Below, piece by piece: positions 1 through 64,000 of a stretch of DNA of 64,000 bases. Source of the DNA: Candidatus Fermentibacterota bacterium (GTDB lineage Bacteria > JAFGKV01); contig JAFGKV010000238.1 of the NCBI GenBank assembly GCA_016928395.1, positions 1-64,000 of the forward strand, written 5' to 3'. Below the pieces are notes generated by a model. The model did no database searches. It was not told the origin of the DNA and saw only the letters and a program-made list of their open reading frames with translations. The translations under genes and the position numbers were made by a program. Within the stretch, counting starts at the first letter, position 1; every line of letters begins with the position of its first letter.

Positions 1-118
1 GAGAGGCGATCGCGGCTCGGTCTCGTCTGGCCAGGCTCCACCCCTCTTTTACCCCCGATCCCAACCCCTCATGAAATATCCGGGTTATCGCCGCATTGGT
101 TTCTTCCGGGCGACCTGG

Positions 119-152
119 GGCAGCCACCCTCTAACGGTGATGGGTGGCTGCC
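119..152 (-). terminator. Stem-loop spanning the stop codon of the methyltransferase gene
   Basis: An 11-bp perfect inverted repeat (arms 119-129 and 142-152, GGCAGCCACCC / GGGTGGCTGCC) encloses a 12-nt loop holding the stop codon of the minus-strand methyltransferase. The upstream arm therefore lies in the last codons of the gene. No T-tract follows on the minus strand, so intrinsic termination is uncertain. It could instead protect the transcript's 3' end. Bases 1-118 hold no convincing gene. Confidence 0.4.
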
Positions 153-991
153 GTGCTACGGGGCAGGCTCTCGGCCATCCCTGCCGGGGCGAGGAGGCAG
201 TAGGCGGCGGTGATCGCCAGTTCCCGCACCAACGGGATGCGGCCGATAACCGGCGCCCCTAGCACGGGGGCGCCGTACCGCAAGGCAAAGGAGGGGCGCG
301 AGAGGTACATTTTTTCCCTCGCAACGACGAATCCTGCGTCCCGGATACACCTGTGGAAGGCGTGAATCGTAAGCCGGATTTGGCGTAGGCGGCGCACTTC
401 CTCGTGGGCGAGAGTGCTTCCCCCGGTGAGCCGATGGAACGCGGCATCCGGCAGAAGCTGGAGATAGGGGAGCCGGTTGTAGGGCACCCACAGTACCCTC
501 TTGCGGGGCAGGATCTGCTGGTGGGCTCCGAAGGGTGAGTAGTACGGCGGAAAGATGACGAACACCAGGCCTTGCCCCGAAAGGGCATGCCGAACCATGC
601 CCAGAGCACGGGCCGGTTTGTCCAGGTGCTCGATGACATCTCGAAACATCACCAGGTCGAAGGGGCCGTCACGGAAGACGTCAGCATCTTCTTCAGTTAC
701 GTCGCCGACCACTACCCGGGCGTCGATACCCTCGTTCTCGTTGTGCCGTCGCGCCACCTCCACCAGCCGACGGTCTATGTCAATCATTGTGACGCGGCAC
801 CCGGCGGCGGCAAAGGCCGCGCCGCATCCCCCGTCGCCGCATCCCACCTCAAGCACCCTCCCATTATGGAGGTCCAGGCCCCAGCGAGTTAGCAGGGGAA
901 TGAGATACTGCGTGGCCAGTTCCTTCTGGTAGCGACGGTAGAAGCTGTCCCAGTCTTCGCCGGGATCTCGCGTGACTCTGCGCCTCACCAT
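131..991 (-). CDS. Class I SAM-dependent methyltransferase
   Basis: A soluble protein of about 286 residues that probably transfers a methyl group from S-adenosylmethionine; the substrate is unknown. Motif I (VLEVGCGDGG) lies near residue 47, followed by an acidic adenosine-binding strand (VTMIDID) and a motif-IV-like VMFRDVIEHL. This order fits the Methyltransf_11/UbiE-like fold. After the Rossmann core there are about 120 residues rich in aromatic and basic residues, resembling methyltransferases that act on lipids or glycans. The ATG at 991 is chosen over the GTG at 1015, which has no good Shine-Dalgarno sequence; neither start is decisive. The gene is the last of a minus-strand set, about 280 bases downstream of the DUF362 gene, so it may have its own promoter. 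Confidence 0.8.
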   Translation of the reverse strand: MVRRRVTRDPGEDWDSFYRRYQKELATQYLIPLLTRWGLDLHNGRVLEVGCGDGGCGAAFAAAGCRVTMIDIDRRLVEVARRHNENEGIDARVVVGDVTEEDADVFRDGPFDLVMFRDVIEHLDKPARALGMVRHALSGQGLVFVIFPPYYSPFGAHQQILPRKRVLWVPYNRLPYLQLLPDAAFHRLTGGSTLAHEEVRRLRQIRLTIHAFHRCIRDAGFVVAREKMYLSRPSFALRYGAPVLGAPVIGRIPLVRELAITAAYCLLAPAGMAESLPRSTAATHHR

Positions 992-1188
992 GACCGCCAG
1001 GCGTGAGGGAGCCACGGAGATGCATGCTGCCTCTGGGGCATTGCGTCAATACGCATCATGCGCACCCGTGAGAGGGGGGAGTTCATGGGGTTGGGGGTTC
1101 AGTCGGGTTCGGTATCGATATGGGGTTGACACGGAGGCCGCAGATTGGAGTACGATCGCGACTACAAGAGCGAGTGCGGGGGCTGGCA

Positions 1189-1215
1189 GAACCGTGTGCC
1201 CTCACACGAGGGTTC
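1189..1215 (-). terminator. Hairpin downstream of the DUF362-ferredoxin gene
   Basis: The stem is GAACC/GGTTC plus GTGTG/CACAC with a CCCT loop and a 3-nt GAG bulge. On the minus strand it lies about 60 nt past the stop of the DUF362 gene and could end or punctuate that transcript. The surrounding gap, 992-1273, contains no gene. On the plus strand it also has a TTGACA (1126-1131) and TACGAT (1151-1156) pair, 19 nt apart, so a small plus-strand RNA is an alternative reading. Confidence 0.3.
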
Positions 1216-1273
1216 GGGGATAGCGCCCGGGAGGCATTGAATCGCGTTCCGGAAGGGAGGGAAGCCTCGGTAC

Positions 1274-2401
1274 TCATGCCAACAGGCGCCCCAGCCACGG
1301 CCGGCGAATAGCGATGGCGCGGGACCTACAGGCTTCGTGGCAGCAGTAACAGCGGATGCACCGAGACCGATCCACGTGGGGAACGCCATCACGAAAGGCC
1401 ATCGCGTCCACGGGGCAGGCGGTTACACAGGCATGACAGCGGGTGCAACGATCCACCACCACGGTGGGCGCAGGGGAGAAGACGCCCTTGAGCAGGCGGC
1501 GCGTTGCCGCCCGGATCAGAGGATTGCGGAACACACCCATATCCAGCCGGTGGGGCGTGGCGCCCTTGAGGCCACCCGGCAGGAGTTCCTCGGGCGCGGG
1601 GCCGACGATGGTATCCGCAGCCGCGTCGAGCCATGGCAGTCTATGCAGGGGTACATTGCAGAAACGGGCGGCCACCCGGTCTACTGCCTGAAGGTCGCCT
1701 CCCACAACGATGGCGCCGACCTCGCGGGGGTCTCCGCCCGCGGGGCCCTCTCCCTCCATGGCAACCACGGCATCCACCACCGTGGCTCTGACCGGAATGG
1801 ACAGCGCAAGGTCCTTGAGGGCCAGGGAGAATCGCCGCTCTTCGGCGAAGCGGGCGTGGTAGCCGACCTTGAAGTGACCCGGCACGACACCGAAGAGGTT
1901 CTTCACCGCGCAGGTGATCCCGGTATAGGAATGGGTCTTCAGCTTGGGAACATTCACGATGAAGCCGACCTGGCTCACCACGCGCACTACCTCGGCCCGG
2001 GCCAAAGTCCTACCCCCCAGGGAGCGTAGATCCCACTTTAGGTCCCAGGAGAGTTCGCAGCCTGTGCCGCGAGCCACATCGGCCATACCCGTCTCCCGGT
2101 AGACGCGCTCAAGGCCCCGCTTCGACCAGAGGAATGCGCCACTGTAGCTATCGCCGATAATGGGATGATGTCCCAGACGTTGCAGTGCTCTGACCACGCC
2201 GCGCACTATCTCAGGATGGGTCGTCGTCGCCTCGCCCGGCGCGGCGGCGTGGAGGAGATTGGGCTTCACAAGCACCCGGCAGGATGGCCCCGCCATGGCA
2301 TCCAATAATCCTGATTTTTCCAGAACCTCGCCTACCATCTCGGCAGCGTTGCCGTAGCCCGAGGAGCGGCGGATCATGATGGAGGATGGAGTCTGGTTCA
2401 T
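1274..2401 (-). CDS. DUF362 protein with C-terminal 2x[4Fe-4S] ferredoxin domain
   Basis: 375 residues. The N-terminal ~300 residues are a DUF362 domain, recognisable from VLVKPNLL near residue 45, NVPKLKTHSYTGITCAVKNL in the middle and the VDAVVAMEGEGP segment. The tail (about residues 319-359) has two ferredoxin-type clusters: CTRCHACVTACP and CIRCYCCHEAC. The protein is probably a cytoplasmic iron-sulfur protein of unknown reaction; families of this type are often annotated as uncharacterised iron-sulfur proteins. The ATG at 2401 overlaps the stop of the upstream exonuclease gene by 4 bases, so the two are translationally coupled. A second, exported DUF362 protein without the ferredoxin tail is encoded at 60394-61284. 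Confidence 0.85.
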   Translation of the reverse strand: MNQTPSSIMIRRSSGYGNAAEMVGEVLEKSGLLDAMAGPSCRVLVKPNLLHAAAPGEATTTHPEIVRGVVRALQRLGHHPIIGDSYSGAFLWSKRGLERVYRETGMADVARGTGCELSWDLKWDLRSLGGRTLARAEVVRVVSQVGFIVNVPKLKTHSYTGITCAVKNLFGVVPGHFKVGYHARFAEERRFSLALKDLALSIPVRATVVDAVVAMEGEGPAGGDPREVGAIVVGGDLQAVDRVAARFCNVPLHRLPWLDAAADTIVGPAPEELLPGGLKGATPHRLDMGVFRNPLIRAATRRLLKGVFSPAPTVVVDRCTRCHACVTACPVDAMAFRDGVPHVDRSRCIRCYCCHEACRSRAIAIRRPWLGRLLA

Positions 2402-3570
2402 GCCGTAATACCAGCTCTGACGCGCTCAAGTCGCCTCCTGATCCTCATGGCGGCGCGGGCAGGCGGGTCATGGCGCAGGGCCTCCTCACTCCATCGAAGC
2501 GACGCCTGAGCATCTCCGGTACGAAGGGCATGCATACCCAGTCGTTCCGCCGCCTCCCAGGCGGCAGAGAGATGACCGCGGGCGCCTTCGGCCAGCACTG
2601 CCGCCATCTCGTCGGAAGGGCCCTCGAGTCGCCACAGCGCCACAGCCGCGCGCAGCCGGGTATCGTCCACAGTCCCCTGAGCTGCGCGTCGGTACCATCG
2701 CCGCGCTTCGGAAGGATCCACGGATTCCAGTGTGCGGCCGATGAAGAATGACAGTCTCGCGTTGCTGCCAGGGTTCTCGACGAGATCGCACAGCAGACGC
2801 AGCAGTACCAGAAGCGAGAGGGTATCCTGGCCGTTCTTCGCCAGAATGCGCGCCAGGTGGCGTCGCCTTCGCCACGGCAATCCCTCGCACTCACGCCAGA
2901 TGGGATGCCATGTCCAGGCAGGCCGAACCATTGCCATGACACGGTCCTCCACGAGGGCCAAACGGGACGAGATCCCCTGCCGCCCATACACATCGCGGGC
3001 CAGGGGCTCCAGGTCGATGGCGCCGGTGGGAGGGACAAGACCCCCTCGTCCCAGGACCTTCGAGCGGCGATCCAGCAGAGGAAGGTCGAATCGGGATCCA
3101 TTATAGGTCACCAGGTGGGATGACGTGGCCATGTGACGCTGTAGCGCCCAGAGGGCAGCTCCCTCGTCCTCCATCCCCCGCATGACGATTTGCTCGAGCC
3201 GGAGAACCTCTCCGTCATTCCATGCAAGCCCGATGACAAAGGGGATCTCTCTGCTGCCTCCTACGGTGGCCGCGGTCTCCAGGTCCAACGCGATAAGGTG
3301 CATTACTGCGGCGTCTACTTTCCAGGCGGCGGCCAGCGGTCCCGGGATGGGCCGGGGAGGCCCCCAGGACGGGAACTCTACCTCGAACACCGGCACCGAC
3401 CCGAAGGGCGTGGGCATCAGGTGTGGGAACGCCTGATCCTCCAGTCGCGTCGGATGACTCGCCACGACGGCGTTCGTGCCGAACCGGGCTTCGGTCTCCC
3501 TGATGAGGTTCTTGAGCCGCGTGATGATCTCATCGCCGGGTGGACGGGACCCGTGGGGCTGGGGACGCAT
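2398..3570 (-). CDS. YprB-like ribonuclease H-fold exonuclease with C-terminal TPR-like region
   Basis: 390 residues. A DEDD-type exonuclease core is visible: LIALDLET (Asp96, Glu98) begins the domain, and LVTYNGSRFDLPLLDRR (Asp162) is the second signature, as in the YprB/RNase_H_2 family. It therefore probably binds two metals and cleaves nucleic acid from an end; the substrate is unknown. The region after about residue 190 is alpha-helical, and the last 120 residues repeat a TPR-like pattern (ARRWYRRAAQG, ALRWSEEAL-like helices), suggesting a protein-binding tail. The start at 3570 is the first ATG and has only a weak Shine-Dalgarno. It overlaps the DUF362 gene by 4 bases. Confidence 0.75.
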   Translation of the reverse strand: MRPQPHGSRPPGDEIITRLKNLIRETEARFGTNAVVASHPTRLEDQAFPHLMPTPFGSVPVFEVEFPSWGPPRPIPGPLAAAWKVDAAVMHLIALDLETAATVGGSREIPFVIGLAWNDGEVLRLEQIVMRGMEDEGAALWALQRHMATSSHLVTYNGSRFDLPLLDRRSKVLGRGGLVPPTGAIDLEPLARDVYGRQGISSRLALVEDRVMAMVRPAWTWHPIWRECEGLPWRRRRHLARILAKNGQDTLSLLVLLRLLCDLVENPGSNARLSFFIGRTLESVDPSEARRWYRRAAQGTVDDTRLRAAVALWRLEGPSDEMAAVLAEGARGHLSAAWEAAERLGMHALRTGDAQASLRWSEEALRHDPPARAAMRIRRRLERVRAGITA

Positions 3571-3625
3571 CTGACGCTGGCGCCCCGTTATCGGCTACTG
3601 TGCGCGTGGACCTTGGCCATAGAGA

Positions 3626-4726
3626 CTACCCCACGATATCGAGGAAGCGGATCACCTGGGGTTCGCTGGGTGCCCGTTCACGGGCCTTGGCGGCGAGGCG
3701 CGCGGCCTCGGTCCGATCGCCGTGCCAGCGTTCCAGCTTCGCCAGCGCGAGGAACGGCCGGTAGTCGGAGTCAAAACGGCGGCAGGCCAGGTGCAAGGTC
3801 AATCTGGCCTGCGCAATCTTCCGGAGGTTCTGTTCGGCTTGGGCTCGCATGAGCAACCACTCAAGCGGGCACCATGCCGCTTCAGTAGCCTTGCTGAGAA
3901 ACGGCAAGGCGAGGGTATCACGCCCTCCCCGGTGATGGAATCTGCCGGCCTCGAACAGGGCTAGGCTGTCGGTCGGACATAGTCTGATGGCTTTGTCGAA
4001 CGCCATGGCTGCAGCAACGGTGTCGCCCGCAGCCTCCTGAGACCACCCCAAGGCAACGCGCGCCGCGCAGGACGCCGGGGCCAAGGCAACCGCCTGTGTC
4101 GCGGCGTGGAGGGAGCCATTGATGTTGCCGCACTGGAGGCGAAGAGAGGCCAGTGCCCGCCACAGCTCAGCATCATCTGCGAAAAGCCGAATGGAACGGG
4201 CAAACAGGCTGTCGGCCAGCGTCTCTTCCTCCAGGGCCCGAGCGGTCCATGCCAGCGACCGAACAGTCGCCGGCGCGGGACCGGGCAGCATGGCGGCCCC
4301 GCGAAGCGCAACCCGGGCGGAATCCATCGATCCGAGATCCAGGAAGGCCCCCGCCAGTTCGGCCAGCACGTCCGGGCTGTGGCCCCGGCTCTCGCATGAG
4401 GAAAGGACACGCACTGCCTCGGCCGGATCACCAAGTTCCCGGTACAGCTGCGCGATGCGGTGTCCTGCCCGGCGACCGCACGGAAGGCTCTCCGCCGTTG
4501 TAAGCCATCGACGGGCATCGGTCGCGCGGCCGAACCGAATGGCTTCGGATGCCGCACGCACCATGTCATAACACTCGCCATCGTCCGACCCCTGGCGACT
4601 CAGGGGGTCACGGCCGGAGAGATCCAGGTCTGAACGGGTGAGCATCACCACCGCGCCGGCGAATGCAAGAGAGAGGCTCACCAACGCTGCCACGGCGCCC
4701 ACCAGATGGCGGCGATTATCGCCCAT
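3626..4726 (-). CDS. Membrane-anchored TPR-repeat protein
   Basis: About 366 residues. One N-terminal transmembrane segment (roughly residues 8-28, LVGAVAALVSLSLAFAGAVV) anchors the protein, with the rest probably periplasmic. The remainder is a solenoid of tetratricopeptide-like helices, for example AVRVLSSCESRGHSPDVLAE, SLHAATQAVALAPASCAAR and AFDKAIRLCPTDSLALFEAG. Such proteins are scaffolds; no catalytic motif is seen. The reading frame is open to a GTG at 4849, but the ATG at 4726 has a GGAG seven bases upstream and directly precedes the membrane segment, so it is preferred. The gene is divergent from lolD. Partner proteins are unknown. Confidence 0.75.
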   Translation of the reverse strand: MGDNRRHLVGAVAALVSLSLAFAGAVVMLTRSDLDLSGRDPLSRQGSDDGECYDMVRAASEAIRFGRATDARRWLTTAESLPCGRRAGHRIAQLYRELGDPAEAVRVLSSCESRGHSPDVLAELAGAFLDLGSMDSARVALRGAAMLPGPAPATVRSLAWTARALEEETLADSLFARSIRLFADDAELWRALASLRLQCGNINGSLHAATQAVALAPASCAARVALGWSQEAAGDTVAAAMAFDKAIRLCPTDSLALFEAGRFHHRGGRDTLALPFLSKATEAAWCPLEWLLMRAQAEQNLRKIAQARLTLHLACRRFDSDYRPFLALAKLERWHGDRTEAARLAAKARERAPSEPQVIRFLDIVG

Positions 4727-4934
4727 ACTGACGCTCCACGACACGCCTCTCCTTCGGGTTGGGCCGACGAGCTCTCGTGAACCGTAGCTCACTCCGCACG
4801 ACCGCGCCTCTGGTTTCCGCTCCTCCTCCAGAATATATCCGGTGGACACGCGTGCGTCGTCTCAGCGATCGGACTTCGCGGTTCGCTCGAGCGGGGTATG
4901 CCTCGCGTCGATGACAATCGCTCAACCTAGGTTC

Positions 4935-4963
4935 TTGTGAGCCCAGGAAAAACCGGCTACATT
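4935..4963 (+). promoter_or_regulatory. Candidate sigma-70-type promoter for the lolD-led gene run
   Basis: TTGTGA (4935-4940), a 17-nt spacer and TACATT (4958-4963) resemble -35 and -10 boxes. Transcription would start near 4970, only about a dozen bases before the ATG at 4982. A small GGGG-AATAA-CCCC hairpin sits at the expected start. The next gap that could hold a promoter is about 125 bp before lpxC, so this may drive a very long transcript. Confidence 0.4.
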
Positions 4964-4981
4964 CAGGGGGAATAACCCCGC

Positions 4982-5692
4982 ATGAGCACAGGAGGATCCT
5001 TGTACGCGCTTGTTGCAGAAAACATATCCCGGTCATTTGTCACGGGTCAGGGGCGACTGGAGGTTCTCTCCGGCGTCCATATGTCTGTACAGCGTGGATC
5101 AGTGGCGAGTGTAGTGGGCGCCTCCGGTTCCGGCAAGAGTACTCTGCTGCAGATCTTGGGAGGGCTGGATCGACCGGATGGCGGCCGTGTGATCGTGAAT
5201 GGTGAGGAGGTACACGCGCTCAGCGAGCCGGCCCGGGCCGCCTTCCGGGCCCGGACCATCGGGTTTGTCTTCCAGTTTCATCATCTGCTTCCTGACTTCA
5301 ATGCCTTGGAGAATGTCATGATACCCGCCCTCATCGTGGGAGCGCCCCGGCGACACGCTGAGGAGCGCGCCAGAGCCCTTCTGGCTGCGGTGGGGCTCGA
5401 AGAGCGATGGAGCCATCGGCCGGCCCATCTCTCGGGTGGAGAGCAGCAACGGGTGGCAGTGGCGCGAGCGCTCATGAACGAACCGCGCTTGGTCCTGGCC
5501 GATGAGCCGTCAGGCAATCTTGATCCGAAGACCGCGACTGTTCTGGAGGATCTGCTGTGGGGTCTAGTGGGTACCACAGAAGCGAGTATGATAGTGGTCA
5601 CCCACGACGAGGGCCTTGCGCGACGAGCAGATATGTGCCTGAGACTGGCCGGGGGAAAGCTGGAGGAGGTGCCCCATGGATCACCCCTGTGA
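4982..5692 (+). CDS. lolD: Lipoprotein-releasing ABC transporter ATPase LolD
   Basis: 236 residues, the usual size. Walker [10 protein letters not shown] (46-54), the LolD-typical QFHHLLPDF (98-106), signature LSGGEQQ (150-156), Walker B LVLADEP (170-176) and a switch His in VVTHDE are all present. In known diderms LolD powers LolC/LolE extraction of lipoproteins from the inner membrane; no lolC/lolE permease lies in this window. Two starts are possible: ATG 4982, or TTG 5000, which has a strong GGAGG at 4991-4995 and better suits the predicted transcription start. The gene overlaps mcsA by 17 bases and heads the large envelope gene run. Related MacB/FtsE-type ATPases are the alternative, but the Q-loop context favours LolD. 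Confidence 0.85.
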
Positions 5693-6203
5693 TGCCTGCG
5701 GGAATCGGCCGGCAGAGATACGGGTCACAGAGGTGGCCAGGGGCCGGGTTGAGGAGCGAATGCTCTGTCGTGCGTGCGCAGCGAAACTGGGGGTTGACAG
5801 CGGGTCGCACGCAGTCTTCAGCGTGTCGAAGCTCGTTGCGGGGATGGGAGACCAGGCTGCGCCGAACGGCTTGGAGCGCGTGGATGCGGTCTCCTGCCAA
5901 TCCTGTGGTCTCAGGTATGCGGAGTTCCGGGATAGTGGCAAGTTGGGATGTCCTGAGTGCTACCGTGCATTCAGCAAGGACCTGGCGGTGCTCATTCGCA
6001 GGCTGCACGGTGCGCTCCGTCATTCAGGGCGTGGCCCCGGTGAGCGGAGCGCCGAGCAGGCGATCCGCCTGGAGCTGGCCTCCCTGCGGAATCAACTGGC
6101 GGAGGCTGTCGCAAAGGAAGCGTACGAAGGGGCGGCCCGACTTCGAGATCGGATTCGAGAACTCAAGACGCCCGGCACGGACAGCGAGGAAGAGATCCCG
6201 TGA
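5676..6203 (+). CDS. mcsA: McsA, zinc-binding activator of the arginine kinase McsB
   Basis: 175 residues with four CxxC pairs (Cys5/8, 31/34, 74/77, 92/95), enough for two zinc sites, and a C-terminal UVR-type coiled helix (about 135-168, [17 protein letters not shown]). This is the McsA architecture. In Bacillus McsA activates McsB, which marks proteins with phospho-arginine for ClpC-ClpP. The next two genes are mcsB and clpC, which makes the assignment firm. The start ATG lies inside the end of lolD and the stop overlaps mcsB by 4 bases. The ctsR repressor gene that normally leads this operon in Firmicutes is missing, so control must differ. Confidence 0.9.
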
Positions 6204-7255
6204 TGTCGTTTGATGACATGGTTCAGGAGGCCAGTACGTGGCTCTGTCTCGATGGGCCGCAGTCAGACCGGGTCGTGTCCTCGAGGGCCCGCCTGGCCCG
6301 GAACATCTCGGCCCATCATTTCGCGCACAGAGCATCCAGCGAGAGCATGACCCGCATGACCCTCTCCATGGAAGGCGTGATGCAGCAGTTGCCCGGCCTG
6401 CAGCCCTGCTCTTTCCTCCGCCTTGCCGACATCAGCCCGCTGGATCGGGAGATCCTGGCGGAGCGTCACATGATCAGCCATTTTCCTCAAAGCGACACCG
6501 TGTCCAAGGCAGTAGCCTTCAGAGCAGACGAACGGGCCACTGTTCTGCTCAATGAAGAGGATCATCTCCGGATCTCAGGATTCGCTCCGGGGTTCGATCT
6601 CTGGGACGCGCTTCGCATGGCCAAGGAGGTGGAGTCGGAACTGGAATACTATGCCGATTTCGCATACTTGGAACAATGGGGGTATCTTACGGCGTGTCCC
6701 ACCAATGTGGGGACCGGCCTCCGGGCATCGCTTCTTGTTCATCTTCCCGGGTTGGTGTTGACCCGCGAAGTGGGAAAGATGGTGAATGGGCTTTCTCAAA
6801 TCGGTCTTGCCGTGCGGGGATTCAGAGGTGAAGGCAGTGAGGTGGTGGGGAATCTCTTCCAGGTATCCAATCAGGTCACCCTGGGGAAATCGGAGGAAGA
6901 GATAGTCGAGATGGTGTGCCAAGTAACGGCACAGGTCTTGCACTATGAAAACCAGGCTCGCGAAGTCTTAATGAGAGACGCGCGGTCTCAGGTCGAGGAC
7001 AAAGTCTGGCGGGCGCTGGGCCTGCTGCGAACTGCTCGACTTCTGACTTCCGTCGAGGCGTTGGGCCTCGCCAGTGCCGTGCGACTGGGGACTGATCTGG
7101 GCATCCTTCAGGGCATCGCTGTGTCGGCCCTCAATGAGATGATTCAGCTTGCCCAGCCGGCCCACGTGCAGCGACGCGAAGGAGACGATGTGTCGTCGGA
7201 GGAGCGCGACGCCAGACGAGCAACCTGGGTCCGACGTCGGCTCATGATGGAGTAA
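6200..7255 (+). CDS. mcsB: Protein arginine kinase McsB
   Basis: 351 residues, full length. Phosphagen-kinase-type motifs are intact: SSRARLARN near residue 27, NEEDHLRI near 117, [12 protein letters not shown] near 168 and RGFRGEGSE near 208. The C-terminus keeps the RDxxRA motif (RDARRA, 336-341) known in Bacillus McsB to bind phospho-arginine. The enzyme phosphorylates arginines on misfolded or regulatory proteins and so delivers them to ClpC. It overlaps mcsA by 4 bases; clpC follows 20 bases later. McsB is best known from Gram-positive bacteria, so its position inside an outer-membrane gene run is notable. Confidence 0.93.
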
Positions 7256-7275
7256 TGCTGGATGAGGGAAGACCC

Positions 7276-9743
<2,468 letters not shown>

Positions 9744-9744
<1 letters not shown>

Positions 9745-11972
9745 TGCGCCGCATCGCGCTTGTGTGTCTTGTGGCTGTTGTGGCCAATGCCGAGCAGATC
9801 ACCACTGACATCAGGGTACAGGGAGCGGCAACGTTGGACTCTTCATTCGTCCTCAGAACGGCGGGACTGCGTTCAGACGTACTCCATACCAGCATGGATC
9901 TTGCCGACGCAGTGCGGCGGCTCTATCGCGCAGGCCTGGTGGACGATGTGCAGGTCTACAGCCGGCCTGCCGTCGGCGGAAGAGAGCTGACGCTTGCCAT
10001 ACGCGAGCGCCCACCCCTCGCGAGCGTTGAGTTCACAGGCAACAAGCGGATTTCGACCGACGACCTTCAGAAGAAGGTTCCCCTCATCAAGGGTCAGCGG
10101 GTGAGCCAGGCGCGCATCGAGAACTATGCAGCCCTCATTCGGCGAACCTACCGAGAAGAGGGCTATCTGAAGGCTCGGGTGGAGACCCAGATCGACTCCC
10201 TGGCTGCAGGCACAGCTGTTGTCTACCGCATAGAAGAAGGCCCCAAGGTGATCGTCCGCCAGATCCGCATTGAGGGCGCCGAGGCCATCGAAGCCAAGGC
10301 TGTCGCCAAGAGGATGAAGCTGAAGCCCAAGGGGTTCCTTCGCGGCGGCAAGTTCGACAGGGCGAAACTCGAGGAGAGCTTCGAGTCGATTGAGGCTTTC
10401 TATCGCGAGCGGGGATATCTGGACGCGGCGGTAGTCGATCACCGTGTGGAGTATCACGCCGACAGCAGTAGCGTAACGGTGGCCCTGGAGGTGGACGAGG
10501 GCCGCATGTTTCGGGTCGGATCGTTTGCTCTCACCTTTGACGACAGTCTCAGCTACTCCGAGGAGAGCCTTCTTGGCTTCATCAAGCTCAATCCCGGCGA
10601 CCCTTTTAACTACGCACGGCTGGAGAAGGGCGTGCGCTCGATGTATGAACGATTCCAGGAGGACGGGTATCTCTGGGCTCGTGTCATTCCTGATGAGCGG
10701 CGAACCGGCGATGTGGTAGACTATACCTTTGCCATACACCAGGGCCCACCCGCCATGGTGCGGCTCATTCGGATCGAAGGCAACACGACGACCAAAGAGA
10801 AGGTGATCCGGCGGGAGTTGCTCATCTACCCCGGCGATAGATTTCGTCGAAGCGCTTTGGTGAGGAGCCACCGGGAAGTGTACAATCTGGGCTTCTTCGA
10901 GGATGTCGCAGTGGACTTCGACAACCCCTCGACCGAGGGCGATGTCGATTTCGTCGTGAAGGTCAAGGAGAAGTCATCGGGGCAGTTCAACTTCGGCGTA
11001 ACCTACTCCAGCCAGACCCGGCTCATGGGGTTTATTCAGCTCTCCCACCCCAATGTCTTGGGGAACGGATGGATCTCCAATTTGAGGTGGGAGTTCGGCA
11101 AGGCCAACCGCAACATAGAATTCGGCTTCACGGAGCCCTGGCTGCTTGGGACGCCAACCAGAGCGGGGTTTGATCTCTATAATACCGAGAGTAACTACTA
11201 TTATGCAGACTACTCAGTGGAACGACGGGGTGGTGGCATCAACGTGGGCCGACCATTGCCGTGGGTTGACTATGTCAGTGCCTCGTTCGCGTACAGTCTC
11301 TCCGATGTTCGCGTCTCCCCCGACGATGACTATACGGGATCTGATCTCCCGGAGGGATGGCAGACGACGAGCCGAACCACGTATCGGGTCGTCCGGGACA
11401 GCAGGGACAACTTCCTCGAGCCGACGCGGGGATCGCGAAGCATTCTGACCATGGAGCTGGCCGGTCGGGTTTTCGGCGGCGATGTGGCCTATCGAAAACA
11501 CGAGGTGCAGACCTCCTGGTTCACTCCGCTGGCGAGCAAACTCATCGCTTCGGTGAGTTTGAAGGCAGGCTCCGTGGTGGGATACCCGGGGAGGAGTGAC
11601 GTGCCGGTGTACGAGCAATTCAGGCCAGGGGGCACGAGCACCGATGGAACCGTACGAGGATACGAGGACTACTCTCTGGGCCCGGTGGATGCCACTGGCT
11701 ACTACTCGGGGGGAAGAGTCATGGCGGTTCTGAACGCGGAACTCAAGGTGCCGGTGGTGCCCGAGCAGGTCGCCATCATTGGCTTCTTTGACACGGGGAA
11801 CGCATGGCGCAGCTTTGATGAGGTCGACTTGGGCGATATGAAGCGCGGAATGGGTGTCGGCATTCGGATCAATACCGGGATCATGGGCATCATTGGGCTT
11901 GACTACGGATATGGGTTTGATCGAGAGAGCCCCGGCTGGAAGCCTCATTTCCAGTTCGGCGCATTCATGTGA
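9744..11972 (+). CDS. bamA: Outer-membrane protein assembly factor BamA
   Basis: 742 residues. A short signal peptide (MRRIALVCLVAVVANA) is followed by tandem POTRA domains to about residue 400 (repeats of the type EFTGNKRIS, YREEGYLKARVE, IEGNTTTKEKVIRRELLI) and a C-terminal 16-strand Omp85 barrel with the conserved VRGY-like loop motif (TVRGYEDYSLG, about 633). BamA folds and inserts barrel proteins. The C-terminal residues are FGAFM rather than ending in the usual aromatic, a small oddity. Downstream skp supplies the matching periplasmic chaperone. It starts within the clpC stop (TGATG), implying translational coupling. Confidence 0.92.
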
Positions 11973-11993
11973 CCAGAAGATGGAGGTTGACGA

Positions 11994-12530
11994 ATGAGAG
12001 GATTGGCGATTGTCGTTGCTGCCATGGGCATCGTGACTGTGGTAGGTGCGGCTGAACTGAAGATCGGGTACATCAACTCCCAGGAGATCTTCCTAAAGTA
12101 CCGTGGGACAGAAGACGCCCAGCAGAAGTTTGATCAGGAGAAGGTGAAGCTGGAACAGGAGTTGGAGCGGAAGAAGCAGGAACTTGACGAACTGGGAGCG
12201 ACCCTGGAGCGCCAGAGCCTGCTCATGAGCGAGGAGACAAAGAAAGAACGGATGGCTGAGCTGGAACAGAAAGAGAAGGAATTCCAGCAATACTACTTCG
12301 AATACTTCGGGGAGAACGGGCGGATCGTGAAACTCAACGCGGAGCTGACGCGCCCGATCATCGAGAAGATGAATGCGATTCTCAATCGTATCGGCGCCGA
12401 TGAGAACTTCACGGTCATCTTTGACGTGGCTGCCGGCGGCATTGTTTTCGCTGCAGAGAGCCTCGACCTTACCGACAGGATTCTAGACGAACTCAACGCC
12501 ACAGTGAAGGACTCATCTGGACCGAAGTGA
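11994..12530 (+). CDS. skp: Periplasmic chaperone Skp/OmpH
   Basis: 178 residues: a signal peptide to about residue 19, then a short beta segment (LKIGYINSQEIFLKY) and a long charged coiled coil (about 38-100, QQKFDQEKVKLEQELERK onward), closing with a conserved strand/helix end (NFTVIFDVAAGGIVFA). This is the Skp/OmpH pattern; Skp forms a trimeric jellyfish that carries unfolded outer-membrane proteins to BamA. It lies 21 bases after bamA with a GGAGG seven bases before the ATG. A gap of about 125 bases follows before lpxC, the largest in this run. Confidence 0.9.
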   Translation: MRGLAIVVAAMGIVTVVGAAELKIGYINSQEIFLKYRGTEDAQQKFDQEKVKLEQELERKKQELDELGATLERQSLLMSEETKKERMAELEQKEKEFQQYYFEYFGENGRIVKLNAELTRPIIEKMNAILNRIGADENFTVIFDVAAGGIVFAAESLDLTDRILDELNATVKDSSGPK

Positions 12531-12655
12531 TCGTCCGGGGGCAATTGCAGGGGTACGGCTTGACTGTCGAGCAGACGTCGAGTACATAATAGGGTTTCTT
12601 GATTGACCATTGTGTGGCATGTGCCGGGGAAACTCGCCCCGGAAGGAGCGCATCC

Positions 12656-13972
12656 ATGAAGCCCAACCAGCGGACCATCGGGGGAGTAGCCGCCGTGGAG
12701 GGAGTCGGCCTGCATACCGGCCTCAGGTCGACTCTGGTGTTCGAGCCGGCTCCGGAGGATTCCGGGGTCGTCTTCGTTCGCGATGATCTGCCCGGGTCTC
12801 CCATCATACCTGCCGATATCGCCCATGTCGTTGATACCGCCCGAGGCACCACACTGGGAGTCAACGGTGTGAGGGTGATGACGGTGGAACACGTACTGGC
12901 CGCAGTGGCAGGCTTGGGGATCGACAATCTCAGAGTCAAGGTGAATGAGGTGGAAGCCCCTGTGGGCGACGGCAGTGCGCTTCCCTTTGTCAAAGCACTC
13001 AGGGGTGCAGGCATCGTCGAACAATCGCGGGAGAAACGGCCTTTGGAGATCAAGGAGACCGTCTCCTACGATCGTGACGGAGTGAATATTGTCTTGCTCC
13101 CCTATGATGGGTTCAAGATCAGCTTTCTCATCGAGTACAATCACAAGGTGCTGGGTACTCAGTATGCATCGTTTGAGATCAGCGATGTGGTGTTCGCGAA
13201 GGAGATCGCTCCGGCGCGCACTTTTACATTCGGATATGAAGTAGAAATGCTCCAGAAGGCAGGACTCATCAAGGGAGGAAGTTTAGAGAACGCGGTGGTC
13301 GTGGGGGACGACGGCATTCTGAATGAAGGCAGTCTCCGATTTAGCAATGAGTTCGTGCGCCACAAGATCGTAGACCTGATTGGCGACTTCTTCCTCATCG
13401 GCGTGCCGCTCAATGCTCATGTGATCGCCGCCAAGTCGGGGCACGCAGCCAACGTAGAGGTTGTGCGCATTCTCCGAAAGAAGCTGGAAAGCAACGATGG
13501 TTCCATCGGGGCATTGAAGACCCGCACCATTCCCAAGGCGCCCGTCTATGCGGAGGACATCCTGAAGATTATGCCCCATCGCTATCCCTTCCTTCTTGTG
13601 GACCGCATCCTCGAGATAGAAGGCCGAAAGCGCATCGTGGGTTTGAAGAACGTTACCATCAACGAGCCCTATTTCCAGGGTCATTTCCCCGGAGTTCCCG
13701 TGATGCCGGGCGTCTTGATCATCGAGGCCATGGCACAGGTAGGAGGGCTGCTTCTGCTCAGTTCCCTGGAGGACTACGAGAACAAGATGGTCTTCTTCAC
13801 AGGCATCGATAGAGCGCGATTCCGAAAACCAGTGCGCCCTGGCGATCAGATCCGATTCGAAGTGGAAATGCTGCGTTTTGGCGGGAGCACCGCAAAAATG
13901 GCGGCGCGAGGCTTCGTCGAAGGTCGGCTTATTGCCGAGGCGGAGCTGATGTGTTCCGTGACTCCCCGATAA
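12656..13972 (+). CDS. lpxC/fabZ: Bifunctional UDP-3-O-acyl-GlcNAc deacetylase / 3-hydroxyacyl-ACP dehydratase (LpxC-FabZ fusion)
   Basis: 438 residues. The first ~275 residues are LpxC, the zinc amidase committing UDP-acyl-GlcNAc to lipid A; metal ligands are His79 (VEHVLAAV), His236 and Asp240 (HKIVDLIGD), nearly the E. coli numbering. After a linker, residues ~295-438 are FabZ with catalytic His308 ([12 protein letters not shown]) and Glu357 ([16 protein letters not shown]), dehydrating 3-hydroxyacyl-ACP in fatty-acid synthesis. Fusion of these two competing activities is known from Bacteroidetes and several FCB-related phyla. The ATG at 12656 has GGAAGGAG seven bases upstream and is preferred over the TTG at 12599. 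Confidence 0.95.
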
Positions 13973-13976
13973 ATTC

Positions 13977-14756
13977 ATGCCACCGGCCTCCATCCATGCC
14001 ACCGCCGTCGTGCACCCTGATGTGGTGCTGCACGACGGCGTCATCGTCGAACCCTATGCCGTCATCGGTCCTCGGGTCGTCCTCGGCCCAGGGGCATGGA
14101 TCGGGCCTCACGTTGTCATTGATCGCGACGTGACTCTGGGCGCCGGGTGCCGGGTGTTCCACTCGGCATTTCTGGGTGCACCACCCCAGGATTTGAAGTA
14201 TCGGGATGAGGAGACACGTCTTGAAATTGGCGACCGGACCATCATCCGGGAATTTGCCTCCCTTCATCGCGGAACCGTGGCCTCGGGCGTCACTCGGATA
14301 GGATCAGACGTGCTCCTTATGGCGTATACTCATGTGGCCCATGACTGCAGGATCGGTGACCGCGTCATCATGGCCAATGGTGTGCAGTTGGGTGGTCACG
14401 TCGAGATCGGTGATTGGGCCATCATCGGCGGCGTCACACCGGTGCATCAGTTCGTCCGGATCGGTGCCCACGCCATGGTTGGCGGCGGGCTTCGCGCCAG
14501 CCAGGATATCGCCCCGTTCATGATGGCGGTCGATGAGCCGATGCGTCTGGTCGGCATCAACAGCGTGGGGCTGCGGCGCAGGGGTTTCGCGTCGGAGACC
14601 ATCACCGCCCTCAAGCGCGCGCACCGGCTCCTGTGCCGTTCCCGCCTCAATACCGAGCAGGCCCTGGCGGCGATTCGTGAGCAGCTTCCGGCCCTGCCGG
14701 AGATTGAGCTTCTGCTCTCGTTCTTGGACTCGAGCCAGCGTGGATTCGTCAAGTAA
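13977..14756 (+). CDS. lpxA: Acyl-ACP--UDP-N-acetylglucosamine O-acyltransferase LpxA
   Basis: 259 residues, normal length. The N-terminal two thirds is a hexapeptide-repeat left-handed beta helix (AVVHPDVVLHDGVIVEPYAV and onward); HVAHDCRIG contains His122, matching the catalytic His of the family. The helical C-terminal part (VGLRRRGFASETITALKRAH) is typical. It adds the first 3-hydroxyacyl chain of lipid A to UDP-GlcNAc. It starts 4 bases after the lpxC/fabZ stop and overlaps the following oxidoreductase by 17 bases. Confidence 0.95.
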   Translation: MPPASIHATAVVHPDVVLHDGVIVEPYAVIGPRVVLGPGAWIGPHVVIDRDVTLGAGCRVFHSAFLGAPPQDLKYRDEETRLEIGDRTIIREFASLHRGTVASGVTRIGSDVLLMAYTHVAHDCRIGDRVIMANGVQLGGHVEIGDWAIIGGVTPVHQFVRIGAHAMVGGGLRASQDIAPFMMAVDEPMRLVGINSVGLRRRGFASETITALKRAHRLLCRSRLNTEQALAAIREQLPALPEIELLLSFLDSSQRGFVK

Positions 14757-15699
14757 GGCCAGCCCGTACCCGCGGATAGGCATCGTAGGAGTCGGCCACC
14801 TAGGTCGGCACCATGCGCGCGTAGCGTCTCAATCATCGGCGTCTGTCGGAGGCATCTTCGACATCGACGAACCCAGAGCATACCAGGTTGCGTCGGAGCT
14901 GGGAATCCGGGTCTTTTCCACCCTCGACGAGCTGTTGGATCACAGTGATGCAGTGGTGGTTGCGACACCTGCGGCATCCCATTTCGCTACGGCCCGAATC
15001 GCCCTGGAGGAGCGAAAACACTGTCTCGTGGAGAAGCCCCTGGTGACCGATCCGGTCGCCGCGGATACTCTGGTGAGCCTGGCCCGCCGGCATGACCTGG
15101 TGCTTGCCGTGGGCCACTCTGAGCGATTCAACCCGGCTTTGGAGCATGCGGACCAGTTCATACGCAACCCGCTCTATGTCGAGGTGACGCGGGTGGCCCC
15201 GTTTCCAGGCAGGGGCGCCGATGTCGATGTGGTGAAAGACCTGATGGTCCACGATCTCGAGATCGTGCTCCACTGGATGGGGTCCGATCCTGTAGAGATG
15301 CGAGCCGTGGGTGTCGCGCTGGTGACGGACAAGGTGGACATGGCAAATGTGCGACTCGAGTTCGCACATGGCCAGGTTGCGACCCTCACCGCTTCACGGG
15401 CGTCACCGGCTCCCATGCGGGTCATACGGGTGTTCCAGCGGGGAGGCTATGCATCGGTGGACATGGGTACTCAAAAGATTCGTTTCGTGCGCCAGACCGC
15501 CGAGGGCTTGACCACGGAGGAGACCGTGGTGGAAGGGCCCGAACCGCTCAAGGCGGAGCTGGATGACTTTCTGGAGGCGGTGCGAACCGGCGCGAGGCCT
15601 CGGGTGTCGGGCGAAGATGGTGCTCGCGTGCTTCGCCTCGCCCACGACATTGTGGCCCACATCGACTCACGACTCAGTCGCCTCGGCGCGTCTCGGTGA
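14740..15699 (+). CDS. Gfo/Idh/MocA family NAD-dependent oxidoreductase (GnnA-like position)
   Basis: About 319 residues from a GTG at 14740. The N-terminal Rossmann fold (IGIVGVGHLGRHHA), the EKPL motif near residue 100 and GHSERFNPAL place it in the Gfo/Idh/MocA family. It sits between lpxA and lpxB. In bacteria that make 3-amino-GlcNAc lipid A, gnnA (a Gfo/Idh member) occupies exactly this place and oxidises UDP-GlcNAc at C3, with the aminotransferase gnnB next to it. No gnnB is present here, so the role in sugar-nucleotide chemistry is only inferred from context. The GTG is the only start codon near the Rossmann fold in this frame; its Shine-Dalgarno is weak and coupling to lpxA is likely. 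Confidence 0.8.
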   Translation: MDSSSKASPYPRIGIVGVGHLGRHHARVASQSSASVGGIFDIDEPRAYQVASELGIRVFSTLDELLDHSDAVVVATPAASHFATARIALEERKHCLVEKPLVTDPVAADTLVSLARRHDLVLAVGHSERFNPALEHADQFIRNPLYVEVTRVAPFPGRGADVDVVKDLMVHDLEIVLHWMGSDPVEMRAVGVALVTDKVDMANVRLEFAHGQVATLTASRASPAPMRVIRVFQRGGYASVDMGTQKIRFVRQTAEGLTTEETVVEGPEPLKAELDDFLEAVRTGARPRVSGEDGARVLRLAHDIVAHIDSRLSRLGASR

Positions 15700-15727
15700 C
15701 GCCGACAGGCGCTTCCCATTCGGTCGC

Positions 15728-16831
15728 GTGACCTCTCCCGTCCGTCTTTTCGTATCCGCCGGCGAACGATCCGGGGATTTGCGCGGTGGCGCCATGGTCT
15801 CGGCGCTTAAAGATCATGTCCCTAATCTCCACCTCCGGGGGCTCGGTGGTGAGCATCTGGCCGGGTGCGGACTGATCAGCGAGGTTGCTCTGGACAAGCT
15901 GGCCGTCATGGGCTTCGCAGAAGTAATCAGGCTGATTCCGTTCTTTTTCCGCCTGCTGGGCCGGCTGACCAGGATCTTTCGCACATGGCAACCGGATCGT
16001 GTGCTTCTGGTCGATTATCCCGGCTTGAACCTTCGCTTGGCACGCAAGGCCAAGCGAATGGGGATCCCGGTTACCTACTATGTCAGCCCGCAAGTCTGGG
16101 CGTGGGGCAGTGGACGGATCCTGACCATCCGGGATACCGTCGATCAGATGCTCGTGCTCTTTGACTTCGAGAAGACCCTGTATGACGAGGCGGGCGTGGA
16201 CGCAGTGCATGTGGGTCACCCTTTGGTGGATGAGGTTGCGCCAACCATGACCGCCCACTCCTTCCGCCGCGAGGTCCGTCTTGACGACAGGCCCTTGCTG
16301 GCATTGCTCCCGGGTTCTCGACCTCAGGAGGTGCGCAGACATCTTCCGGTGATGATCCGCGCCGCAGCCATGGTGGAGGGTGTTTCTCCGGTCGTGGGCC
16401 TGGCGCCCGGCATCGATCCGGCAGGCATCCCTGCGCCTGTGCCATGGACGCATCGAGTCTACGACCTGCTAGCGTGCGCTGACGCCGCGGTGGTGGCCTC
16501 GGGAACCGCAACCTTGGAGGCGGCTCTATTGGGAACTCCCTTGGTGGTCGTGTACCGAACCCACGCCCTGAATGCCCTGCTGGCCCGCAGAATACTCACA
16601 ATTCCCTATGTGGCCATGGCCAATGTCGTTGCAGGCAGGCAGATCGTTCCCGAGTGTCTCCAGGGGGAGTTCACCCCGCCTCGTGTTGCAGCGGAGGTCA
16701 CCCGTATTCTACGAAATGACGCCGTTCGGCAACAGATGCGGCGTGACCTCAAGGACGTGGCGCGGCGCCTGGGGCCGCCAGGCGCCAGCATGAGGGCGGC
16801 CCAGGTGCTGGCATCACGGCTTCGACCATGA
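15728..16831 (+). CDS. lpxB: Lipid-A-disaccharide synthase LpxB
   Basis: About 367 residues. LpxB (GT19) joins UDP-diacylglucosamine and lipid X. Family motifs are plain: SAGERSGDLRGG at the N-terminus, VDYPGLNLRLARKAK, YYVSPQVWAWG, LLPGSRPQEVRRHLP and ASGTATLEAAL toward the C-terminus. The GTG at 15728 directly precedes the first strand (TSPVRLFVSAGE); no ATG is available before the SAGE motif without running into the upstream gene. It lies 28 bases after the oxidoreductase and overlaps the acyltransferase by 4 bases. Confidence 0.93.
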   Translation: MTSPVRLFVSAGERSGDLRGGAMVSALKDHVPNLHLRGLGGEHLAGCGLISEVALDKLAVMGFAEVIRLIPFFFRLLGRLTRIFRTWQPDRVLLVDYPGLNLRLARKAKRMGIPVTYYVSPQVWAWGSGRILTIRDTVDQMLVLFDFEKTLYDEAGVDAVHVGHPLVDEVAPTMTAHSFRREVRLDDRPLLALLPGSRPQEVRRHLPVMIRAAAMVEGVSPVVGLAPGIDPAGIPAPVPWTHRVYDLLACADAAVVASGTATLEAALLGTPLVVVYRTHALNALLARRILTIPYVAMANVVAGRQIVPECLQGEFTPPRVAAEVTRILRNDAVRQQMRRDLKDVARRLGPPGASMRAAQVLASRLRP

Positions 16832-17475
16832 GTTCATACGGGAGGTGGTTCGACCTTCAGGTCTGTCTTGGTGTGCTGGCTGTCCGAGCCCTAGGTGCGA
16901 CGCTGCGCGTACGGTGGTACCATGGTGAGCGAGTCGTCGCCGCCCGGGGAAGTGCACGCGACGGTGTGCTCTATGCCTTCTGGCACCAGAGGCTTCTCCC
17001 GTTCTGTTACACCCATCGGTTTCAGGGGGTCCATGTCATGGTATCGACCCATCGGGACGGGGAGCTCATCACCAGGATCATAGGCCGCCTTGGGTTTGGC
17101 GCCGTTCGCGGTTCCAGCACCAGGCAGGGCATGAAGGCACTATTCGGCATGGCTGCGGAAGGGCGACGGGGCGTGGATCTGGCAGTGACGCCCGACGGTC
17201 CTCGCGGACCCCGGGAGGTGCTCAAGCCTGGGATGGTCGTACTGGCCCGCCGACTGGGAAAGCCCATTGTTCCCATCGCCAATGCTGCGTGGCCCCGAAT
17301 CGAGCTCCGCTCGTGGGATCGGTTCCACGTACCGCTGCCGGGGGCCCGCTGCGCCGTGGTGGTGGGTGAGCCATGGTTGCCGGTGGATACCGCCTCCGTG
17401 GAGGATTCGCGCCGAGACCTGGAGCACCGTCTCCAGATGACCACCGCCGAGGCGGATCGCCTCTGCCGGGCTTAG
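16828..17475 (+). CDS. DUF374 lysophospholipid acyltransferase-family protein, probable lipid A late acyltransferase (LpxJ-like)
   Basis: 215 residues. The motifs AFWHQRLLP, STHRDGELITRII, RGSSTRQGMKAL and TPDGPRGPR define the DUF374 branch of the LPLAT superfamily, with the His of FWHQ as the presumed catalytic base. The Helicobacter/Campylobacter lipid A acyltransferase LpxJ is a DUF374 member, and this gene lies between lpxB and lpxK, so a secondary acyl transfer on lipid A is the best guess. An N-terminal hydrophobic stretch (FDLQVCLGVLAVRALGATL) suggests inner-membrane association. It overlaps lpxB by 4 bases. No lpxL/lpxM-type gene is seen in the window. Confidence 0.85.
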   Translation: MSSYGRWFDLQVCLGVLAVRALGATLRVRWYHGERVVAARGSARDGVLYAFWHQRLLPFCYTHRFQGVHVMVSTHRDGELITRIIGRLGFGAVRGSSTRQGMKALFGMAAEGRRGVDLAVTPDGPRGPREVLKPGMVVLARRLGKPIVPIANAAWPRIELRSWDRFHVPLPGARCAVVVGEPWLPVDTASVEDSRRDLEHRLQMTTAEADRLCRA

Positions 17476-17486
17476 GAGGTGCGGCG

Positions 17487-18545
17487 GTGCGTAGACGTGT
17501 GGGTACGTGGATACAAGAGGTCTGGTACGATCGCCGTCGGGCGCCGGCGCCGGTGGCGCTGATGCTTCGCGCGGGGGAACAGGTCTGGAAGGCCGGCCTA
17601 TGGGTTCACGGCCGCATGGGTACCTCAAGGGAGTCGTCGGATCTTCCCACCATTGGCATCACGAGCCCGACTGCCGGGGGTAGCGGCAAGACGCCGGTGG
17701 CCAGGTGGCTCGCAACGGAGATGACTGCTGCGGGATGGGACGCCGCGGTGATCACTCGCGGTCACGGAGGCAGGCTGCCCGGCCCCGTGCGGGTCGACAC
17801 CGGGATGCACAGTGCTCGGGACGTCGGTGACGAACCTCTCTGGCTGGCATCCCATCTGGGTGACATCCCTGTGATTGTCAGCAGAGACCGGCAGGCGGGG
17901 ATTGCCGCGGCGCAGGAGCAGGGAGCCGTTGTGGCGGTGCTCGATGATGTTACGATGAATCGATCCATCGTTCTGGACGCGGTGGTCATGGTTTTGGGTG
18001 CCTCGGGATGGATTGGCAATGGGAAATGCCTGCCTGCGGGGCCCCTTCGCATGCCGCTACCCATGATCGCCACACCGGATATAGTCGTGGTGGTCCAAGA
18101 ATCCTCCACACCGCCCGATGGGCGCCACCGGGCTTCACTTCTGAGCCAGGGTGCGCCCGTGGTCTCCGCCACCGCATTCCCCGCGACAGTCGTAGCGCCG
18201 GACGGTAACACGTCAACACCGGCCAAGATTCGGGGAATGCATGTACTATCATGGGCGGGTATCGCCCGGCCGTGGCGTTTCCGGGAGGTACTTCTCGACA
18301 TGGGCGTTGACATCCGTGGTTTTGTATCGTTCCCTGATCACCATGTCTATTCGCGCCGTGACATCGACACCTTGGCGAAAGCGGCGGACAGGCTGGATGC
18401 CCTACCGCTCACAACCGCCAAGGACATGGCTCGGTGGCCGTTGGATGCCCGTTGGAGGCCCCACTTCCTTGAGATGGGATTGAGCATTGATGAACCCGAT
18501 GCAGTCCTTCAGATCCTTATCAGGCGACTTGAGACGCGTGCCTGA
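17487..18545 (+). CDS. lpxK: Tetraacyldisaccharide 4'-kinase LpxK
   Basis: About 352 residues. It carries the LpxK P-loop TSPTAGGSGKTP near residue 57, followed by ITRGHGG, and the later VLDDVTMNR and PDHHVYSRRDI motifs. It phosphorylates the 4' position of the lipid A disaccharide at the inner membrane; an N-terminal amphipathic/hydrophobic segment fits. The GTG at 17487 has AGGAGGT six bases upstream, one of the best Shine-Dalgarno sites here, although the frame is open further upstream. The end overlaps nadB slightly. kdtA/waaA and lpxD are not in the window. Confidence 0.92.
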   Translation: MRRRVGTWIQEVWYDRRRAPAPVALMLRAGEQVWKAGLWVHGRMGTSRESSDLPTIGITSPTAGGSGKTPVARWLATEMTAAGWDAAVITRGHGGRLPGPVRVDTGMHSARDVGDEPLWLASHLGDIPVIVSRDRQAGIAAAQEQGAVVAVLDDVTMNRSIVLDAVVMVLGASGWIGNGKCLPAGPLRMPLPMIATPDIVVVVQESSTPPDGRHRASLLSQGAPVVSATAFPATVVAPDGNTSTPAKIRGMHVLSWAGIARPWRFREVLLDMGVDIRGFVSFPDHHVYSRRDIDTLAKAADRLDALPLTTAKDMARWPLDARWRPHFLEMGLSIDEPDAVLQILIRRLETRA

Positions 18546-20142
18546 GACCCCCGTCTCCTCTCCGGACGTGATCATCATCGGCTCCGGCATGGCAGGCCTC
18601 GTCAGTGCCCTGCTGATTGATGAAGCGTGGCGGGTGTTGATCGTCACCAAGAAGGGGAGGGCCGACTCCAATACCAACTTTGCTCAAGGCGGCCTTGCTG
18701 CGGCGGTGGGTGCCGAGGATTGCCCATCGGTCCATCTCGTGGACACGTTGCGCGTCGGTGCCGGCCTCTGTCACTCGGACGTGGTGCGGGGTGTCGTGGA
18801 AGATGGCCCCGCCATGGTCCGGCGGTTGCAAGAGTGGGGTGTGAGGTTCTCAGTGCAGCCTGATGGAGGCTTTGACCTCGGCAAGGAAGGTGGCCACACG
18901 CGGCGGCGCATCGTCCATGCACTGGATCGCACAGGAGAGGAGATCGAGCGGGCCCTGCTGGCCAAAGTGCGCGGCAAGCCAAATGTCCAGGTGATCGAGA
19001 ACGCTTTGGCCCTGGACATACTGACCGAGCCATCCCCTGCGGGCTTTCCCAGAGTCTGCGGGATGGAGATTCTTATGGAAGAACCGGATCAGGACGTACG
19101 GACGCTGGTTCGCGCTCGTGCGGTGGTGCTCGCCACGGGTGGAGCGGGCCATGTCTACCAGTTTACCAGCAACCCTGCCATCGCTACGGGGGACGGTGTT
19201 GCTATGGGGTTTCGGTGCGGAGCATCGGTGAGTAATCTGGAATTCATCCAGTTTCATCCTACCACGTTCTACAGCCGGGGGGGGAACTCATTCCTGATTT
19301 CCGAGGCGGTGCGCGGTGAGGGAGGAAAGCTGGTTTTGCCCGACGGCAGCCCATTCATGCATCGCTACGATTCGCGGGCGGAGTTGGCGCCTCGCGACAT
19401 TGTCGCCCGCGCCGTGGACCAGGAGATGAAGGCCGCCGGCCTCGAATGTGTCTACCTGGACGTGACCGGTATTGAGGCCGATTTTGCCCGAGGCCGGTTT
19501 CCCGCAATCTGCCAGAAGTGTCTTGATGCCGGCATTGATTTCACCTCCACGCCCATTCCCGTGGTTCCTGCCGCCCACTACATCTGCGGCGGTGTGACCA
19601 CCGACATTCGGGGTGCCACAGATGTAGTGGGCCTGTTCGCGTGTGGAGAAGTTGCCTGCACCGGGCTTCACGGGGCAAACCGGCTGGCCAGCAACTCCTT
19701 GCTGGAGGCCGTCGTGTTTGCCACAAGGGTCGCGGAATCGGTCTCCGATCTCTGCGCAACGTCTCCCTCTCGTGCCTTGCCCCCGCCGGAGACGGTGGCG
19801 GCATATCGTCGAACCGATGAGGCGTGTGGGTCTGCAGCCACCTTGCGCACGCAGATTCAGGAATGCATGTGGCACGACGTGGGGATCGTCAGATCGGATC
19901 GCAGCATCTCCCAGGCCACGGCAATGCTGGAGGCGCGGGTCGGTCAGATTCGGCAGTTGATCGATGAGGCGCCTGGCCGGGAAGTCATGGAGGTTCGGAA
20001 CATAGTGGATACCGCCAGGCTGATTGCTGGTGCGGCGCAGTGGCGTAAGGAGTCGCGAGGGCTTCATTTCAACACTGATTACCCTCGCCGGGGAGGCGCA
20101 CGGTGGAGAAGAGACAGCCGCATAGTTCCGCCCGGTTTATGA
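18538..20142 (+). CDS. nadB: L-aspartate oxidase NadB
   Basis: About 534 residues. It has the FAD-binding GSGMAGL motif near residue 15, the succinate-dehydrogenase-like FAQGGLAAAVG, QFHPTTFYSRGG, EAVRGEGGKL and HYICGGV active-site segments, and a helical C-terminal domain. It oxidises aspartate to iminoaspartate, the first step of NAD synthesis; nadA and nadC are not here. The start is uncertain: GTG 18538 leaves the usual ~9 residues before the FAD strand; ATG 18490 or TTG 18487 would overlap lpxK by about 55 bases. It is an unexpected metabolic gene within the envelope run. Confidence 0.92.
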   Translation: MPETPVSSPDVIIIGSGMAGLVSALLIDEAWRVLIVTKKGRADSNTNFAQGGLAAAVGAEDCPSVHLVDTLRVGAGLCHSDVVRGVVEDGPAMVRRLQEWGVRFSVQPDGGFDLGKEGGHTRRRIVHALDRTGEEIERALLAKVRGKPNVQVIENALALDILTEPSPAGFPRVCGMEILMEEPDQDVRTLVRARAVVLATGGAGHVYQFTSNPAIATGDGVAMGFRCGASVSNLEFIQFHPTTFYSRGGNSFLISEAVRGEGGKLVLPDGSPFMHRYDSRAELAPRDIVARAVDQEMKAAGLECVYLDVTGIEADFARGRFPAICQKCLDAGIDFTSTPIPVVPAAHYICGGVTTDIRGATDVVGLFACGEVACTGLHGANRLASNSLLEAVVFATRVAESVSDLCATSPSRALPPPETVAAYRRTDEACGSAATLRTQIQECMWHDVGIVRSDRSISQATAMLEARVGQIRQLIDEAPGREVMEVRNIVDTARLIAGAAQWRKESRGLHFNTDYPRRGGARWRRDSRIVPPGL

Positions 20143-22076
20143 CGACAGCACGGATCGAGCTGGTTGCCGTAGCATCCGGTGCGGTTCTGGTGGCAGGCCT
20201 TGCCTCGCTCACGCCTCCCATGCGGCGGGTCGAACTGATGCTCATGGACATGGCGCAGCGGATGGCACCGCTCTCCGTGCCGGACTCCTCACGGGTCGTA
20301 ATTGTTGCCATTGATGACATCTCCTATGGCGCCGATTCGTATCGCCTGGGCAAGTGGCCCTGGCCGAGAAGTGTCTTCCATCCCGTGGTCGACTATCTGG
20401 CCCGATCCGGCGCACAGGTGATTGGCTTCGACCTGTACTTCCCCGTAGAGAGTGCGACTCAGCCCGAGGAAGACCGACGCCTGGTGAACGCCGCGCTACG
20501 AGCAGGCAACACCTGTCACGCGGTCGCTGCCGCCGGTTCTAGGGGAGAGGTGACCCCTGATGATGTTCGGGCTCTCATCTCGGAACGATTCGGTGTGTCC
20601 TGCCGGGAGCGGCACGAAGAGTTCGAGCGACTTCTTACACCGTTTCCCGCTCTTCTGGATGCCTGTGATTGCTTGGGGCACGTTAATGTCCCCCGCGACG
20701 TAGACGGTGTGGCGCGGCGGGTGCCGATGGTGGTGTCAAGCCAGGGCATGACCGTGCCCGCCCTGAGCGCAGCCATGTGGTTGTGGGCCCATGATCTCGG
20801 CCCACGGGACCTCCTCTGTGGCACGAAGCACATTGTCCTGGGAGAGCCGGGCCCTCGAATACCTGTTGACCATCGGGGACGAGCCCTGTTGCGCTTCGGC
20901 AGGCACCCGCGTGTTCCAGTTCCCTTCTCGTCGGTGCTTCATGTGGCGTTGGCCGAGGCCGAGGGTAAAGAGCCCGATTGGCGGGGAGAAACACTGCCAC
21001 CGGTCTCATCTGAGATGTTCCGCGATCGCACGGTGATCATTGCCTTGACCGCCTCGGGGCTTTTCGATCTAGTGTCGACCCCGCTGGGAAGGAGTGTTCC
21101 GGGCGTTGAGATCCAGGCCACAGCACTGGAGAACATCCTTGTGGATGGGTTCGTTCGGGCGGCCTGGCCGGGCATAGCCGTGGCCGTGGCAGTCGTGTTG
21201 GCCGTTCTTCCCGGCGTGGCGCTTCGACGCTGGTCCACCACGGGCGGGCTGGCTCTATCGGGTGTTCTTGGCGGTGTCTATGTGGGCGCGGACGTGGTGA
21301 TGCTCGGGCGCGGTACGTGGATGGCATTGTCCATGCCCCTGGCTGCCTTGGCGCTGGGAACGGCGGGTCACGTGGTGGCCCTGTACCTTTCGGAAGGTCG
21401 CGAGAAACGGCGATACCGCCAGACATTCTCCCGCTATGTGAGCCGGCAGGTCGTGGAAGAGTTGCTGCGTGATCCAAATGAGGTGCGTCTGAAAGGCGAG
21501 CAGCGGGAGATCACCGTACTCTTCTGCGATATCCGCGGGTTCACTACCTTCTCGGAGACCAAGGCGCCCGAGGACGTCGTGGCCATCCTTGATGAGTTCC
21601 TTAGTGCCATGGTCGACGTGGTCTTCGCCCATGGCGGGACACTGGACAAGTTCCTGGGAGACGGCATGATGGTGTTCTACGGGGCGCCGGGGGCGCTGCC
21701 CGATCATGCAGAGCGAGCGGTGTTGACGGGGCTAGCCATGTTGCACAAGCTTGAGGAGTTGAATGCGCGCTGGATCGTGAGAAATTGGCCCGCGCTACGC
21801 CTGGGTGTCGGTATCAATACGGGGCCTGCCATCGTGGGCAGTATAGGGAGCAAGGAGCGCATGGAGTACACGGCCATTGGGGATACGGTCAATACCGCCA
21901 GCAGGGTTCAGGCGCTGAACAAGGAACTTGAGACGTCAATCCTCGTTACCGGGGCCACGGTCGAGAGCGTTGGCGGGAACCTCTGCTTCACACCGCGCGG
22001 CTCATGGAAGGTCCGCGGGCGGCAGCAGGAGGTCAAGCTGTTCGAGCCGATCTGCACGGAGGATGTCGATGCCTGA
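20103..22076 (+). CDS. CHASE2-domain adenylate cyclase (class III)
   Basis: 657 residues. An N-terminal membrane segment (about 17-37) leads to a periplasmic CHASE2 sensor domain (about 40-330; VVIVAIDDISY, GKWPWPR, VIGFDLYFP are typical). Three transmembrane helices (about 345-430) and a short coiled linker (REKRRYRQTFSRYVSRQVVEELL) precede the class III cyclase (about 460-650). The metal site LFCDIRGFTTF, the LDKFLGDGMMVFYG substrate Lys and the EYTAIGDTVNTASR Asp/Arg point to ATP rather than GTP. It should make cAMP on an envelope signal. GTG 20103 has GGGAGG six bases upstream. The next gene encodes a channel with a cyclic-nucleotide-binding domain. Confidence 0.9.
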   Translation: MEKRQPHSSARFMTTARIELVAVASGAVLVAGLASLTPPMRRVELMLMDMAQRMAPLSVPDSSRVVIVAIDDISYGADSYRLGKWPWPRSVFHPVVDYLARSGAQVIGFDLYFPVESATQPEEDRRLVNAALRAGNTCHAVAAAGSRGEVTPDDVRALISERFGVSCRERHEEFERLLTPFPALLDACDCLGHVNVPRDVDGVARRVPMVVSSQGMTVPALSAAMWLWAHDLGPRDLLCGTKHIVLGEPGPRIPVDHRGRALLRFGRHPRVPVPFSSVLHVALAEAEGKEPDWRGETLPPVSSEMFRDRTVIIALTASGLFDLVSTPLGRSVPGVEIQATALENILVDGFVRAAWPGIAVAVAVVLAVLPGVALRRWSTTGGLALSGVLGGVYVGADVVMLGRGTWMALSMPLAALALGTAGHVVALYLSEGREKRRYRQTFSRYVSRQVVEELLRDPNEVRLKGEQREITVLFCDIRGFTTFSETKAPEDVVAILDEFLSAMVDVVFAHGGTLDKFLGDGMMVFYGAPGALPDHAERAVLTGLAMLHKLEELNARWIVRNWPALRLGVGINTGPAIVGSIGSKERMEYTAIGDTVNTASRVQALNKELETSILVTGATVESVGGNLCFTPRGSWKVRGRQQEVKLFEPICTEDVDA

Positions 22077-23682
22077 GTGGGGCATGCGCCTTGTCATGTC
22101 GTTGGGATTCGTTCTTGGACTCATGATTGTCCGTGCCATTGTCCACGGCGGGTTTCGGGTTCAGAAGGGGAGGAATCTCTCCGCCTTGGTGGTGTTTACT
22201 GCGGGTGTGCGGGTGATGCTGGGCACCCTCTCTCATGTTGATCTTCTCGGTCCGTTCCACCCATTGACCGGAGCGGAGACCGTCCGTGCCGTCAATGGCG
22301 TTCTTGCACTCTGGGTGCTCATCCTCGTCATCCAATTCCTCGAGCCATTCCTTTTCGCCTGGATGGTTCCCGCGTCTCGCCGCAAGAGCTTCCCCACCAT
22401 CCTGCGCGACATGGTTCGTGTGTTTCTGATGATCATCGTGGTCATGTCGGTACTCAAGACGGGGTTCGGCGTTGGGCTCGGGCATCTTCTTACCACCAGC
22501 GCCATCCTCTCGGCGGTCATCGGTCTTGCACTCCAGAGTACCCTGAACAATATCCTGGCTGGCATCACCATCTTTGTGGAGAAGCCTTTCGAGGTCGGCG
22601 ATTGGATAGGTTTAGGGGACAGAGAGGGCATGGTTGATCAAATGAGCTGGCGGGCTACCCGGATCTGGACCCGCGATAATGACTATGTAGTTGTCCCCAA
22701 CAGTGTCCTGGCTGAGGGCCAACTGGTGAACTACACCAAGCCGGCCCAGCTTCACCGGGAACACTTCCCTATCGGCGTGAGCTACTCCGCCCCGCCCAAC
22801 AAGGTGAAGAAGGTATTGCTGGAAATTGCCCGCGATGCATCGCGTCATGGGATCATGCCTGACCCTCCCCCTGAGGTGCTCCTAAGATCCTACGATGATT
22901 TCTCGATCGAGTATGACCTCCGGTTCTGGATCGAAGACTTCCGGAGGCGTGATGTCATTCAAGACGCAGTCCGCTCTAGGGTATGGTACTACTTCCGGAG
23001 ACACGGTATCGAGATTCCGTTTCCCATCCGGGATGTTGTTCTGCGGCCTTTGTCGCGCAAGGACTCGGAAGATCGAGGCCGCCGTCAGCGCACGGAGATA
23101 CTCGATGCGCTTCGTCACGTATCAATCCTGCAACCCCTGGCGGATGAGGATCTTGAGCGTCTCGTGCCCGAAGTACTGCTCCAGAGCTACGCCTCGGGTG
23201 AAAACCTGGTCGTCCAGGACGATTCAGGTGACTGCTTCTACATCATCCTTAAAGGCCGTGCCGGGGTGTTCGTTCTCAATGACCGAGGCATTGAGATTGA
23301 AGTCGCCACCCTCAGTCGGCACGACCACTTTGGCGAGATGAGCCTGCTGACCGGTGAGGCACGTAATGCGACGGTCAGGGCCGCGGAGGATTGCATTGTC
23401 GCCGTGGTCAGTCGGGATGCGTTCAAGCACGTCATCGAATCCAATACCGCCATCCTTGAGGCGTTGACGGAGATCGTACACGCCAGGCTGGAGACCAATC
23501 GGCAGCGCCTGGCGGCCTCAGGCAAGGCGGGCGACGAGCTTCCTCCCGAGCGGGATAAGGGATGGGTTCGATCGACCATGGAGAACCTGCTGGGCGTCGG
23601 TCTGCTGCGTGGCTTGACTCGGAAGGGCTCTGGAGGTAACGTCGAACCGAAAGGTTCACGCTCTAGAGGAGGAGATGGCTAG
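22069..23682 (+). CDS. MscS-family channel with C-terminal cyclic-nucleotide-binding domain
   Basis: About 537 residues. Four to five N-terminal membrane helices include the MscS pore helix (LTTSAILSAVIGLALQSTLN). The soluble MscS beta domain follows (FVEKPFEVGDWIGL, YVVVPNSVLAEGQLVNYT). Residues ~370-490 form a CRP-like domain whose phosphate-binding cassette is FGEMSLLTGE-ARNATV (Phe421 onward, Arg432). This matches the bCNG class of cyclic-nucleotide-gated MscS channels. The ATG at 22069 has GGAGG six bases before it and overlaps the adenylate cyclase stop, so enzyme and likely cAMP-responsive channel are made together. Ligand identity is inferred. Confidence 0.88.
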   Translation: MPEWGMRLVMSLGFVLGLMIVRAIVHGGFRVQKGRNLSALVVFTAGVRVMLGTLSHVDLLGPFHPLTGAETVRAVNGVLALWVLILVIQFLEPFLFAWMVPASRRKSFPTILRDMVRVFLMIIVVMSVLKTGFGVGLGHLLTTSAILSAVIGLALQSTLNNILAGITIFVEKPFEVGDWIGLGDREGMVDQMSWRATRIWTRDNDYVVVPNSVLAEGQLVNYTKPAQLHREHFPIGVSYSAPPNKVKKVLLEIARDASRHGIMPDPPPEVLLRSYDDFSIEYDLRFWIEDFRRRDVIQDAVRSRVWYYFRRHGIEIPFPIRDVVLRPLSRKDSEDRGRRQRTEILDALRHVSILQPLADEDLERLVPEVLLQSYASGENLVVQDDSGDCFYIILKGRAGVFVLNDRGIEIEVATLSRHDHFGEMSLLTGEARNATVRAAEDCIVAVVSRDAFKHVIESNTAILEALTEIVHARLETNRQRLAASGKAGDELPPERDKGWVRSTMENLLGVGLLRGLTRKGSGGNVEPKGSRSRGGDG

Positions 23683-24552
23683 GTGAAGGCTCTTCTTGCC
23701 GTCGTACTTGTGATGCTCAACCATATTCAGGCAGTTTCGTGGCCGGCTGCCACTTCTGTTCTATTCGCCGGTGACGGGGCTAGTTGTGAGCTGAGGATCT
23801 CTGCCAGCACGTCACCCCGTCCGTTGTGGGAGGGGCGAATTCTGGCAAAGGACTCGCGAGTGAGGGTCATCAATCGCCGCGCAGCGGGCACCATACCGCC
23901 CGGTCCTGAGGAATTGCTCTGGACCGGGAAGGGCATCGTCAGGTTCATGGGCGGTCGTCCCGGCGAGTTCTCGCCCGGCCCGGCTCTCACTCTGGCCGAG
24001 GTCTACTTGCTTGCCGATTTCTTGGTCCCGCTGTGGACACCGTTGTCAACCGAGGATGAGCATAGGCTTCCGCTCGAAAGCGGGTTGGGGCGCGGCTACC
24101 TCACCGTCTTGCAGGATGGCAGACCCGAGTCATTGGTGGTCAACCCATTATCCCGGCCTCTGTGGGATGGCAGCAGCGCGCTGTGCATCACGTTCGAGCA
24201 CAAAGGTGAGAGCGCTCCATGGCACGTGGCTAGGCTTACGGGATCTGGCGGAACGTCGCTCATCCTGGAGAGGCTCAGGTTCCGCCGGGACAAGCTTTCT
24301 GACGACGTGTTTGCCGTGGAGAATGAAGGAGGTCTCAGGCTGGCCGACCTTTCCAAGCCGCTGGGCGCGCTTGTCGGTTCGGATGCTGGGGGTTATGCCG
24401 AGACGGCGGGGTCCTCTGCGGCATTCAAGTCATCGAAGACGGTCAGCAGCGGAGGAAAGGGGTCTCTCTACCTGGGTCCAGTGCCGACGCCCGATGAGGT
24501 CGATAGATTCCTCCACGAGGGGAAATTGGGGAGGTACGCCGATGAGGAGTAG
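23683..24552 (+). CDS. Secreted protein of unknown function
   Basis: 289 residues beginning with a GTG directly after the channel gene's stop. A signal peptide is likely (KALLAVVLVMLNHIQAVSWPA). The mature part looks like a soluble mixed alpha/beta protein and I see no catalytic motif or cysteine pairing. The order GPEELLWTGKGIVRFMGG and GRGYLTVLQDGRPESLVV suggests beta-rich structure. I do not recognise the family. It overlaps the M48 protease start by 11 bases and so probably works in the periplasm with it. A GAGGAGGAG precedes the start. Confidence 0.6.
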   Translation: MKALLAVVLVMLNHIQAVSWPAATSVLFAGDGASCELRISASTSPRPLWEGRILAKDSRVRVINRRAAGTIPPGPEELLWTGKGIVRFMGGRPGEFSPGPALTLAEVYLLADFLVPLWTPLSTEDEHRLPLESGLGRGYLTVLQDGRPESLVVNPLSRPLWDGSSALCITFEHKGESAPWHVARLTGSGGTSLILERLRFRRDKLSDDVFAVENEGGLRLADLSKPLGALVGSDAGGYAETAGSSAAFKSSKTVSSGGKGSLYLGPVPTPDEVDRFLHEGKLGRYADEE

Positions 24553-25381
24553 AACCCTGATGAGACTGGTCTGGGCGGTGGCCGTAGTGTTGGTGGTGGC
24601 CTCCAGTGCCTTGGCCCTACCGAGGATCGACATCGGCAAGGTCAAGAAGGCACGGGACACGCTGAAGGAAGTGAAACGGCTTCTCCCGATTTCGACGGAG
24701 GAGGAGATCGCTATCGGGAAACGTGTGGCGGCCAGGCTGCAGGAGACTTACGGGGTGTACAAGAATCGAGAGGTCGAGCAGTATGTGGCGCTGGTAGGGA
24801 CCGCAGTCTCGTGGCGAAGCACCCGGCGTGACGTCGAGTATATCTTCTCGATTCTCGACACCGAAGAGGTCAATGCCTACGCCGCGCCCGGAGGTTTCAT
24901 CCTCATCAGCAGAGGCTTGCTAAGCCGCATGCAGAGCGAGGCCGAACTGGCCACGATTCTCGGGCATGAAATCTGGCACGTAGAAGCCCGCCATGAGATG
25001 AAGAGGGTGCAGCAGGCACAGATTGCCGGCACCCTCGTCTCGAAAGCTTTGTCAGCCATGACGGGGGAAGAGATAGATCAGGTGGCGGATCTCTGCTTGG
25101 AGGTATTGCAGAAGGGGAGGTCCAAGGAGGTGGAACTGGAGACGGATGTGCAAGGAGCGCGGCTTGCGTCGGAGGTCGGGTACGCACCGCGCGCGCTCCT
25201 CGTCCTCTTGTCACGCTTGGGGGGAGCATCGTCTGAGAGCGCACTCAAGCAACTTATGTCTACTCACCCGAAGACAACGGAACGTATCGGTGTGTTGCAG
25301 AAGAAGTACGGCAGCGACCTAAGTGGGTCGCTGGTGGAGAACCGGTTCATGGTGCAGATTCAACCCCTGCACAAGTCCTAG
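24542..25381 (+). CDS. M48-family periplasmic metalloprotease
   Basis: 279 residues. A signal peptide (LMRLVWAVAVVLVVASSALA) leads to a BepA/LoiP-type M48 domain: PGGFILISRGLL, the zinc-binding HEIWH (142-146) in GHEIWHVEARHE, and a downstream acidic EVELETDVQGARLA that supplies the third ligand. Such proteases degrade or proofread misassembled outer-membrane proteins, consistent with the bamA/skp genes upstream. The family's usual TPR tail is missing, so the protein resembles LoiP/YcaL more than BepA. ATG 24542 has GGGGAGG seven bases upstream. Confidence 0.87.
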   Translation: MRSRTLMRLVWAVAVVLVVASSALALPRIDIGKVKKARDTLKEVKRLLPISTEEEIAIGKRVAARLQETYGVYKNREVEQYVALVGTAVSWRSTRRDVEYIFSILDTEEVNAYAAPGGFILISRGLLSRMQSEAELATILGHEIWHVEARHEMKRVQQAQIAGTLVSKALSAMTGEEIDQVADLCLEVLQKGRSKEVELETDVQGARLASEVGYAPRALLVLLSRLGGASSESALKQLMSTHPKTTERIGVLQKKYGSDLSGSLVENRFMVQIQPLHKS

Positions 25382-25413
25382 TCAGTCCACATGAGAGGAG
25401 GAAATCTCTGACC

Positions 25414-25665
25414 ATGCGCAAGAAGATCGCTGGAGTGCTGCTGACCCTCTTGGGTATCGTGGCGGCCATTGGGTGGTCATTTTCGGAAACAGCTCACTTC
25501 GAGTCGGCAGACACTGCGCTCGGCGGTGACCTCGTGGACAAGGGACGCATACTGTGGCAGCCGGAGAGCGGATTTGTCCTGCACGCCGTCTTGTCACAGT
25601 TCGTTGCCATAGCTTTGGGTGTGATGGGGATTGTCCTGGTCGCCCGACGCTCTCTTGCGGACTAG
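25414..25665 (+). CDS. Small two-helix membrane protein
   Basis: 83 residues with two predicted membrane helices (about 4-22 and 55-76) separated by an acidic loop of about 30 residues (FESADTALGGDLVDKGRI). An AGGAGG lies upstream of the ATG. I do not recognise the family. It is one of three small membrane proteins encoded in a row between the M48 protease and a barrel protein, all on the same strand with very short gaps, so a structural or regulatory role in the envelope is plausible but unproven. Confidence 0.55.
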   Translation: MRKKIAGVLLTLLGIVAAIGWSFSETAHFESADTALGGDLVDKGRILWQPESGFVLHAVLSQFVAIALGVMGIVLVARRSLAD

Positions 25666-25680
25666 GTGAGGAGGAGAATC

Positions 25681-25857
25681 ATGGCAGGTGCCATACTTGG
25701 ATGGGTCCTCATTGCACTGGCGGCAGCGATCCCCGGGCTGGCCGCGTTTCTCTTCGGGTGGGACAGGATCGCACTCTCCAAGCAGTACATGTGGCTCGGA
25801 ATCGCTGCGGTCCTGCTGTGGTCCGGCCTCAACTCCCTCCGCCGTCGCATGGAATAG
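25681..25857 (+). CDS. Very small two-helix membrane protein
   Basis: 58 residues from the ATG at 25681, which has GGAGGAG five to six bases upstream. Two hydrophobic helices (about 4-24 and 37-51) and a basic C-terminal tail (SLRRRME) suggest a hairpin in the inner membrane with the tail inside. No family recognised. It starts 15 bases after the previous small gene. The good ribosome site and tight spacing support it as real despite its size. Confidence 0.5.
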   Translation: MAGAILGWVLIALAAAIPGLAAFLFGWDRIALSKQYMWLGIAAVLLWSGLNSLRRRME

Positions 25858-25872
25858 CTCAGGTGCATCGCA

Positions 25873-26292
25873 GTGACGCAGGCTCGTGAGGCTGAAGCTG
25901 TACTCTCGGAGGAAGAGATCGCTGAACTCCGTGCCCGCGTTCGCAAGGAATTGGAGGCGGAGGAGGAAGAACGAATCAAGGCCTTGCAGCGGCAACGGGA
26001 GTCCCACGCATCTCGCACCGCCCGTGTTCGTGAGATAGAACAAGAGGAAGAGGAGCGCTTCTACCAGGAGCGGGGCTATCGGCGTTTCGTGGATCGTTCC
26101 GGGAACGTGCGCTGGCTCAGCCCCGAGCAGGCGTCCCGGTGGGAGGAGGAACGTGCCCTGCACCAACGCCGCCGTCGCGCCATCAGCTATCGGCTGGCGA
26201 GCCGGAAGACGAGACGGCTCATCGTGATTGCCGTTGCTGGAGTCACGCTGGCACTATTCGCTGTGTTTCTCGCCGTGCTCAGGCGGGGTTGA
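25873..26292 (+). CDS. Charged coiled-coil protein with C-terminal membrane anchor (paralogue of 58179-58691)
   Basis: 139 residues starting at GTG. An acidic/basic coiled coil (about 8-65, EEEIAELRARVRKELEAEEE) is followed by a conserved motif ERFYQERGYRRFVDRSG then VRWLSPEQ (about 61-88), an arginine-rich linker, and one C-terminal membrane helix (LIVIAVAGVTLALFAVFLAV). The protein at 58179-58691 has the same order and shares ERF-x2-ERG, a following R-F/Y-V, G-x-V and WLSP. I know no described family for it. The tail-anchor-like layout predicts the coiled coil in the cytoplasm. The start codon has AGGTG seven bases upstream. Confidence 0.6.
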   Translation: MTQAREAEAVLSEEEIAELRARVRKELEAEEEERIKALQRQRESHASRTARVREIEQEEEERFYQERGYRRFVDRSGNVRWLSPEQASRWEEERALHQRRRRAISYRLASRKTRRLIVIAVAGVTLALFAVFLAVLRRG

Positions 26293-26303
26293 AAGGGGAT
26301 TCG

Positions 26304-26897
26304 ATGGTGAGAGTCGCTCTCATGGTGCTGCTTGTTCCTTCTCTGGCCATGGCGGGCTTTCTAGAGGCCCGCAACGCGATCGGCATTAATCTCCAGACCT
26401 ACAGTGGCCCTCAGCAGGCGTTCTACCGAGACCTGGGCGCGCAGCTCGTCTATGACGGTTATCCTGAATTTGGCTACGGCATAACCGTCAGGAGCTTCGG
26501 AACTGACCGCGTCGGCGCGGAACTGGTGTTCAACTATGCTGGCAAGTCGGGTTCCATCGATGGGTTGGGTCTCTCCACCATTCAGATCTGTCTCGGTCCC
26601 GTCTTCTCCATTCCGATTCTGGGTCAGAGCGAGTATGCAGTGCCTTTCGGATGCGCAGGGGTAGCGGTGGTACGATCCTCGGTCGACATCGACAGCCAGC
26701 TAGATATGGGCCTTTACCTCAAACTCGGTCTTCAGGGCATCATCATGGATCATTTCGGCGTTGCCGGTATGATCGCGTACACCCGAGTCAGCGTGAAGTA
26801 CCATGCCGACAAGGGGCTTGGGGGTGCCGGGTACATAGAGAAGAACTACCCGTTCGGCGACGGCACCTTCATACTCGAGCTCAGCTATTTTCCCTGA
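26304..26897 (+). CDS. Small outer-membrane beta-barrel-like protein
   Basis: 197 residues with a clear signal peptide (MVRVALMVLLVPSLAMA). The mature chain alternates polar and hydrophobic residues with many Gly and Tyr/Phe (GYGITVRSFGTDRVGAELVF, LYLKLGLQGIIMDHFGVAG) and ends LELSYFP, close to the aromatic ending of barrel strands. This suggests an 8-strand OmpW/OmpX-like barrel, though no specific family was recognised. It is the last gene of the long plus-strand run and is followed by the 27209-27240 hairpin. Confidence 0.55.
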   Translation: MVRVALMVLLVPSLAMAGFLEARNAIGINLQTYSGPQQAFYRDLGAQLVYDGYPEFGYGITVRSFGTDRVGAELVFNYAGKSGSIDGLGLSTIQICLGPVFSIPILGQSEYAVPFGCAGVAVVRSSVDIDSQLDMGLYLKLGLQGIIMDHFGVAGMIAYTRVSVKYHADKGLGGAGYIEKNYPFGDGTFILELSYFP

Positions 26898-27259
26898 TTG
26901 ATCCTCGAGGGGTCACCGAGCTACGACACAACGCGGCACTCCGGAGGCGTCTCGCTTCATTGGTTGGGGATACTCGCCCCCTCGTCGTGGGTGGACCCTG
27001 CGCCACGCATGGCGCCGATCCCTGTGCCGTCAGTCTATTTCCACGTTCGATAGGTCGGTTGTACCGCTACCTTTTTCACCATCTGCTGTATGCCTCAAGT
27101 ATGGCTTCAGTGACCGTGTAATCCTCAAGGCCATCGGCCACCCGCCGGACTCGCCGGGTCCTTTTCGCAAAGGCGTATCCGGCCCGCTCGATGTGGCGGC
27201 ACAAGGGACGGGGTGCTGCCGCGTTCGCGGCAGCACCCCGGATGAGCCCTGCGGATCGT
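26898..27259. other. Convergent intergenic region of about 360 bases
   Basis: The gap lies between two convergent runs and ends in a perfect hairpin (27209-27240). No convincing full gene is present. One short minus-strand frame, 27076-27204 (42 codons from TTG, reading LCRHIERAGY at the start and ending EAYSRW), has a coding-like composition and may be a gene remnant. A plus-strand frame just after the barrel gene contains LVVGGPC, faintly like DAHP synthase, but it is not sustained. Confidence 0.4.
27209..27240. terminator. Perfect 14-bp hairpin between convergent gene runs
   Basis: CGGGGTGCTGCCGC (27209-27222), a GTTC loop and the exact complement (27227-27240). It lies about 20 bases past the stop of the minus-strand C25 gene and about 310 past the plus-strand barrel gene. 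On the minus strand a TCCCTTGT follows, a weak T-rich end. A terminator for the minus-strand run, possibly working in both directions, is the likely role. Confidence 0.6.
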
Positions 27260-30200
27260 CTACCGAAGAAGGACGATCAGATTACTTGCACTCTGCCCGC
27301 AGGCAACGAGCTGACAGTGATATGTGCCATTGGGAAGTGTCGTTCCATTTTGGTCAACGCCGTGCCAGCGAACTCCGTGTTCTCCCGCATCAAGCACTCC
27401 CAAGTCCATCCGTGACAGCACGCGGCCGGTCAAATCGCGCACAAGCAACGTTGATCGCGAGGATCGAGGCACCGAGAAGGTAATGGCAACCTCTCCGGCT
27501 GCGGGGTTGGGCACAGGAGGGTGAAGCAGCAGTCGCGAGGGGTTCTCGGCGGGTGCTGCATGAACCCCAGTGCCGAACATGCCGGTATCCCGGTGATCCA
27601 CCGGTATCAGGAATCCCGTGGTATCCCACGCCGCCGCAGCGGCGAAAGAGAGTGTAGTGGCGTAGGCGGTGTCGGCGTCTTGTTCGAGCGAGAACAGGAT
27701 ATTGCAGATTGCCCCTGTTCCCACGACCAGCGATGTTGCATTCCGTCGCAGCGTCACGACCACCGAGCAGGCTGCCGCTACTGTCTCATCCACATGATAG
27801 CTGAGGACAAAGTCCTCGGCCCTACCTGCCAGCTCCACTCCTCCCTCCACAGGCACATGGGCGCCGTGCTCGGCGGAGTAGACCAGCGTGAAGCACAGGG
27901 AGTCAAGGCTGACGGGGTTGTATGTCTCGTTGTCCAACTCGATATCCACGGGATTGCCGGTCGAGCCCGGAGCGCCGGACCCGACGCCCACACAGAGGCG
28001 TACCGGGAGCTGGGCAACGAAGGTCTGGCCAGCAAGGTCACTCATCAGATTGGCGATGGTGATCTCTTGGGGAAAGAAGCCCCAGGACACGCTGTCATCG
28101 TATGCCAGAGATGGCGTGATCTGATAGGCGAGGCCTCCCGGAACTGCTTCAAAGGAATAGGTCCCGACTGAGCTGGTGAAGGTGGAATCGGACCAGCCGC
28201 CGCTGAGGTGGACCGCAACGCCGGGCAGAGCCTCGCCATCTCTGCCGGCTATCGACCCCGTGATGGCATAGCGGGGGCGCACCCCAGTGAAGTCCCGATT
28301 GGTCTGTGGGGCGGTAAGGGGGTCAAACTGGTACGAGGGAGGCGTGAATGTCCACGCCCCTTCGGGAGGATCGTAGGAGGGTGTGACAGTGTAGGTTCTG
28401 CCGCCGGCAAGCGAAGAGAAGGAATACGACCCGTTGGCCGACGTGGTCGTCGTGTCCACGGCTTCCCCGGCGAGTACCACGCGAACACCCTCCATCGACG
28501 CATTCGTTTCGTCTCGCACCGTGCCCGAGATCGTGTAGAAGGGCGGCGTGCCGACAAAGTCTTCGGCCCAGTGGTTGCTGTTCAGCAACTGAACGGTTCT
28601 GTTCTGTGGCTCGAAGGACCACGTGCCTTCTTGAGGAGTGTACGTCGGGGTGATCGTGTAGGTTTCGGCGCCCAGAAGGTTGCTGAACTGGAAGGAGCCT
28701 TGGGCATTGGTGGTCGTTTGCGCCTGCTGGAAACCGGACAGATTGACCGTGACCCCTTCCATCGGCACGCTCGCATAGCTCGTGATGGTACCACCGATGG
28801 TGTAGCGGGGGATACTGCCCGTGAAGTCCTGTCCCCATTGATCGGCTTGAAGGTTGCTGTAGGTGCGATTCTGGGGGGAGAACGGCCAGGCACCAGCGAT
28901 GTCCGAATAGGTGGGGGTGACGGTGTAGTTCCCTCCCGCGGCCAGATCAGAGAACGCATAGGTTCCGTCTCCTCCAGTCGTCACCTGGCCTGTCGACGAC
29001 CCGGTGAGAGACACCACGGCGCCTGATAGAGGCGCGCCAGACTCGGTACGCACTGTTCCGCCGATGGTATAGGCTGCCGCGATGGTCATCTGCCCCTGAT
29101 AGGGGAAGAATCCCGGGTGCGTTACGGTCACCTCGATGGCGTCTTGCGTCGAGGGGGTGATCTGGAAGTAGGCGGTGCCGGAACCGTCGGCGTACCCGGC
29201 CTCATAGACCCCCGCGCCCCGCAGGCAGACCAGTGAACCCGAGACTCCCGTGGACACCGCCACGTTGGAGGTTCCCGTAGGAACCGTGGAGGGATGGCTC
29301 ACATTCATTGTAGAGGGTTCTCTCGTCCACAGGGCCAGCTCCGGGTCTCCCAGGAGATTGTACTGACGCACCGTAACGGTCACCGTATCACTGGGCGGAT
29401 AGTTGTAGGTCAGGTAGTACAGGCCCGCGTCGGTGATGGGGCCTATCCTGGTCAAGCCTTGATATGCCAGACCATCATAGATCCCCAAATCCAGGGTGTT
29501 GTTTGCATAGGTATGGGTGATGTGCGTGGCGCCGAAGAAGGCGATGGCACCACCCGCGGCGCGCATGAAGCTCTCGCCCAAACATTCGCCATACGCACCA
29601 CCGGTATGGGTGAAATCCCCGGTGAGGCAAATGATACTGGTAACCAGGGGTCGCCTGGGGCCGTTCTGCATGAAGTAGCAGTAATCCTGGGTCCAGCCGA
29701 TTTCGGCCAAGCGCTCCCTATCGGCGACTCCCCCGCGGTAGTTCAGGATGTTGCGTCCGTCATTGAGCTTCTGGAGAAGCTGCACGGCGGTGCCGCTGGG
29801 GGCAAACACCGAATCCACCTCATCGTACCCGAAGTTGAGAAGCCAATCCCGTACTATGCGTTTCGTGCCAGGGTGCGTCGGGTGCTCGGCGCCTGACGAT
29901 ACCGTGCCGCGTTCCATCCACGGGCCGTCACCTTCCCCCGATTCGTACGAGAGGATCTTGTCGATCATGACCGCCAAGTCAGCGGTCCCCGCGGCAGGAA
30001 GCCTTCCCACGAAAACGTCAGGAAGCTCATCGTTCCCAACGAATGTGCCATAGTAGCGGTCAGATTTGAGGTACCCACCAACAATGGGATTGTAGTAGTC
30101 ATGGGTCGGCAACGCGGGATGATCGCCCACCAGGAGCACATATTCCAAGGTTCCCGAAGTATTGTAGATGTCCCGGATGTACTGCCGTATGGCAGAATCC

Positions 30201-30775
30201 GTGGAGCCGGTCTGACTCAAGGTCGCCATCTGCGGCGCCAAGCCCTTGCGTTCCTTCCAGTCGAACAGGGCGCCGATGGAACCGGCCAGTTCGTCGGTGC
30301 AGACGAAGAGATAGCGGATGCCTGGACTGCGGCTCTCCAGCTGGATCTGATCCCAGTTAAGCACATAGGGGCGGATCAGCTCGGCGAATGACTGCGGCAG
30401 GTATCCCCGGAACGGTGGCATACCCTGATGAACGCCATCCAGCCGGAGGTCAATGCGAAGATCGATGACACCGTCAGGAACGTCTGTCGGTACATTGGCA
30501 ATCAACGGCACCACCCGAAGCTCGCGGATCATGGCGGGTTCACCGGTCTCGACAATGGTCGTGCCCATGCCCGTGCGCATGGAGGTCGCGACGCTGTGGA
30601 TCTCGATTCCTCCGGGCGCGGCGACGAAACCCAGAGGGATTCGCTGGCCAGGGTGTGCGGTGAGAGATGCCTCCAGCGTCACTGAGTGTGTGGCTGTTGC
30701 CACCACGTTTATGGTATGGGCCTCCGACGCGGCGCCCATTCCCAGAACCCCCACAAGTACGAGAAGAAGAAGCAT
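27260..30775 (-). CDS. Gingipain-like C25 protein with four carboxypeptidase-regulatory repeats and FlgD-like C-terminal domain
   Basis: 1171 residues with a signal peptide (MLLLLVLVGVLGMGAASEA). A C25-like caspase-hemoglobinase domain covers about residues 165-480 (EYVLLVGDHPALPTHDY; the nucleophile context IICLTGDF, Cys about 382). Where active relatives have GHG with the catalytic His, this protein reads NYRGGVAD (about 343-350), so it may be inactive. Then come an Ig-like domain, four ~89-residue carboxypeptidase-regulatory repeats (568-923), a cohesin-like domain, and an FlgD-type beta-sandwich tail (LLVRDLTGRVL, LPNGTYHCQL) common on secreted proteins of FCB-related phyla. AGGAG lies eight bases before the ATG. 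It is the last gene of its run. Confidence 0.82.
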   Translation of the reverse strand: MLLLLVLVGVLGMGAASEAHTINVVATATHSVTLEASLTAHPGQRIPLGFVAAPGGIEIHSVATSMRTGMGTTIVETGEPAMIRELRVVPLIANVPTDVPDGVIDLRIDLRLDGVHQGMPPFRGYLPQSFAELIRPYVLNWDQIQLESRSPGIRYLFVCTDELAGSIGALFDWKERKGLAPQMATLSQTGSTDSAIRQYIRDIYNTSGTLEYVLLVGDHPALPTHDYYNPIVGGYLKSDRYYGTFVGNDELPDVFVGRLPAAGTADLAVMIDKILSYESGEGDGPWMERGTVSSGAEHPTHPGTKRIVRDWLLNFGYDEVDSVFAPSGTAVQLLQKLNDGRNILNYRGGVADRERLAEIGWTQDYCYFMQNGPRRPLVTSIICLTGDFTHTGGAYGECLGESFMRAAGGAIAFFGATHITHTYANNTLDLGIYDGLAYQGLTRIGPITDAGLYYLTYNYPPSDTVTVTVRQYNLLGDPELALWTREPSTMNVSHPSTVPTGTSNVAVSTGVSGSLVCLRGAGVYEAGYADGSGTAYFQITPSTQDAIEVTVTHPGFFPYQGQMTIAAAYTIGGTVRTESGAPLSGAVVSLTGSSTGQVTTGGDGTYAFSDLAAGGNYTVTPTYSDIAGAWPFSPQNRTYSNLQADQWGQDFTGSIPRYTIGGTITSYASVPMEGVTVNLSGFQQAQTTTNAQGSFQFSNLLGAETYTITPTYTPQEGTWSFEPQNRTVQLLNSNHWAEDFVGTPPFYTISGTVRDETNASMEGVRVVLAGEAVDTTTTSANGSYSFSSLAGGRTYTVTPSYDPPEGAWTFTPPSYQFDPLTAPQTNRDFTGVRPRYAITGSIAGRDGEALPGVAVHLSGGWSDSTFTSSVGTYSFEAVPGGLAYQITPSLAYDDSVSWGFFPQEITIANLMSDLAGQTFVAQLPVRLCVGVGSGAPGSTGNPVDIELDNETYNPVSLDSLCFTLVYSAEHGAHVPVEGGVELAGRAEDFVLSYHVDETVAAACSVVVTLRRNATSLVVGTGAICNILFSLEQDADTAYATTLSFAAAAAWDTTGFLIPVDHRDTGMFGTGVHAAPAENPSRLLLHPPVPNPAAGEVAITFSVPRSSRSTLLVRDLTGRVLSRMDLGVLDAGEHGVRWHGVDQNGTTLPNGTYHCQLVACGQSASNLIVLLR
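28004..29072 (-). repeat. Four tandem ~267-bp repeats encoding carboxypeptidase-regulatory-like domains
   Basis: Inside the C25 gene the protein repeats a unit of about 89 residues four times, each opening YTIGGT, YTIGGT, YTISGT or YAITGS and containing a V-L-G segment, a TTT-x2-GSYSF-like strand, Y-x-(V/I)TP, and a closing QNRT or equivalent before D-F-x-G. The copies have diverged, most in the fourth. Such repeats form stiff stalks on secreted proteins. Confidence 0.85.
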
Positions 30776-30785
30776 TGCTACACTC

Positions 30786-32618
30786 CTATGGGATATCGGC
30801 TATCACCTGGAAGACGGAAACGCGGGCCGATAGATTCGATGCATTGCCGGTCTTGTCGACCGCCAGGACGCGGTAGTAGTCGTATTCGTCATAGAACGAT
30901 GTCGTGTCGGTTTGTGCGGTGGACCAAGGGGTCCATCCGGAGTCAACCATGGCGTGCTGTGGATGGATGATGGCGGGGAGCTGCTCCTGCAGGGCCACAG
31001 ATGGGTAGCGGTAGCGAAGCGCCCGGTAGAACAGCAGATCCTCGGGGCCGCCGTTGACATCTACCGTCACGGTGTTCCACGACAGGGCCATCAGCGAATC
31101 AACAAGATCCACCTGGGCCTGAAACCCGGACACGCCCGCGGGAGGCGTGTCATCGGAACCGTAGTTGCTGGGTATGACGTAGATAAGGCCCGCATCATAC
31201 CCCGCGAAAGGTGAGCCGTCTACGCCGAGGATGAGATCCGCCAGCCCGTCGCCGTTCACATCACCTCCGGCCACGCTACGGCCAGCCCAGTCTTTGTGGC
31301 CAACGCCTTGCCATCCGCCTTGGGAAGTCTCGATGTCCAACTGGGCAGGCCAATTCGCCGCCGCACGGCCGAAGACGGCGTATGCCTTACCATACCCCGC
31401 GCCCCAATCCGGCGCGCCGACCGCGAAATCGTCGTAGGAATCGCCGTTGACATCTCCCAACGAACACAGGGCCGCACCGGTGGAGGCATAGGAGCCGACG
31501 ATCTGCGTCGTGGCGGCGCTGGGAGGGGTGTCCTGGCCCCAGGCGGCCAGGGAGCTTCCTCTCCACAGATAGACGCTGCCCGTTCCGATGGGCGTCGAAA
31601 TCAGGAAGTCGCCCTTATCGTCATTGTCAGTGTCGCCGGCGTCAGAAACGCAGGAACCCATCTCGTCGCCGGTGACTGCTCCAAGGAATGATTTGTCCGC
31701 ATTGGCCAGGGATTCATTGATGATCCATCCGGTGGCCCTGCCCAGAACAAGGTAGGCCTTGCCTATGAAAAAGTCGTCCCAATCCGGTGAGTACTTGGGG
31801 GCGCCGATGAGGATCTCGTCGCGGCCGTCGCTGTTCAAGTCAGGCACCACCGCGACCGTGAAACCGGCACGGCTCATTCCCGTGGCATCCGCCTCGCCAA
31901 CAAGGGACGCATCGGCATTTGCCAAGGATACGGACTGCGCCCACCCCGTTGTCTTGCCCAAAATGAGATAGACCTTGCCGCTGCCTGCCATGGGGGCGCC
32001 GATGAGGAAATCTCCCACGCCGTCACCGTTGACGTCGCCGGCGGAGGCGACAACGTGGCCGGCCCGATGACCGTAATCCTCACCGAGGTATGACGCGTCG
32101 GCCGTGGACAAGGAGACATCCTGTCCCCAGCCCGACGGCTTGCCGAAGACGACGTACACCTTGCCGGCGTCTTCTTCAGCCTCGCCGTTGGCTGGGGCAC
32201 CTACCACGAGATCGGCATAGGTATCACCGTTGATGCTGGGGACGATGGCAAGGGACCATCCCGGGTGATCACCCACGGTTTCGCCCTTGAAACTGGCGCT
32301 CACCGAACCAGTGAGAGCCATCTCAGGTTGCCACCCCAGCGCGGATCCGAACACGAGGTATACGGTACCGTATTCGCCCCCGGTGGTATCAAAGGGCGCG
32401 GAGAACGCCAGATCATCAATCCCATCGCCGTTCAGGTCGCCTCCGGAGGAGACGGCGTAACCCACCTGCGCGGCCGGCGCCGGCCCCATCCATGACCACG
32501 GTGCCGACCATAGTCTCTCATTCTGCTGCCAGGCGGACGCGGACAGGGGGGCGAGGGAGACGAAAATGGGCAGCGCTACGCAAAGGTGTTCCAACCGGTG
32601 AGAGAATCGTGACATCAT
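30786..32618 (-). CDS. Secreted FG-GAP (integrin-alpha-like) beta-propeller protein
   Basis: About 610 residues. A signal peptide (LCVALPIFVSLAPLSASA) precedes seven FG-GAP blades, each with a calcium-binding loop such as GGDLNGDGIDDLAF, AGDVNGDGVGDFLIGAP and GDVNGDSYDDFAVGAP. The last ~120 residues are an FN3-like domain (ALSWNTVTVDVNGG, YYRVLAVDKTGNAS). These propellers bind ligands on the cell surface. ATG 32618 with AGAGGA upstream is preferred to the upstream GTG at 32642. Spacing of 10-17 bases on each side places it in the same run as the LVIVD lipoprotein and the C25 protein. Confidence 0.82.
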   Translation of the reverse strand: MMSRFSHRLEHLCVALPIFVSLAPLSASAWQQNERLWSAPWSWMGPAPAAQVGYAVSSGGDLNGDGIDDLAFSAPFDTTGGEYGTVYLVFGSALGWQPEMALTGSVSASFKGETVGDHPGWSLAIVPSINGDTYADLVVGAPANGEAEEDAGKVYVVFGKPSGWGQDVSLSTADASYLGEDYGHRAGHVVASAGDVNGDGVGDFLIGAPMAGSGKVYLILGKTTGWAQSVSLANADASLVGEADATGMSRAGFTVAVVPDLNSDGRDEILIGAPKYSPDWDDFFIGKAYLVLGRATGWIINESLANADKSFLGAVTGDEMGSCVSDAGDTDNDDKGDFLISTPIGTGSVYLWRGSSLAAWGQDTPPSAATTQIVGSYASTGAALCSLGDVNGDSYDDFAVGAPDWGAGYGKAYAVFGRAAANWPAQLDIETSQGGWQGVGHKDWAGRSVAGGDVNGDGLADLILGVDGSPFAGYDAGLIYVIPSNYGSDDTPPAGVSGFQAQVDLVDSLMALSWNTVTVDVNGGPEDLLFYRALRYRYPSVALQEQLPAIIHPQHAMVDSGWTPWSTAQTDTTSFYDEYDYYRVLAVDKTGNASNLSARVSVFQVIADIP

Positions 32619-32635
32619 CAAGGGTCCTCTGTTTC

Positions 32636-33646
32636 CTACCACGAGAGGATGACCAGACCGTTTCTTGTAGTTCCCACGTAGATGTAGTCATCGTCGGCGG
32701 CCATGGAGTACGAGGCGTTCACGACATACTGGCCGATTACGTGGGGCCGGTCGGGCCGGGACACATCCAGGACCAGGACGCCTTCATAGCTATCGGCGAC
32801 CAGCAGCCTGTCGCGGTGAAGGATGACTTGCTTCGCGTTCCCCGGGGTACGGTGCCACCCGATCTGGCGGAGGTCCGCGGGATCGGTAGCGTCGATGACC
32901 CAGATGCCTCGGGCATTGTCGGCGACAAATGCCACAACCTGGTTGCCCAAGGAGCCCACGGCGACGTCATTGGCATAATCTTCAGTATCGAGGGAGTCGA
33001 GAGGTTCCATGACGCCGGAGAAATTGTCGGGCCTGTGACGGGCCGTGACCAGGCCGGCCTCACCCTGAGCGACATAGATCACTCCGTCGCGCACGGCAAC
33101 GCCGCGGGCGTAACCCGGGAGACGTAGCCGGTTGGCGAAATGCAGGTCGGGAGGCGTGTGGTCGATCTCCTTGATGTCGAAACTGACGAGGCCGCCGGAA
33201 CGATCGGCGACGTACAGCATGGTATCTACTGCGGCAACGTCTTCATACGACTCAACATAGGATGGCTGCACTTCAGTCCAGTAGAAGGGCGCAGTGGGGT
33301 CGGTTACATCCGCGACGAACATGCCAAGGTAGGATCCGGCCGTCACGCAGGCGAACTTTCTCATCCCCCGGTCAACCACTACCAGAGACTTCGAGTAGCC
33401 ATTTGGGGGATCCAATCGGCCGCCCTGAGCGGGCGCCTCAGGATCGCGTACGTCGATGGTGGTGAGACCCAGTTCTCCAGTGGCGAGATAGGCCCACCCG
33501 TCGTCCACCACCACATCGTACACCTGACCCTCTGTCGGAATCGACGCCACCACCTTGAACGCATCTTTCGGCTCGATGGGGCCTTCCCGCTCAGCGCAGG
33601 AGACCAGCAAAGCCGCCCCCAGCAGCACCAGGGTATTCCTTGTCAT
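32636..33646 (-). CDS. LVIVD-repeat beta-propeller lipoprotein
   Basis: 336 residues. The N-terminus ends in the lipobox LLVSC (Cys17), predicting a lipoprotein. The rest repeats short strands of the LVIVD type: VYDVVVDDGWAYLATGELGL, DVAAVDTMLYVADRSGGLVS, GVAVRDGVIYVAQGEAGLV and GIWVIDATDP. LVIVD proteins form propellers at the outer membrane or surface; their ligands are unknown. GGGAGG lies six bases before the ATG. It starts 3 bases after the barrel gene ends, which suggests the lipoprotein may cap or plug that barrel; that is inference. Confidence 0.82.
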   Translation of the reverse strand: MTRNTLVLLGAALLVSCAEREGPIEPKDAFKVVASIPTEGQVYDVVVDDGWAYLATGELGLTTIDVRDPEAPAQGGRLDPPNGYSKSLVVVDRGMRKFACVTAGSYLGMFVADVTDPTAPFYWTEVQPSYVESYEDVAAVDTMLYVADRSGGLVSFDIKEIDHTPPDLHFANRLRLPGYARGVAVRDGVIYVAQGEAGLVTARHRPDNFSGVMEPLDSLDTEDYANDVAVGSLGNQVVAFVADNARGIWVIDATDPADLRQIGWHRTPGNAKQVILHRDRLLVADSYEGVLVLDVSRPDRPHVIGQYVVNASYSMAADDDYIYVGTTRNGLVILSW

Positions 33647-33649
33647 TGT

Positions 33650-34753
33650 CTACCTCCCAGTCTTTCCGACGAGGCCTCGCGTTACCGACATCGAAAGGCC
33701 GATGGTATTGGCGGTGAAATCCTTCTCTTCCCCGAGGTCGTCCTTGGCGTACGAATCAACTTCGCGCTTCTGCCACTTGTAGTTCAGATTGGCGGACACC
33801 CCCGCACCCAGGCTGAACCCGATGCCGGTTTCCAGGGCAACCTTATTGTCTTTTCGGCCAGCATGGTAGGGGTCATCGATGAAGTCCTTCTTGGTAGTGC
33901 ACGCCTTCAGATTGTAGCTTAGGCCGAAACTCAGTGATGGAGACGAGGCGAGCACCTTGACCGGCAATATATACGAACCGAACACATCATAGTTGTTCTC
34001 GTGGTACGAACCATCCGTCTCATCCGAGGTCTCCTTCGTCTCACCGGGTTCGTCATAGCCTTTCATGGTGACTCTTCGGTAGTTGGCGCTGACACCTAGC
34101 GTGAGGCGTCTTGTGACACCGTACTTTGCCTCAGCCGTGACGGCGAAACCGTGGAAGTCATACTCCTGGAAGTAGTCAGGGTATTTCTCCCGCTCATACT
34201 GCCCGCGCGCCCGAAGCCCCAACCTTCCGCCCTTAAGGAGCCCCTTGGTGGCCTGCAGAGAGAGGAAATGCTTCGCGTAGTCATACTCCTCATAGTCCAT
34301 CGTGTCCTCATCGTAAATCTGACGGATGTAGTACCGAGGAGTGTATCGATACGTGAGATAGGTGTAGAAATAACTGCCGATCCTTCTGCGAAGATCGAGC
34401 GAATAGTTGTGAAAGCTCTTCATCGTGTTGCGGTAGTTGCTGTTCTGCTTGACGGTGAGGGTAACCCTGGTGTCACCCTTGTACGCCTGAAGCCCCAGAG
34501 ACTGCGCGATGATCAGATCGTCGGTAGTCTCCACCGTGGAGTACTGATCAGTCTGCGGCAGGTTTTTTATCAGGTCGATCTCATCCTCTGAGTACCGGAA
34601 GACGTTGTCGTCATAAGTAAACGACAGCCCCGTGACCAGGTCCAACTGGATGGAGGGAGGCGTCTTCTTCTTCGGCTTCGGCTTGGGGGTGGCCGCGGTT
34701 GCGGGCATGACAAACCCTACCATCACCGCGATCAGCATCAGCTTCTTAGTCAA
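33650..34753 (-). CDS. Outer-membrane beta-barrel protein of the pgs-linked run
   Basis: About 367 residues from a TTG with AAGGAGG seven bases upstream; that start gives a clean signal peptide (KKLMLIAVMVGFVMPATA). A Pro/Lys-rich linker (TPKPKPKKKTPP) follows. The remainder is a series of amphipathic strands (SFTYDDNVFRYS, YRNTMKSFHNYSLDLRRRIG, YTYLTYRYTPRYY, FAVTAEAKYGVTRRLTLGVS, AGVSANLNYKWQKRE) typical of a 14-18-strand barrel, ending SMSVTRGLVGKTGR. The family resembles outer_beta-barrel porin types, without a close match I can name. It lies in a run with pgsB-pgsC-pgsW, so it could be the outer-membrane exit for that polymer. Confidence 0.65.
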   Translation of the reverse strand: MTKKLMLIAVMVGFVMPATAATPKPKPKKKTPPSIQLDLVTGLSFTYDDNVFRYSEDEIDLIKNLPQTDQYSTVETTDDLIIAQSLGLQAYKGDTRVTLTVKQNSNYRNTMKSFHNYSLDLRRRIGSYFYTYLTYRYTPRYYIRQIYDEDTMDYEEYDYAKHFLSLQATKGLLKGGRLGLRARGQYEREKYPDYFQEYDFHGFAVTAEAKYGVTRRLTLGVSANYRRVTMKGYDEPGETKETSDETDGSYHENNYDVFGSYILPVKVLASSPSLSFGLSYNLKACTTKKDFIDDPYHAGRKDNKVALETGIGFSLGAGVSANLNYKWQKREVDSYAKDDLGEEKDFTANTIGLSMSVTRGLVGKTGR

Positions 34754-34822
34754 ACCGTATCCTCCTTCAAGTGGGGCCGCGCTTCGCAGTGAAGGATGTG
34801 GCAGAAGCACGGCGGTCGTGGA

Positions 34823-35689
34823 TCAGATATCCTTCTGAGGAATCAAGAACCGGAGCAAAACGCTGTCCAGGGCACTGCCTGGCTTGAAGCTCCAGTGGTG
34901 GACACCCGGCGGGACCGGAATGACTGCACGTTTGCCTGGCGCCGGTACCAGGTCATCCCGGTCAAGATATCTGGTCACATCGGAGCGTCGTGAGCTCCAC
35001 GTGAACGAGTGGATCACCTGACTGCTCTCTAGTATTTGTACCTGGTAGTTCTGAATTCCTTTCATGTCGTAAGTGAACTCAAGGCGAGAGTAGATCACCA
35101 GCGTGGTCGGGCCGATGATCTCCAACTCCACCGGAGTCTGAGCTGTCGCGCGGTAGTATTTGACCTCGCGTTCCGCCCGTTCCAGGCGCACCACATCGGC
35201 ATACCGTTCCGGGGACATGGCCGAGAGCTTGCCGAGGGAGGAGGGCTTGGCCGAGAAGAGCACCTTGACAGAGACGTTCTTGTCAGGGCACGTGATGGCG
35301 ATCTGCCTCGTCCTCGGCGGGATGACTGCATACGAAGTGCGGCTCTCACCGACCCATAGCTTCCGGCCCGGTACGCCCGCTATCCCCGACTTCCTTGTAG
35401 AGTACGTCTTGGCGACCTTCCTGGTTCCTCCCACTATGGTTAACGAATAGGAAGTGTCCCGTTGCGTGGGGCGGGGGCCGATCCACCGAGAGACCACCCT
35501 AAGGCCACCTGGTCCCGTCACGTTCAACCGCAACCCGTTCGCCCGATAGTACGTGGTCGACCTCCCTTTGATCACCACCGGTTGCTCCACGGTAGTTCCA
35601 TATATGGGAGTCAGGGTCTTCCACTGACTCGACTCCGCTCCCGTAGCAGCAACCACCCACGCAACGACCAGAAGGCATCGACACATCAT
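34823..35689 (-). CDS. Secreted protein with an internal tandem duplication
   Basis: 288 residues with a signal peptide (CLLVVAWVVAATGAES). Two halves align by eye: TTYYRANGLRLNVTGPGGLR ... VPGRK ... IPPRTRQIAIT and VKYYRATAQTPVELEIIGPT ... VPAPGKR ... VPPGVHHWSF. Both share YYRA, L/V-x3-GP-x2-L-x3-SR, a Tyr-rich strand, R-x-S and a VPxPG turn. They probably form two beta-sandwich domains in the periplasm. No known family recognised. It is 11 bases downstream of pgsW with GGAGG six bases before the ATG, so it is likely a partner of the Pgs proteins. Confidence 0.6.
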   Translation of the reverse strand: MMCRCLLVVAWVVAATGAESSQWKTLTPIYGTTVEQPVVIKGRSTTYYRANGLRLNVTGPGGLRVVSRWIGPRPTQRDTSYSLTIVGGTRKVAKTYSTRKSGIAGVPGRKLWVGESRTSYAVIPPRTRQIAITCPDKNVSVKVLFSAKPSSLGKLSAMSPERYADVVRLERAEREVKYYRATAQTPVELEIIGPTTLVIYSRLEFTYDMKGIQNYQVQILESSQVIHSFTWSSRRSDVTRYLDRDDLVPAPGKRAVIPVPPGVHHWSFKPGSALDSVLLRFLIPQKDI

Positions 35690-35700
35690 GGCAGGCCTCC

Positions 35701-36813
35701 CTAAGGGGATGGTGCTCTTGAAGTCTTGCGCAGCAGGCTGTGCGCGAGATCCACCCGGATTGTGATCAATAGCACCAGACTCAGAAGGAACAAGAGGAAA
35801 GCGGCGATCCCGGTGTTGAGCCGCTCCGTGAAGTAGATTGTCCCGACGCCGATCTCAGGATCAGGACCTGGGGGAACAGGCAAGCCGTACTGCCGTGCCA
35901 GGCGCTCCACCTGGAGTATGTGAATCACGGGGATTCCTCGCTGGGCCAGGAGAAGGGTGGCGCCTTTGGTAGGGAAGTTGCGGCGGGCCAATGTCATGGA
36001 GAGCCCCGAGCGAATGAGCCGGCCATTGATGCTTGCCCCCAATGAGGCAACACCCCCGCCGACATTGACCGCGGCCTGGATCGGGCGATCGCCGGTTGCC
36101 CGGGAATAGAGTTCCATCCGTCGGCGAATGGAGGCTTCCAGGGTTCTCTCATTTATGAACTCAACGCCGTTTCGAGTGATTGCCTGTTCGATGAGCAGGC
36201 GGCCTCGCCGGCTGAGGCCTCTCCCCCGATCTTCGCCGCCTCCGACCGACGCGGCGATGGACTTGGTGCGGATGATTCCCTTCCTTACCAGCAACTCCTC
36301 CATGTCAAGCCAGGTAAACTCGGGGTCGTTGGCGCCCCATGTGGATGACCCTACACTGGCGATGACGATGGGGCGGAGTTCCATGGTCTCCGCAGCAACA
36401 AGCAGAGCGATGTTGAGGCACGGGAGGGAGCCAGTCAAGGACACAGCGATCGCATCGCCGGGCTTGAGCCCCGCGTGACCAAGCATATCCACGAACACCG
36501 CGGCGAAGTTGGGATTGGTCGAGGTGAGCTTGGCCCGCAGTACGCCGCGATCGGTGGTAACGAGCGTGTATTCCTGACCGATCAGGCCCGTGGCGTGAGG
36601 GTCGTTCACCAAGTCGATGACCAGCCCTTTGGGCAGGCGGTAGTCGCGGATGGCCTGCTGAGCCAGCATGGCGGTTCGCGAGGCCCTAAGCTTTTCGGTG
36701 TAGAACGGGCTGTGATGAATCACCTTCGACCGCTGCACCACCACCATGCACAGCACGGCGGCCGCAGAGACCGCGACCAGCACCACGCCGGAAACAGTGC
36801 GATAGCCACCCAT
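35701..36813 (-). CDS. pgsW: Poly-gamma-glutamate system protein PgsW
   Basis: About 370 residues. There is one N-terminal membrane helix (about 7-27, VVLVAVSAAAVLCMVVV) and one near the C-terminus (about 325-350, GIAAFLLFLLSLVLLITI), with a large domain between them outside the membrane. Features such as ASVGSSTWGANDPEFTWLDM and VNVGGGVASLG match the PgsW family defined by its link to capB/pgsB and capC/pgsC. Its exact job is unknown; it replaces capA/pgsA, which is absent here. ATG 36813 overlaps the pgsC stop (TAATG) and has GGAGG eight bases upstream. Confidence 0.85.
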   Translation of the reverse strand: MGGYRTVSGVVLVAVSAAAVLCMVVVQRSKVIHHSPFYTEKLRASRTAMLAQQAIRDYRLPKGLVIDLVNDPHATGLIGQEYTLVTTDRGVLRAKLTSTNPNFAAVFVDMLGHAGLKPGDAIAVSLTGSLPCLNIALLVAAETMELRPIVIASVGSSTWGANDPEFTWLDMEELLVRKGIIRTKSIAASVGGGEDRGRGLSRRGRLLIEQAITRNGVEFINERTLEASIRRRMELYSRATGDRPIQAAVNVGGGVASLGASINGRLIRSGLSMTLARRNFPTKGATLLLAQRGIPVIHILQVERLARQYGLPVPPGPDPEIGVGTIYFTERLNTGIAAFLLFLLSLVLLITIRVDLAHSLLRKTSRAPSP

Positions 36814-37277
36814 TACATCGCCTCCGGCATACCGAAGAACGCACCACCGGACACCAGAATTAGAACAAGCCGCACCAGCACCGATGCGATGAGCAGCGTG
36901 GTCAGGGTGTGGAGTATTCCCTGCTTGTCCATATGCATACTGACCAAGCCTGGAATGATGTAGCCGACCGGCGCCAAATCCAACGGCAGATTGGCTATCT
37001 GGGGCCCCGGAAACGATCGAAGCGCCCATCCCGTGAGGAAACCGATGATGATGGTCAGCACCATACGTCGCCGGCCAAAAATGAACATGAAATAGGATAG
37101 GAACTTGATCACGCCCAGCGTTACAAAGCTGGCGACGGCCGTCGACACGAGGGCAAGCGGCCGGTCCAGATAGAGGGCTACATACCCCGGCACGACCAAG
37201 CCGCCTGCGACAAGGCCGAAGAGCTCGGAGAAGACAAGGCTAACTACAAGACCGAGACCCAGAGACTCCAGTACCAA
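36813..37277 (-). CDS. pgsC: Poly-gamma-glutamate synthase membrane subunit PgsC/CapC
   Basis: About 154 residues with four to five membrane helices. Matches to CapC/PgsC include LVFSELFGLVAGGLVVPGYV near the start, FGRRRMVLTIIIGF in the middle and GYIIPGLVSMHMDKQGI near the end. In Bacillus, PgsB and PgsC together polymerise glutamate through gamma-amide bonds at the inner membrane. The start is a TTG at 37277, with AAGG about five bases upstream, because no ATG fits; this overlaps pgsB by 38 bases, a common arrangement in pgs operons. Confidence 0.9.
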   Translation of the reverse strand: MVLESLGLGLVVSLVFSELFGLVAGGLVVPGYVALYLDRPLALVSTAVASFVTLGVIKFLSYFMFIFGRRRMVLTIIIGFLTGWALRSFPGPQIANLPLDLAPVGYIIPGLVSMHMDKQGILHTLTTLLIASVLVRLVLILVSGGAFFGMPEAM

Positions 37278-38472
37278 GAGCCTTACCTCTGTTTTGAAAG
37301 TATGATGCCACTTCTTCGCCCAAGCCGACAATGTTGCCGACCGCCACCACCAACGCCGTCGATGGCGTGAGGGCGAGCACCTTCTCAAACACTTCCGCTG
37401 GCGACGCGTCGCCCAGGTTTGTGATCCTCTCTGCGTCAAGACCCTCGCGGATGGCCTGATCCTCGACCGCCTTGGTGAGTTGACCGATGAGCACGCAGTG
37501 GTCTGACGGCCATCGTGTGGCGATGAACTTCCCGAACTGCTGCGCGCGGGACAGCCGATCGCCGCGGTTGTTGAATAGCACGATAGTCTTGTCCGTGGAT
37601 GGCACGGAGTGCCTGGCCCGTTCGCACGCCAGCAAGGTCGACTCAGGGTCATTGGCCGCCAACGCATTCACAAAGAAGAGCCGCTTCTCGAAGAATGCAA
37701 TCTCCCAGGCCTGGAGCGCACCGATATCAGGCCGTGCTTCCCACATGCCGTGGAGCGCAGTCTCGCGATCAATCCCCAGCGATTGGCAGACGGCCAAAGC
37801 CAGCGCGATGTTCTCAGGGTGTTCGAGATACGAGAAGCCCTTGGCTGCTTCGACGTCAGCCTCGGCGGGCTGCGTGACCGTCAAGGTTGTTTCCCTGGCG
37901 GCAGCAGTCTGCTGGAACGGATGGATCATCTTATGCTCGGCTGTGAATGCTTTTGCCCGCTTCGGCATGGTGTTGGAGAGAGCCCACGCGACATCTTCAA
38001 CCGTGGGACCCATGACGTCAAGATGATCCTCCCGTGCATTGGTGATCACCCCATGGGTCGCCTTGACTACCAGGTGTTCCGTGAAGCGCTGATACTCGGG
38101 CTGCACCGCCATGCATTCCAGCACCAATGCCTGGACATCCCGGGTTGCCGCACGAATGATGACCTTAATCTGCTCCCGTACAGACGGTGGCCCGTGACGA
38201 ACCACGGGAGTCTCCCGACCATTCTCCCAGATGAGGCGCGCCGCCGATCCAGTCGTCTTTGCGATAGTACGGATGCCACCCGCCCGGAGTCCGGCTGCAA
38301 TAAGGCGGGTTACACTGGACTTTCCCCGGGTGCCATTTACATGGATCCGGATGGGGATTCTCGCCAGGGCCTGCCGATGGCGACGGTGTTCGATGATCCC
38401 GGCTATCACGAGGAAAGCCAGCAGGGCCGGGAGTATTAGAAGTGAGGGCCCCGTCAGGGTGTCAATGACCAC
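37240..38472 (-). CDS. pgsB: Poly-gamma-glutamate synthase ligase PgsB/CapB
   Basis: About 410 residues. One N-terminal membrane helix (LLILPALLAFLVIAGII) precedes a Mur-ligase-like domain: P-loop NGTRGKSS (45-52), KTTGSAARLIWENG, LECMAVQPEYQ, NAREDHLDVMGPT and FVNALAANDPEST all match Bacillus PgsB. It activates a carboxylate with ATP and forms an amide bond, using glutamate in characterised systems. GTG 38472 has GGAG eight bases upstream; a GTG at 38481 abuts its Shine-Dalgarno and is less likely. It overlaps the DJ-1 gene by 19 bases and pgsC by 38. Confidence 0.92.
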   Translation of the reverse strand: MVIDTLTGPSLLILPALLAFLVIAGIIEHRRHRQALARIPIRIHVNGTRGKSSVTRLIAAGLRAGGIRTIAKTTGSAARLIWENGRETPVVRHGPPSVREQIKVIIRAATRDVQALVLECMAVQPEYQRFTEHLVVKATHGVITNAREDHLDVMGPTVEDVAWALSNTMPKRAKAFTAEHKMIHPFQQTAAARETTLTVTQPAEADVEAAKGFSYLEHPENIALALAVCQSLGIDRETALHGMWEARPDIGALQAWEIAFFEKRLFFVNALAANDPESTLLACERARHSVPSTDKTIVLFNNRGDRLSRAQQFGKFIATRWPSDHCVLIGQLTKAVEDQAIREGLDAERITNLGDASPAEVFEKVLALTPSTALVVAVGNIVGLGEEVASYFQNRGKALGTGVSGSRSCS

Positions 38473-39065
38473 CGGGTCCACTCCTCTCGAACCACATCCG
38501 GCACATCGACAACCATGGCCTCGGCCAGGGCGATTGCCCTTTCCCGGCCTGTGAGGCAAGAGACCATGGTGAGACCACAGAGCAGGGCCGTGCCGGGCCC
38601 TCTGCTGGTAACGAAAGGCGCATCCACCACAACCGGGGATTCGCAATAGTGAGAGTCCACCAACTCCGCCCTGCACGAGGGATGTGATGTGACCCGTCGG
38701 CCGCGGAGTAGCCCCATGCGGTGAAGCACGGTGGGTGCGGCGCAGATTGCAGCGATGAGCATGCCTCGACGTCGCACTTCATCGATGGCCACCATCACCG
38801 CCTCGGATTCCGCGAGACGGTTCGTGCCTGGCATACCGCCGGGAAGGAAAATGCCCATGGCAGCTTCCATATCGACCGTTTCCAGGGATACCTCTGCCTG
38901 AAGCCTGAAGCCATGGCTTCCTGGGACCATGCTCGGGGCTCCCGGCAGCCGGGCCACTACCGGGAGGATGCCTGCCCTGGAGAGCACATCGGCGACAGCC
39001 ACCGCCTCCGTTTCTTCGTAGCCTACAGCCAGTGGAATCACCACAAAAGGGCGCGGTCGGGGCAT
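38454..39065 (-). CDS. DJ-1/PfpI family protein
   Basis: 203 residues. It carries the nucleophile-elbow AAICAAPTVL with Cys108 and the helper Glu in YEETEA (Glu17/18), and GTALLCGL further on, as in YajL/DJ-1. Members are reported as chaperones, redox sensors or glyoxalase/deglycase-type enzymes; which applies here cannot be told. It starts next to the phosphoesterase stop (TGAATG) and overlaps pgsB, so it belongs to the same transcript. An active-site role in modifying polymer precursors is conceivable but unsupported. Confidence 0.85.
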   Translation of the reverse strand: MPRPRPFVVIPLAVGYEETEAVAVADVLSRAGILPVVARLPGAPSMVPGSHGFRLQAEVSLETVDMEAAMGIFLPGGMPGTNRLAESEAVMVAIDEVRRRGMLIAAICAAPTVLHRMGLLRGRRVTSHPSCRAELVDSHYCESPVVVDAPFVTSRGPGTALLCGLTMVSCLTGRERAIALAEAMVVDVPDVVREEWTRWSLTP

Positions 39066-39518
39066 TCAGAAGCCTTCGCGCTCCAGCAGGTGCAGTGGCC
39101 AGCAGGACTCGATGAGCGACTCGCCTGTGGCTGCCAGGCCCAGAACCCTCACCAGGCCGTCGGCTATCTCCAGGCCCCGAAGGTTGCCGGGCGCCCCCGG
39201 TCCAACGGCCGGGCCAGATGGCCCGCGCTCGTGGCCAAGGGCGGGCCGAGCCGAAGGTTGATGCGCCATACCAATGGTTAGATCGCCCAATCGGTGCACC
39301 CGGGAGATGGGCGTGGTGCCATCACCATAGTCGGGGTGGTGCAGGCCGGGGACCACAACGGTCTCTTCTCCTTCATTCACGAAACCCTGGATATCGGTGT
39401 GTTCATCACCCAGATGAACCACGGTATCCACCCTCACCCTTGCCCTGGCCAGGGCAAGGGCCTCTCCCAGCAACCGCCTGTTGCCGTGGGTGTCGCTGAC
39501 CACCACGCACCTATGCAA
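39066..39518 (-). CDS. Divergent YfcE/MJ0936-type metallophosphoesterase
   Basis: 150 residues. The first two metal motifs are intact: VSDTHGN (about 8-14) and VVHLGDEH (about 33-40). The usual GNxD motif is replaced by PGLHHPD, and the later GHTH and NPGS motifs are not seen; MAHQP may be a remnant. The protein is also 20-40 residues shorter than typical family members. Either the active site is rebuilt or activity is lost. The TTG start has AGGAG eight bases upstream, lying in the last codons of the upstream C25 gene. Confidence 0.6.
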   Translation of the reverse strand: MHRCVVVSDTHGNRRLLGEALALARARVRVDTVVHLGDEHTDIQGFVNEGEETVVVPGLHHPDYGDGTTPISRVHRLGDLTIGMAHQPSARPALGHERGPSGPAVGPGAPGNLRGLEIADGLVRVLGLAATGESLIESCWPLHLLEREGF

Positions 39519-39522
39519 GCGG

Positions 39523-42500
39523 CTACTCCTGCACTACGTAATCCTGCTCACCTACGGTCGGCGAGGCGACTGATTCGTTGGCCGCCGCATCCACTGCGGT
39601 GACTGCATAGAAGTAGTTCAGATTCGGATCTCCGATGCCTTCCGTCACGGGAAAGGTCGTGCCGGATGTCGTCGCCAGCGGCGTGAGCCCGACGACGTCG
39701 AAGTAGGCAGTTGCGCTGCGGTAGATACGATATCCGGTTACGCCCACATTGTCGGTGGCGGGTGCCCATGAAAGGGTGCCCGCGGCATCTAGGCCGGTCC
39801 ACGCAGGGGCGGTGGGCGCCTGGAGGTCTCCGCTGCCACCCCTCAGCCATGCCAGCGACTGTGCAATGACGCCACCGATAGTATTGTCGCCCGCACCCGT
39901 CGTGCTGAACGCCTCTAAGGCCGTGGCGAAGAAGATGACGCGGTAGGTAGCATCCCCGGTTGCCGGGTACCGAATCACCGTAGACTTCCCATTGTTGGCC
40001 ATGCGAAACACCGTTGCCGCGGACGGGTCGGGGCCTACCGTGTCGGGGTAATCTGAGAGGTCGCTAGGGCAGGTGATTGTGACCTGGAGCCCATCGCTGA
40101 TGGGATCTCCCGGCACACCCTGTACGCTGGTTAAACCGCTTACATTCGTCTGGAATGATGCCACATGAAGATGCTGGGAGGTGAATGAGTCTCCCGCATA
40201 CGACGAGAGGTAGTTCTCGGCAGAGAACAGCAGCGCGCCTCCATTGTCCAGATAGGCAGCCAGGTCGGTGCGGTCTTGCCCATTGCAGGAGCTTTGGTTC
40301 TGATCACCAGCAGCCCAGAGGACGACCTGATACTGCATGAGATTGAGGAGCCCCGGCGATCCTGCCGAGTACCATAGCCATTGATCGTACGTCTCACCAA
40401 GTCCATTCAGCGCCTGCACGATGCGTCCCTCGTGGGCTTCATCGTCGGTGTCGACGAAGAGGAGAGGCTTCTGGCCCACGCACACGGTGAGCGACGCGGT
40501 CGCTACATAGTCTCCCGCTGCGGACAGATCCAACGTGAATGTTACCAGGTGCGCCAGTGGTGTTGACGGGGAGAGCTCAACCTCGAAGGGGACCGTGGGG
40601 CCAGCGGCCGACGAGGGCGCGAGGTCGGGGTACCCTGCGTTGGGGTTCATGATGGTGGTGAACCCGTCAGCCTCGGACAGAGTGGCACTGACATTCCAGG
40701 CAGTGCCATTACCATTGTTCTTGACGGACGGGATGATCTGTACGGTCTCACCGGCATCCGGCTTGCCATTGCCGTTACCGGAGACCTCGACCACGGAGAA
40801 TCCGTCGAGGTCAAGTACCGGTGCATTCACCAAGAACGAGCGATACGAATCCCATGCGTTCGCCCCGGACGTAGCATGGATCAGAACGGAAACACCCTGG
40901 CGATCAGGGCAGTTGCCTCCCACGGAGAAGACATAGTCGCCCGGCGACCAGACTTCCGCGCCTGCTGCCATGTCACCGAAGCTCTGTGTGCTCTGCGTGA
41001 ACTGGACATAGGGCGACGCGGTACTGGCGACGGCGGCTACCCCGGGCGCAGGATCGACTCCCACGTTCTTGAGCTGCACACCAAACTCGATGGTCTCACC
41101 GAGTTCTATCACACCATCACCGTTGCCAAAACTGGCGCCAGCCATGTCATCATCCACGGAATGCGCGATGGCGACCACATACGGGCCCGAGGGCGAGATG
41201 ACTTCGACGGTGCCGTGGTGTTCCAGGTAGTCGTGGGCACTTACGTAGAGGTCCATCGGTCCTGGAGTCTGAGGTGGCGTGTCGAACTCGACAATGGCGG
41301 TTCCCGAGCCGTCGGTGATGGCACTGCCGAGAAGCACGCCATCGCGGGAGAAGGCGACGCGGGCTCCCGCAACACCGGGCACCGAGACCGTGAAGGTCGC
41401 CTCCCCGATTACGTAGGCTGCCGCATGATTGACGACCATGGTGGTAGGCTGCGCGGTCCAAATATCGAGGAGCGGATCGCCTAACACGTTCAGTTCGTAG
41501 TAGCACCAGCGATTCTGCTCGAACCCAATGTAAGGAATATTGTCTTCCTTTGAATCCTGGTTGGCCTCGGCGATGTTGGTGATGCCTTCACCGAACAGCG
41601 CATCGAAGAACTGCCGGTCATAGTACTGGCTGGAACCATTGGTGCTGCTGTGGGCGCCCCACCCGTAGCGGGAGCAGGAGATGTTGGCCACCGCACCGTG
41701 GGCGAGCTCGAACGCGATACGCTCATTGATGCAGTCGGATGTGTAGCCGCCCGAGGTGGTCCGGTTGTCGAACGAGCCGCAGTAGCAGCCCTGACTGTAG
41801 GTGATGTAGAACGAGTGGTTCACGCCATTGTTCGTGAAGTTCGCGTCGGTCAGGTCGGAGTTGTAGAGCCTCATGTAGTACGTGACATCGGCGTGACCGA
41901 GATGGTTCACGAGGTGGACACCGTTGTTGAGCAGCGGCCTGAGCTGGCTCATGGCATTCCACGTACCGAGGTCACGGTCATACAAGGTCGCCACGTCGAA
42001 ATTCGGGGGGAACCCGACCGTGGTATACCCATGGGTCGAGGCGCCGAACTTGATCTCGTCCTTGTAGTCGCCGCCGTAGGTCGGGTCGCTCCACAGGAGT
42101 TCGCCGACCATGAGTGCTTCGGTGCATTCGGAAACGATGGGGTTGGTTTGATAGGCAACCGTCTTGTTGTAGAAGTTGGTGAACTCGGTGGCATTGTCCC
42201 CGCACACACGCGCCACGTAGACTTCGGCCACCAGGTCTGATTCGAGGCTGTTCTCGCCCCAGAGCCCGTCGCCATCGGTGTTCCAGTTCCCGTCAAGCCC
42301 GGCGAAGTAGAGGTCGGCGGCAATGTCGTCGTCCTCGTAGCCCCATCCCGGATCGTTGTAGAGACCTCGGTGCGGAACGTTCTCGTTATCGCCGCCCAAC
42401 ATCACATACTGGATGCCGTTGTTCGTGTAGTAATCGATGATGCAGTTGCGGATCTTATCGGGGTTGTCCACACCGGTGTAGGCCGCATAGATGGACTCCA

Positions 42501-43254
42501 CCGTCTCCACGGCGATGCGCCAGCCGCGGACGGTCTTGTAGTTGACATAGGAATTCAGGTTGGCCTGTTGGGCATTGTTCGTTACGATCAAGAGGTCGTA
42601 GGGTACGTCGCGGAGGGAACGCGCAGCCGGATAGGTCATCATCGCGGTAGGGTTGATCACCGCTCGCTCCACCCTGGCTCTGTCACGCTCCGTCCCGCGG
42701 TACATCGCGGCGAGCGCGTCGGCGGCTCTTGGGGTTGCCTCGGTGATGACCTGCACGGTCAGCCGTGGATAATACTGGAGTTCTCCCGTGGCCGGAGTAT
42801 AGCTCACGGGATGCAGGGTGAACACGCCAAGGCTGCATCCCATTTTGAATTCAGTTGAGGAGTTGGCCACCCGGTACGAGGGGAATGCGTCGCGGCTTCC
42901 GAGAAGGTCCGGTACCAGGGGCGTCGTTTCCCACGGGCCTTGATAGGAGAATGGATACTGCCGTTGAACGACCTCCACGGTATAGGCGGCGGGCAGGGAG
43001 ATGGGCTCGGCTGATTCCACGTGCACGGACACGATCTCATGACCTGGCGGAAGCAGCGCCGTAATTCCCTGCACCGGAAGCCGGGGTTCGCCCGTCTGAC
43101 CGATGCTCAGGCATCCTTGAATCTCAACGCGGTAGGCATCGCCGATCGGGGTGACCGTCGGTTCCTCGTAGTCAAACGAGAAGGTGAGCATGTCGGCATG
43201 GGAGATCGCCACCGAGGCGATGACCATGACAGCTGCGACCGTGAATCTGAACAT
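39523..43254 (-). CDS. Gingipain-like C25 peptidase, 1243 residues, with C-terminal FN3 module
   Basis: A signal peptide (VAAVMVIASVAISHA) and an N-terminal propeptide-like beta region (~20-205) precede a C25 catalytic domain (~215-620). IQYVMLGGDNENVPHRG opens it; the presumed His is in LVNHLGHADV (about 454) and the nucleophile region is YSQGCYCGSF (about 487-489). After it come Ig-like and CARDB-like domains (GDGVIELGETIEFGVQLKN, GKPDAGETVQIIPSVKNNG), a flavodoxin-like segment, and a terminal FN3 (LSWAPATDNVGVTGYRIYR) ending PTVGEQDY. Known C25 enzymes cleave after Arg or Lys; specificity here is unknown. AGGAAA lies seven bases before the ATG. It is 12 bases downstream of the next C25 gene. 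Confidence 0.85.
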   Translation of the reverse strand: MFRFTVAAVMVIASVAISHADMLTFSFDYEEPTVTPIGDAYRVEIQGCLSIGQTGEPRLPVQGITALLPPGHEIVSVHVESAEPISLPAAYTVEVVQRQYPFSYQGPWETTPLVPDLLGSRDAFPSYRVANSSTEFKMGCSLGVFTLHPVSYTPATGELQYYPRLTVQVITEATPRAADALAAMYRGTERDRARVERAVINPTAMMTYPAARSLRDVPYDLLIVTNNAQQANLNSYVNYKTVRGWRIAVETVESIYAAYTGVDNPDKIRNCIIDYYTNNGIQYVMLGGDNENVPHRGLYNDPGWGYEDDDIAADLYFAGLDGNWNTDGDGLWGENSLESDLVAEVYVARVCGDNATEFTNFYNKTVAYQTNPIVSECTEALMVGELLWSDPTYGGDYKDEIKFGASTHGYTTVGFPPNFDVATLYDRDLGTWNAMSQLRPLLNNGVHLVNHLGHADVTYYMRLYNSDLTDANFTNNGVNHSFYITYSQGCYCGSFDNRTTSGGYTSDCINERIAFELAHGAVANISCSRYGWGAHSSTNGSSQYYDRQFFDALFGEGITNIAEANQDSKEDNIPYIGFEQNRWCYYELNVLGDPLLDIWTAQPTTMVVNHAAAYVIGEATFTVSVPGVAGARVAFSRDGVLLGSAITDGSGTAIVEFDTPPQTPGPMDLYVSAHDYLEHHGTVEVISPSGPYVVAIAHSVDDDMAGASFGNGDGVIELGETIEFGVQLKNVGVDPAPGVAAVASTASPYVQFTQSTQSFGDMAAGAEVWSPGDYVFSVGGNCPDRQGVSVLIHATSGANAWDSYRSFLVNAPVLDLDGFSVVEVSGNGNGKPDAGETVQIIPSVKNNGNGTAWNVSATLSEADGFTTIMNPNAGYPDLAPSSAAGPTVPFEVELSPSTPLAHLVTFTLDLSAAGDYVATASLTVCVGQKPLLFVDTDDEAHEGRIVQALNGLGETYDQWLWYSAGSPGLLNLMQYQVVLWAAGDQNQSSCNGQDRTDLAAYLDNGGALLFSAENYLSSYAGDSFTSQHLHVASFQTNVSGLTSVQGVPGDPISDGLQVTITCPSDLSDYPDTVGPDPSAATVFRMANNGKSTVIRYPATGDATYRVIFFATALEAFSTTGAGDNTIGGVIAQSLAWLRGGSGDLQAPTAPAWTGLDAAGTLSWAPATDNVGVTGYRIYRSATAYFDVVGLTPLATTSGTTFPVTEGIGDPNLNYFYAVTAVDAAANESVASPTVGEQDYVVQE

Positions 43255-43266
43255 TGGCTTTCCTCC

Positions 43267-45609
43267 CTATTCGGGTTGTGGAAGGGTGGCAGCGGGGGAA
43301 CCGGAGGGAACGACCAGTTGATAGTCGTGTTCGCCCACCGTGGGCGAGGGCGCTGATTCGTTGATCGCAGCGTCGATGGCGGTGACACGGAATGAGTAGT
43401 TCGCCAAGGGATCACCGAGCGAGCCCGACACGTCGAATGAGGTCGACGGCGTGGTCGCCATGAGCAGAGACGGAGTGGGAGCGAAGTATGCTGCCGAGGA
43501 TCGGTAGACCCGATAGCCGGTTACACCCACATTGTCGGTGGCCGGCGACCAGGTGAGAAGGCCCGTCGTGCCCAGCGCGATGGAGGCCGGTGCGGACGGC
43601 GGTTCGGAATCGCCACCGCCGATGGTGATGGCACCCATGAAGGCTACTCCATTGTAGGCGGTGACCGTGACATTCAAGGCCCCGGCCGTGGCGGAGGGAA
43701 TGGGAAGAGTCGCGTGGCCGACTCCGTCGGTGTACGCGACTGCATGCACCTCGCCGGCTTTGTACAAGCAGACAAGGGCGTCGGGGCATGGAGAGCCGCC
43801 CCTGGTCACGGTACACGGCACCGACTGAGGCGTCCCAGCGGGGATTTCCGCGGGGAAGCTCGCCGCCAGCGGGGAGGGCGCCAATGTGTACATGAGTAGC
43901 GAAGGATCACCGAGGATGTTGTACTGCTCGAAGTAACCCTTGGTGGCGTTGTTCGTCCCATACCCCTGCTTGTAGCGGAGTTTGCCCTCGAGAATGAACC
44001 CGCCAGTCCAGTTGTAGCCATCGTCAAACAGGGCATCCCACATGCGGCGCTGCAGATAGTCATCGTTCGGCCAGAAGGAGCTTACCGACGAGCCATATGC
44101 CACGACTGCGCCCTTACCCGGCCTTCGGATCCATCGTTCCATGTAGCAATCCTGGTCGCTGGTCCAGGCAAAGTTGCCGGTGAGGCAGGCGAAGCTCAGC
44201 ACGATGGGGTACCTATCGAGGTTGTTGAGCTGGTCCACGTTCCAGCGGCTGAACGTCGGCCCTTGCCATCCCGTTTCCACGCCATGGCCTGAGTAGGTCA
44301 CCATGGCGCGCCCGGTAGCTACTGCTGTAGCGATAGGTGTTCCTGTACCGTAGAACCCCCACAGCGAGTCACAGACCACGCCGTGGGCGCGGGCCTTGGC
44401 CATGCAGTAGGCGTGGGTGCCTTCGGTGACTCCGTGATAGTTCCAGTCATCGGAAGAGATGAAGTACTCCCGGCCAGTCCACAGGGAGTCGACGGCCCAC
44501 GCTGTCTGCTCGTAGTCAACGGTCTTCTCGACCAGCCCCTGGATGTCGGCGATCGTCCTGAGTGAGAATCGGCCAAGGTAGAGATCCGGCACCCAGTCTG
44601 TTCCATCCACGCAGCTGTAGTTGAGATCGGTAGGGGGGTTCTGGTTGCCGGTGCCGTTCCATGCGGGAATCGTGTTGGAATCGCCGACCAGGAGCACGAA
44701 CTCCGGGGGCGGATCCCATGTCCCATATGCGTTCTGAATGTAGTTCTTGATGGTGGTGGCAGTGGCGCCGCCCGGGATTTCGCTCAACCTGGTCAGCGTG
44801 GTGGGGTAGCCCTTGCGGGTCTTCCATTCGGCCAGAGGAACTACGGCATCATAGAGGGAGTCCACGACGATCGCAAGGTACCCTGCCGGGAGGGCAACCG
44901 TCTCCCGCGGGGGGGGATTCAGCAGAAGGCCGGCCGCGTGCTGCGCGAAGACGCTGTGCTGCAAGCGGTCTTCAGGCTGTTCCAAGGAAGCATCGAAGGA
45001 GATCCGGACAACCGCCGACTCAATGGTTTCCAGGGTTGCATTGGTGGGATCGTAGCACACCGGGGAAAGCTCGATCATGGCCAATTGCATGCCTCGCATG
45101 CGTCCTAGCTGAGCAATCCGCGCGGTCCCCGGAGGCGCGGTCGGGGTGGCGTACGAGGCTTCGTCGAGAACCCACCCGTCATCCGGGGATGCTCCCGGAA
45201 TCTTCGGCACCGGCCGCATCACCGGGGCCAGACGTTCGGCGCCCCATGCCCGCAGGTCGTGAGATCGACGCCCAGAAAACTCCACCGCGACCGTCACCGA
45301 TCCGTCGGCGGGGATTCGAATGAACGCCCGGGCGACCGGAACCTCGGGCCCGCCCCATGTCTCGGGCTTCCCCATGTCCTCCATGACAAGGTGCGCATAT
45401 CGTATGCCTTCTCTCGCGACAACCTGAGCTTTCAATGCGGGGGAGTCCCACCGAAATTCGAGATCCGTCACGCCGGAGCGGAGAAGATGCCACCCCGGCA
45501 TTGTCGTCCCTTCTCGCACCAGGTAGACCTGAGCCGGCGCCACGGCCACGGTCGATGCAACGAAGAGCAGGCACAGGAACACCACCACTGAGAATGAACA
45601 ACGTAGCAC
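43267..45609 (-). CDS. Gingipain-like C25 peptidase, 780 residues, with C-terminal FN3 module
   Basis: A signal peptide (FLCLLFVASTVAVAPAQ) and a propeptide-like region (~30-220) lead to a C25 domain (~225-575) with both catalytic elements: VTYSGHGVETGW (His about 440) and LSFACLTGNFAW (Cys about 474). A short Ig-like domain and a terminal FN3 (LTWSPATDNVGVTGYRVYR ... SPTVGEHDY) follow; that FN3 is clearly paralogous to the one ending the neighbouring 1243-residue protein. Secretion across the outer membrane is likely, but no type IX machinery is visible here. The GTG start has GGAGG nine bases upstream. It is the first gene of the run. Confidence 0.86.
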   Translation of the reverse strand: MLRCSFSVVVFLCLLFVASTVAVAPAQVYLVREGTTMPGWHLLRSGVTDLEFRWDSPALKAQVVAREGIRYAHLVMEDMGKPETWGGPEVPVARAFIRIPADGSVTVAVEFSGRRSHDLRAWGAERLAPVMRPVPKIPGASPDDGWVLDEASYATPTAPPGTARIAQLGRMRGMQLAMIELSPVCYDPTNATLETIESAVVRISFDASLEQPEDRLQHSVFAQHAAGLLLNPPPRETVALPAGYLAIVVDSLYDAVVPLAEWKTRKGYPTTLTRLSEIPGGATATTIKNYIQNAYGTWDPPPEFVLLVGDSNTIPAWNGTGNQNPPTDLNYSCVDGTDWVPDLYLGRFSLRTIADIQGLVEKTVDYEQTAWAVDSLWTGREYFISSDDWNYHGVTEGTHAYCMAKARAHGVVCDSLWGFYGTGTPIATAVATGRAMVTYSGHGVETGWQGPTFSRWNVDQLNNLDRYPIVLSFACLTGNFAWTSDQDCYMERWIRRPGKGAVVAYGSSVSSFWPNDDYLQRRMWDALFDDGYNWTGGFILEGKLRYKQGYGTNNATKGYFEQYNILGDPSLLMYTLAPSPLAASFPAEIPAGTPQSVPCTVTRGGSPCPDALVCLYKAGEVHAVAYTDGVGHATLPIPSATAGALNVTVTAYNGVAFMGAITIGGGDSEPPSAPASIALGTTGLLTWSPATDNVGVTGYRVYRSSAAYFAPTPSLLMATTPSTSFDVSGSLGDPLANYSFRVTAIDAAINESAPSPTVGEHDYQLVVPSGSPAATLPQPE

Positions 45610-46028
45610 GAAGGGGATCCTCCGATGGGGCTGCCTAGGTTCGCCCAGACAGGATGAAAGGGACTCCCGGGGTGCCGTCGGTGAGGCGGCAAAGGCGAGG
45701 TCCGGCGTTGCCGAGAGGTGGACCGGGAAACAGAAGAAACGTATCTTGGCCCTCGTAGGCTGTCAAGCACCCAGAGAATGATGCACAGGAGAGGCGAGAC
45801 CCCGTTCGCACGAGGGTTGGATGCTACTCCTGAGTGGCTTCGCTACTGGGGGTAATGGGATCTGGCAGTAGCCCATGTCCAGCGAGCATGTTCTACTTGT
45901 GGTGAGGAAGAGACCACACGGTCGCAGGATCGTCAAGTCGTTGAGGATTCTGATGGGATAGAGATGGAGAGGGTATTCCGTGGAGCGATTGTCCAGAGAA
46001 GGGTCTGAGAGGCGGGCTTGCACGACAC
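45610..46028. other. Divergent intergenic region of about 420 bases
   Basis: No convincing gene is present. It separates the minus-strand C25/pgs run from the plus-strand phospholipase D-like gene and should hold promoters for both. A minus-strand candidate is given separately (45738-45766). I see no clear plus-strand -35/-10 pair. Confidence 0.5.
45738..45766 (-). promoter_or_regulatory. Candidate promoter for the C25/pgs run
   Basis: On the minus strand a perfect TTGACA (45766-45761) is followed by a 17-nt spacer and TACGTT (45743-45738), a weak -10. Transcription would begin near 45731, leaving a leader of about 120 nt before the GTG at 45609. The next long gap in the run is absent, so this could serve all twelve genes. 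Confidence 0.35.
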
Positions 46029-47564
46029 ATGAGAACTAGAAGGATGCTCCGGAGTCGTATCCTCTACGCATTGATGACATTGGCCGTCGTGATAGTCGTT
46101 GTCGTGCTTTTCAGGGTGCGTCCAAGGGAAACCTCATGGCCTCCCGAACCCGAGGAGGAGGCAATACCGACTCCCCCGCTTCAGCCGCTCTCTCAGCTTC
46201 CTCATGTCTCCGTATGGTTTAACTCCGGGCGTTCCGCGGTCTACCGAGAGCCCTACAGGGGTACGTGGCGATTGGGGGACAACCTGGAGGAGTTGATCAT
46301 CGAGGCCATCGAAGACGCGCAGGTTTCTGTCAATGTCGCGGTGCAGGAGCTGAACCTCCCCGGAGTTGCCCAGGCGCTGTGCCGAAAGCACCGGGACGGA
46401 GTCCGGGTTCGAATCATTCTTGAGAACGCTTACAATCGTGTGTTCAGCATGATGAGCCCGCCGGAGGTTCGGCGCTTGTCAAGCCATGCTCGCGCCAAGT
46501 ACGACGAGTTTCTCCGCCTCGCCGACCTGGATGGCGACGGGCACATATCCTTGGAAGAGGCCGTGGAGCGCGATGCGATCACTATCCTGCGAGCATGTGG
46601 GGTTCCCATTGTCGATGACACCGAGGATGGTAGCAAGGGAAGCGGCATCATGCACCACAAGTTCATGGTCCTCGACGGCGCCACGGTGGTGTTCGGCTCC
46701 GCCAACTTCACCATGAGCGGCGTGCACGGAGATTTCGCCAACCCGGCGACCAGGGGCAATGCGAATCATCTGCTGCGGTTCGAAAGCCCTGATCTCGCTG
46801 CGCATTTCGAGGACGAGTTTGCTGTCATGTGGGGAGATGGCCCCGGCGGTGAGAAAGACAGCAGGTTTGGAAAGCAGAAACCGCATCGGGGCGAGCGAAT
46901 GGTGGTGATCGATGGATGTCCCGTCATGGTGAAGTTCTCCCCGACACCGGGCATTCTCCCGTACGAGCAGACGACAAATGCCTTGATCGCCAGCATCGTG
47001 CGCAAGGCATCTCGTTCCGTGGATATGGCGCTGTTCGTATTCAGTGCCCAGGAAATCGTCGACGCGCTGGCTGAGGCATGCGTGCGGCATCCCGCCCTCA
47101 CGGTTCGAGGGGTGTTTGATGCAAGTTTTGCGTCGCGCTACTACAGCGAGACTCTGGACATGTGGCGGATGGCGTTGCAGGAGAAGGACAGGTACGAGAC
47201 GAGTTCGGAGACCGGGATGCCCAACCGGCCATGGGATTTCGACCGGGGTAACATTGGTATCGCCATTCTCCCTGAAGGAGACAAGCTCCACCACAAATTT
47301 GCTGTAGTCGATTCAGAGTTGGTGATTACCGGGAGCCATAACTGGAGCGCCGCCGCAAACACCAACAATGACGAAGCCATCGTAGTGTTCCACAGTGAGG
47401 CTGTCGCGGCTCACTTCCTCCGGGAGATGGATCGACTCACCGCCTCCATGCATGTGGGGCCGACCCGCAGGCTCGTAGAGCGCGTCGGCGAGCGCGGAGG
47501 TTATCTCCCTCCACACCACGATTCGCACGAGCCGAAAGGGCGGCCTTGGCCCGCCGAAGACTAA
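46029..47564 (+). CDS. Membrane-anchored phospholipase D-like protein with an inserted EF-hand
   Basis: 511 residues. An N-terminal membrane helix (ILYALMTLAVVIVVVVLF) and Pro-rich linker precede two PLD repeats. The HKD motifs are HHKFMVLDGATVVFGSANFT (from about His209) and LHHKFAVVDSELVITGSHNW (from about 420), both intact, with the following Ser/Asn residues. Between the first strand set and the first HKD there is a canonical EF-hand loop DLDGDGHISLEE (166-177), ligands at positions 1, 3, 5, 7, 9 and 12. The enzyme should cut phosphodiesters outside the inner membrane; lipid or nucleic acid substrate is unknown. Calcium control is an inference. Confidence 0.85.
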   Translation: MRTRRMLRSRILYALMTLAVVIVVVVLFRVRPRETSWPPEPEEEAIPTPPLQPLSQLPHVSVWFNSGRSAVYREPYRGTWRLGDNLEELIIEAIEDAQVSVNVAVQELNLPGVAQALCRKHRDGVRVRIILENAYNRVFSMMSPPEVRRLSSHARAKYDEFLRLADLDGDGHISLEEAVERDAITILRACGVPIVDDTEDGSKGSGIMHHKFMVLDGATVVFGSANFTMSGVHGDFANPATRGNANHLLRFESPDLAAHFEDEFAVMWGDGPGGEKDSRFGKQKPHRGERMVVIDGCPVMVKFSPTPGILPYEQTTNALIASIVRKASRSVDMALFVFSAQEIVDALAEACVRHPALTVRGVFDASFASRYYSETLDMWRMALQEKDRYETSSETGMPNRPWDFDRGNIGIAILPEGDKLHHKFAVVDSELVITGSHNWSAAANTNNDEAIVVFHSEAVAAHFLREMDRLTASMHVGPTRRLVERVGERGGYLPPHHDSHEPKGRPWPAED

Positions 47565-47644
47565 CTACCCATCACGACGATGGCCTCTGGAAGCGCGTTT
47601 TGAAGAAGCAGGATATAGACAACGCGCTGTGGCGAAGGCGCCGG

Positions 47645-47674
47645 CCACGTTGCCCGCCTTCGGGCGGATCGTGG
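47645..47674. terminator. Two-tier hairpin after the phospholipase D-like gene
   Basis: CCACG (47645-47649) and GCCCG (47652-47656), loop CCTT, then CGGGC (47661-47665) and CGTGG (47670-47674) form a stem with a small internal loop. It lies 80 bases past the phospholipase D-like stop. No T-tract follows, so terminator function is tentative. Confidence 0.35.
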
Positions 47675-47849
47675 TGCGGATATAGCTGACAGGCTACCGT
47701 CATTTCTGCAGCGGGAGCATCTGTGAACCTTCAATGGCACGCCCGGCAGGAGCAGAAGACAACGCGTGCACGATGCCAGTCCACCAAACTCCATAGGGCG
47801 CACTCCACACGCGAATCTGCGGTTCTCGTGAAGATAGACGACTTCTTTG

Positions 47850-47878
47850 TTGACATTATTTTCGGGGCAGCGTAAATT
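47850..47878 (+). promoter_or_regulatory. Promoter of the dtxR-like/feo genes
   Basis: TTGACA (47850-47855), a 17-nt spacer and TAAATT (47873-47878) form one of the best sigma-70-type promoters in the window. The region is much more AT-rich than its surroundings. It is placed 47 bases before the GTG of the metalloregulator gene and overlaps the left arm of an inverted repeat. Confidence 0.65.
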
Positions 47879-47900
47879 GGTAGGAGTTCCGAAAAATAAT
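47855..47900 (+). promoter_or_regulatory. Inverted repeat flanking the feo promoter -10, candidate metalloregulator operator
   Basis: ATTATTTTCGG (47855-47865) and CCGAAAAATAAT (47889-47900) are complementary apart from one extra A in the right arm, separated by 23 bases that include the -10 box. A DtxR-type repressor gene follows directly, so these arms could be paired half-sites for self-repression by iron or manganese. A leader-RNA hairpin is less likely, as the left arm lies upstream of the transcription start. Confidence 0.45.
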
Positions 47901-47924
47901 ACGCCCGCAATCCGAGGGTTTCTC

Positions 47925-48470
47925 GTGGAAGCAGTGAGTCTGAGCGCCAGCCTGGAGGACTATTTGGAAGCCATCTACCAGATAGTGGAAGCCCAGAGGG
48001 TGGCCAGGCCTCGTGATATTACTCGACGACTCCGTGTGGGGAGTTCATCGGTGACCGGAGCGCTTCATGCGCTGGCAGAGAGGGGCATGATCGACTACGC
48101 TCCCCACGATTTGGTGACTCTCACGCCGCAGGGTGAGCAGGTGGCGAAGGACATTGTGCGGAGGCATGAGTCATTGCGGGAATTCCTCGTGAAGGTCCTG
48201 GGCGTCGAGCCCGGCATCGCCGATGAGAGCGCTTGCAAGATGGAACATGCGCTTTCTCGCTCGGTGTCTGATCGTTTCACGGAGTTCGTGCGATTCGTGG
48301 AACGTTGCCCTTGGTGGGGCGACGGATGGATTGAACGATTCCGGCGTTGTACGCTCGATATGCCTTCAGCCGTTCAATGCACGGCATGTATCGAATCATG
48401 TCTCCGTGGGATGCAAGCTCACGGAAATGGTAAAGGTGGTTCCGAGATCAGCACTCGTCCTCATGAATGA
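47925..48470 (+). CDS. DtxR/MntR-family metal-dependent transcriptional regulator
   Basis: About 181 residues from GTG 47925, which has GAGGG six bases upstream. The N-terminal winged helix (SLEDYLEAIYQIVEAQ, RPRDITRRLRVGSSSVTGAL) and dimerisation region (VRRHESLREFLVKVLGV, ACKMEHALSRSVSDRF) are typical of iron-dependent repressors. There is no SH3 domain. The tail carries a cysteine cluster, CPWWGDGW then Cys-x(10)-CTACIESC, seen in feo-linked regulators of anaerobes, which could bind metal or an Fe-S cluster. Position directly before feoA/feoB indicates control of ferrous iron uptake. Confidence 0.85.
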   Translation: MEAVSLSASLEDYLEAIYQIVEAQRVARPRDITRRLRVGSSSVTGALHALAERGMIDYAPHDLVTLTPQGEQVAKDIVRRHESLREFLVKVLGVEPGIADESACKMEHALSRSVSDRFTEFVRFVERCPWWGDGWIERFRRCTLDMPSAVQCTACIESCLRGMQAHGNGKGGSEISTRPHE

Positions 48471-48566
48471 CGCATGGTGTATGATGGTGATCGGCCGTGA
48501 TCGCCATCGGCGCCATCCGCTGAGGGAAAGAGGCGACCGATACTGTAGAGAGGAATGCGTGGAACT

Positions 48567-48782
48567 ATGTCACTGGGGATGGCGAAGTCGGGTCAAACCG
48601 TCCGGGTAGTGCGAATCAGCGCCGGCCGTGGCCTTCAATCGCGCCTGTCGGCATTAGGCATCATGCCTGGCGTTGAGCTTACTGTGGTGGCGGGGAGTCG
48701 GCGGGGGCCAATTGTTGTGGCCGTGAAGGACAGCCGTGTTGTCCTCGGCCGGGGAATGGCCCAGCGGATCGACGTGGTGTGA
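48567..48782 (+). CDS. feoA: Ferrous iron transport protein FeoA
   Basis: About 71 residues forming one SH3-like FeoA domain: MAKSGQTVRVVRISAG, SRLSALGIMPGVELTVV and GPIVVAVKDSRVVLGRGMAQ are canonical. FeoA is a small cytoplasmic partner needed for FeoB function. The ATG at 48567 fits the usual M-x-L-x4-GQ beginning; upstream ATG 48555 and downstream ATG 48579 are possible. It lies 96 bases after the regulator gene and 43 bases before feoB. Confidence 0.92.
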   Translation: MSLGMAKSGQTVRVVRISAGRGLQSRLSALGIMPGVELTVVAGSRRGPIVVAVKDSRVVLGRGMAQRIDVV

Positions 48783-48808
48783 AGCCCCCAGCCGGGCTGG
48801 CTCTTCAC
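48779..48808 (+). other. Hairpin between feoA and feoB
   Basis: GTGAAG (48779-48784) pairs with CTTCAC (48803-48808), and CCAG (48788-48791) with CTGG (48797-48800). It starts inside the feoA stop region and ends 17 bases before the feoB start. It may set the ratio of the two proteins or be incidental. Confidence 0.3.
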
Positions 48809-48825
48809 GCGGGCCGGGAAACGGT

Positions 48826-51330
48826 ATGCCTCGTATGGCGATGACGCGCTCCATTACTGTCGCACTGGCCGGCAACCCCAATTCCGGCAAGAGCACCATC
48901 TTCAACAATCTCACGGGTCACCGGCAGCATGTCGGAAACTACCCCGGCGTCACGGTGGAGACGAAACAGGGCGTCTGCCGGTGGGGCGACCAGCAAATCC
49001 ACATCATCGATCTCCCAGGTACCTATAGCCTTACTGCCTATTCGCCGGAGGAGCTCGAAGCGCGAACCTTCATCGTAAAGCAGCAACCCGATGTGGTGGT
49101 GGATGTGGTCGACGCGTCGAATATTGAGCGCAATCTGTATCTGACCACACAGCTTCTCGATCTTGGCAGGCCGGTGATCATCGCGCTGAACATGACCGAC
49201 GTGGCCCACGTGCGAGGGATCGAGTTTGATCTAAAGCAGCTCTCGCTTCTCCTTGGCACTCCCATCGTACCCATGGTGGGATCGCGGAACGAGGGCACGC
49301 GCGAGCTCATTGCCGCCATTGCACAGGTGGCCACCGATGGTTCTCCCTACCGATCGCGGCATGTCTACTACGGTCGTGAGATCGAGGAAGAGGTCGCGAG
49401 GGTCGAGGATGCGCTGACTTCAGATGGGGGCGCGCAGGCTTCTGTCCCGCAGCGTTGGGTGGCACTGCAACTTCTGGAAGGCGACCCTGAGGTGGCAGAG
49501 ACCGCCCCCTCCGCCGCCAAGGCTGTCGCCGCGTCGAGCATTCAGCATCTCGAGCGGGTATTTGGGGGGGCATTGGATACCGTCATGGCGGATCGAAGGT
49601 ATGGATTCGTATCGGGTGCGTGCCAGGAGGCGGTGCGCTCCACCGCCGAGACACGACACAGCCTCTCTGACGCAATAGACGCGGTGGTGACCAGCAGCCT
49701 GTTCGGACTGCCGCTGTTCCTAGCGTTGATGTACGTGGTCTTCCTTGTCATTTTCCGACTGGGCGGGCCGGCTACCGATCTCCTCTCGGCCGGGTTCGGG
49801 CACCTTGGTTCACTGATCATCGACTGGTGGCCACCGGGGATGGATACCACAGTCCGCGACCTGCTCGTCGAAGGCGTGATCGGGGGAGTCGGGGGTGTAC
49901 TCGCTCTGCTGCCCAACGTGCTGTTCTTGTTCATGGCCATCGCCATACTCGAGGATACGGGGTACATGGCCAGGGCCGCGTTTATCACCGATCGTCTCAT
50001 GCATCATATCGGGCTGCATGGGAAGAGCTTCATTCCCCTGGTGCTCGGCTTCGGATGCACGGTTCCCGCCGTGATGGCAACCCGCATCCTGGAAAACCGA
50101 CGCGACAGGCTGACCACCATGCTCGTGGCGCCTCTCATGAGTTGCGGCGCCAAGTTTGCCGTCTACTCCATGCTGATCGCCGCCTTCTTTCCTCAGGCGT
50201 GGCGGGCGCCCGTATTATGGTCGGTCTATCTCATCGGTGTAATGCTGGCCATGGCCGGGGCCAGACTCCTTCGCAGCACCCTGCTTCGGGGGGAGTCGGT
50301 CCCGCTGGTCATGGAGCTTCCCCCTTACCGTATGCCCACGGTTCGAGGCATTCTCATTCATATGTGGGAGCGCGGCGGCGAGTTCGTGAAGAAGGCTGGC
50401 ACGGTCATTCTGGCCCTTTCCATCGTCCTGTGGGCGATGACGGCCTATCCGAGGCTACCGGACGACGGCAGGTATGACGCACGGCGTGACGAGGCCGCTG
50501 CCCGATACGAGGAAGGACTTCATTCGCTCAGGGCTCTGTTGGGCCTTCCGGAAAGCTCAGCCGTTCCAGGGAATCTGCTCTTGGATGATAGGGTCGGGCT
50601 AGAAGAAAACGCGGCGGAAGGCTCAGTCGATGACCATAAACGGGAGGCCACAGGCGAAGGCGCCACGATGGAGCGGTTTCTTTCGCTTCTCAGAGATGTC
50701 AGAGCCATACGGGAGCGCATGGCGGACGCAGAGCGTGTCCGATTCGAGGATAGCGGCAGTTCCGCAAAGCAATTGCTCCAGGAGGCGGCCGTGGCACGGC
50801 TCTCTCAGCTTGAGTATCGGGAACCCAGCCTCTTCTCAGCGGCCGTTCGCTATCTGGATGAGGTTGAGGGCCCCTATCGCGTTGCCCTGGAATCCATAGA
50901 CGGCGAGGAGCATGCCGCGCGGCTGGGCAACTCAGCGGCCGGCCGGATCGGCCATTTCATGGAACCGGCCTTGGTCCCGCTGGGATTCGACTGGAGAATC
51001 GGCACTGCGTTGATCGGCGCGATGGCGGCACGGGAAGCGTTCATCGCCCAACTGGGAATCCTGTTCGCCGCGGATGGCCGGCAGTCATCCCGCGAGCTGC
51101 AGCACAGGCTGGGGGCAACCTACCCGCCTCTCACCGGGTTCACTATCATGCTCTTCATTCTTATCGGAAGTCCCTGTCTCCCCACGCTGGCTGTGACCTA
51201 TCGGGAGAGTCGCTCGTGGAAATGGCCGCTACTGCAGATCATAGCCTTCACCTTTGCTGCGTATGCGATCGTGTTCGTGGTCTATTCTCTGGGCATGATC
51301 CTTGGCGTGGGCACCACCATCATCGGGTAG
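48826..51330 (+). CDS. feoB: Ferrous iron transporter FeoB
   Basis: About 834 residues, longer than E. coli FeoB (773). The N-terminal G domain has G1 GNPNSGKST (16-24), G3 DLPGTY and G4 NMTD. A helical spacer is followed by the membrane part with two Gate motifs (FIPLVLGFGCTVPAVMATR; GSPCLPTLAVTYRE). Between two C-terminal membrane helices there is a highly charged insertion of about 155 residues (about 543-700) with many Glu, Arg and Ala, probably cytoplasmic or periplasmic helices. It imports Fe(II) across the inner membrane using nucleotide hydrolysis. The start at 48826 precedes the P-loop by 15 residues; the frame is open further upstream inside feoA. Confidence 0.93.
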   Translation: MPRMAMTRSITVALAGNPNSGKSTIFNNLTGHRQHVGNYPGVTVETKQGVCRWGDQQIHIIDLPGTYSLTAYSPEELEARTFIVKQQPDVVVDVVDASNIERNLYLTTQLLDLGRPVIIALNMTDVAHVRGIEFDLKQLSLLLGTPIVPMVGSRNEGTRELIAAIAQVATDGSPYRSRHVYYGREIEEEVARVEDALTSDGGAQASVPQRWVALQLLEGDPEVAETAPSAAKAVAASSIQHLERVFGGALDTVMADRRYGFVSGACQEAVRSTAETRHSLSDAIDAVVTSSLFGLPLFLALMYVVFLVIFRLGGPATDLLSAGFGHLGSLIIDWWPPGMDTTVRDLLVEGVIGGVGGVLALLPNVLFLFMAIAILEDTGYMARAAFITDRLMHHIGLHGKSFIPLVLGFGCTVPAVMATRILENRRDRLTTMLVAPLMSCGAKFAVYSMLIAAFFPQAWRAPVLWSVYLIGVMLAMAGARLLRSTLLRGESVPLVMELPPYRMPTVRGILIHMWERGGEFVKKAGTVILALSIVLWAMTAYPRLPDDGRYDARRDEAAARYEEGLHSLRALLGLPESSAVPGNLLLDDRVGLEENAAEGSVDDHKREATGEGATMERFLSLLRDVRAIRERMADAERVRFEDSGSSAKQLLQEAAVARLSQLEYREPSLFSAAVRYLDEVEGPYRVALESIDGEEHAARLGNSAAGRIGHFMEPALVPLGFDWRIGTALIGAMAAREAFIAQLGILFAADGRQSSRELQHRLGATYPPLTGFTIMLFILIGSPCLPTLAVTYRESRSWKWPLLQIIAFTFAAYAIVFVVYSLGMILGVGTTIIG

Positions 51331-51333
51331 CGC

Positions 51334-51576
51334 ATGAGCACCCTTATCGTTGTTGCTGCGGTGATGGTCTCGGTTGTCGTGGTGGTTCGGCATGCCCGCC
51401 GCAGCCTTCGTGGGCACCCCTCGTCCTGTGCCGGGTGTCCCTGCCGCTGTAGCCCCCGCAACCCCTGCGAACGGCCAGAGGAGTCCGGGGCACGGCGGCG
51501 GATGCCACTGGGAGATGACCAGGGAGACTCGCGCAGAGCTGCGGGACGCGGACCAGAGACCGAGGCAGGACTGTAG
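51334..51576 (+). CDS. FeoB-associated Cys-rich small membrane protein
   Basis: 80 residues. A membrane helix (IVVAAVMVSVVVVV) is followed by a basic stretch and a cysteine cluster, SSCAGCPCRCSPRNPC, with five cysteines in 14 residues. This is the layout of the FeoB-associated Cys-rich family found after feoB in many anaerobes, where it may act like FeoC. The last ~35 residues (RPEESGARRRMPLGDD onward) are hydrophilic and low in conservation features, so the true end function is unclear. It starts 3 bases after the feoB stop. Confidence 0.75.
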   Translation: MSTLIVVAAVMVSVVVVVRHARRSLRGHPSSCAGCPCRCSPRNPCERPEESGARRRMPLGDDQGDSRRAAGRGPETEAGL

Positions 51577-52105
51577 GAGATGGGGTGGCGCCCGCCCTAT
51601 CCGGTGAAGCGGGCAGCGAATGGAGGGATGTGAGGAGGATGAGATCGACGACTACTATGCTCACGAGCAACTATCTGAACATCGCAGCTTCCCACGGGGG
51701 GGCGTTGAGCTTCGGCATGGTCGTTGCGTGCCCGATATCGCAAGCCTTAGGCACTGGGTTCCTCTGACCAACCAGACAGCAGGATTCAGGAGGGGGAAAG
51801 CGAGACCCTGTCTCTGATACAATAGACCCAACGACCCAACCGTTGCCTCAATTGCCCTTGTCTCACGATCCTCCTGACATCGCGAGCGATCACAAAGCCT
51901 TTTTGCTCGTGCCGGGACCATGCCCTCGGAACAAGGCCGATCCCTCATCCCTGTCTCCCCCGGAGCGGCTACATCAGCCTCTTTCACTGTGGGTGACATG
52001 CCGCCGGCTGCCCACTCACTTGACATCTGACCGCTGAGACGGCATCTGGCGTGGCAACCCGGATCCATCGCCTAGGAGGCAGCCAGTCCCGCCTGGGAGC
52101 AGCAC
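51577..52105. other. Intergenic region of about 530 bases before the phosphatase gene
   Basis: No reading frame here has sustained coding character. Two promoter-like signals occur on the plus strand: an extended -10, TGATACAAT (51815-51823) without a matching -35, and a perfect TTGACA (52020-52025) with a poor -10 17 bases on. Either could serve the phosphatase. No hairpin terminator after the feo genes was recognised. Confidence 0.4.
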
Positions 52106-53677
52106 ATGCATTCTGACAAGCAGATCCTCTTGAACGCCGCCACTGAGTTGCTTCTCCTGCAGAGAAGGCCTGCCATTACCCGAACCATCCTGCAGTATGC
52201 GAGGAGGATCTCTGGAGTCGAAGACATCACCCTTGCAGCTGTTGGCCGGACGGCGAGTCGGCGGGATCGTCGCGGCGACCGAAGCGTCTTCACGAGAATC
52301 CCCTTGGCCTACGGACGAAGGACGTGGGGATGCCTCGAGCTTGGTGTGGCACCGAAGGACCTCCAGGGGTGCCGCGATGACCTGGAGGTGTTGGCAAGGT
52401 GGGCTGCCCGGGCCCTTCGCAATGCCCATGTCTATTCAAGACTGAGGCAGAGGGTGAAGGGTGTCACCGCCCTCTACCGGGTTGGCACCACCATCACATC
52501 AACATTGAACCTGCGGTATCTGCTGGATCTCATTCTATCATCACTGCGCGAGGTTATCTCCTACGATGCCGCCGGAATCTACCTTCTGGAGGAGGACGGT
52601 GTCCGGCTCCGAGGCGTCGCCATGCGAGGATACCGACCCGAAGAGGAGAAGGCTGCCATGGCAAAATTGGGGCAGGGTGTGATTGGGTGGGCAGCAACGC
52701 AAGGGACTGATCTGCTGGTTGGTGATGTTTCCAGGAACACCCACTATCTTTGTGCGAGGGACCAGACCGTTACGGAGATGGTAGCATTGCTGCGCCGGGG
52801 TACTCGTCTGCTGGGCGCGTTCAACGTGGAAAGCGACCGGCCTCATGCGTATGGAGGGACTGATTTGGTGCTCCTCCGGGCCTTCGCCAGCCAGGCCGCA
52901 GTGGCAGTGGACAATGCGGTACTGTACCGGGATGCAGTCGAGAAACGCAGGCTTGACTCTGAGCTTTCCGTAGCCAGCGAGATTCAGCAGCGGCTGCTGC
53001 CGTTGGGTGCGCCGAGTCTTGCCGGATGGGAGATGGCCGGATTGAGTGTACCCGCGACGCGAATCGGCGGCGACTACTACGATTTCGTCGGCGTGAGCCC
53101 CGGGGTGATAGGCATAGCCATAGCCGACGTGGCCGGCAAGGGAGTGCCTGCGGCGCTGGTCATGGCAACCTTCCGCGCCTGTCTGCTGGCCGAAATAGTG
53201 AACGAGTACTCCATCGAGATGATCTTTCGCAAAGTCAATGAGATCCTCCTGCGCAGTACGGAGCCTTCCGTGTTCGTGACTGCCATCTACGGTGCCCTGG
53301 AGGCCGGCAGCGGTGTGTTCACCTACTGCAACGCCGGGCATATCGAGCCGCTGGTCGTACCCCAGCACGGGGCCCCTCGGATACTGAACGGCAGTGACCT
53401 GATCCTAGGAGCGTTCGGCCATGCCTCGTATCACCAGCGACGGATTGAGCTGCGACCAGGCGAGGTGCTGGTCTTGGCCACCGATGGTATCATAGAGGCC
53501 AGCGCGGGTGACGAAGAGTTCGGTCTCGAACGGGTCTGCCGCGTGGTACAGGCTCACCAGCATGCATCAGCGGTGGAGATCCGAGACCACATTCACGCTG
53601 AGGTTCTGCGATTCGCGGTTGATCAACAGCAACGTGACGATATGACTGCCGTGGTGGTGAAGAGGCTTCCAGGCTGA
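52106..53677 (+). CDS. GAF-domain PP2C (RsbU/SpoIIE-type) serine phosphatase
   Basis: 523 residues, cytoplasmic. An N-terminal GAF-like segment (1-110) is followed by a clearer GAF domain (about 115-270; GVTALYRVGTTI, AAGIYLLEEDG, LGQGVIGWAA). A short coiled linker (SELSVASEIQQRLLP) leads to the phosphatase (about 290-520) with metal-binding GGDYYDF, IADVAGKGVPAAL, CNAGHIEPL, LATDGIIEA and QRDDMTAVVV. Such enzymes dephosphorylate anti-sigma-factor antagonists. No anti-sigma or STAS gene lies next to it, so its target is unknown. GGGAG lies six bases before the ATG. Confidence 0.9.
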   Translation: MHSDKQILLNAATELLLLQRRPAITRTILQYARRISGVEDITLAAVGRTASRRDRRGDRSVFTRIPLAYGRRTWGCLELGVAPKDLQGCRDDLEVLARWAARALRNAHVYSRLRQRVKGVTALYRVGTTITSTLNLRYLLDLILSSLREVISYDAAGIYLLEEDGVRLRGVAMRGYRPEEEKAAMAKLGQGVIGWAATQGTDLLVGDVSRNTHYLCARDQTVTEMVALLRRGTRLLGAFNVESDRPHAYGGTDLVLLRAFASQAAVAVDNAVLYRDAVEKRRLDSELSVASEIQQRLLPLGAPSLAGWEMAGLSVPATRIGGDYYDFVGVSPGVIGIAIADVAGKGVPAALVMATFRACLLAEIVNEYSIEMIFRKVNEILLRSTEPSVFVTAIYGALEAGSGVFTYCNAGHIEPLVVPQHGAPRILNGSDLILGAFGHASYHQRRIELRPGEVLVLATDGIIEASAGDEEFGLERVCRVVQAHQHASAVEIRDHIHAEVLRFAVDQQQRDDMTAVVVKRLPG

Positions 53678-53874
53678 TTCGGGAGGGGTACTGAGTTCTC
53701 CCCCCTGGACGACTTGCCCACACGTACCGGATCGTATAGCCAGGGCCGAGCCGGGTCAGGCATCTGTCTGTGAAGTTCGGACCCGGCCGGGAAAGCGCAG
53801 GTGTTCGTGGGAGATCTGATGATCGTGGAATTTCCCGGTGCCGGTTCACGCAATGGCTGCAACTCGGGGCATAC

Positions 53875-54939
53875 ATGGTAGACACTCCGGTCAAATCTCT
53901 GTTTGGATGGGAGGGGCGTTATCGAAGCGTTCTGCAGGCGATTCCCGCACGTTCGCGGTTGCGCGAAGGAGTGACTGTTATCATTCCCTCCTGGAACGCG
54001 GTGGAGCTGCTTGCTGCGTGTCTGCGGTGCGTGGAGGCTCAGGACCTGAGCCCCACGCGGATCTTGGTGGTCGACAATGCTTCCACCGATGGTACGCGTG
54101 AGCTCGTGTCACGCAGTCGGAAAGTTGAGGTCGTACGACTCCCGCGCAATGTCGGCTACAGTGGGGCTCTTTCCCTCGCCTTTCCATTGGTGGACACGAG
54201 CTTCGTCGCGATTCTCAATAACGATGCCAGGCCAGACCGTGAATGGCTTTTGCGGCTTGTGGGTCACCTCCGCGAGTACCCCCACTTGGGTTGCGCCTAT
54301 CCATTGGCCATTCGCACTGACGGGACCATTGATACGGCGGGCGATGTCCTTACGATTGCCGGGTTCGCCTACAAGCGCCTCCATCGTCGTGGTCGTTTGG
54401 TCAGGCCTCGGGATGGCCTGTTCGTCTCCCCTCCGGGGGTTGCCCCGGTGTACCGTACCGTGGCCGTTGCCTCGGCTGGCGGTTGGGACGGAATGCTGCA
54501 CTCGCAGTGGGACGACGTGGATCTGGGTATCCGCCTGTGGAATGCAGGGTGGGATGCTGTCTTGGATACCAAGGTGCGCGTGGTGCATGAGCAGGGATCG
54601 TCTTCATCACGGCGTGCCCGGTCCCGCGAATTCCTTGCCGCACGAAATGAGGCGGTCGTCCTGCTGAAAACCATGTCGCCGTTCCTTCTCGTGCTGATGG
54701 CGCCACACCATGCTCTGTTTCTCATACTCTCGTTCTGTTCGCATCTCTTCCGGGGGACCGCGCCTGCCTTTCTGGCCGGGAAGGCCGCGGCCTTGGCAAG
54801 CCTGGGCGCCATCGCCGAGTCCCGGGGCCGTCTGCACCCGGTACGCTGGGTGCACATCCGCTCTCTGGATTGGCGGTGGCTGTCAGTCTGGTATGGCCTT
54901 TCCCGCTTTGGAGGTCGGCGGGCGCCTACTGCGTCTTGA
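53875..54939 (+). CDS. Family 2 glycosyltransferase (rhamnosyltransferase-like)
   Basis: About 354 residues. A GT-A domain is visible: VTVIIPSWNAVELLAACL, VVDNASTDGTREL, RNVGYSGALS and the DxD-like ILNNDARPDREWL, then WDDVDLGIRLWNAGW, as in WbbL-type enzymes that add sugars to surface glycans. After about residue 260 there is a hydrophobic region (FLLVLMAPHHALFLILSF) likely to touch the membrane. ATG 53875, with GGGG six bases upstream, is chosen; the frame is open to GTG 53770. It begins the glycan cluster that ends at 60225. Confidence 0.85.
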   Translation: MVDTPVKSLFGWEGRYRSVLQAIPARSRLREGVTVIIPSWNAVELLAACLRCVEAQDLSPTRILVVDNASTDGTRELVSRSRKVEVVRLPRNVGYSGALSLAFPLVDTSFVAILNNDARPDREWLLRLVGHLREYPHLGCAYPLAIRTDGTIDTAGDVLTIAGFAYKRLHRRGRLVRPRDGLFVSPPGVAPVYRTVAVASAGGWDGMLHSQWDDVDLGIRLWNAGWDAVLDTKVRVVHEQGSSSSRRARSREFLAARNEAVVLLKTMSPFLLVLMAPHHALFLILSFCSHLFRGTAPAFLAGKAAALASLGAIAESRGRLHPVRWVHIRSLDWRWLSVWYGLSRFGGRRAPTAS

Positions 54940-55006
54940 CCAGCGAGGCGGGAAGGCACATACTGAGACGTTTGGCCATTTGTGGCTTCACTCCCATTGA
55001 GACAAA

Positions 55007-55741
55007 ATGAACCGCACCATCGTCATTGTACCTACCTACAACGAACGTGAGAACATCGAACCGCTTGCCACCATGGTCTTGGGGCAGGACGAAGCGCTCC
55101 ATCTTCTCGTGGTCGACGACTCCTCGCCTGATGGAACGGCGGAAGCCGTGCGCCGGCTCCAGCGTGCCAGCGATCGCCTTCACCTCATCGTGCGCCCCGG
55201 CAAGGCCGGGCTGGGCACAGCCTACGTGCAGGCCTTTCGAACCGCTCTCGCAGACGGGTTCGACCGGGTTGTCACCATGGACGGCGATCTTTCCCATGAT
55301 CCGGCACATCTTCCCGACCTACTCCGGAGACTGGAGTCCTACGACATGGTGATTGGTTCCCGTTATGTCTCCGGCGGGAAGACCTACAATTGGAGCTTTG
55401 GTCGAAGGCTTTTGAGTGCCTGCGGCAACCTCTATGCGCGCTCTGTCCTGCGTGTTCCCATCCGTGACTGCTCGGCCGGGTTCATAGGCTATCGGCGTCG
55501 TGTGCTCGAGGCCATTCCCCTGGATGGGGTCCATTCCGAGGGGTACTCCTTCCTCATGGAGATGAAGTACTGGACCCACAACCTGGGATTTACCATAGAC
55601 GAGATGCCCATACTGTTCGTCGAGCGCTCGCGCGGCCGATCAAAGATCTCCCGCGCCATTCTTTTTGAGGCCCTCTGGCTCGTCTGGCGCCTTCGCCTCA
55701 CCGTTCCGAGGGTCGCTGCCAGGATGAAGGGCGCGTCGTGA
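55007..55741 (+). CDS. Polyprenol-phosphate mannosyltransferase-like GT2 (DPM1 type)
   Basis: 244 residues. It has IVPTYNERENIEPL, VVDDSSPDGTAE, TMDGDLSHDP and GSRYVSGG, the set of dolichol-phosphate mannose synthase-like enzymes. It transfers a sugar from its nucleotide form to a polyprenyl phosphate to serve outward-facing transferases. There are no C-terminal membrane helices, so it belongs to the soluble DPM1 group. The sugar (mannose or glucose) cannot be told. Its stop overlaps the start of the next gene by 4 bases. Confidence 0.87.
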   Translation: MNRTIVIVPTYNERENIEPLATMVLGQDEALHLLVVDDSSPDGTAEAVRRLQRASDRLHLIVRPGKAGLGTAYVQAFRTALADGFDRVVTMDGDLSHDPAHLPDLLRRLESYDMVIGSRYVSGGKTYNWSFGRRLLSACGNLYARSVLRVPIRDCSAGFIGYRRRVLEAIPLDGVHSEGYSFLMEMKYWTHNLGFTIDEMPILFVERSRGRSKISRAILFEALWLVWRLRLTVPRVAARMKGAS

Positions 55742-58167
55742 TTTCCAGCCGACGCCCTCCTCTGACGTTCGTGTGCGCCATGGGTTTGATCTCTGGTGGG
55801 CTGATGCTCCTCGAGCTGTCGCTCACCCGGGTGTTCAGCGTCACGATGTGGTATCACTTTGCCTTTATGGCCATATCCATCGCGATGTTGGGCCTTTCGG
55901 GCGGCGCCGTGTTGGTGCATCGCCTCGGATCCCGTTGTGGTGAGAAGGCTCTGGAGCGCGCGCTCCCGATGCTCTGCGTGCTGTCTGCCGCCTTATCGAT
56001 GGCCGGTGTCTCCGTTGTCCTTCGCCTCCGGTTCAGCCAGACACTCTCGATCCAGGGGGTGGCTCAGCTTGCGCTGATCTACGTGCTCACCACCATGCCC
56101 TTCGTGGTCGGCGGTGCGGTGATGGCGATCATTGTAAGGCGTTTTGCTTCGGGCATGAGTGTCTTGTACTTCGGCGATCTGGTGGGTGCGGCCGGCGCAT
56201 GTTTGCTAGTGATACCGCTGTTGCGGATGCTGAACGGGCCACCCACGGTGTATGTCACGTGCACCCTGCTCTGCGCGGCGGGTCTTTTGCTCTCGGGTCG
56301 GCGTTTGCTGGTACCCGCGGTCTCTTTGGCCGTAGCCCTGGGGCTGTGGACCACCAACGACCACAGTGGGTTGCTACGGGTGGTGTGGGCAAAACAACGT
56401 CATGAGCGTGACTTGGTTCATGAGGCATGGAATTCGTACTCGCGAGTCACCGTATTCCCCACAGAGGAGGCCTGGAGCACGCAGTTCTTTGCGTGGGGCA
56501 TGAGCCCGGCATACGACGGCGGAGTTCCGCGTCAGCTGGGCATGCACATTGACTCATACGCAGGCACTCCCATCACGGCTTTTGACGGCAACTGGGATGA
56601 CCTCGATCACCTTGCCTATGATGTGACTGCATTCGCCTATCACCTACGGCCATACGGGAAGCACCTCATCATCGGCCCCGGGGGCGGTCGTGACATCTTG
56701 GCGGCACTCTCTCTGGGCGCGGACTCGGTGGTGGCGGTGGAGATGAACCCGGAGGTGGTCGAAGCGGTGAATGAGGTATTCGGCGAGTTCTCGGGGCGGC
56801 CTTACAGCCTCCCCCGGGTCGAGCCGATCATCGCCGAGGCCCGTTCGCACCTGCGCCGCGAGACGCGTCGATTCAACCTCATCCAAGCGTCGTTGGTTGA
56901 TACATGGGCGGCCACCGCCGCCGGCGCCTACACTCTGACCGAGAATACGCTCTATACCGTGGAGGCCATGGAGGACTATCTGCGCTGTCTGCAGAGGAAC
57001 GGCCTGGTGTCGATTTCCCGCTTTCTCACCGAACCGCCCGGCGAAGCTTTGCGGCTTGTGGCGGTGGCCTTGGAGGCTCTGGCCAGGATGGGAGCCCCGG
57101 ACCCCGCGGCCCATGTGGCCGTGGTCGGCTGCCGCAACATTGCGACTCTCATAGTGGGCGCAGAGCCGCTGAGTGAGGAGGACCTTGGCCGGATCCGATC
57201 CTTGGCCGAGAGGTTCATGTTCCGGCTCGTTGCCATGCCCGGCGAGTGCCATCATCCGCTTTTCGCTGAGCTATCAACGAGGTTTCGAGACCCCGGCTTC
57301 TATGATGCATACGTCTTCGACGTTCGTCCGACCACCGATGACCGTCCGTTCTTCTTCAATATGGTCAAGCCCATCGACTTCCTCAAGGTGTTCAGCCTGA
57401 ACGACTTGCCGACCCAGACTCACGCCAACGATGCGGTCTTCATTCTTGTGGCCGTGTTTTTCATCTCGTTTCTCATGACGGGCCTCATCGTCTTGTGGCC
57501 CCTGCGCCGGATCGCCAGAGAGGGGGGTCCCCGTGGCATGATGTTCAGCGGGTACTTTGCACTGCTCGGGCTCGCCTTCATGCTGGCTGAGGTGACCTTA
57601 CTCCAGCGTTTCGTGCTCTTCCTTGGTCATCCAGTCTACTCGCTCTCCGTGGTGCTGCTGTCCCTCTTGCTCTTCGGCAGTGCGGGGAGCTTTGCGACTG
57701 CCCGGATACGGCCTGGGAGGGAACACCGCTGGGTAGCGCCTATCGGGCTTGGTTTGTGCGGGATGCTGTTTCTGGCACGAGTGGGCCTGGACTACCCGCT
57801 TACCCAATGGCTAGGACTGGGCAAAGCATCTCGCATTCTCCTCACGTTCTTGCTTCTGTTTCCCTTGGGCTTCTGCATGGGAACGATGTTGCCGCTGGGT
57901 ATGCGTCGGGCATCGGCCTGGCGGGCGGATTCGACACCCTGGCTGTGGGGCGTGAATGGGGCGGCATCGGTACTTGGCTCAGTTACGGCTTTTGTGCTGG
58001 CAATGAACCTTGGATTCCGCTCAACTCTCATGGTGGCGGCAGTCTGCTACGGTGCAGCCGCGCTTATGCTCCCTCTGGCAGCCCGAGGCCAGGCCTTGCC
58101 TGAACGTCCCCGAGGTCGTAACATCTCTCTGTTTCCTGATTCCGAGGAGCACGACAGACCGGCTTGA
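55738..58167 (+). CDS. Membrane protein with a spermidine-synthase-like domain
   Basis: 809 residues. Six or more N-terminal membrane helices (1-210), a soluble spermidine-synthase-like Rossmann domain (about 265-540; GPGGGRDILAALSLGADSVV near 314, AVEMNPEVVEAV) and about seven C-terminal helices (575-790). Where aminopropyltransferases have the catalytic D-x2-DP segment, this one reads IQASLVDTWAATAAGAYTLT, so classical polyamine synthesis is doubtful. Similar membrane fusions are widespread and uncharacterised. Its place between two glycosyltransferase genes and a tail-anchored protein hints at an envelope role. The GTG start overlaps the GT2 stop. Confidence 0.75.
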   Translation: MISSRRPPLTFVCAMGLISGGLMLLELSLTRVFSVTMWYHFAFMAISIAMLGLSGGAVLVHRLGSRCGEKALERALPMLCVLSAALSMAGVSVVLRLRFSQTLSIQGVAQLALIYVLTTMPFVVGGAVMAIIVRRFASGMSVLYFGDLVGAAGACLLVIPLLRMLNGPPTVYVTCTLLCAAGLLLSGRRLLVPAVSLAVALGLWTTNDHSGLLRVVWAKQRHERDLVHEAWNSYSRVTVFPTEEAWSTQFFAWGMSPAYDGGVPRQLGMHIDSYAGTPITAFDGNWDDLDHLAYDVTAFAYHLRPYGKHLIIGPGGGRDILAALSLGADSVVAVEMNPEVVEAVNEVFGEFSGRPYSLPRVEPIIAEARSHLRRETRRFNLIQASLVDTWAATAAGAYTLTENTLYTVEAMEDYLRCLQRNGLVSISRFLTEPPGEALRLVAVALEALARMGAPDPAAHVAVVGCRNIATLIVGAEPLSEEDLGRIRSLAERFMFRLVAMPGECHHPLFAELSTRFRDPGFYDAYVFDVRPTTDDRPFFFNMVKPIDFLKVFSLNDLPTQTHANDAVFILVAVFFISFLMTGLIVLWPLRRIAREGGPRGMMFSGYFALLGLAFMLAEVTLLQRFVLFLGHPVYSLSVVLLSLLLFGSAGSFATARIRPGREHRWVAPIGLGLCGMLFLARVGLDYPLTQWLGLGKASRILLTFLLLFPLGFCMGTMLPLGMRRASAWRADSTPWLWGVNGAASVLGSVTAFVLAMNLGFRSTLMVAAVCYGAAALMLPLAARGQALPERPRGRNISLFPDSEEHDRPA

Positions 58168-58178
58168 CAGGCGAGACC

Positions 58179-58691
58179 ATGACTGAGATGCCCACTGTGC
58201 CACGGAATGATGAGCAAGGCTTTGCCCCGCTGCGGGATCCGCCGGAGGTCGAGAGCCCTTTCGTCGCGGATGGCGGTCTTAGCGCGGCCGAAGAGGAGGC
58301 GATCCGCCAACGGGCCCGCGCGCGTTTGCGGGCGCAAGAAGAGGCGGATCGTGCGCGGGAGCGGGCGCGCCAGGAAGAACGATTGCTCCGATTGGAGGCC
58401 GAGCGGCTTCGCTGGCAGATAGTGGAAGACGAGACGGAGCGATTCCACCGTGAGCGCGGCAGGGTTCGCTACGTGTCATCCGGTGGTCAGGTCTTGTGGC
58501 TTTCGCCTGACGATATCAGCACGAGGCGCGCTCATCGGGTCCGCGGCAGACGCAAGGGCCGTTCCCATCGCACCAGGCGAACCGGTTCCGTCATCGCCAT
58601 CACTCTGAGGGTTGCGGGCGTATCTCTCGCCATCGCCTTCGGGCTCATACTCGTGCTTGGCGCGGCGATCTATATTGTGGAGTATGCCTGA
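58179..58691 (+). CDS. Charged coiled-coil protein with C-terminal membrane anchor (paralogue of 25873-26292)
   Basis: About 170 residues. It has an acidic N-terminus, an Arg/Glu/Ala-rich coiled coil (about 35-85), the conserved motif ERFHRERGRVRYVSSGG followed by VLWLSPDD (about 88-112), a strongly basic linker (RGRRKGRSHRTRRTG) and one C-terminal helix (VAGVSLAIAFGLILVLGAAI). The protein at 25873-26292 has the same plan, and the shared residues ERF, ERG, R-F/Y-V, G-x-V and WLSP cannot easily be chance. ATG 58179 is preferred to the TTG at 58164. Function unknown; it overlaps the glycosylphosphotransferase gene by 8 bases. Confidence 0.6.
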   Translation: MTEMPTVPRNDEQGFAPLRDPPEVESPFVADGGLSAAEEEAIRQRARARLRAQEEADRARERARQEERLLRLEAERLRWQIVEDETERFHRERGRVRYVSSGGQVLWLSPDDISTRRAHRVRGRRKGRSHRTRRTGSVIAITLRVAGVSLAIAFGLILVLGAAIYIVEYA

Positions 58692-60225
58692 GTTGTCCAC
58701 CATGGGTGATGGTGTTCCGCGCGATGCCCTGCAGGATCCGCTCAGCAGGGCACAGGACGAACGCGTGGGTGCGGTGACGGTGCCCCAAGGCAGCCGGCGG
58801 GAGCGCCGTTTCCGGGCCTTCGTCGTACCCTCGCTCCTGATGCTTCACGCCGTCACCGTCATGACGGCGATGGTCTCCTCCTACTGGCTTCGTTTTCATG
58901 TCGCGCCGGCGTTGGGCCTCCTGGCACACATTCATCCGCCCGGCATTGGACTCTACTTGCCGGGGTTTGTCGGCGGTGCGGCGATTGTGGTCGCAGTGCT
59001 CTCGTATCTAGGTTGCTACGGAAGTAGAAGACGCCTGGTGCGGGACGGTGATTACACCATGGCTCTGAAGGCCTGTACTATCGGTACGGTTCTCCAACTC
59101 GCTCTCTCGTATTTCACCAAGTCCACCTACTTCTCGAGACTTATCTTCCTAATGTCGTGGGTCAACGGGGCTGTGCTCTTCTACCTGGTGCTCATGATTC
59201 TCGCCCGAGTCCAGCGTCTCCTTGTCCGCCGCGGCCTCGCTCGGTCGCGGTTCTTGATTGTCGGAGACGGGGAGAGTGCCCGGGCTCTGCGGAGACGACT
59301 CCAGGTGGACGCTGATCTGGGCAAGGAGTTCGTAGGCTTCATATCCTCGCATTCGTTGAATCAGCCCCGGATTCACGCGCCAGAGGTAGTGGGCTCGGTG
59401 GACGATGTCGGTGCGGCCATAGGTCAGTTCAATGTTGACCATGTCTACATCACCTCCCGTGACCTTAGTCATGCGGCCATTCTGCGAATACTAGACGACT
59501 GTAGCACGCATCACGCCCAGGTGGATATGCTGTCCGATCTCTACGAAATTCTTCATGGGGGCGCGACGGTACAGCAGGTTGCCGGGTTCCCCATGGTGAG
59601 CCTACGCCAGGTGGCCTTGCGGCAGCGGCAGGAGACGATCAAGCGATGGATGGACGTGATGGTGGCACTGGCGCTTATGGTTTTCGCGGTACCTCTGGCC
59701 TGCGTGATCGCCGCCGCCATCCGTCTCGACTCGCCTGGTCCCGTATTCTACTCTCAGGTTCGGATAGGCAAGGGGGGAAGACGGTTTCGCATGTACAAGT
59801 TCCGCTCCATGGCCCTGGACGCAGACGAGCGCCTGGATCAAGTGAAGCGGCTGAACGAAGCGGCCGGTCCGCTCTTCAAGATCCGCGAAGACCCTCGGGT
59901 GACCCGAATTGGACGTCTGCTTCGACGCACCAGCCTCGACGAGCTTCCGCAGATCTTCAATGTGCTCAATGGTGATATGAGTCTTGTCGGTCCCCGGCCT
60001 CCATTGCCTTCAGAAGTCGAATCGTACGCCGACTGGCATCATCGGAGGCTGACAGTCAGGCAGGGTATGACCGGGTTATGGCAAGTCAGCGGCAGAAGCC
60101 TGCTGGCCTTCGATGAGATGGTCAACCTCGACATATACTATATCGAGAATTGGTCAATCTGGCTCGATCTTCTCATCTTGCTGCGAACTATCCCCATCGT
60201 GCTGCAGGCCCGGGGCGCCTACTGA
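58684..60225 (+). CDS. Polyprenyl glycosylphosphotransferase (WbaP/CpsE-type initiating enzyme)
   Basis: About 513 residues. Four N-terminal membrane helices (about 45-190), a CoA-binding-like domain ([18 protein letters not shown] near 196) and the bacterial sugar transferase domain (318-513) with [64 protein letters not shown] and GPRPPLP. It moves a sugar-1-phosphate onto undecaprenyl phosphate, the first step of a polysaccharide. No Wzx, Wzy or Wza is in the window. The ATG at 58684 overlaps the previous stop; a later ATG at 58702 is possible. The 168 bases after it hold only a weak GCGTC-GCGA-GACGC hairpin (60336-60349). Confidence 0.9.
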
Positions 60226-60393
60226 AGTCCTCCTCCCGAACCCCGAACCCTGCCGCCTTTTGGGTTGCCACAAGGTCATGGTCTCGTCATCGAACCGTGC
60301 GGAGTGGCCGATGGCGTCTTGCACCGCCGCGCTTGGCGTCGCGAGACGCATGACGTGAGAAGGTAACGGGCTGTTGGTGTGCCTTCGTTTGCT

Positions 60394-61284
60394 TCAGACC
60401 GCGATGGTCTCCCAATGAAGGCTGCCAAAGCCAAGGGAGGCAGCATGAATGATGTGGGGCACATCGCTGCCCTTGAGCGCCCGGCCATCCCAACGAGCCA
60501 GCGTGCACGCGTAGGAGTCAATGGCTACAGGGTCCTCGGCAGCGGCGACGATTCCCGGCTGGACGATGATGCCCGGCCCCTGGGGACCACGGGAGGTCAA
60601 AACCGTGGTGGCGTCGAGCACAGTGATGTCCGGCTTGACCACGTGGAATAGCTCTGCGATAGCTTTCTGAAGATCCGCCTCACGGTGAAACACTTGACGG
60701 TCCTGCACACACCCCATCAGGTTCTTGGCTCCGAATGATACCGCCGTGGCGGAGTGGGCTTTCGCCTTCGGCACATTGATGACACAGGTCGCCCTAAGGA
60801 GTTCCCTCGCTCGTTCCACCCGAGCCAATTGGCTCCCCACGGGTAGAGAAAGGGGCACGAAGTCCCTTGGCCGTGTCGGCACAACGAGGCGGGTATTGAG
60901 CAGATCCTTGAGGGCTTCTACGGCGCCTGTTCGCTCAATGCAGCGCGTCGCCTCACCCAAAGGGTTGTCCAGCACCACCACTGAGGAGGCGCCCTTGTCC
61001 ACGCAATACCGCGCCACTGCAGTCAGCACATCCGGGCTGGTGGTCGTCGCCCAGGCCGGCGGATTTGGCCACGAAATATTCGGTTTGATCACTACCCGTG
61101 CCCCTTCTCGTATGAGCCTGCGTGCAGCAGGTATGGCATCAAGAAGACGAGGCACTCCTTCCGACGGTGCCGCGCCAGATGTCCACACGGGCGACTGCAA
61201 CAGCTCCTCGCTTTGGAGCAAGTGCGGTGCGACCAGGGCGCCGGCCATGGCACCGAGAAAGCTGCGGCGATTTGTCTGTCTCAG
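60394..61284 (-). CDS. Tat-exported DUF362 protein
   Basis: About 296 residues if translation starts at CTG 61284. The first ATG (61248) would discard a twin-arginine signal: in frame before it lie TNRRSFLGAMAGALVAP, a good Tat sequence. GGAGG (61295-61291) is six bases before that CTG, and no ATG, GTG or TTG is available in frame after the upstream gene's stop. The DUF362 core shows VVIKPNISWPN, VVVLDNPLGEAT, NVPKAKAHSATAVSFGAKNL and VDSYACTLARW. Function unknown; there is no ferredoxin tail, unlike the paralogue at 1274-2401. It probably pairs with the lipoprotein encoded just upstream. Confidence 0.78.
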   Translation of the reverse strand: MRQTNRRSFLGAMAGALVAPHLLQSEELLQSPVWTSGAAPSEGVPRLLDAIPAARRLIREGARVVIKPNISWPNPPAWATTTSPDVLTAVARYCVDKGASSVVVLDNPLGEATRCIERTGAVEALKDLLNTRLVVPTRPRDFVPLSLPVGSQLARVERARELLRATCVINVPKAKAHSATAVSFGAKNLMGCVQDRQVFHREADLQKAIAELFHVVKPDITVLDATTVLTSRGPQGPGIIVQPGIVAAAEDPVAIDSYACTLARWDGRALKGSDVPHIIHAASLGFGSLHWETIAV

Positions 61285-61286
61285 TG

Positions 61287-61841
61287 TCAGCCTCCGTAGA
61301 TGGTGAGGCTCACGTTCTCGGCGAACTGCACGACCGTCTGACGGGCGAGATCCGGTGCCACCTGCCGGTTGTCCAACGTGGCCTGCACGTAGAACCTGTC
61401 GTGCCAGAAATCGAGCACCACAGTGTCAAGACCAGTGGCTTCGTCGATCCGAGCTTCGTTGGCCGCGCCTATGAGGATCTCTTGCGCGAAGGGCAGGCGG
61501 TCGGCCCTTCGGTCAAAGATGCTCTTGGCATTAGAGGATGACCCCTGGTCTGCGATAAACAACTCCAGGGTCGACGTGGTGGTGGAAAGCGTTCCTCGGT
61601 AGTGATGGAGTACGCCCGACACAAAACCCCTCTCGGTAAACTCGGCCGCACCGCCGTCAATCAAATCGTACAGCGTAGCCCCGTCGGTGGCCTCGGCAGG
61701 TATCCCGTCCCATTGCCAGCCGGATATCTCGCCATCTGCGGGAAGAAGGTCTATCGGCTCCAGCAGTGACGAGCCCCCATTCTCATCACAGCACACGGCT
61801 ACTGCCACGACGCACAACAGAAAAGTCCTCAGGTCGCGCAT
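61287..61841 (-). CDS. Exported DUF6599-like protein, possible lipoprotein
   Basis: About 184 residues from ATG 61841, which has AAAGGAG about eight bases upstream; the frame is open to 61934. A hydrophobic signal (TFLLCVVAVAVCC) ends in two cysteines, a poor but possible lipobox. The mature part begins PIDLLPADGEISGWQWDG and contains TLYDLIDGGAAEFTERGF, a pattern I associate with DUF6599 proteins, which often lie near Tat-exported DUF362 genes. It is probably periplasmic; role unknown. Its stop precedes the CTG start of the DUF362 gene by 2 bases. Confidence 0.6.
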   Translation of the reverse strand: MRDLRTFLLCVVAVAVCCDENGGSSLLEPIDLLPADGEISGWQWDGIPAEATDGATLYDLIDGGAAEFTERGFVSGVLHHYRGTLSTTTSTLELFIADQGSSSNAKSIFDRRADRLPFAQEILIGAANEARIDEATGLDTVVLDFWHDRFYVQATLDNRQVAPDLARQTVVQFAENVSLTIYGG

Positions 61842-61944
61842 GAGATGACTCCTTTCTTTCGACCCAATGTGGATCGCATTCCCAGGGGCGTCAAGCCGGG
61901 ATTCGGTTGACTGAGCCTCCCTCCACAGGGACATTGGCAGCGTC

Positions 61945-61984
61945 GAGGATCATATTGATCCTCCAACGCCGGGATCGATCCCGG
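61945..61984. promoter_or_regulatory. Two adjacent palindromes in the divergent region
   Basis: A perfect 8-bp-arm palindrome, GAGGATCA-TAT-TGATCCTC (61945-61963), is followed five bases later by a perfect 16-bp palindrome, CCGGGATCGATCCCGG (61969-61984). Both contain GGATC/GATCC arms. They lie between the minus-strand lipoprotein/DUF362 pair and the plus-strand sensor kinase, just before the kinase ribosome site. They look like operator sites for a dimeric regulator. Confidence 0.45.
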
Positions 61985-61999
61985 GCGGAGGTATTCCGA

Positions 62000-63145
62000 A
62001 TGCCCAGAGCTTCTGCACTGGAGCCGGCATCAAGCCAGTCACCGGACGCACAGTCCCAGGTCTCCGGGTGGGCGGAGCACCGGCACACGGTGGCCGAGAT
62101 TCTGTCGGCATTGACCCAACCCGAAACCTATGCACTTTCGCGGAACCTGTACCTCCTGGTGGGTTTGCTGTGGGGATTGGCCGTCACCTCGGCGGCGTGG
62201 CTGCTGGCCGCGAGCCACCAGGGCTTCGGCGCGTCACCCCGAGGTGTGTACCACATGGTGGGGAGCCAACCTACGGCGCTGCTCATGCTGGTGTTTCCGG
62301 TGGCGTTCACTGTGTTTCTGGGAGCTTTGGGCTATCTGAAGCATCGTCGTGACCGGTACATAGCGGCATTGCTCCAGGAGCTGAACGTCAACGTGCAGCG
62401 TCTGGCCTCGGCGAATGAGGAACTGCGGGAGTTGGACCGCCTGAAGGAGGAGTTCACCAGCAATATCACCCACGAGCTCAGGACACCCCTAGTGACAATC
62501 AAGGGATACACAGAACTCCTGCTTGGCGGAGATCTGGGCGCTCTGGACGAAACGCAACAGCGTTCGCTCAGGGTGATAGCCAAGAATGTCGCCCGTCTCA
62601 TCGAGCTGATCGATCAGATTCTTCTGTTCCGTCAGCATGGCGCCACACCGCTACCCAGACAGCTTCGACCTTTCTCTCTTGGCGACCTGCTCAACGAGGT
62701 GGGCGAGAACTTCCGGCCTCAGATCATGGAGAAGAGATTGGACTTTCGCGTGCAGTTACCAGATCAACCTGTCACGGTCGTCGCCGATCGCTCCAGGATC
62801 GAGCGGGTGTTCACGAATCTGTTGTCGAATGCCACGAAGTTCACTCCGAGAGAGGGGATGGTGGTTATAGCGGTGACGTCCCCACGGAATGGGCGAGTCG
62901 GCGTATCGGTGGTAGACAATGGTTGCGGGATACCCAAGGACGCGCAGAAGTATATCTTTGACCGCTACCGCCAGGCAAATGGATCCGTCCGCAGAAGGTT
63001 TGGAGGAACTGGGCTCGGCCTGGCCATCGTCAAGCGAATCCTCCAGGCCCATGGCGTGGACATACGCGTTGAGAGTGACGTAGGCAAAGGGTCAACGTTC
63101 ACCTTCGAGCTTCCCGTTCTGAGGTCCTCCAAGGGGCGGCACTGA
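62000..63145 (+). CDS. Membrane sensor histidine kinase
   Basis: About 381 residues. Two membrane helices (about 49-70 and 90-112) flank a short external loop of about 20 residues, so the sensor is probably the membrane itself. A coiled linker leads to HisKA with phospho-accepting His158 in ITHELRTPLVTIKGY, then the HATPase with NLLSNATKF, VDNGCGIPKD and GGTGLGLAIVKR. It probably phosphorylates the response regulator encoded 65 bases downstream. ATG 62000 has GGAGG about eight bases upstream; the frame is open to 61907 through the palindromes. Confidence 0.9.
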   Translation: MPRASALEPASSQSPDAQSQVSGWAEHRHTVAEILSALTQPETYALSRNLYLLVGLLWGLAVTSAAWLLAASHQGFGASPRGVYHMVGSQPTALLMLVFPVAFTVFLGALGYLKHRRDRYIAALLQELNVNVQRLASANEELRELDRLKEEFTSNITHELRTPLVTIKGYTELLLGGDLGALDETQQRSLRVIAKNVARLIELIDQILLFRQHGATPLPRQLRPFSLGDLLNEVGENFRPQIMEKRLDFRVQLPDQPVTVVADRSRIERVFTNLLSNATKFTPREGMVVIAVTSPRNGRVGVSVVDNGCGIPKDAQKYIFDRYRQANGSVRRRFGGTGLGLAIVKRILQAHGVDIRVESDVGKGSTFTFELPVLRSSKGRH

Positions 63146-63210
63146 CGAGGCGCCCCGGAGGGGGTTCGTATGCAGGCAATCATCCGCAATTCACAAAGGA
63201 GAATCTCAAC

Positions 63211-63960
63211 ATGAGCCCCATGAACGCATCAGTCACACCGACGATTCTGGCCATTGATGATGAAGAGGACATACTCGGCTTCCTGACTACTCTGTTCGGG
63301 ACCAGAGGTTTCCGGGTGCTCACCGCTCTTGACGGAGAGCGTGGCTTCGAGTTGGCGCAGCGCGAGCATCCCAGCGTCGTGCTGTTGGACATAATGATGC
63401 CCGAGGTTGACGGCCATGAAGTCTGCAGGCGGCTCAAGGCCGATCCCGTCACTTCGCGCATCCCCGTGCTTATGCTGACCGCGATGAATCGGATCAAGGA
63501 CATCGCTCAAGCGATAGATGAAGGTGCGGATGGTTTCATGGCCAAGCCATTCGAGAATCGGAGCCTCGTTGAGGTCGTGAGCCTGATGGTGACTCCAGGC
63601 GGCCAACTCCCAGAGTTCTACATTGCGAAGAAGCCTGGTGCAGTCCCGCTTCGGAGGATCGAGGATGTCGAGAAGGGGCATCTTGTGGTCTGGCTCAACG
63701 TCACTGAGGCGGGCCCCGACTCCATCCTGGATGATGGCTCGATTCTGGAAGGTGCCTACTTGCTTACCATCTTCACCGAGGCCAGCGATCCCCGGCAGAC
63801 GAGCACGACAGCTCTGCTGGAGGTGGCAACCCCCGAGGCGCTGGGGGATGTGGTCAACCGCCTTGCCGCGCGGGGGGGCCAGGTGGTCAGTGCTCGCGTT
63901 TTTCGCGACATCCTGGAAGTCCCCTTCTCAGCGCTGCCCCGGTCTGAACACAACGAGTAG
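63211..63960 (+). CDS. Response regulator with an uncharacterised C-terminal domain
   Basis: 249 residues. Residues 10-128 are a receiver domain: acidic pair in IDDEED, phospho-accepting Asp60 in LLDIMMPE, Thr90 and Lys112 (AKPFE). The remaining ~120 residues (about 130-249; LRRIEDVEKGHLVVWLNV, ALLEVATPEALGDVVNRLAA) have no DNA-binding or enzymatic motif I recognise. Partner of the histidine kinase upstream. AAAGGAG lies about eight bases before the ATG. After its stop the window ends within 40 bases, where ATGs at 63966, 63971 and 63976 could open another gene. Confidence 0.88.
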   Translation: MSPMNASVTPTILAIDDEEDILGFLTTLFGTRGFRVLTALDGERGFELAQREHPSVVLLDIMMPEVDGHEVCRRLKADPVTSRIPVLMLTAMNRIKDIAQAIDEGADGFMAKPFENRSLVEVVSLMVTPGGQLPEFYIAKKPGAVPLRRIEDVEKGHLVVWLNVTEAGPDSILDDGSILEGAYLLTIFTEASDPRQTSTTALLEVATPEALGDVVNRLAARGGQVVSARVFRDILEVPFSALPRSEHNE

Positions 63961-64000
63961 GATGCCATGCAATGGCGGCGGCACACGAGAGCGGAGACGA

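Follow-up and report, generated by a model that had tools for sequence, protein, structure and literature searches.

A pgsBCW locus with a secreted tandem-domain protein and an outer-membrane barrel: a probable polyamide synthesis and export system in diderm bacteria

We find that the pgsB-pgsC-pgsW locus of a Candidatus Fermentibacterota bacterium, together with the genes behind it for a secreted protein (sec) and an outer-membrane beta-barrel, probably encodes a dedicated trans-envelope apparatus for the synthesis and export of a PgsBC-made polyamide, most likely poly-gamma-glutamate (probability roughly 0.72). The locus lies in a stretch of 64,000 nucleotides (contig JAFGKV010000238.1), here called the window. 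Homology, gene order, conservation, co-occurrence, gene fusions, membrane topology and predicted folds form the shown basis of this reading, from which the identity of the polymer, the direction of transport, the formation of a complex and the roles of the individual parts are inferred. That the five proteins act together is nearly certain, and what doubt remains concerns the direction of export and the barrel's role as a pore.

The five genes belong to an uninterrupted minus-strand run of twelve, with near-zero gaps (Table 1). From 5' to 3' the run encodes two C25 peptidases, a small phosphoesterase, a DJ-1 protein, PgsB, PgsC, PgsW, sec, the barrel, an LVIVD-repeat lipoprotein, an FG-GAP protein and a third C25 peptidase. 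PgsB and PgsC overlap by ~38 nt and PgsC and PgsW by ~1 nt; sec begins 12 nt beyond the end of PgsW, with a further 69 nt between sec and the barrel. A preliminary description, made from the sequence alone, had listed these parts and their coordinates, with pgsB, pgsC and pgsW overlapping and followed within tens of bases by sec, the barrel and the lipoprotein; all of this held. Its region (33650-39065) needs a small correction, as it takes in the DJ-1/PfpI gene, which lies near only 2 of 83 pgsW loci. Both this gene and the phosphoesterase were rejected as members of the system, being confined to close relatives of the window. BamA with POTRA domains is encoded in the same window (9744-11972), hence the host is a diderm; further Omp85 proteins are found elsewhere in its genome. 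The window also holds an open reading frame of 809 residues (55738-58167) without a Pfam match.

Table 1. Features of the pgsBCW gene run, in window coordinates
Feature	Coordinates	Strand	Remarks
C25-family peptidase, possible accessory	43267..45609	-	PF01364 4.7e-61; adjacent in both relatives
C25-family (gingipain/PorU-type) peptidase, possible accessory	39523..43254	-	PF01364 at 41464-42591
DJ-1/PfpI gene	38454-39065	-	within the region of the preliminary description; outside the conserved core
PgsB-type amide ligase, Mur-ligase family	37240..38472	-	GTG start; N-terminal membrane helix
PgsC/CapC membrane subunit	36813..37277	-	TTG start inferred
PgsW	35701..36813	-	two membrane helices around a periplasmic alpha/beta domain
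sec, secreted tandem jelly-roll-like protein	34823..35689	-	half-to-half homology; structure model; 64 loci after PgsW
Outer-membrane beta-barrel	33650..34753	-	TTG start at 34753; good Shine-Dalgarno; signal peptide
LVIVD-repeat lipoprotein, probable accessory	32636..33646	-	PF08309 2.9e-17
C25-family peptidase, 3' end of gene run	27260..30775	-	PF01364 4.7e-53

PgsB passes the curated equivalog cut-off of TIGR04012 (449 bits against 222.7; E 9.7e-135), also matches Mur_ligase_M and has one hydrophobic helix, at its N-terminus. PgsC, the sole copy in the genome, passes that of TIGR04011 (118.7 bits against 96.45; E 2e-34) and scores above the cut-off of Pfam CapC PF14102 (4e-29). The PgsB and PgsC motifs noted in the preliminary description are thereby upheld. 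Its statement that PgsA/CapA is absent holds at the locus, no PGA_cap match being found among the operon proteins scanned, so that the locus is not of the Bacillus type in this respect. The genome's only PGA_cap (CapA) domain resides in a large secreted multidomain protein on another contig (C202, L193), unlinked to any PgsC.

PgsW is a full-length member of TIGR04332, 'poly-gamma-glutamate system protein' (318 bits against a cut-off of 100; E 4.5e-95; profile positions 3-305 of 307), a family whose name gives no mechanism. Its predicted structure (pLDDT 78.6, pTM 0.80) places helices at residues 9-28 and 334-364, and K95, S129, S157, D170, D195 and N250 are conserved polar residues. The C-terminal membrane helix is kept in 55 of the 56 sec-type loci that could be scored, the lone exception having few residues left to score past the motif used; none of the 4 lone copies of PgsW that were scored has it. 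Searching the PDB for similar folds turned up nothing usable for the model (TM-scores of about 0.2 at best), so we claim no enzymatic role for PgsW; sequence profiles of PgsW and of sec likewise gave nothing significant against the PDB.

The secreted protein has no Pfam or NCBIfam family. Its two halves are homologous (hhalign of their alignment profiles: probability 99.8%, E 3.5e-28), which establishes a true internal tandem duplication. The structure model is all-beta and consists of two beta-sandwich domains (mean pLDDT 83.7), whose mutual placement is unsettled because pTM is only 0.50. The best fold matches in the PDB, of modest significance, are jelly-roll binding modules, including tandem CBM22, CBM51 and the E. 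coli BcsB-BcsC cellulose-secretion structure (E 4e-4). Since global TM-scores are low, these likenesses to carbohydrate-binding modules and BcsB speak for domain type and no more.

The barrel is recognized by its strand pattern. The window's copy has 10 alternating strands against 4 in shuffled sequences (z 3.5), and its family averages about eleven against five (mean z 3.2), with a value of -0.3 for PgsW as a control. Y-x-F-type terminal signals end many of the relatives, not the window's own copy. Without a Pfam family of its own, the barrel family has weak matches to EpsL, OMP_b-brl and BBP2_2. The N-terminal third of the barrel matches the first third of the EpsL profile (TIGR03014; E 1.8e-6), at 27 bits against an equivalog cut-off of 275, so the barrel is not an EpsL; on this weak match the exopolysaccharide-biosynthesis outer-membrane protein EpsL is merely its nearest named relative.

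TIGR04332 was searched phylum by phylum and pgsW was found in 3/3 genomes searched of the host's own phylum, 39/39 searched in Calditrichota, 75/199 in Neomarinimicrobiota, 28/80 in the phylum of record Glo_17 and 14/396 in Bacteroidota. We then took 83 pgsW loci from five phyla and searched their neighbourhoods with iterated profiles. PgsB and PgsC are present at 77 of these, and at 64 of the 77 sec lies directly behind PgsW; of the remaining 13, one is interrupted by the end of its contig, and sec is genuinely missing from 12. A homologous barrel comes next after sec at 57 of the 64 loci. The order PgsB-PgsC-PgsW-sec-barrel is kept in the host's own phylum, Neomarinimicrobiota, Calditrichota, the Glo_17 phylum and Bacteroidota, with the genes typically back to back (gaps ~0 nt; medians -23 and -4 nt, values that use longest-ORF starts and so may overstate the overlaps).

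The proteins also occur together at the level of genomes. Among 199 Neomarinimicrobiota genomes, 66 have PgsW and sec, 9 PgsW alone, 123 neither and a single one, in which PgsB lies at the end of a contig, only sec (Fisher p = 1.6e-41). Because the genomes are related by descent this p value overstates independence, which leaves the near absence of exceptions unaffected. In seven genomes of other loci with sec, sec maps solely to the PgsW locus. Moreover, divergence of all five proteins is correlated (r 0.81-0.91 over 56 loci), although shared ancestry may account for part of this. The survey of pgsW neighbours that the preliminary description proposed has thus been run. Two outcomes would have told against its reading, namely absence of the barrel and secreted protein near pgsBCW in relatives, and a barrel belonging to a porin family of another function; neither occurred, sec being present at 64 of 77 loci and the barrel at 57, and the barrel's closest named relative being, on a weak match, EpsL. 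The survey shows too that sec and the barrel are specific to one PgsBCW branch, and that pgsW also occurs outside loci of this kind.

Natural fusions link the same proteins. In the Glo_17 phylum, PgsW and sec form one open frame at 5 loci, and at 13 loci the barrel gene opens with an extra domain that is homologous to those of sec (E 4.5e-13). The fused PgsW-sec frames retain a hydrophobic stretch, and several have an A-x-A-like site between the two parts, so that the product may still be cleaved into two proteins. Fusions that link PgsW through sec to the barrel make it hard to credit that the three proteins act apart, and their order agrees with a route leading from the inner membrane to the outer one. 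A single open frame of the type sec-sec-barrel (L166) was set aside; it is likely a frameshift joining two genes, the C-terminus of sec turning to unrelated sequence.

In the mechanism that we propose, PgsB, an ATP-dependent Mur-type ligase, and PgsC would assemble the chain at the inner membrane and move it to the other side, a step established in Bacillus and taken here from homology. PgsW, tethered to the inner membrane at both ends, would receive or process the chain in the periplasm, replacing PgsA/CapA. The secreted protein would hold or guide the chain through the periplasm and dock on the barrel, as inferred from its fold and from the fusions, and the barrel would form the outer-membrane exit, which is again an inference. 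Because these genes are found together in at least five phyla, they probably provide the outer-membrane route that has been missing for such a polymer. The suggestion in the preliminary description that PgsW, the periplasmic protein and the barrel form an envelope-spanning exit is thus supported, with the pore role, poly-gamma-glutamate as product and a physical complex all still inferred. A bolder reading, which we also consider likely in the absence of biochemical data, is of an undescribed polyamide secretion system in at least five diderm phyla, with PgsW, tandem domains and barrel bridging both membranes.

The locus resembles the Bacillus PgsB-PgsC-PgsA(-PgsE)/CapBCA system in having PgsB and PgsC, overlapping and in the same order, but PgsW takes the place of the missing PgsA, and a tandem-domain protein of the periplasm and a barrel of the outer membrane are encoded in addition. 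Cloacimonadota, an uncultured diderm phylum, also have poly-gamma-glutamate synthase genes: synthesis genes with a CapA-type third gene are reported alongside a DAPI-stained matrix in an enrichment (PMC13082233), and CapBC is reported from Antarctic Cloacimonadota (PMC8542988). The sections of these two papers bearing on the matter propose no outer-membrane export component. With the BcsA-BcsB-BcsC cellulose and Alg/Pga/Pel systems the locus shares an inner-membrane synthase, an anchored periplasmic protein, binding-module-like domains and an outer-membrane barrel, and a barrel encoded alongside the synthase, one mark of synthase-dependent secretion, is present at 57 loci. In contrast to those systems, its synthase is the Mur-ligase-type PgsB rather than a glycosyltransferase. 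Neither the sec nor the barrel family has a match to TPR, the periplasmic scaffold of those systems, and no sequence match was found to their PDB chains. By analogy, then, the apparatus would work like cellulose or alginate secretion while being built from unrelated parts, and falls outside those families.

In the open-access literature that we searched, no outer-membrane exit for poly-gamma-glutamate is proposed, an absence that is no proof of novelty. TIGR04332 appears there in Francisella annotation lines only, the 'CapA' proteins FTT_0807 and FTN_1199 bearing the PgsW product name (PMC5362203, PMC9643745), and its partners sec and the barrel are nowhere described. A diderm route for poly-gamma-glutamate across the outer membrane thus appears undescribed, and the locus offers a candidate for each step. 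PgsW, so far a family name without a mechanism, gains a set of partners, and sec could serve as a marker by which diderm producers of polyamides are recognized in metagenomes. Since each step has a named candidate that is conserved across phyla and linked by fusions, the question of export can be tested by single-gene deletions.

Two further gene types recur around the locus. An LVIVD-type homologue lies behind the barrel in about 28 loci (24 by direct phmmer), and C25 proteins are found near 38 of 64 sec-type loci as against 1 of 19 others, a comparison made without a background test in a genome with 23 C25 matches. We infer from this recurrence that both proteins often accompany the system as accessories, to which no role is assigned.

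PgsW is also found in settings without sec and the barrel. The 12 PgsBCW loci in diderm phyla that lack both imply that PgsBCW can do without the exit. Six of them were inspected, and most have a gamma-glutamyltranspeptidase gene just upstream. Such genes directly adjoin PgsBCW at L134, L176, L186, L189 and L191; L134 has in addition an Asp/Glu racemase and an N-formylglutamate-amidohydrolase-like (FGase-like) gene with a T9SS tail. Calditrichota also have a lone soluble PgsW without PgsBC; of three such copies inspected, two (L150:6024-11901 and L156:3174-9052) have as neighbours a DctM transporter, an AstE/AspA-type hydrolase and genes like those for gamma-glutamyltranspeptidase and DUF6305. 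Some of these neighbours were confirmed with Pfam and others identified by eye. The gamma-glutamyltranspeptidase contexts tie PgsW to gamma-glutamyl chemistry and suggest that its periplasmic domain acts on the polymer; the lone Calditrichota islands might conceivably serve polyglutamate scavenging.

Of the alternatives to export, the one that survives best is that sec and the barrel anchor, cap or organize the polymer at the outer membrane while the chain crosses elsewhere. In its favour, C25 peptidases and the LVIVD lipoprotein, which are surface-type proteins, lie near many loci, sec resembles binding modules, and 12 PgsBCW loci manage without sec and the barrel. However, the order from inner-membrane PgsW through sec to the barrel, together with the fusions, suits a conduit better, and members of the barrel family consist largely of strands and show no obvious added surface-binding domain. 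We consider this alternative unlikely.

Also improbable is a different product, PgsB adding another amino acid or surface proteins, for instance the C25 peptidases, receiving glutamyl chains. The linkage of C25 proteins to 38/64 sec-type loci and the lack of an adjacent glutamate-specific gene in the window would fit, but PgsB and PgsC both exceed equivalog cut-offs for poly-gamma-glutamate synthesis, and a sister PgsBCW locus with a gamma-glutamyltranspeptidase, an Asp/Glu racemase and an N-formylglutamate-amidohydrolase-like gene points to glutamyl chemistry.

Import, in which the barrel and sec would take up polyglutamate pieces for reuse and PgsW would be a periplasmic processing enzyme, is very unlikely. 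The soluble lone PgsW of Calditrichota, beside a gamma-glutamyltranspeptidase, DctM transporter and AstE/AspA-type hydrolase, speaks for it; lone-PgsW loci, however, have neither barrel nor sec, both of which are found only beside the synthase. That the genes are chance neighbours in one lineage is all but excluded, with no supporting evidence found and the survey refuting it by the same order in at least five phyla, the fusions and the co-occurrence.

Export by the sec-type loci remains our preferred reading, and their barrel is not universal. Of the seven sec loci without a homologous barrel, two are at contig ends and five are in Bacteroidota, where a CarboxypepD-type lipoprotein and an unrelated protein of ~285 residues stand in its place (including L010:6523-8065, L013 and L016). 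That the latter is a diverged copy of the barrel is unsupported (profile comparison probability 1.7%); it may be a different barrel.
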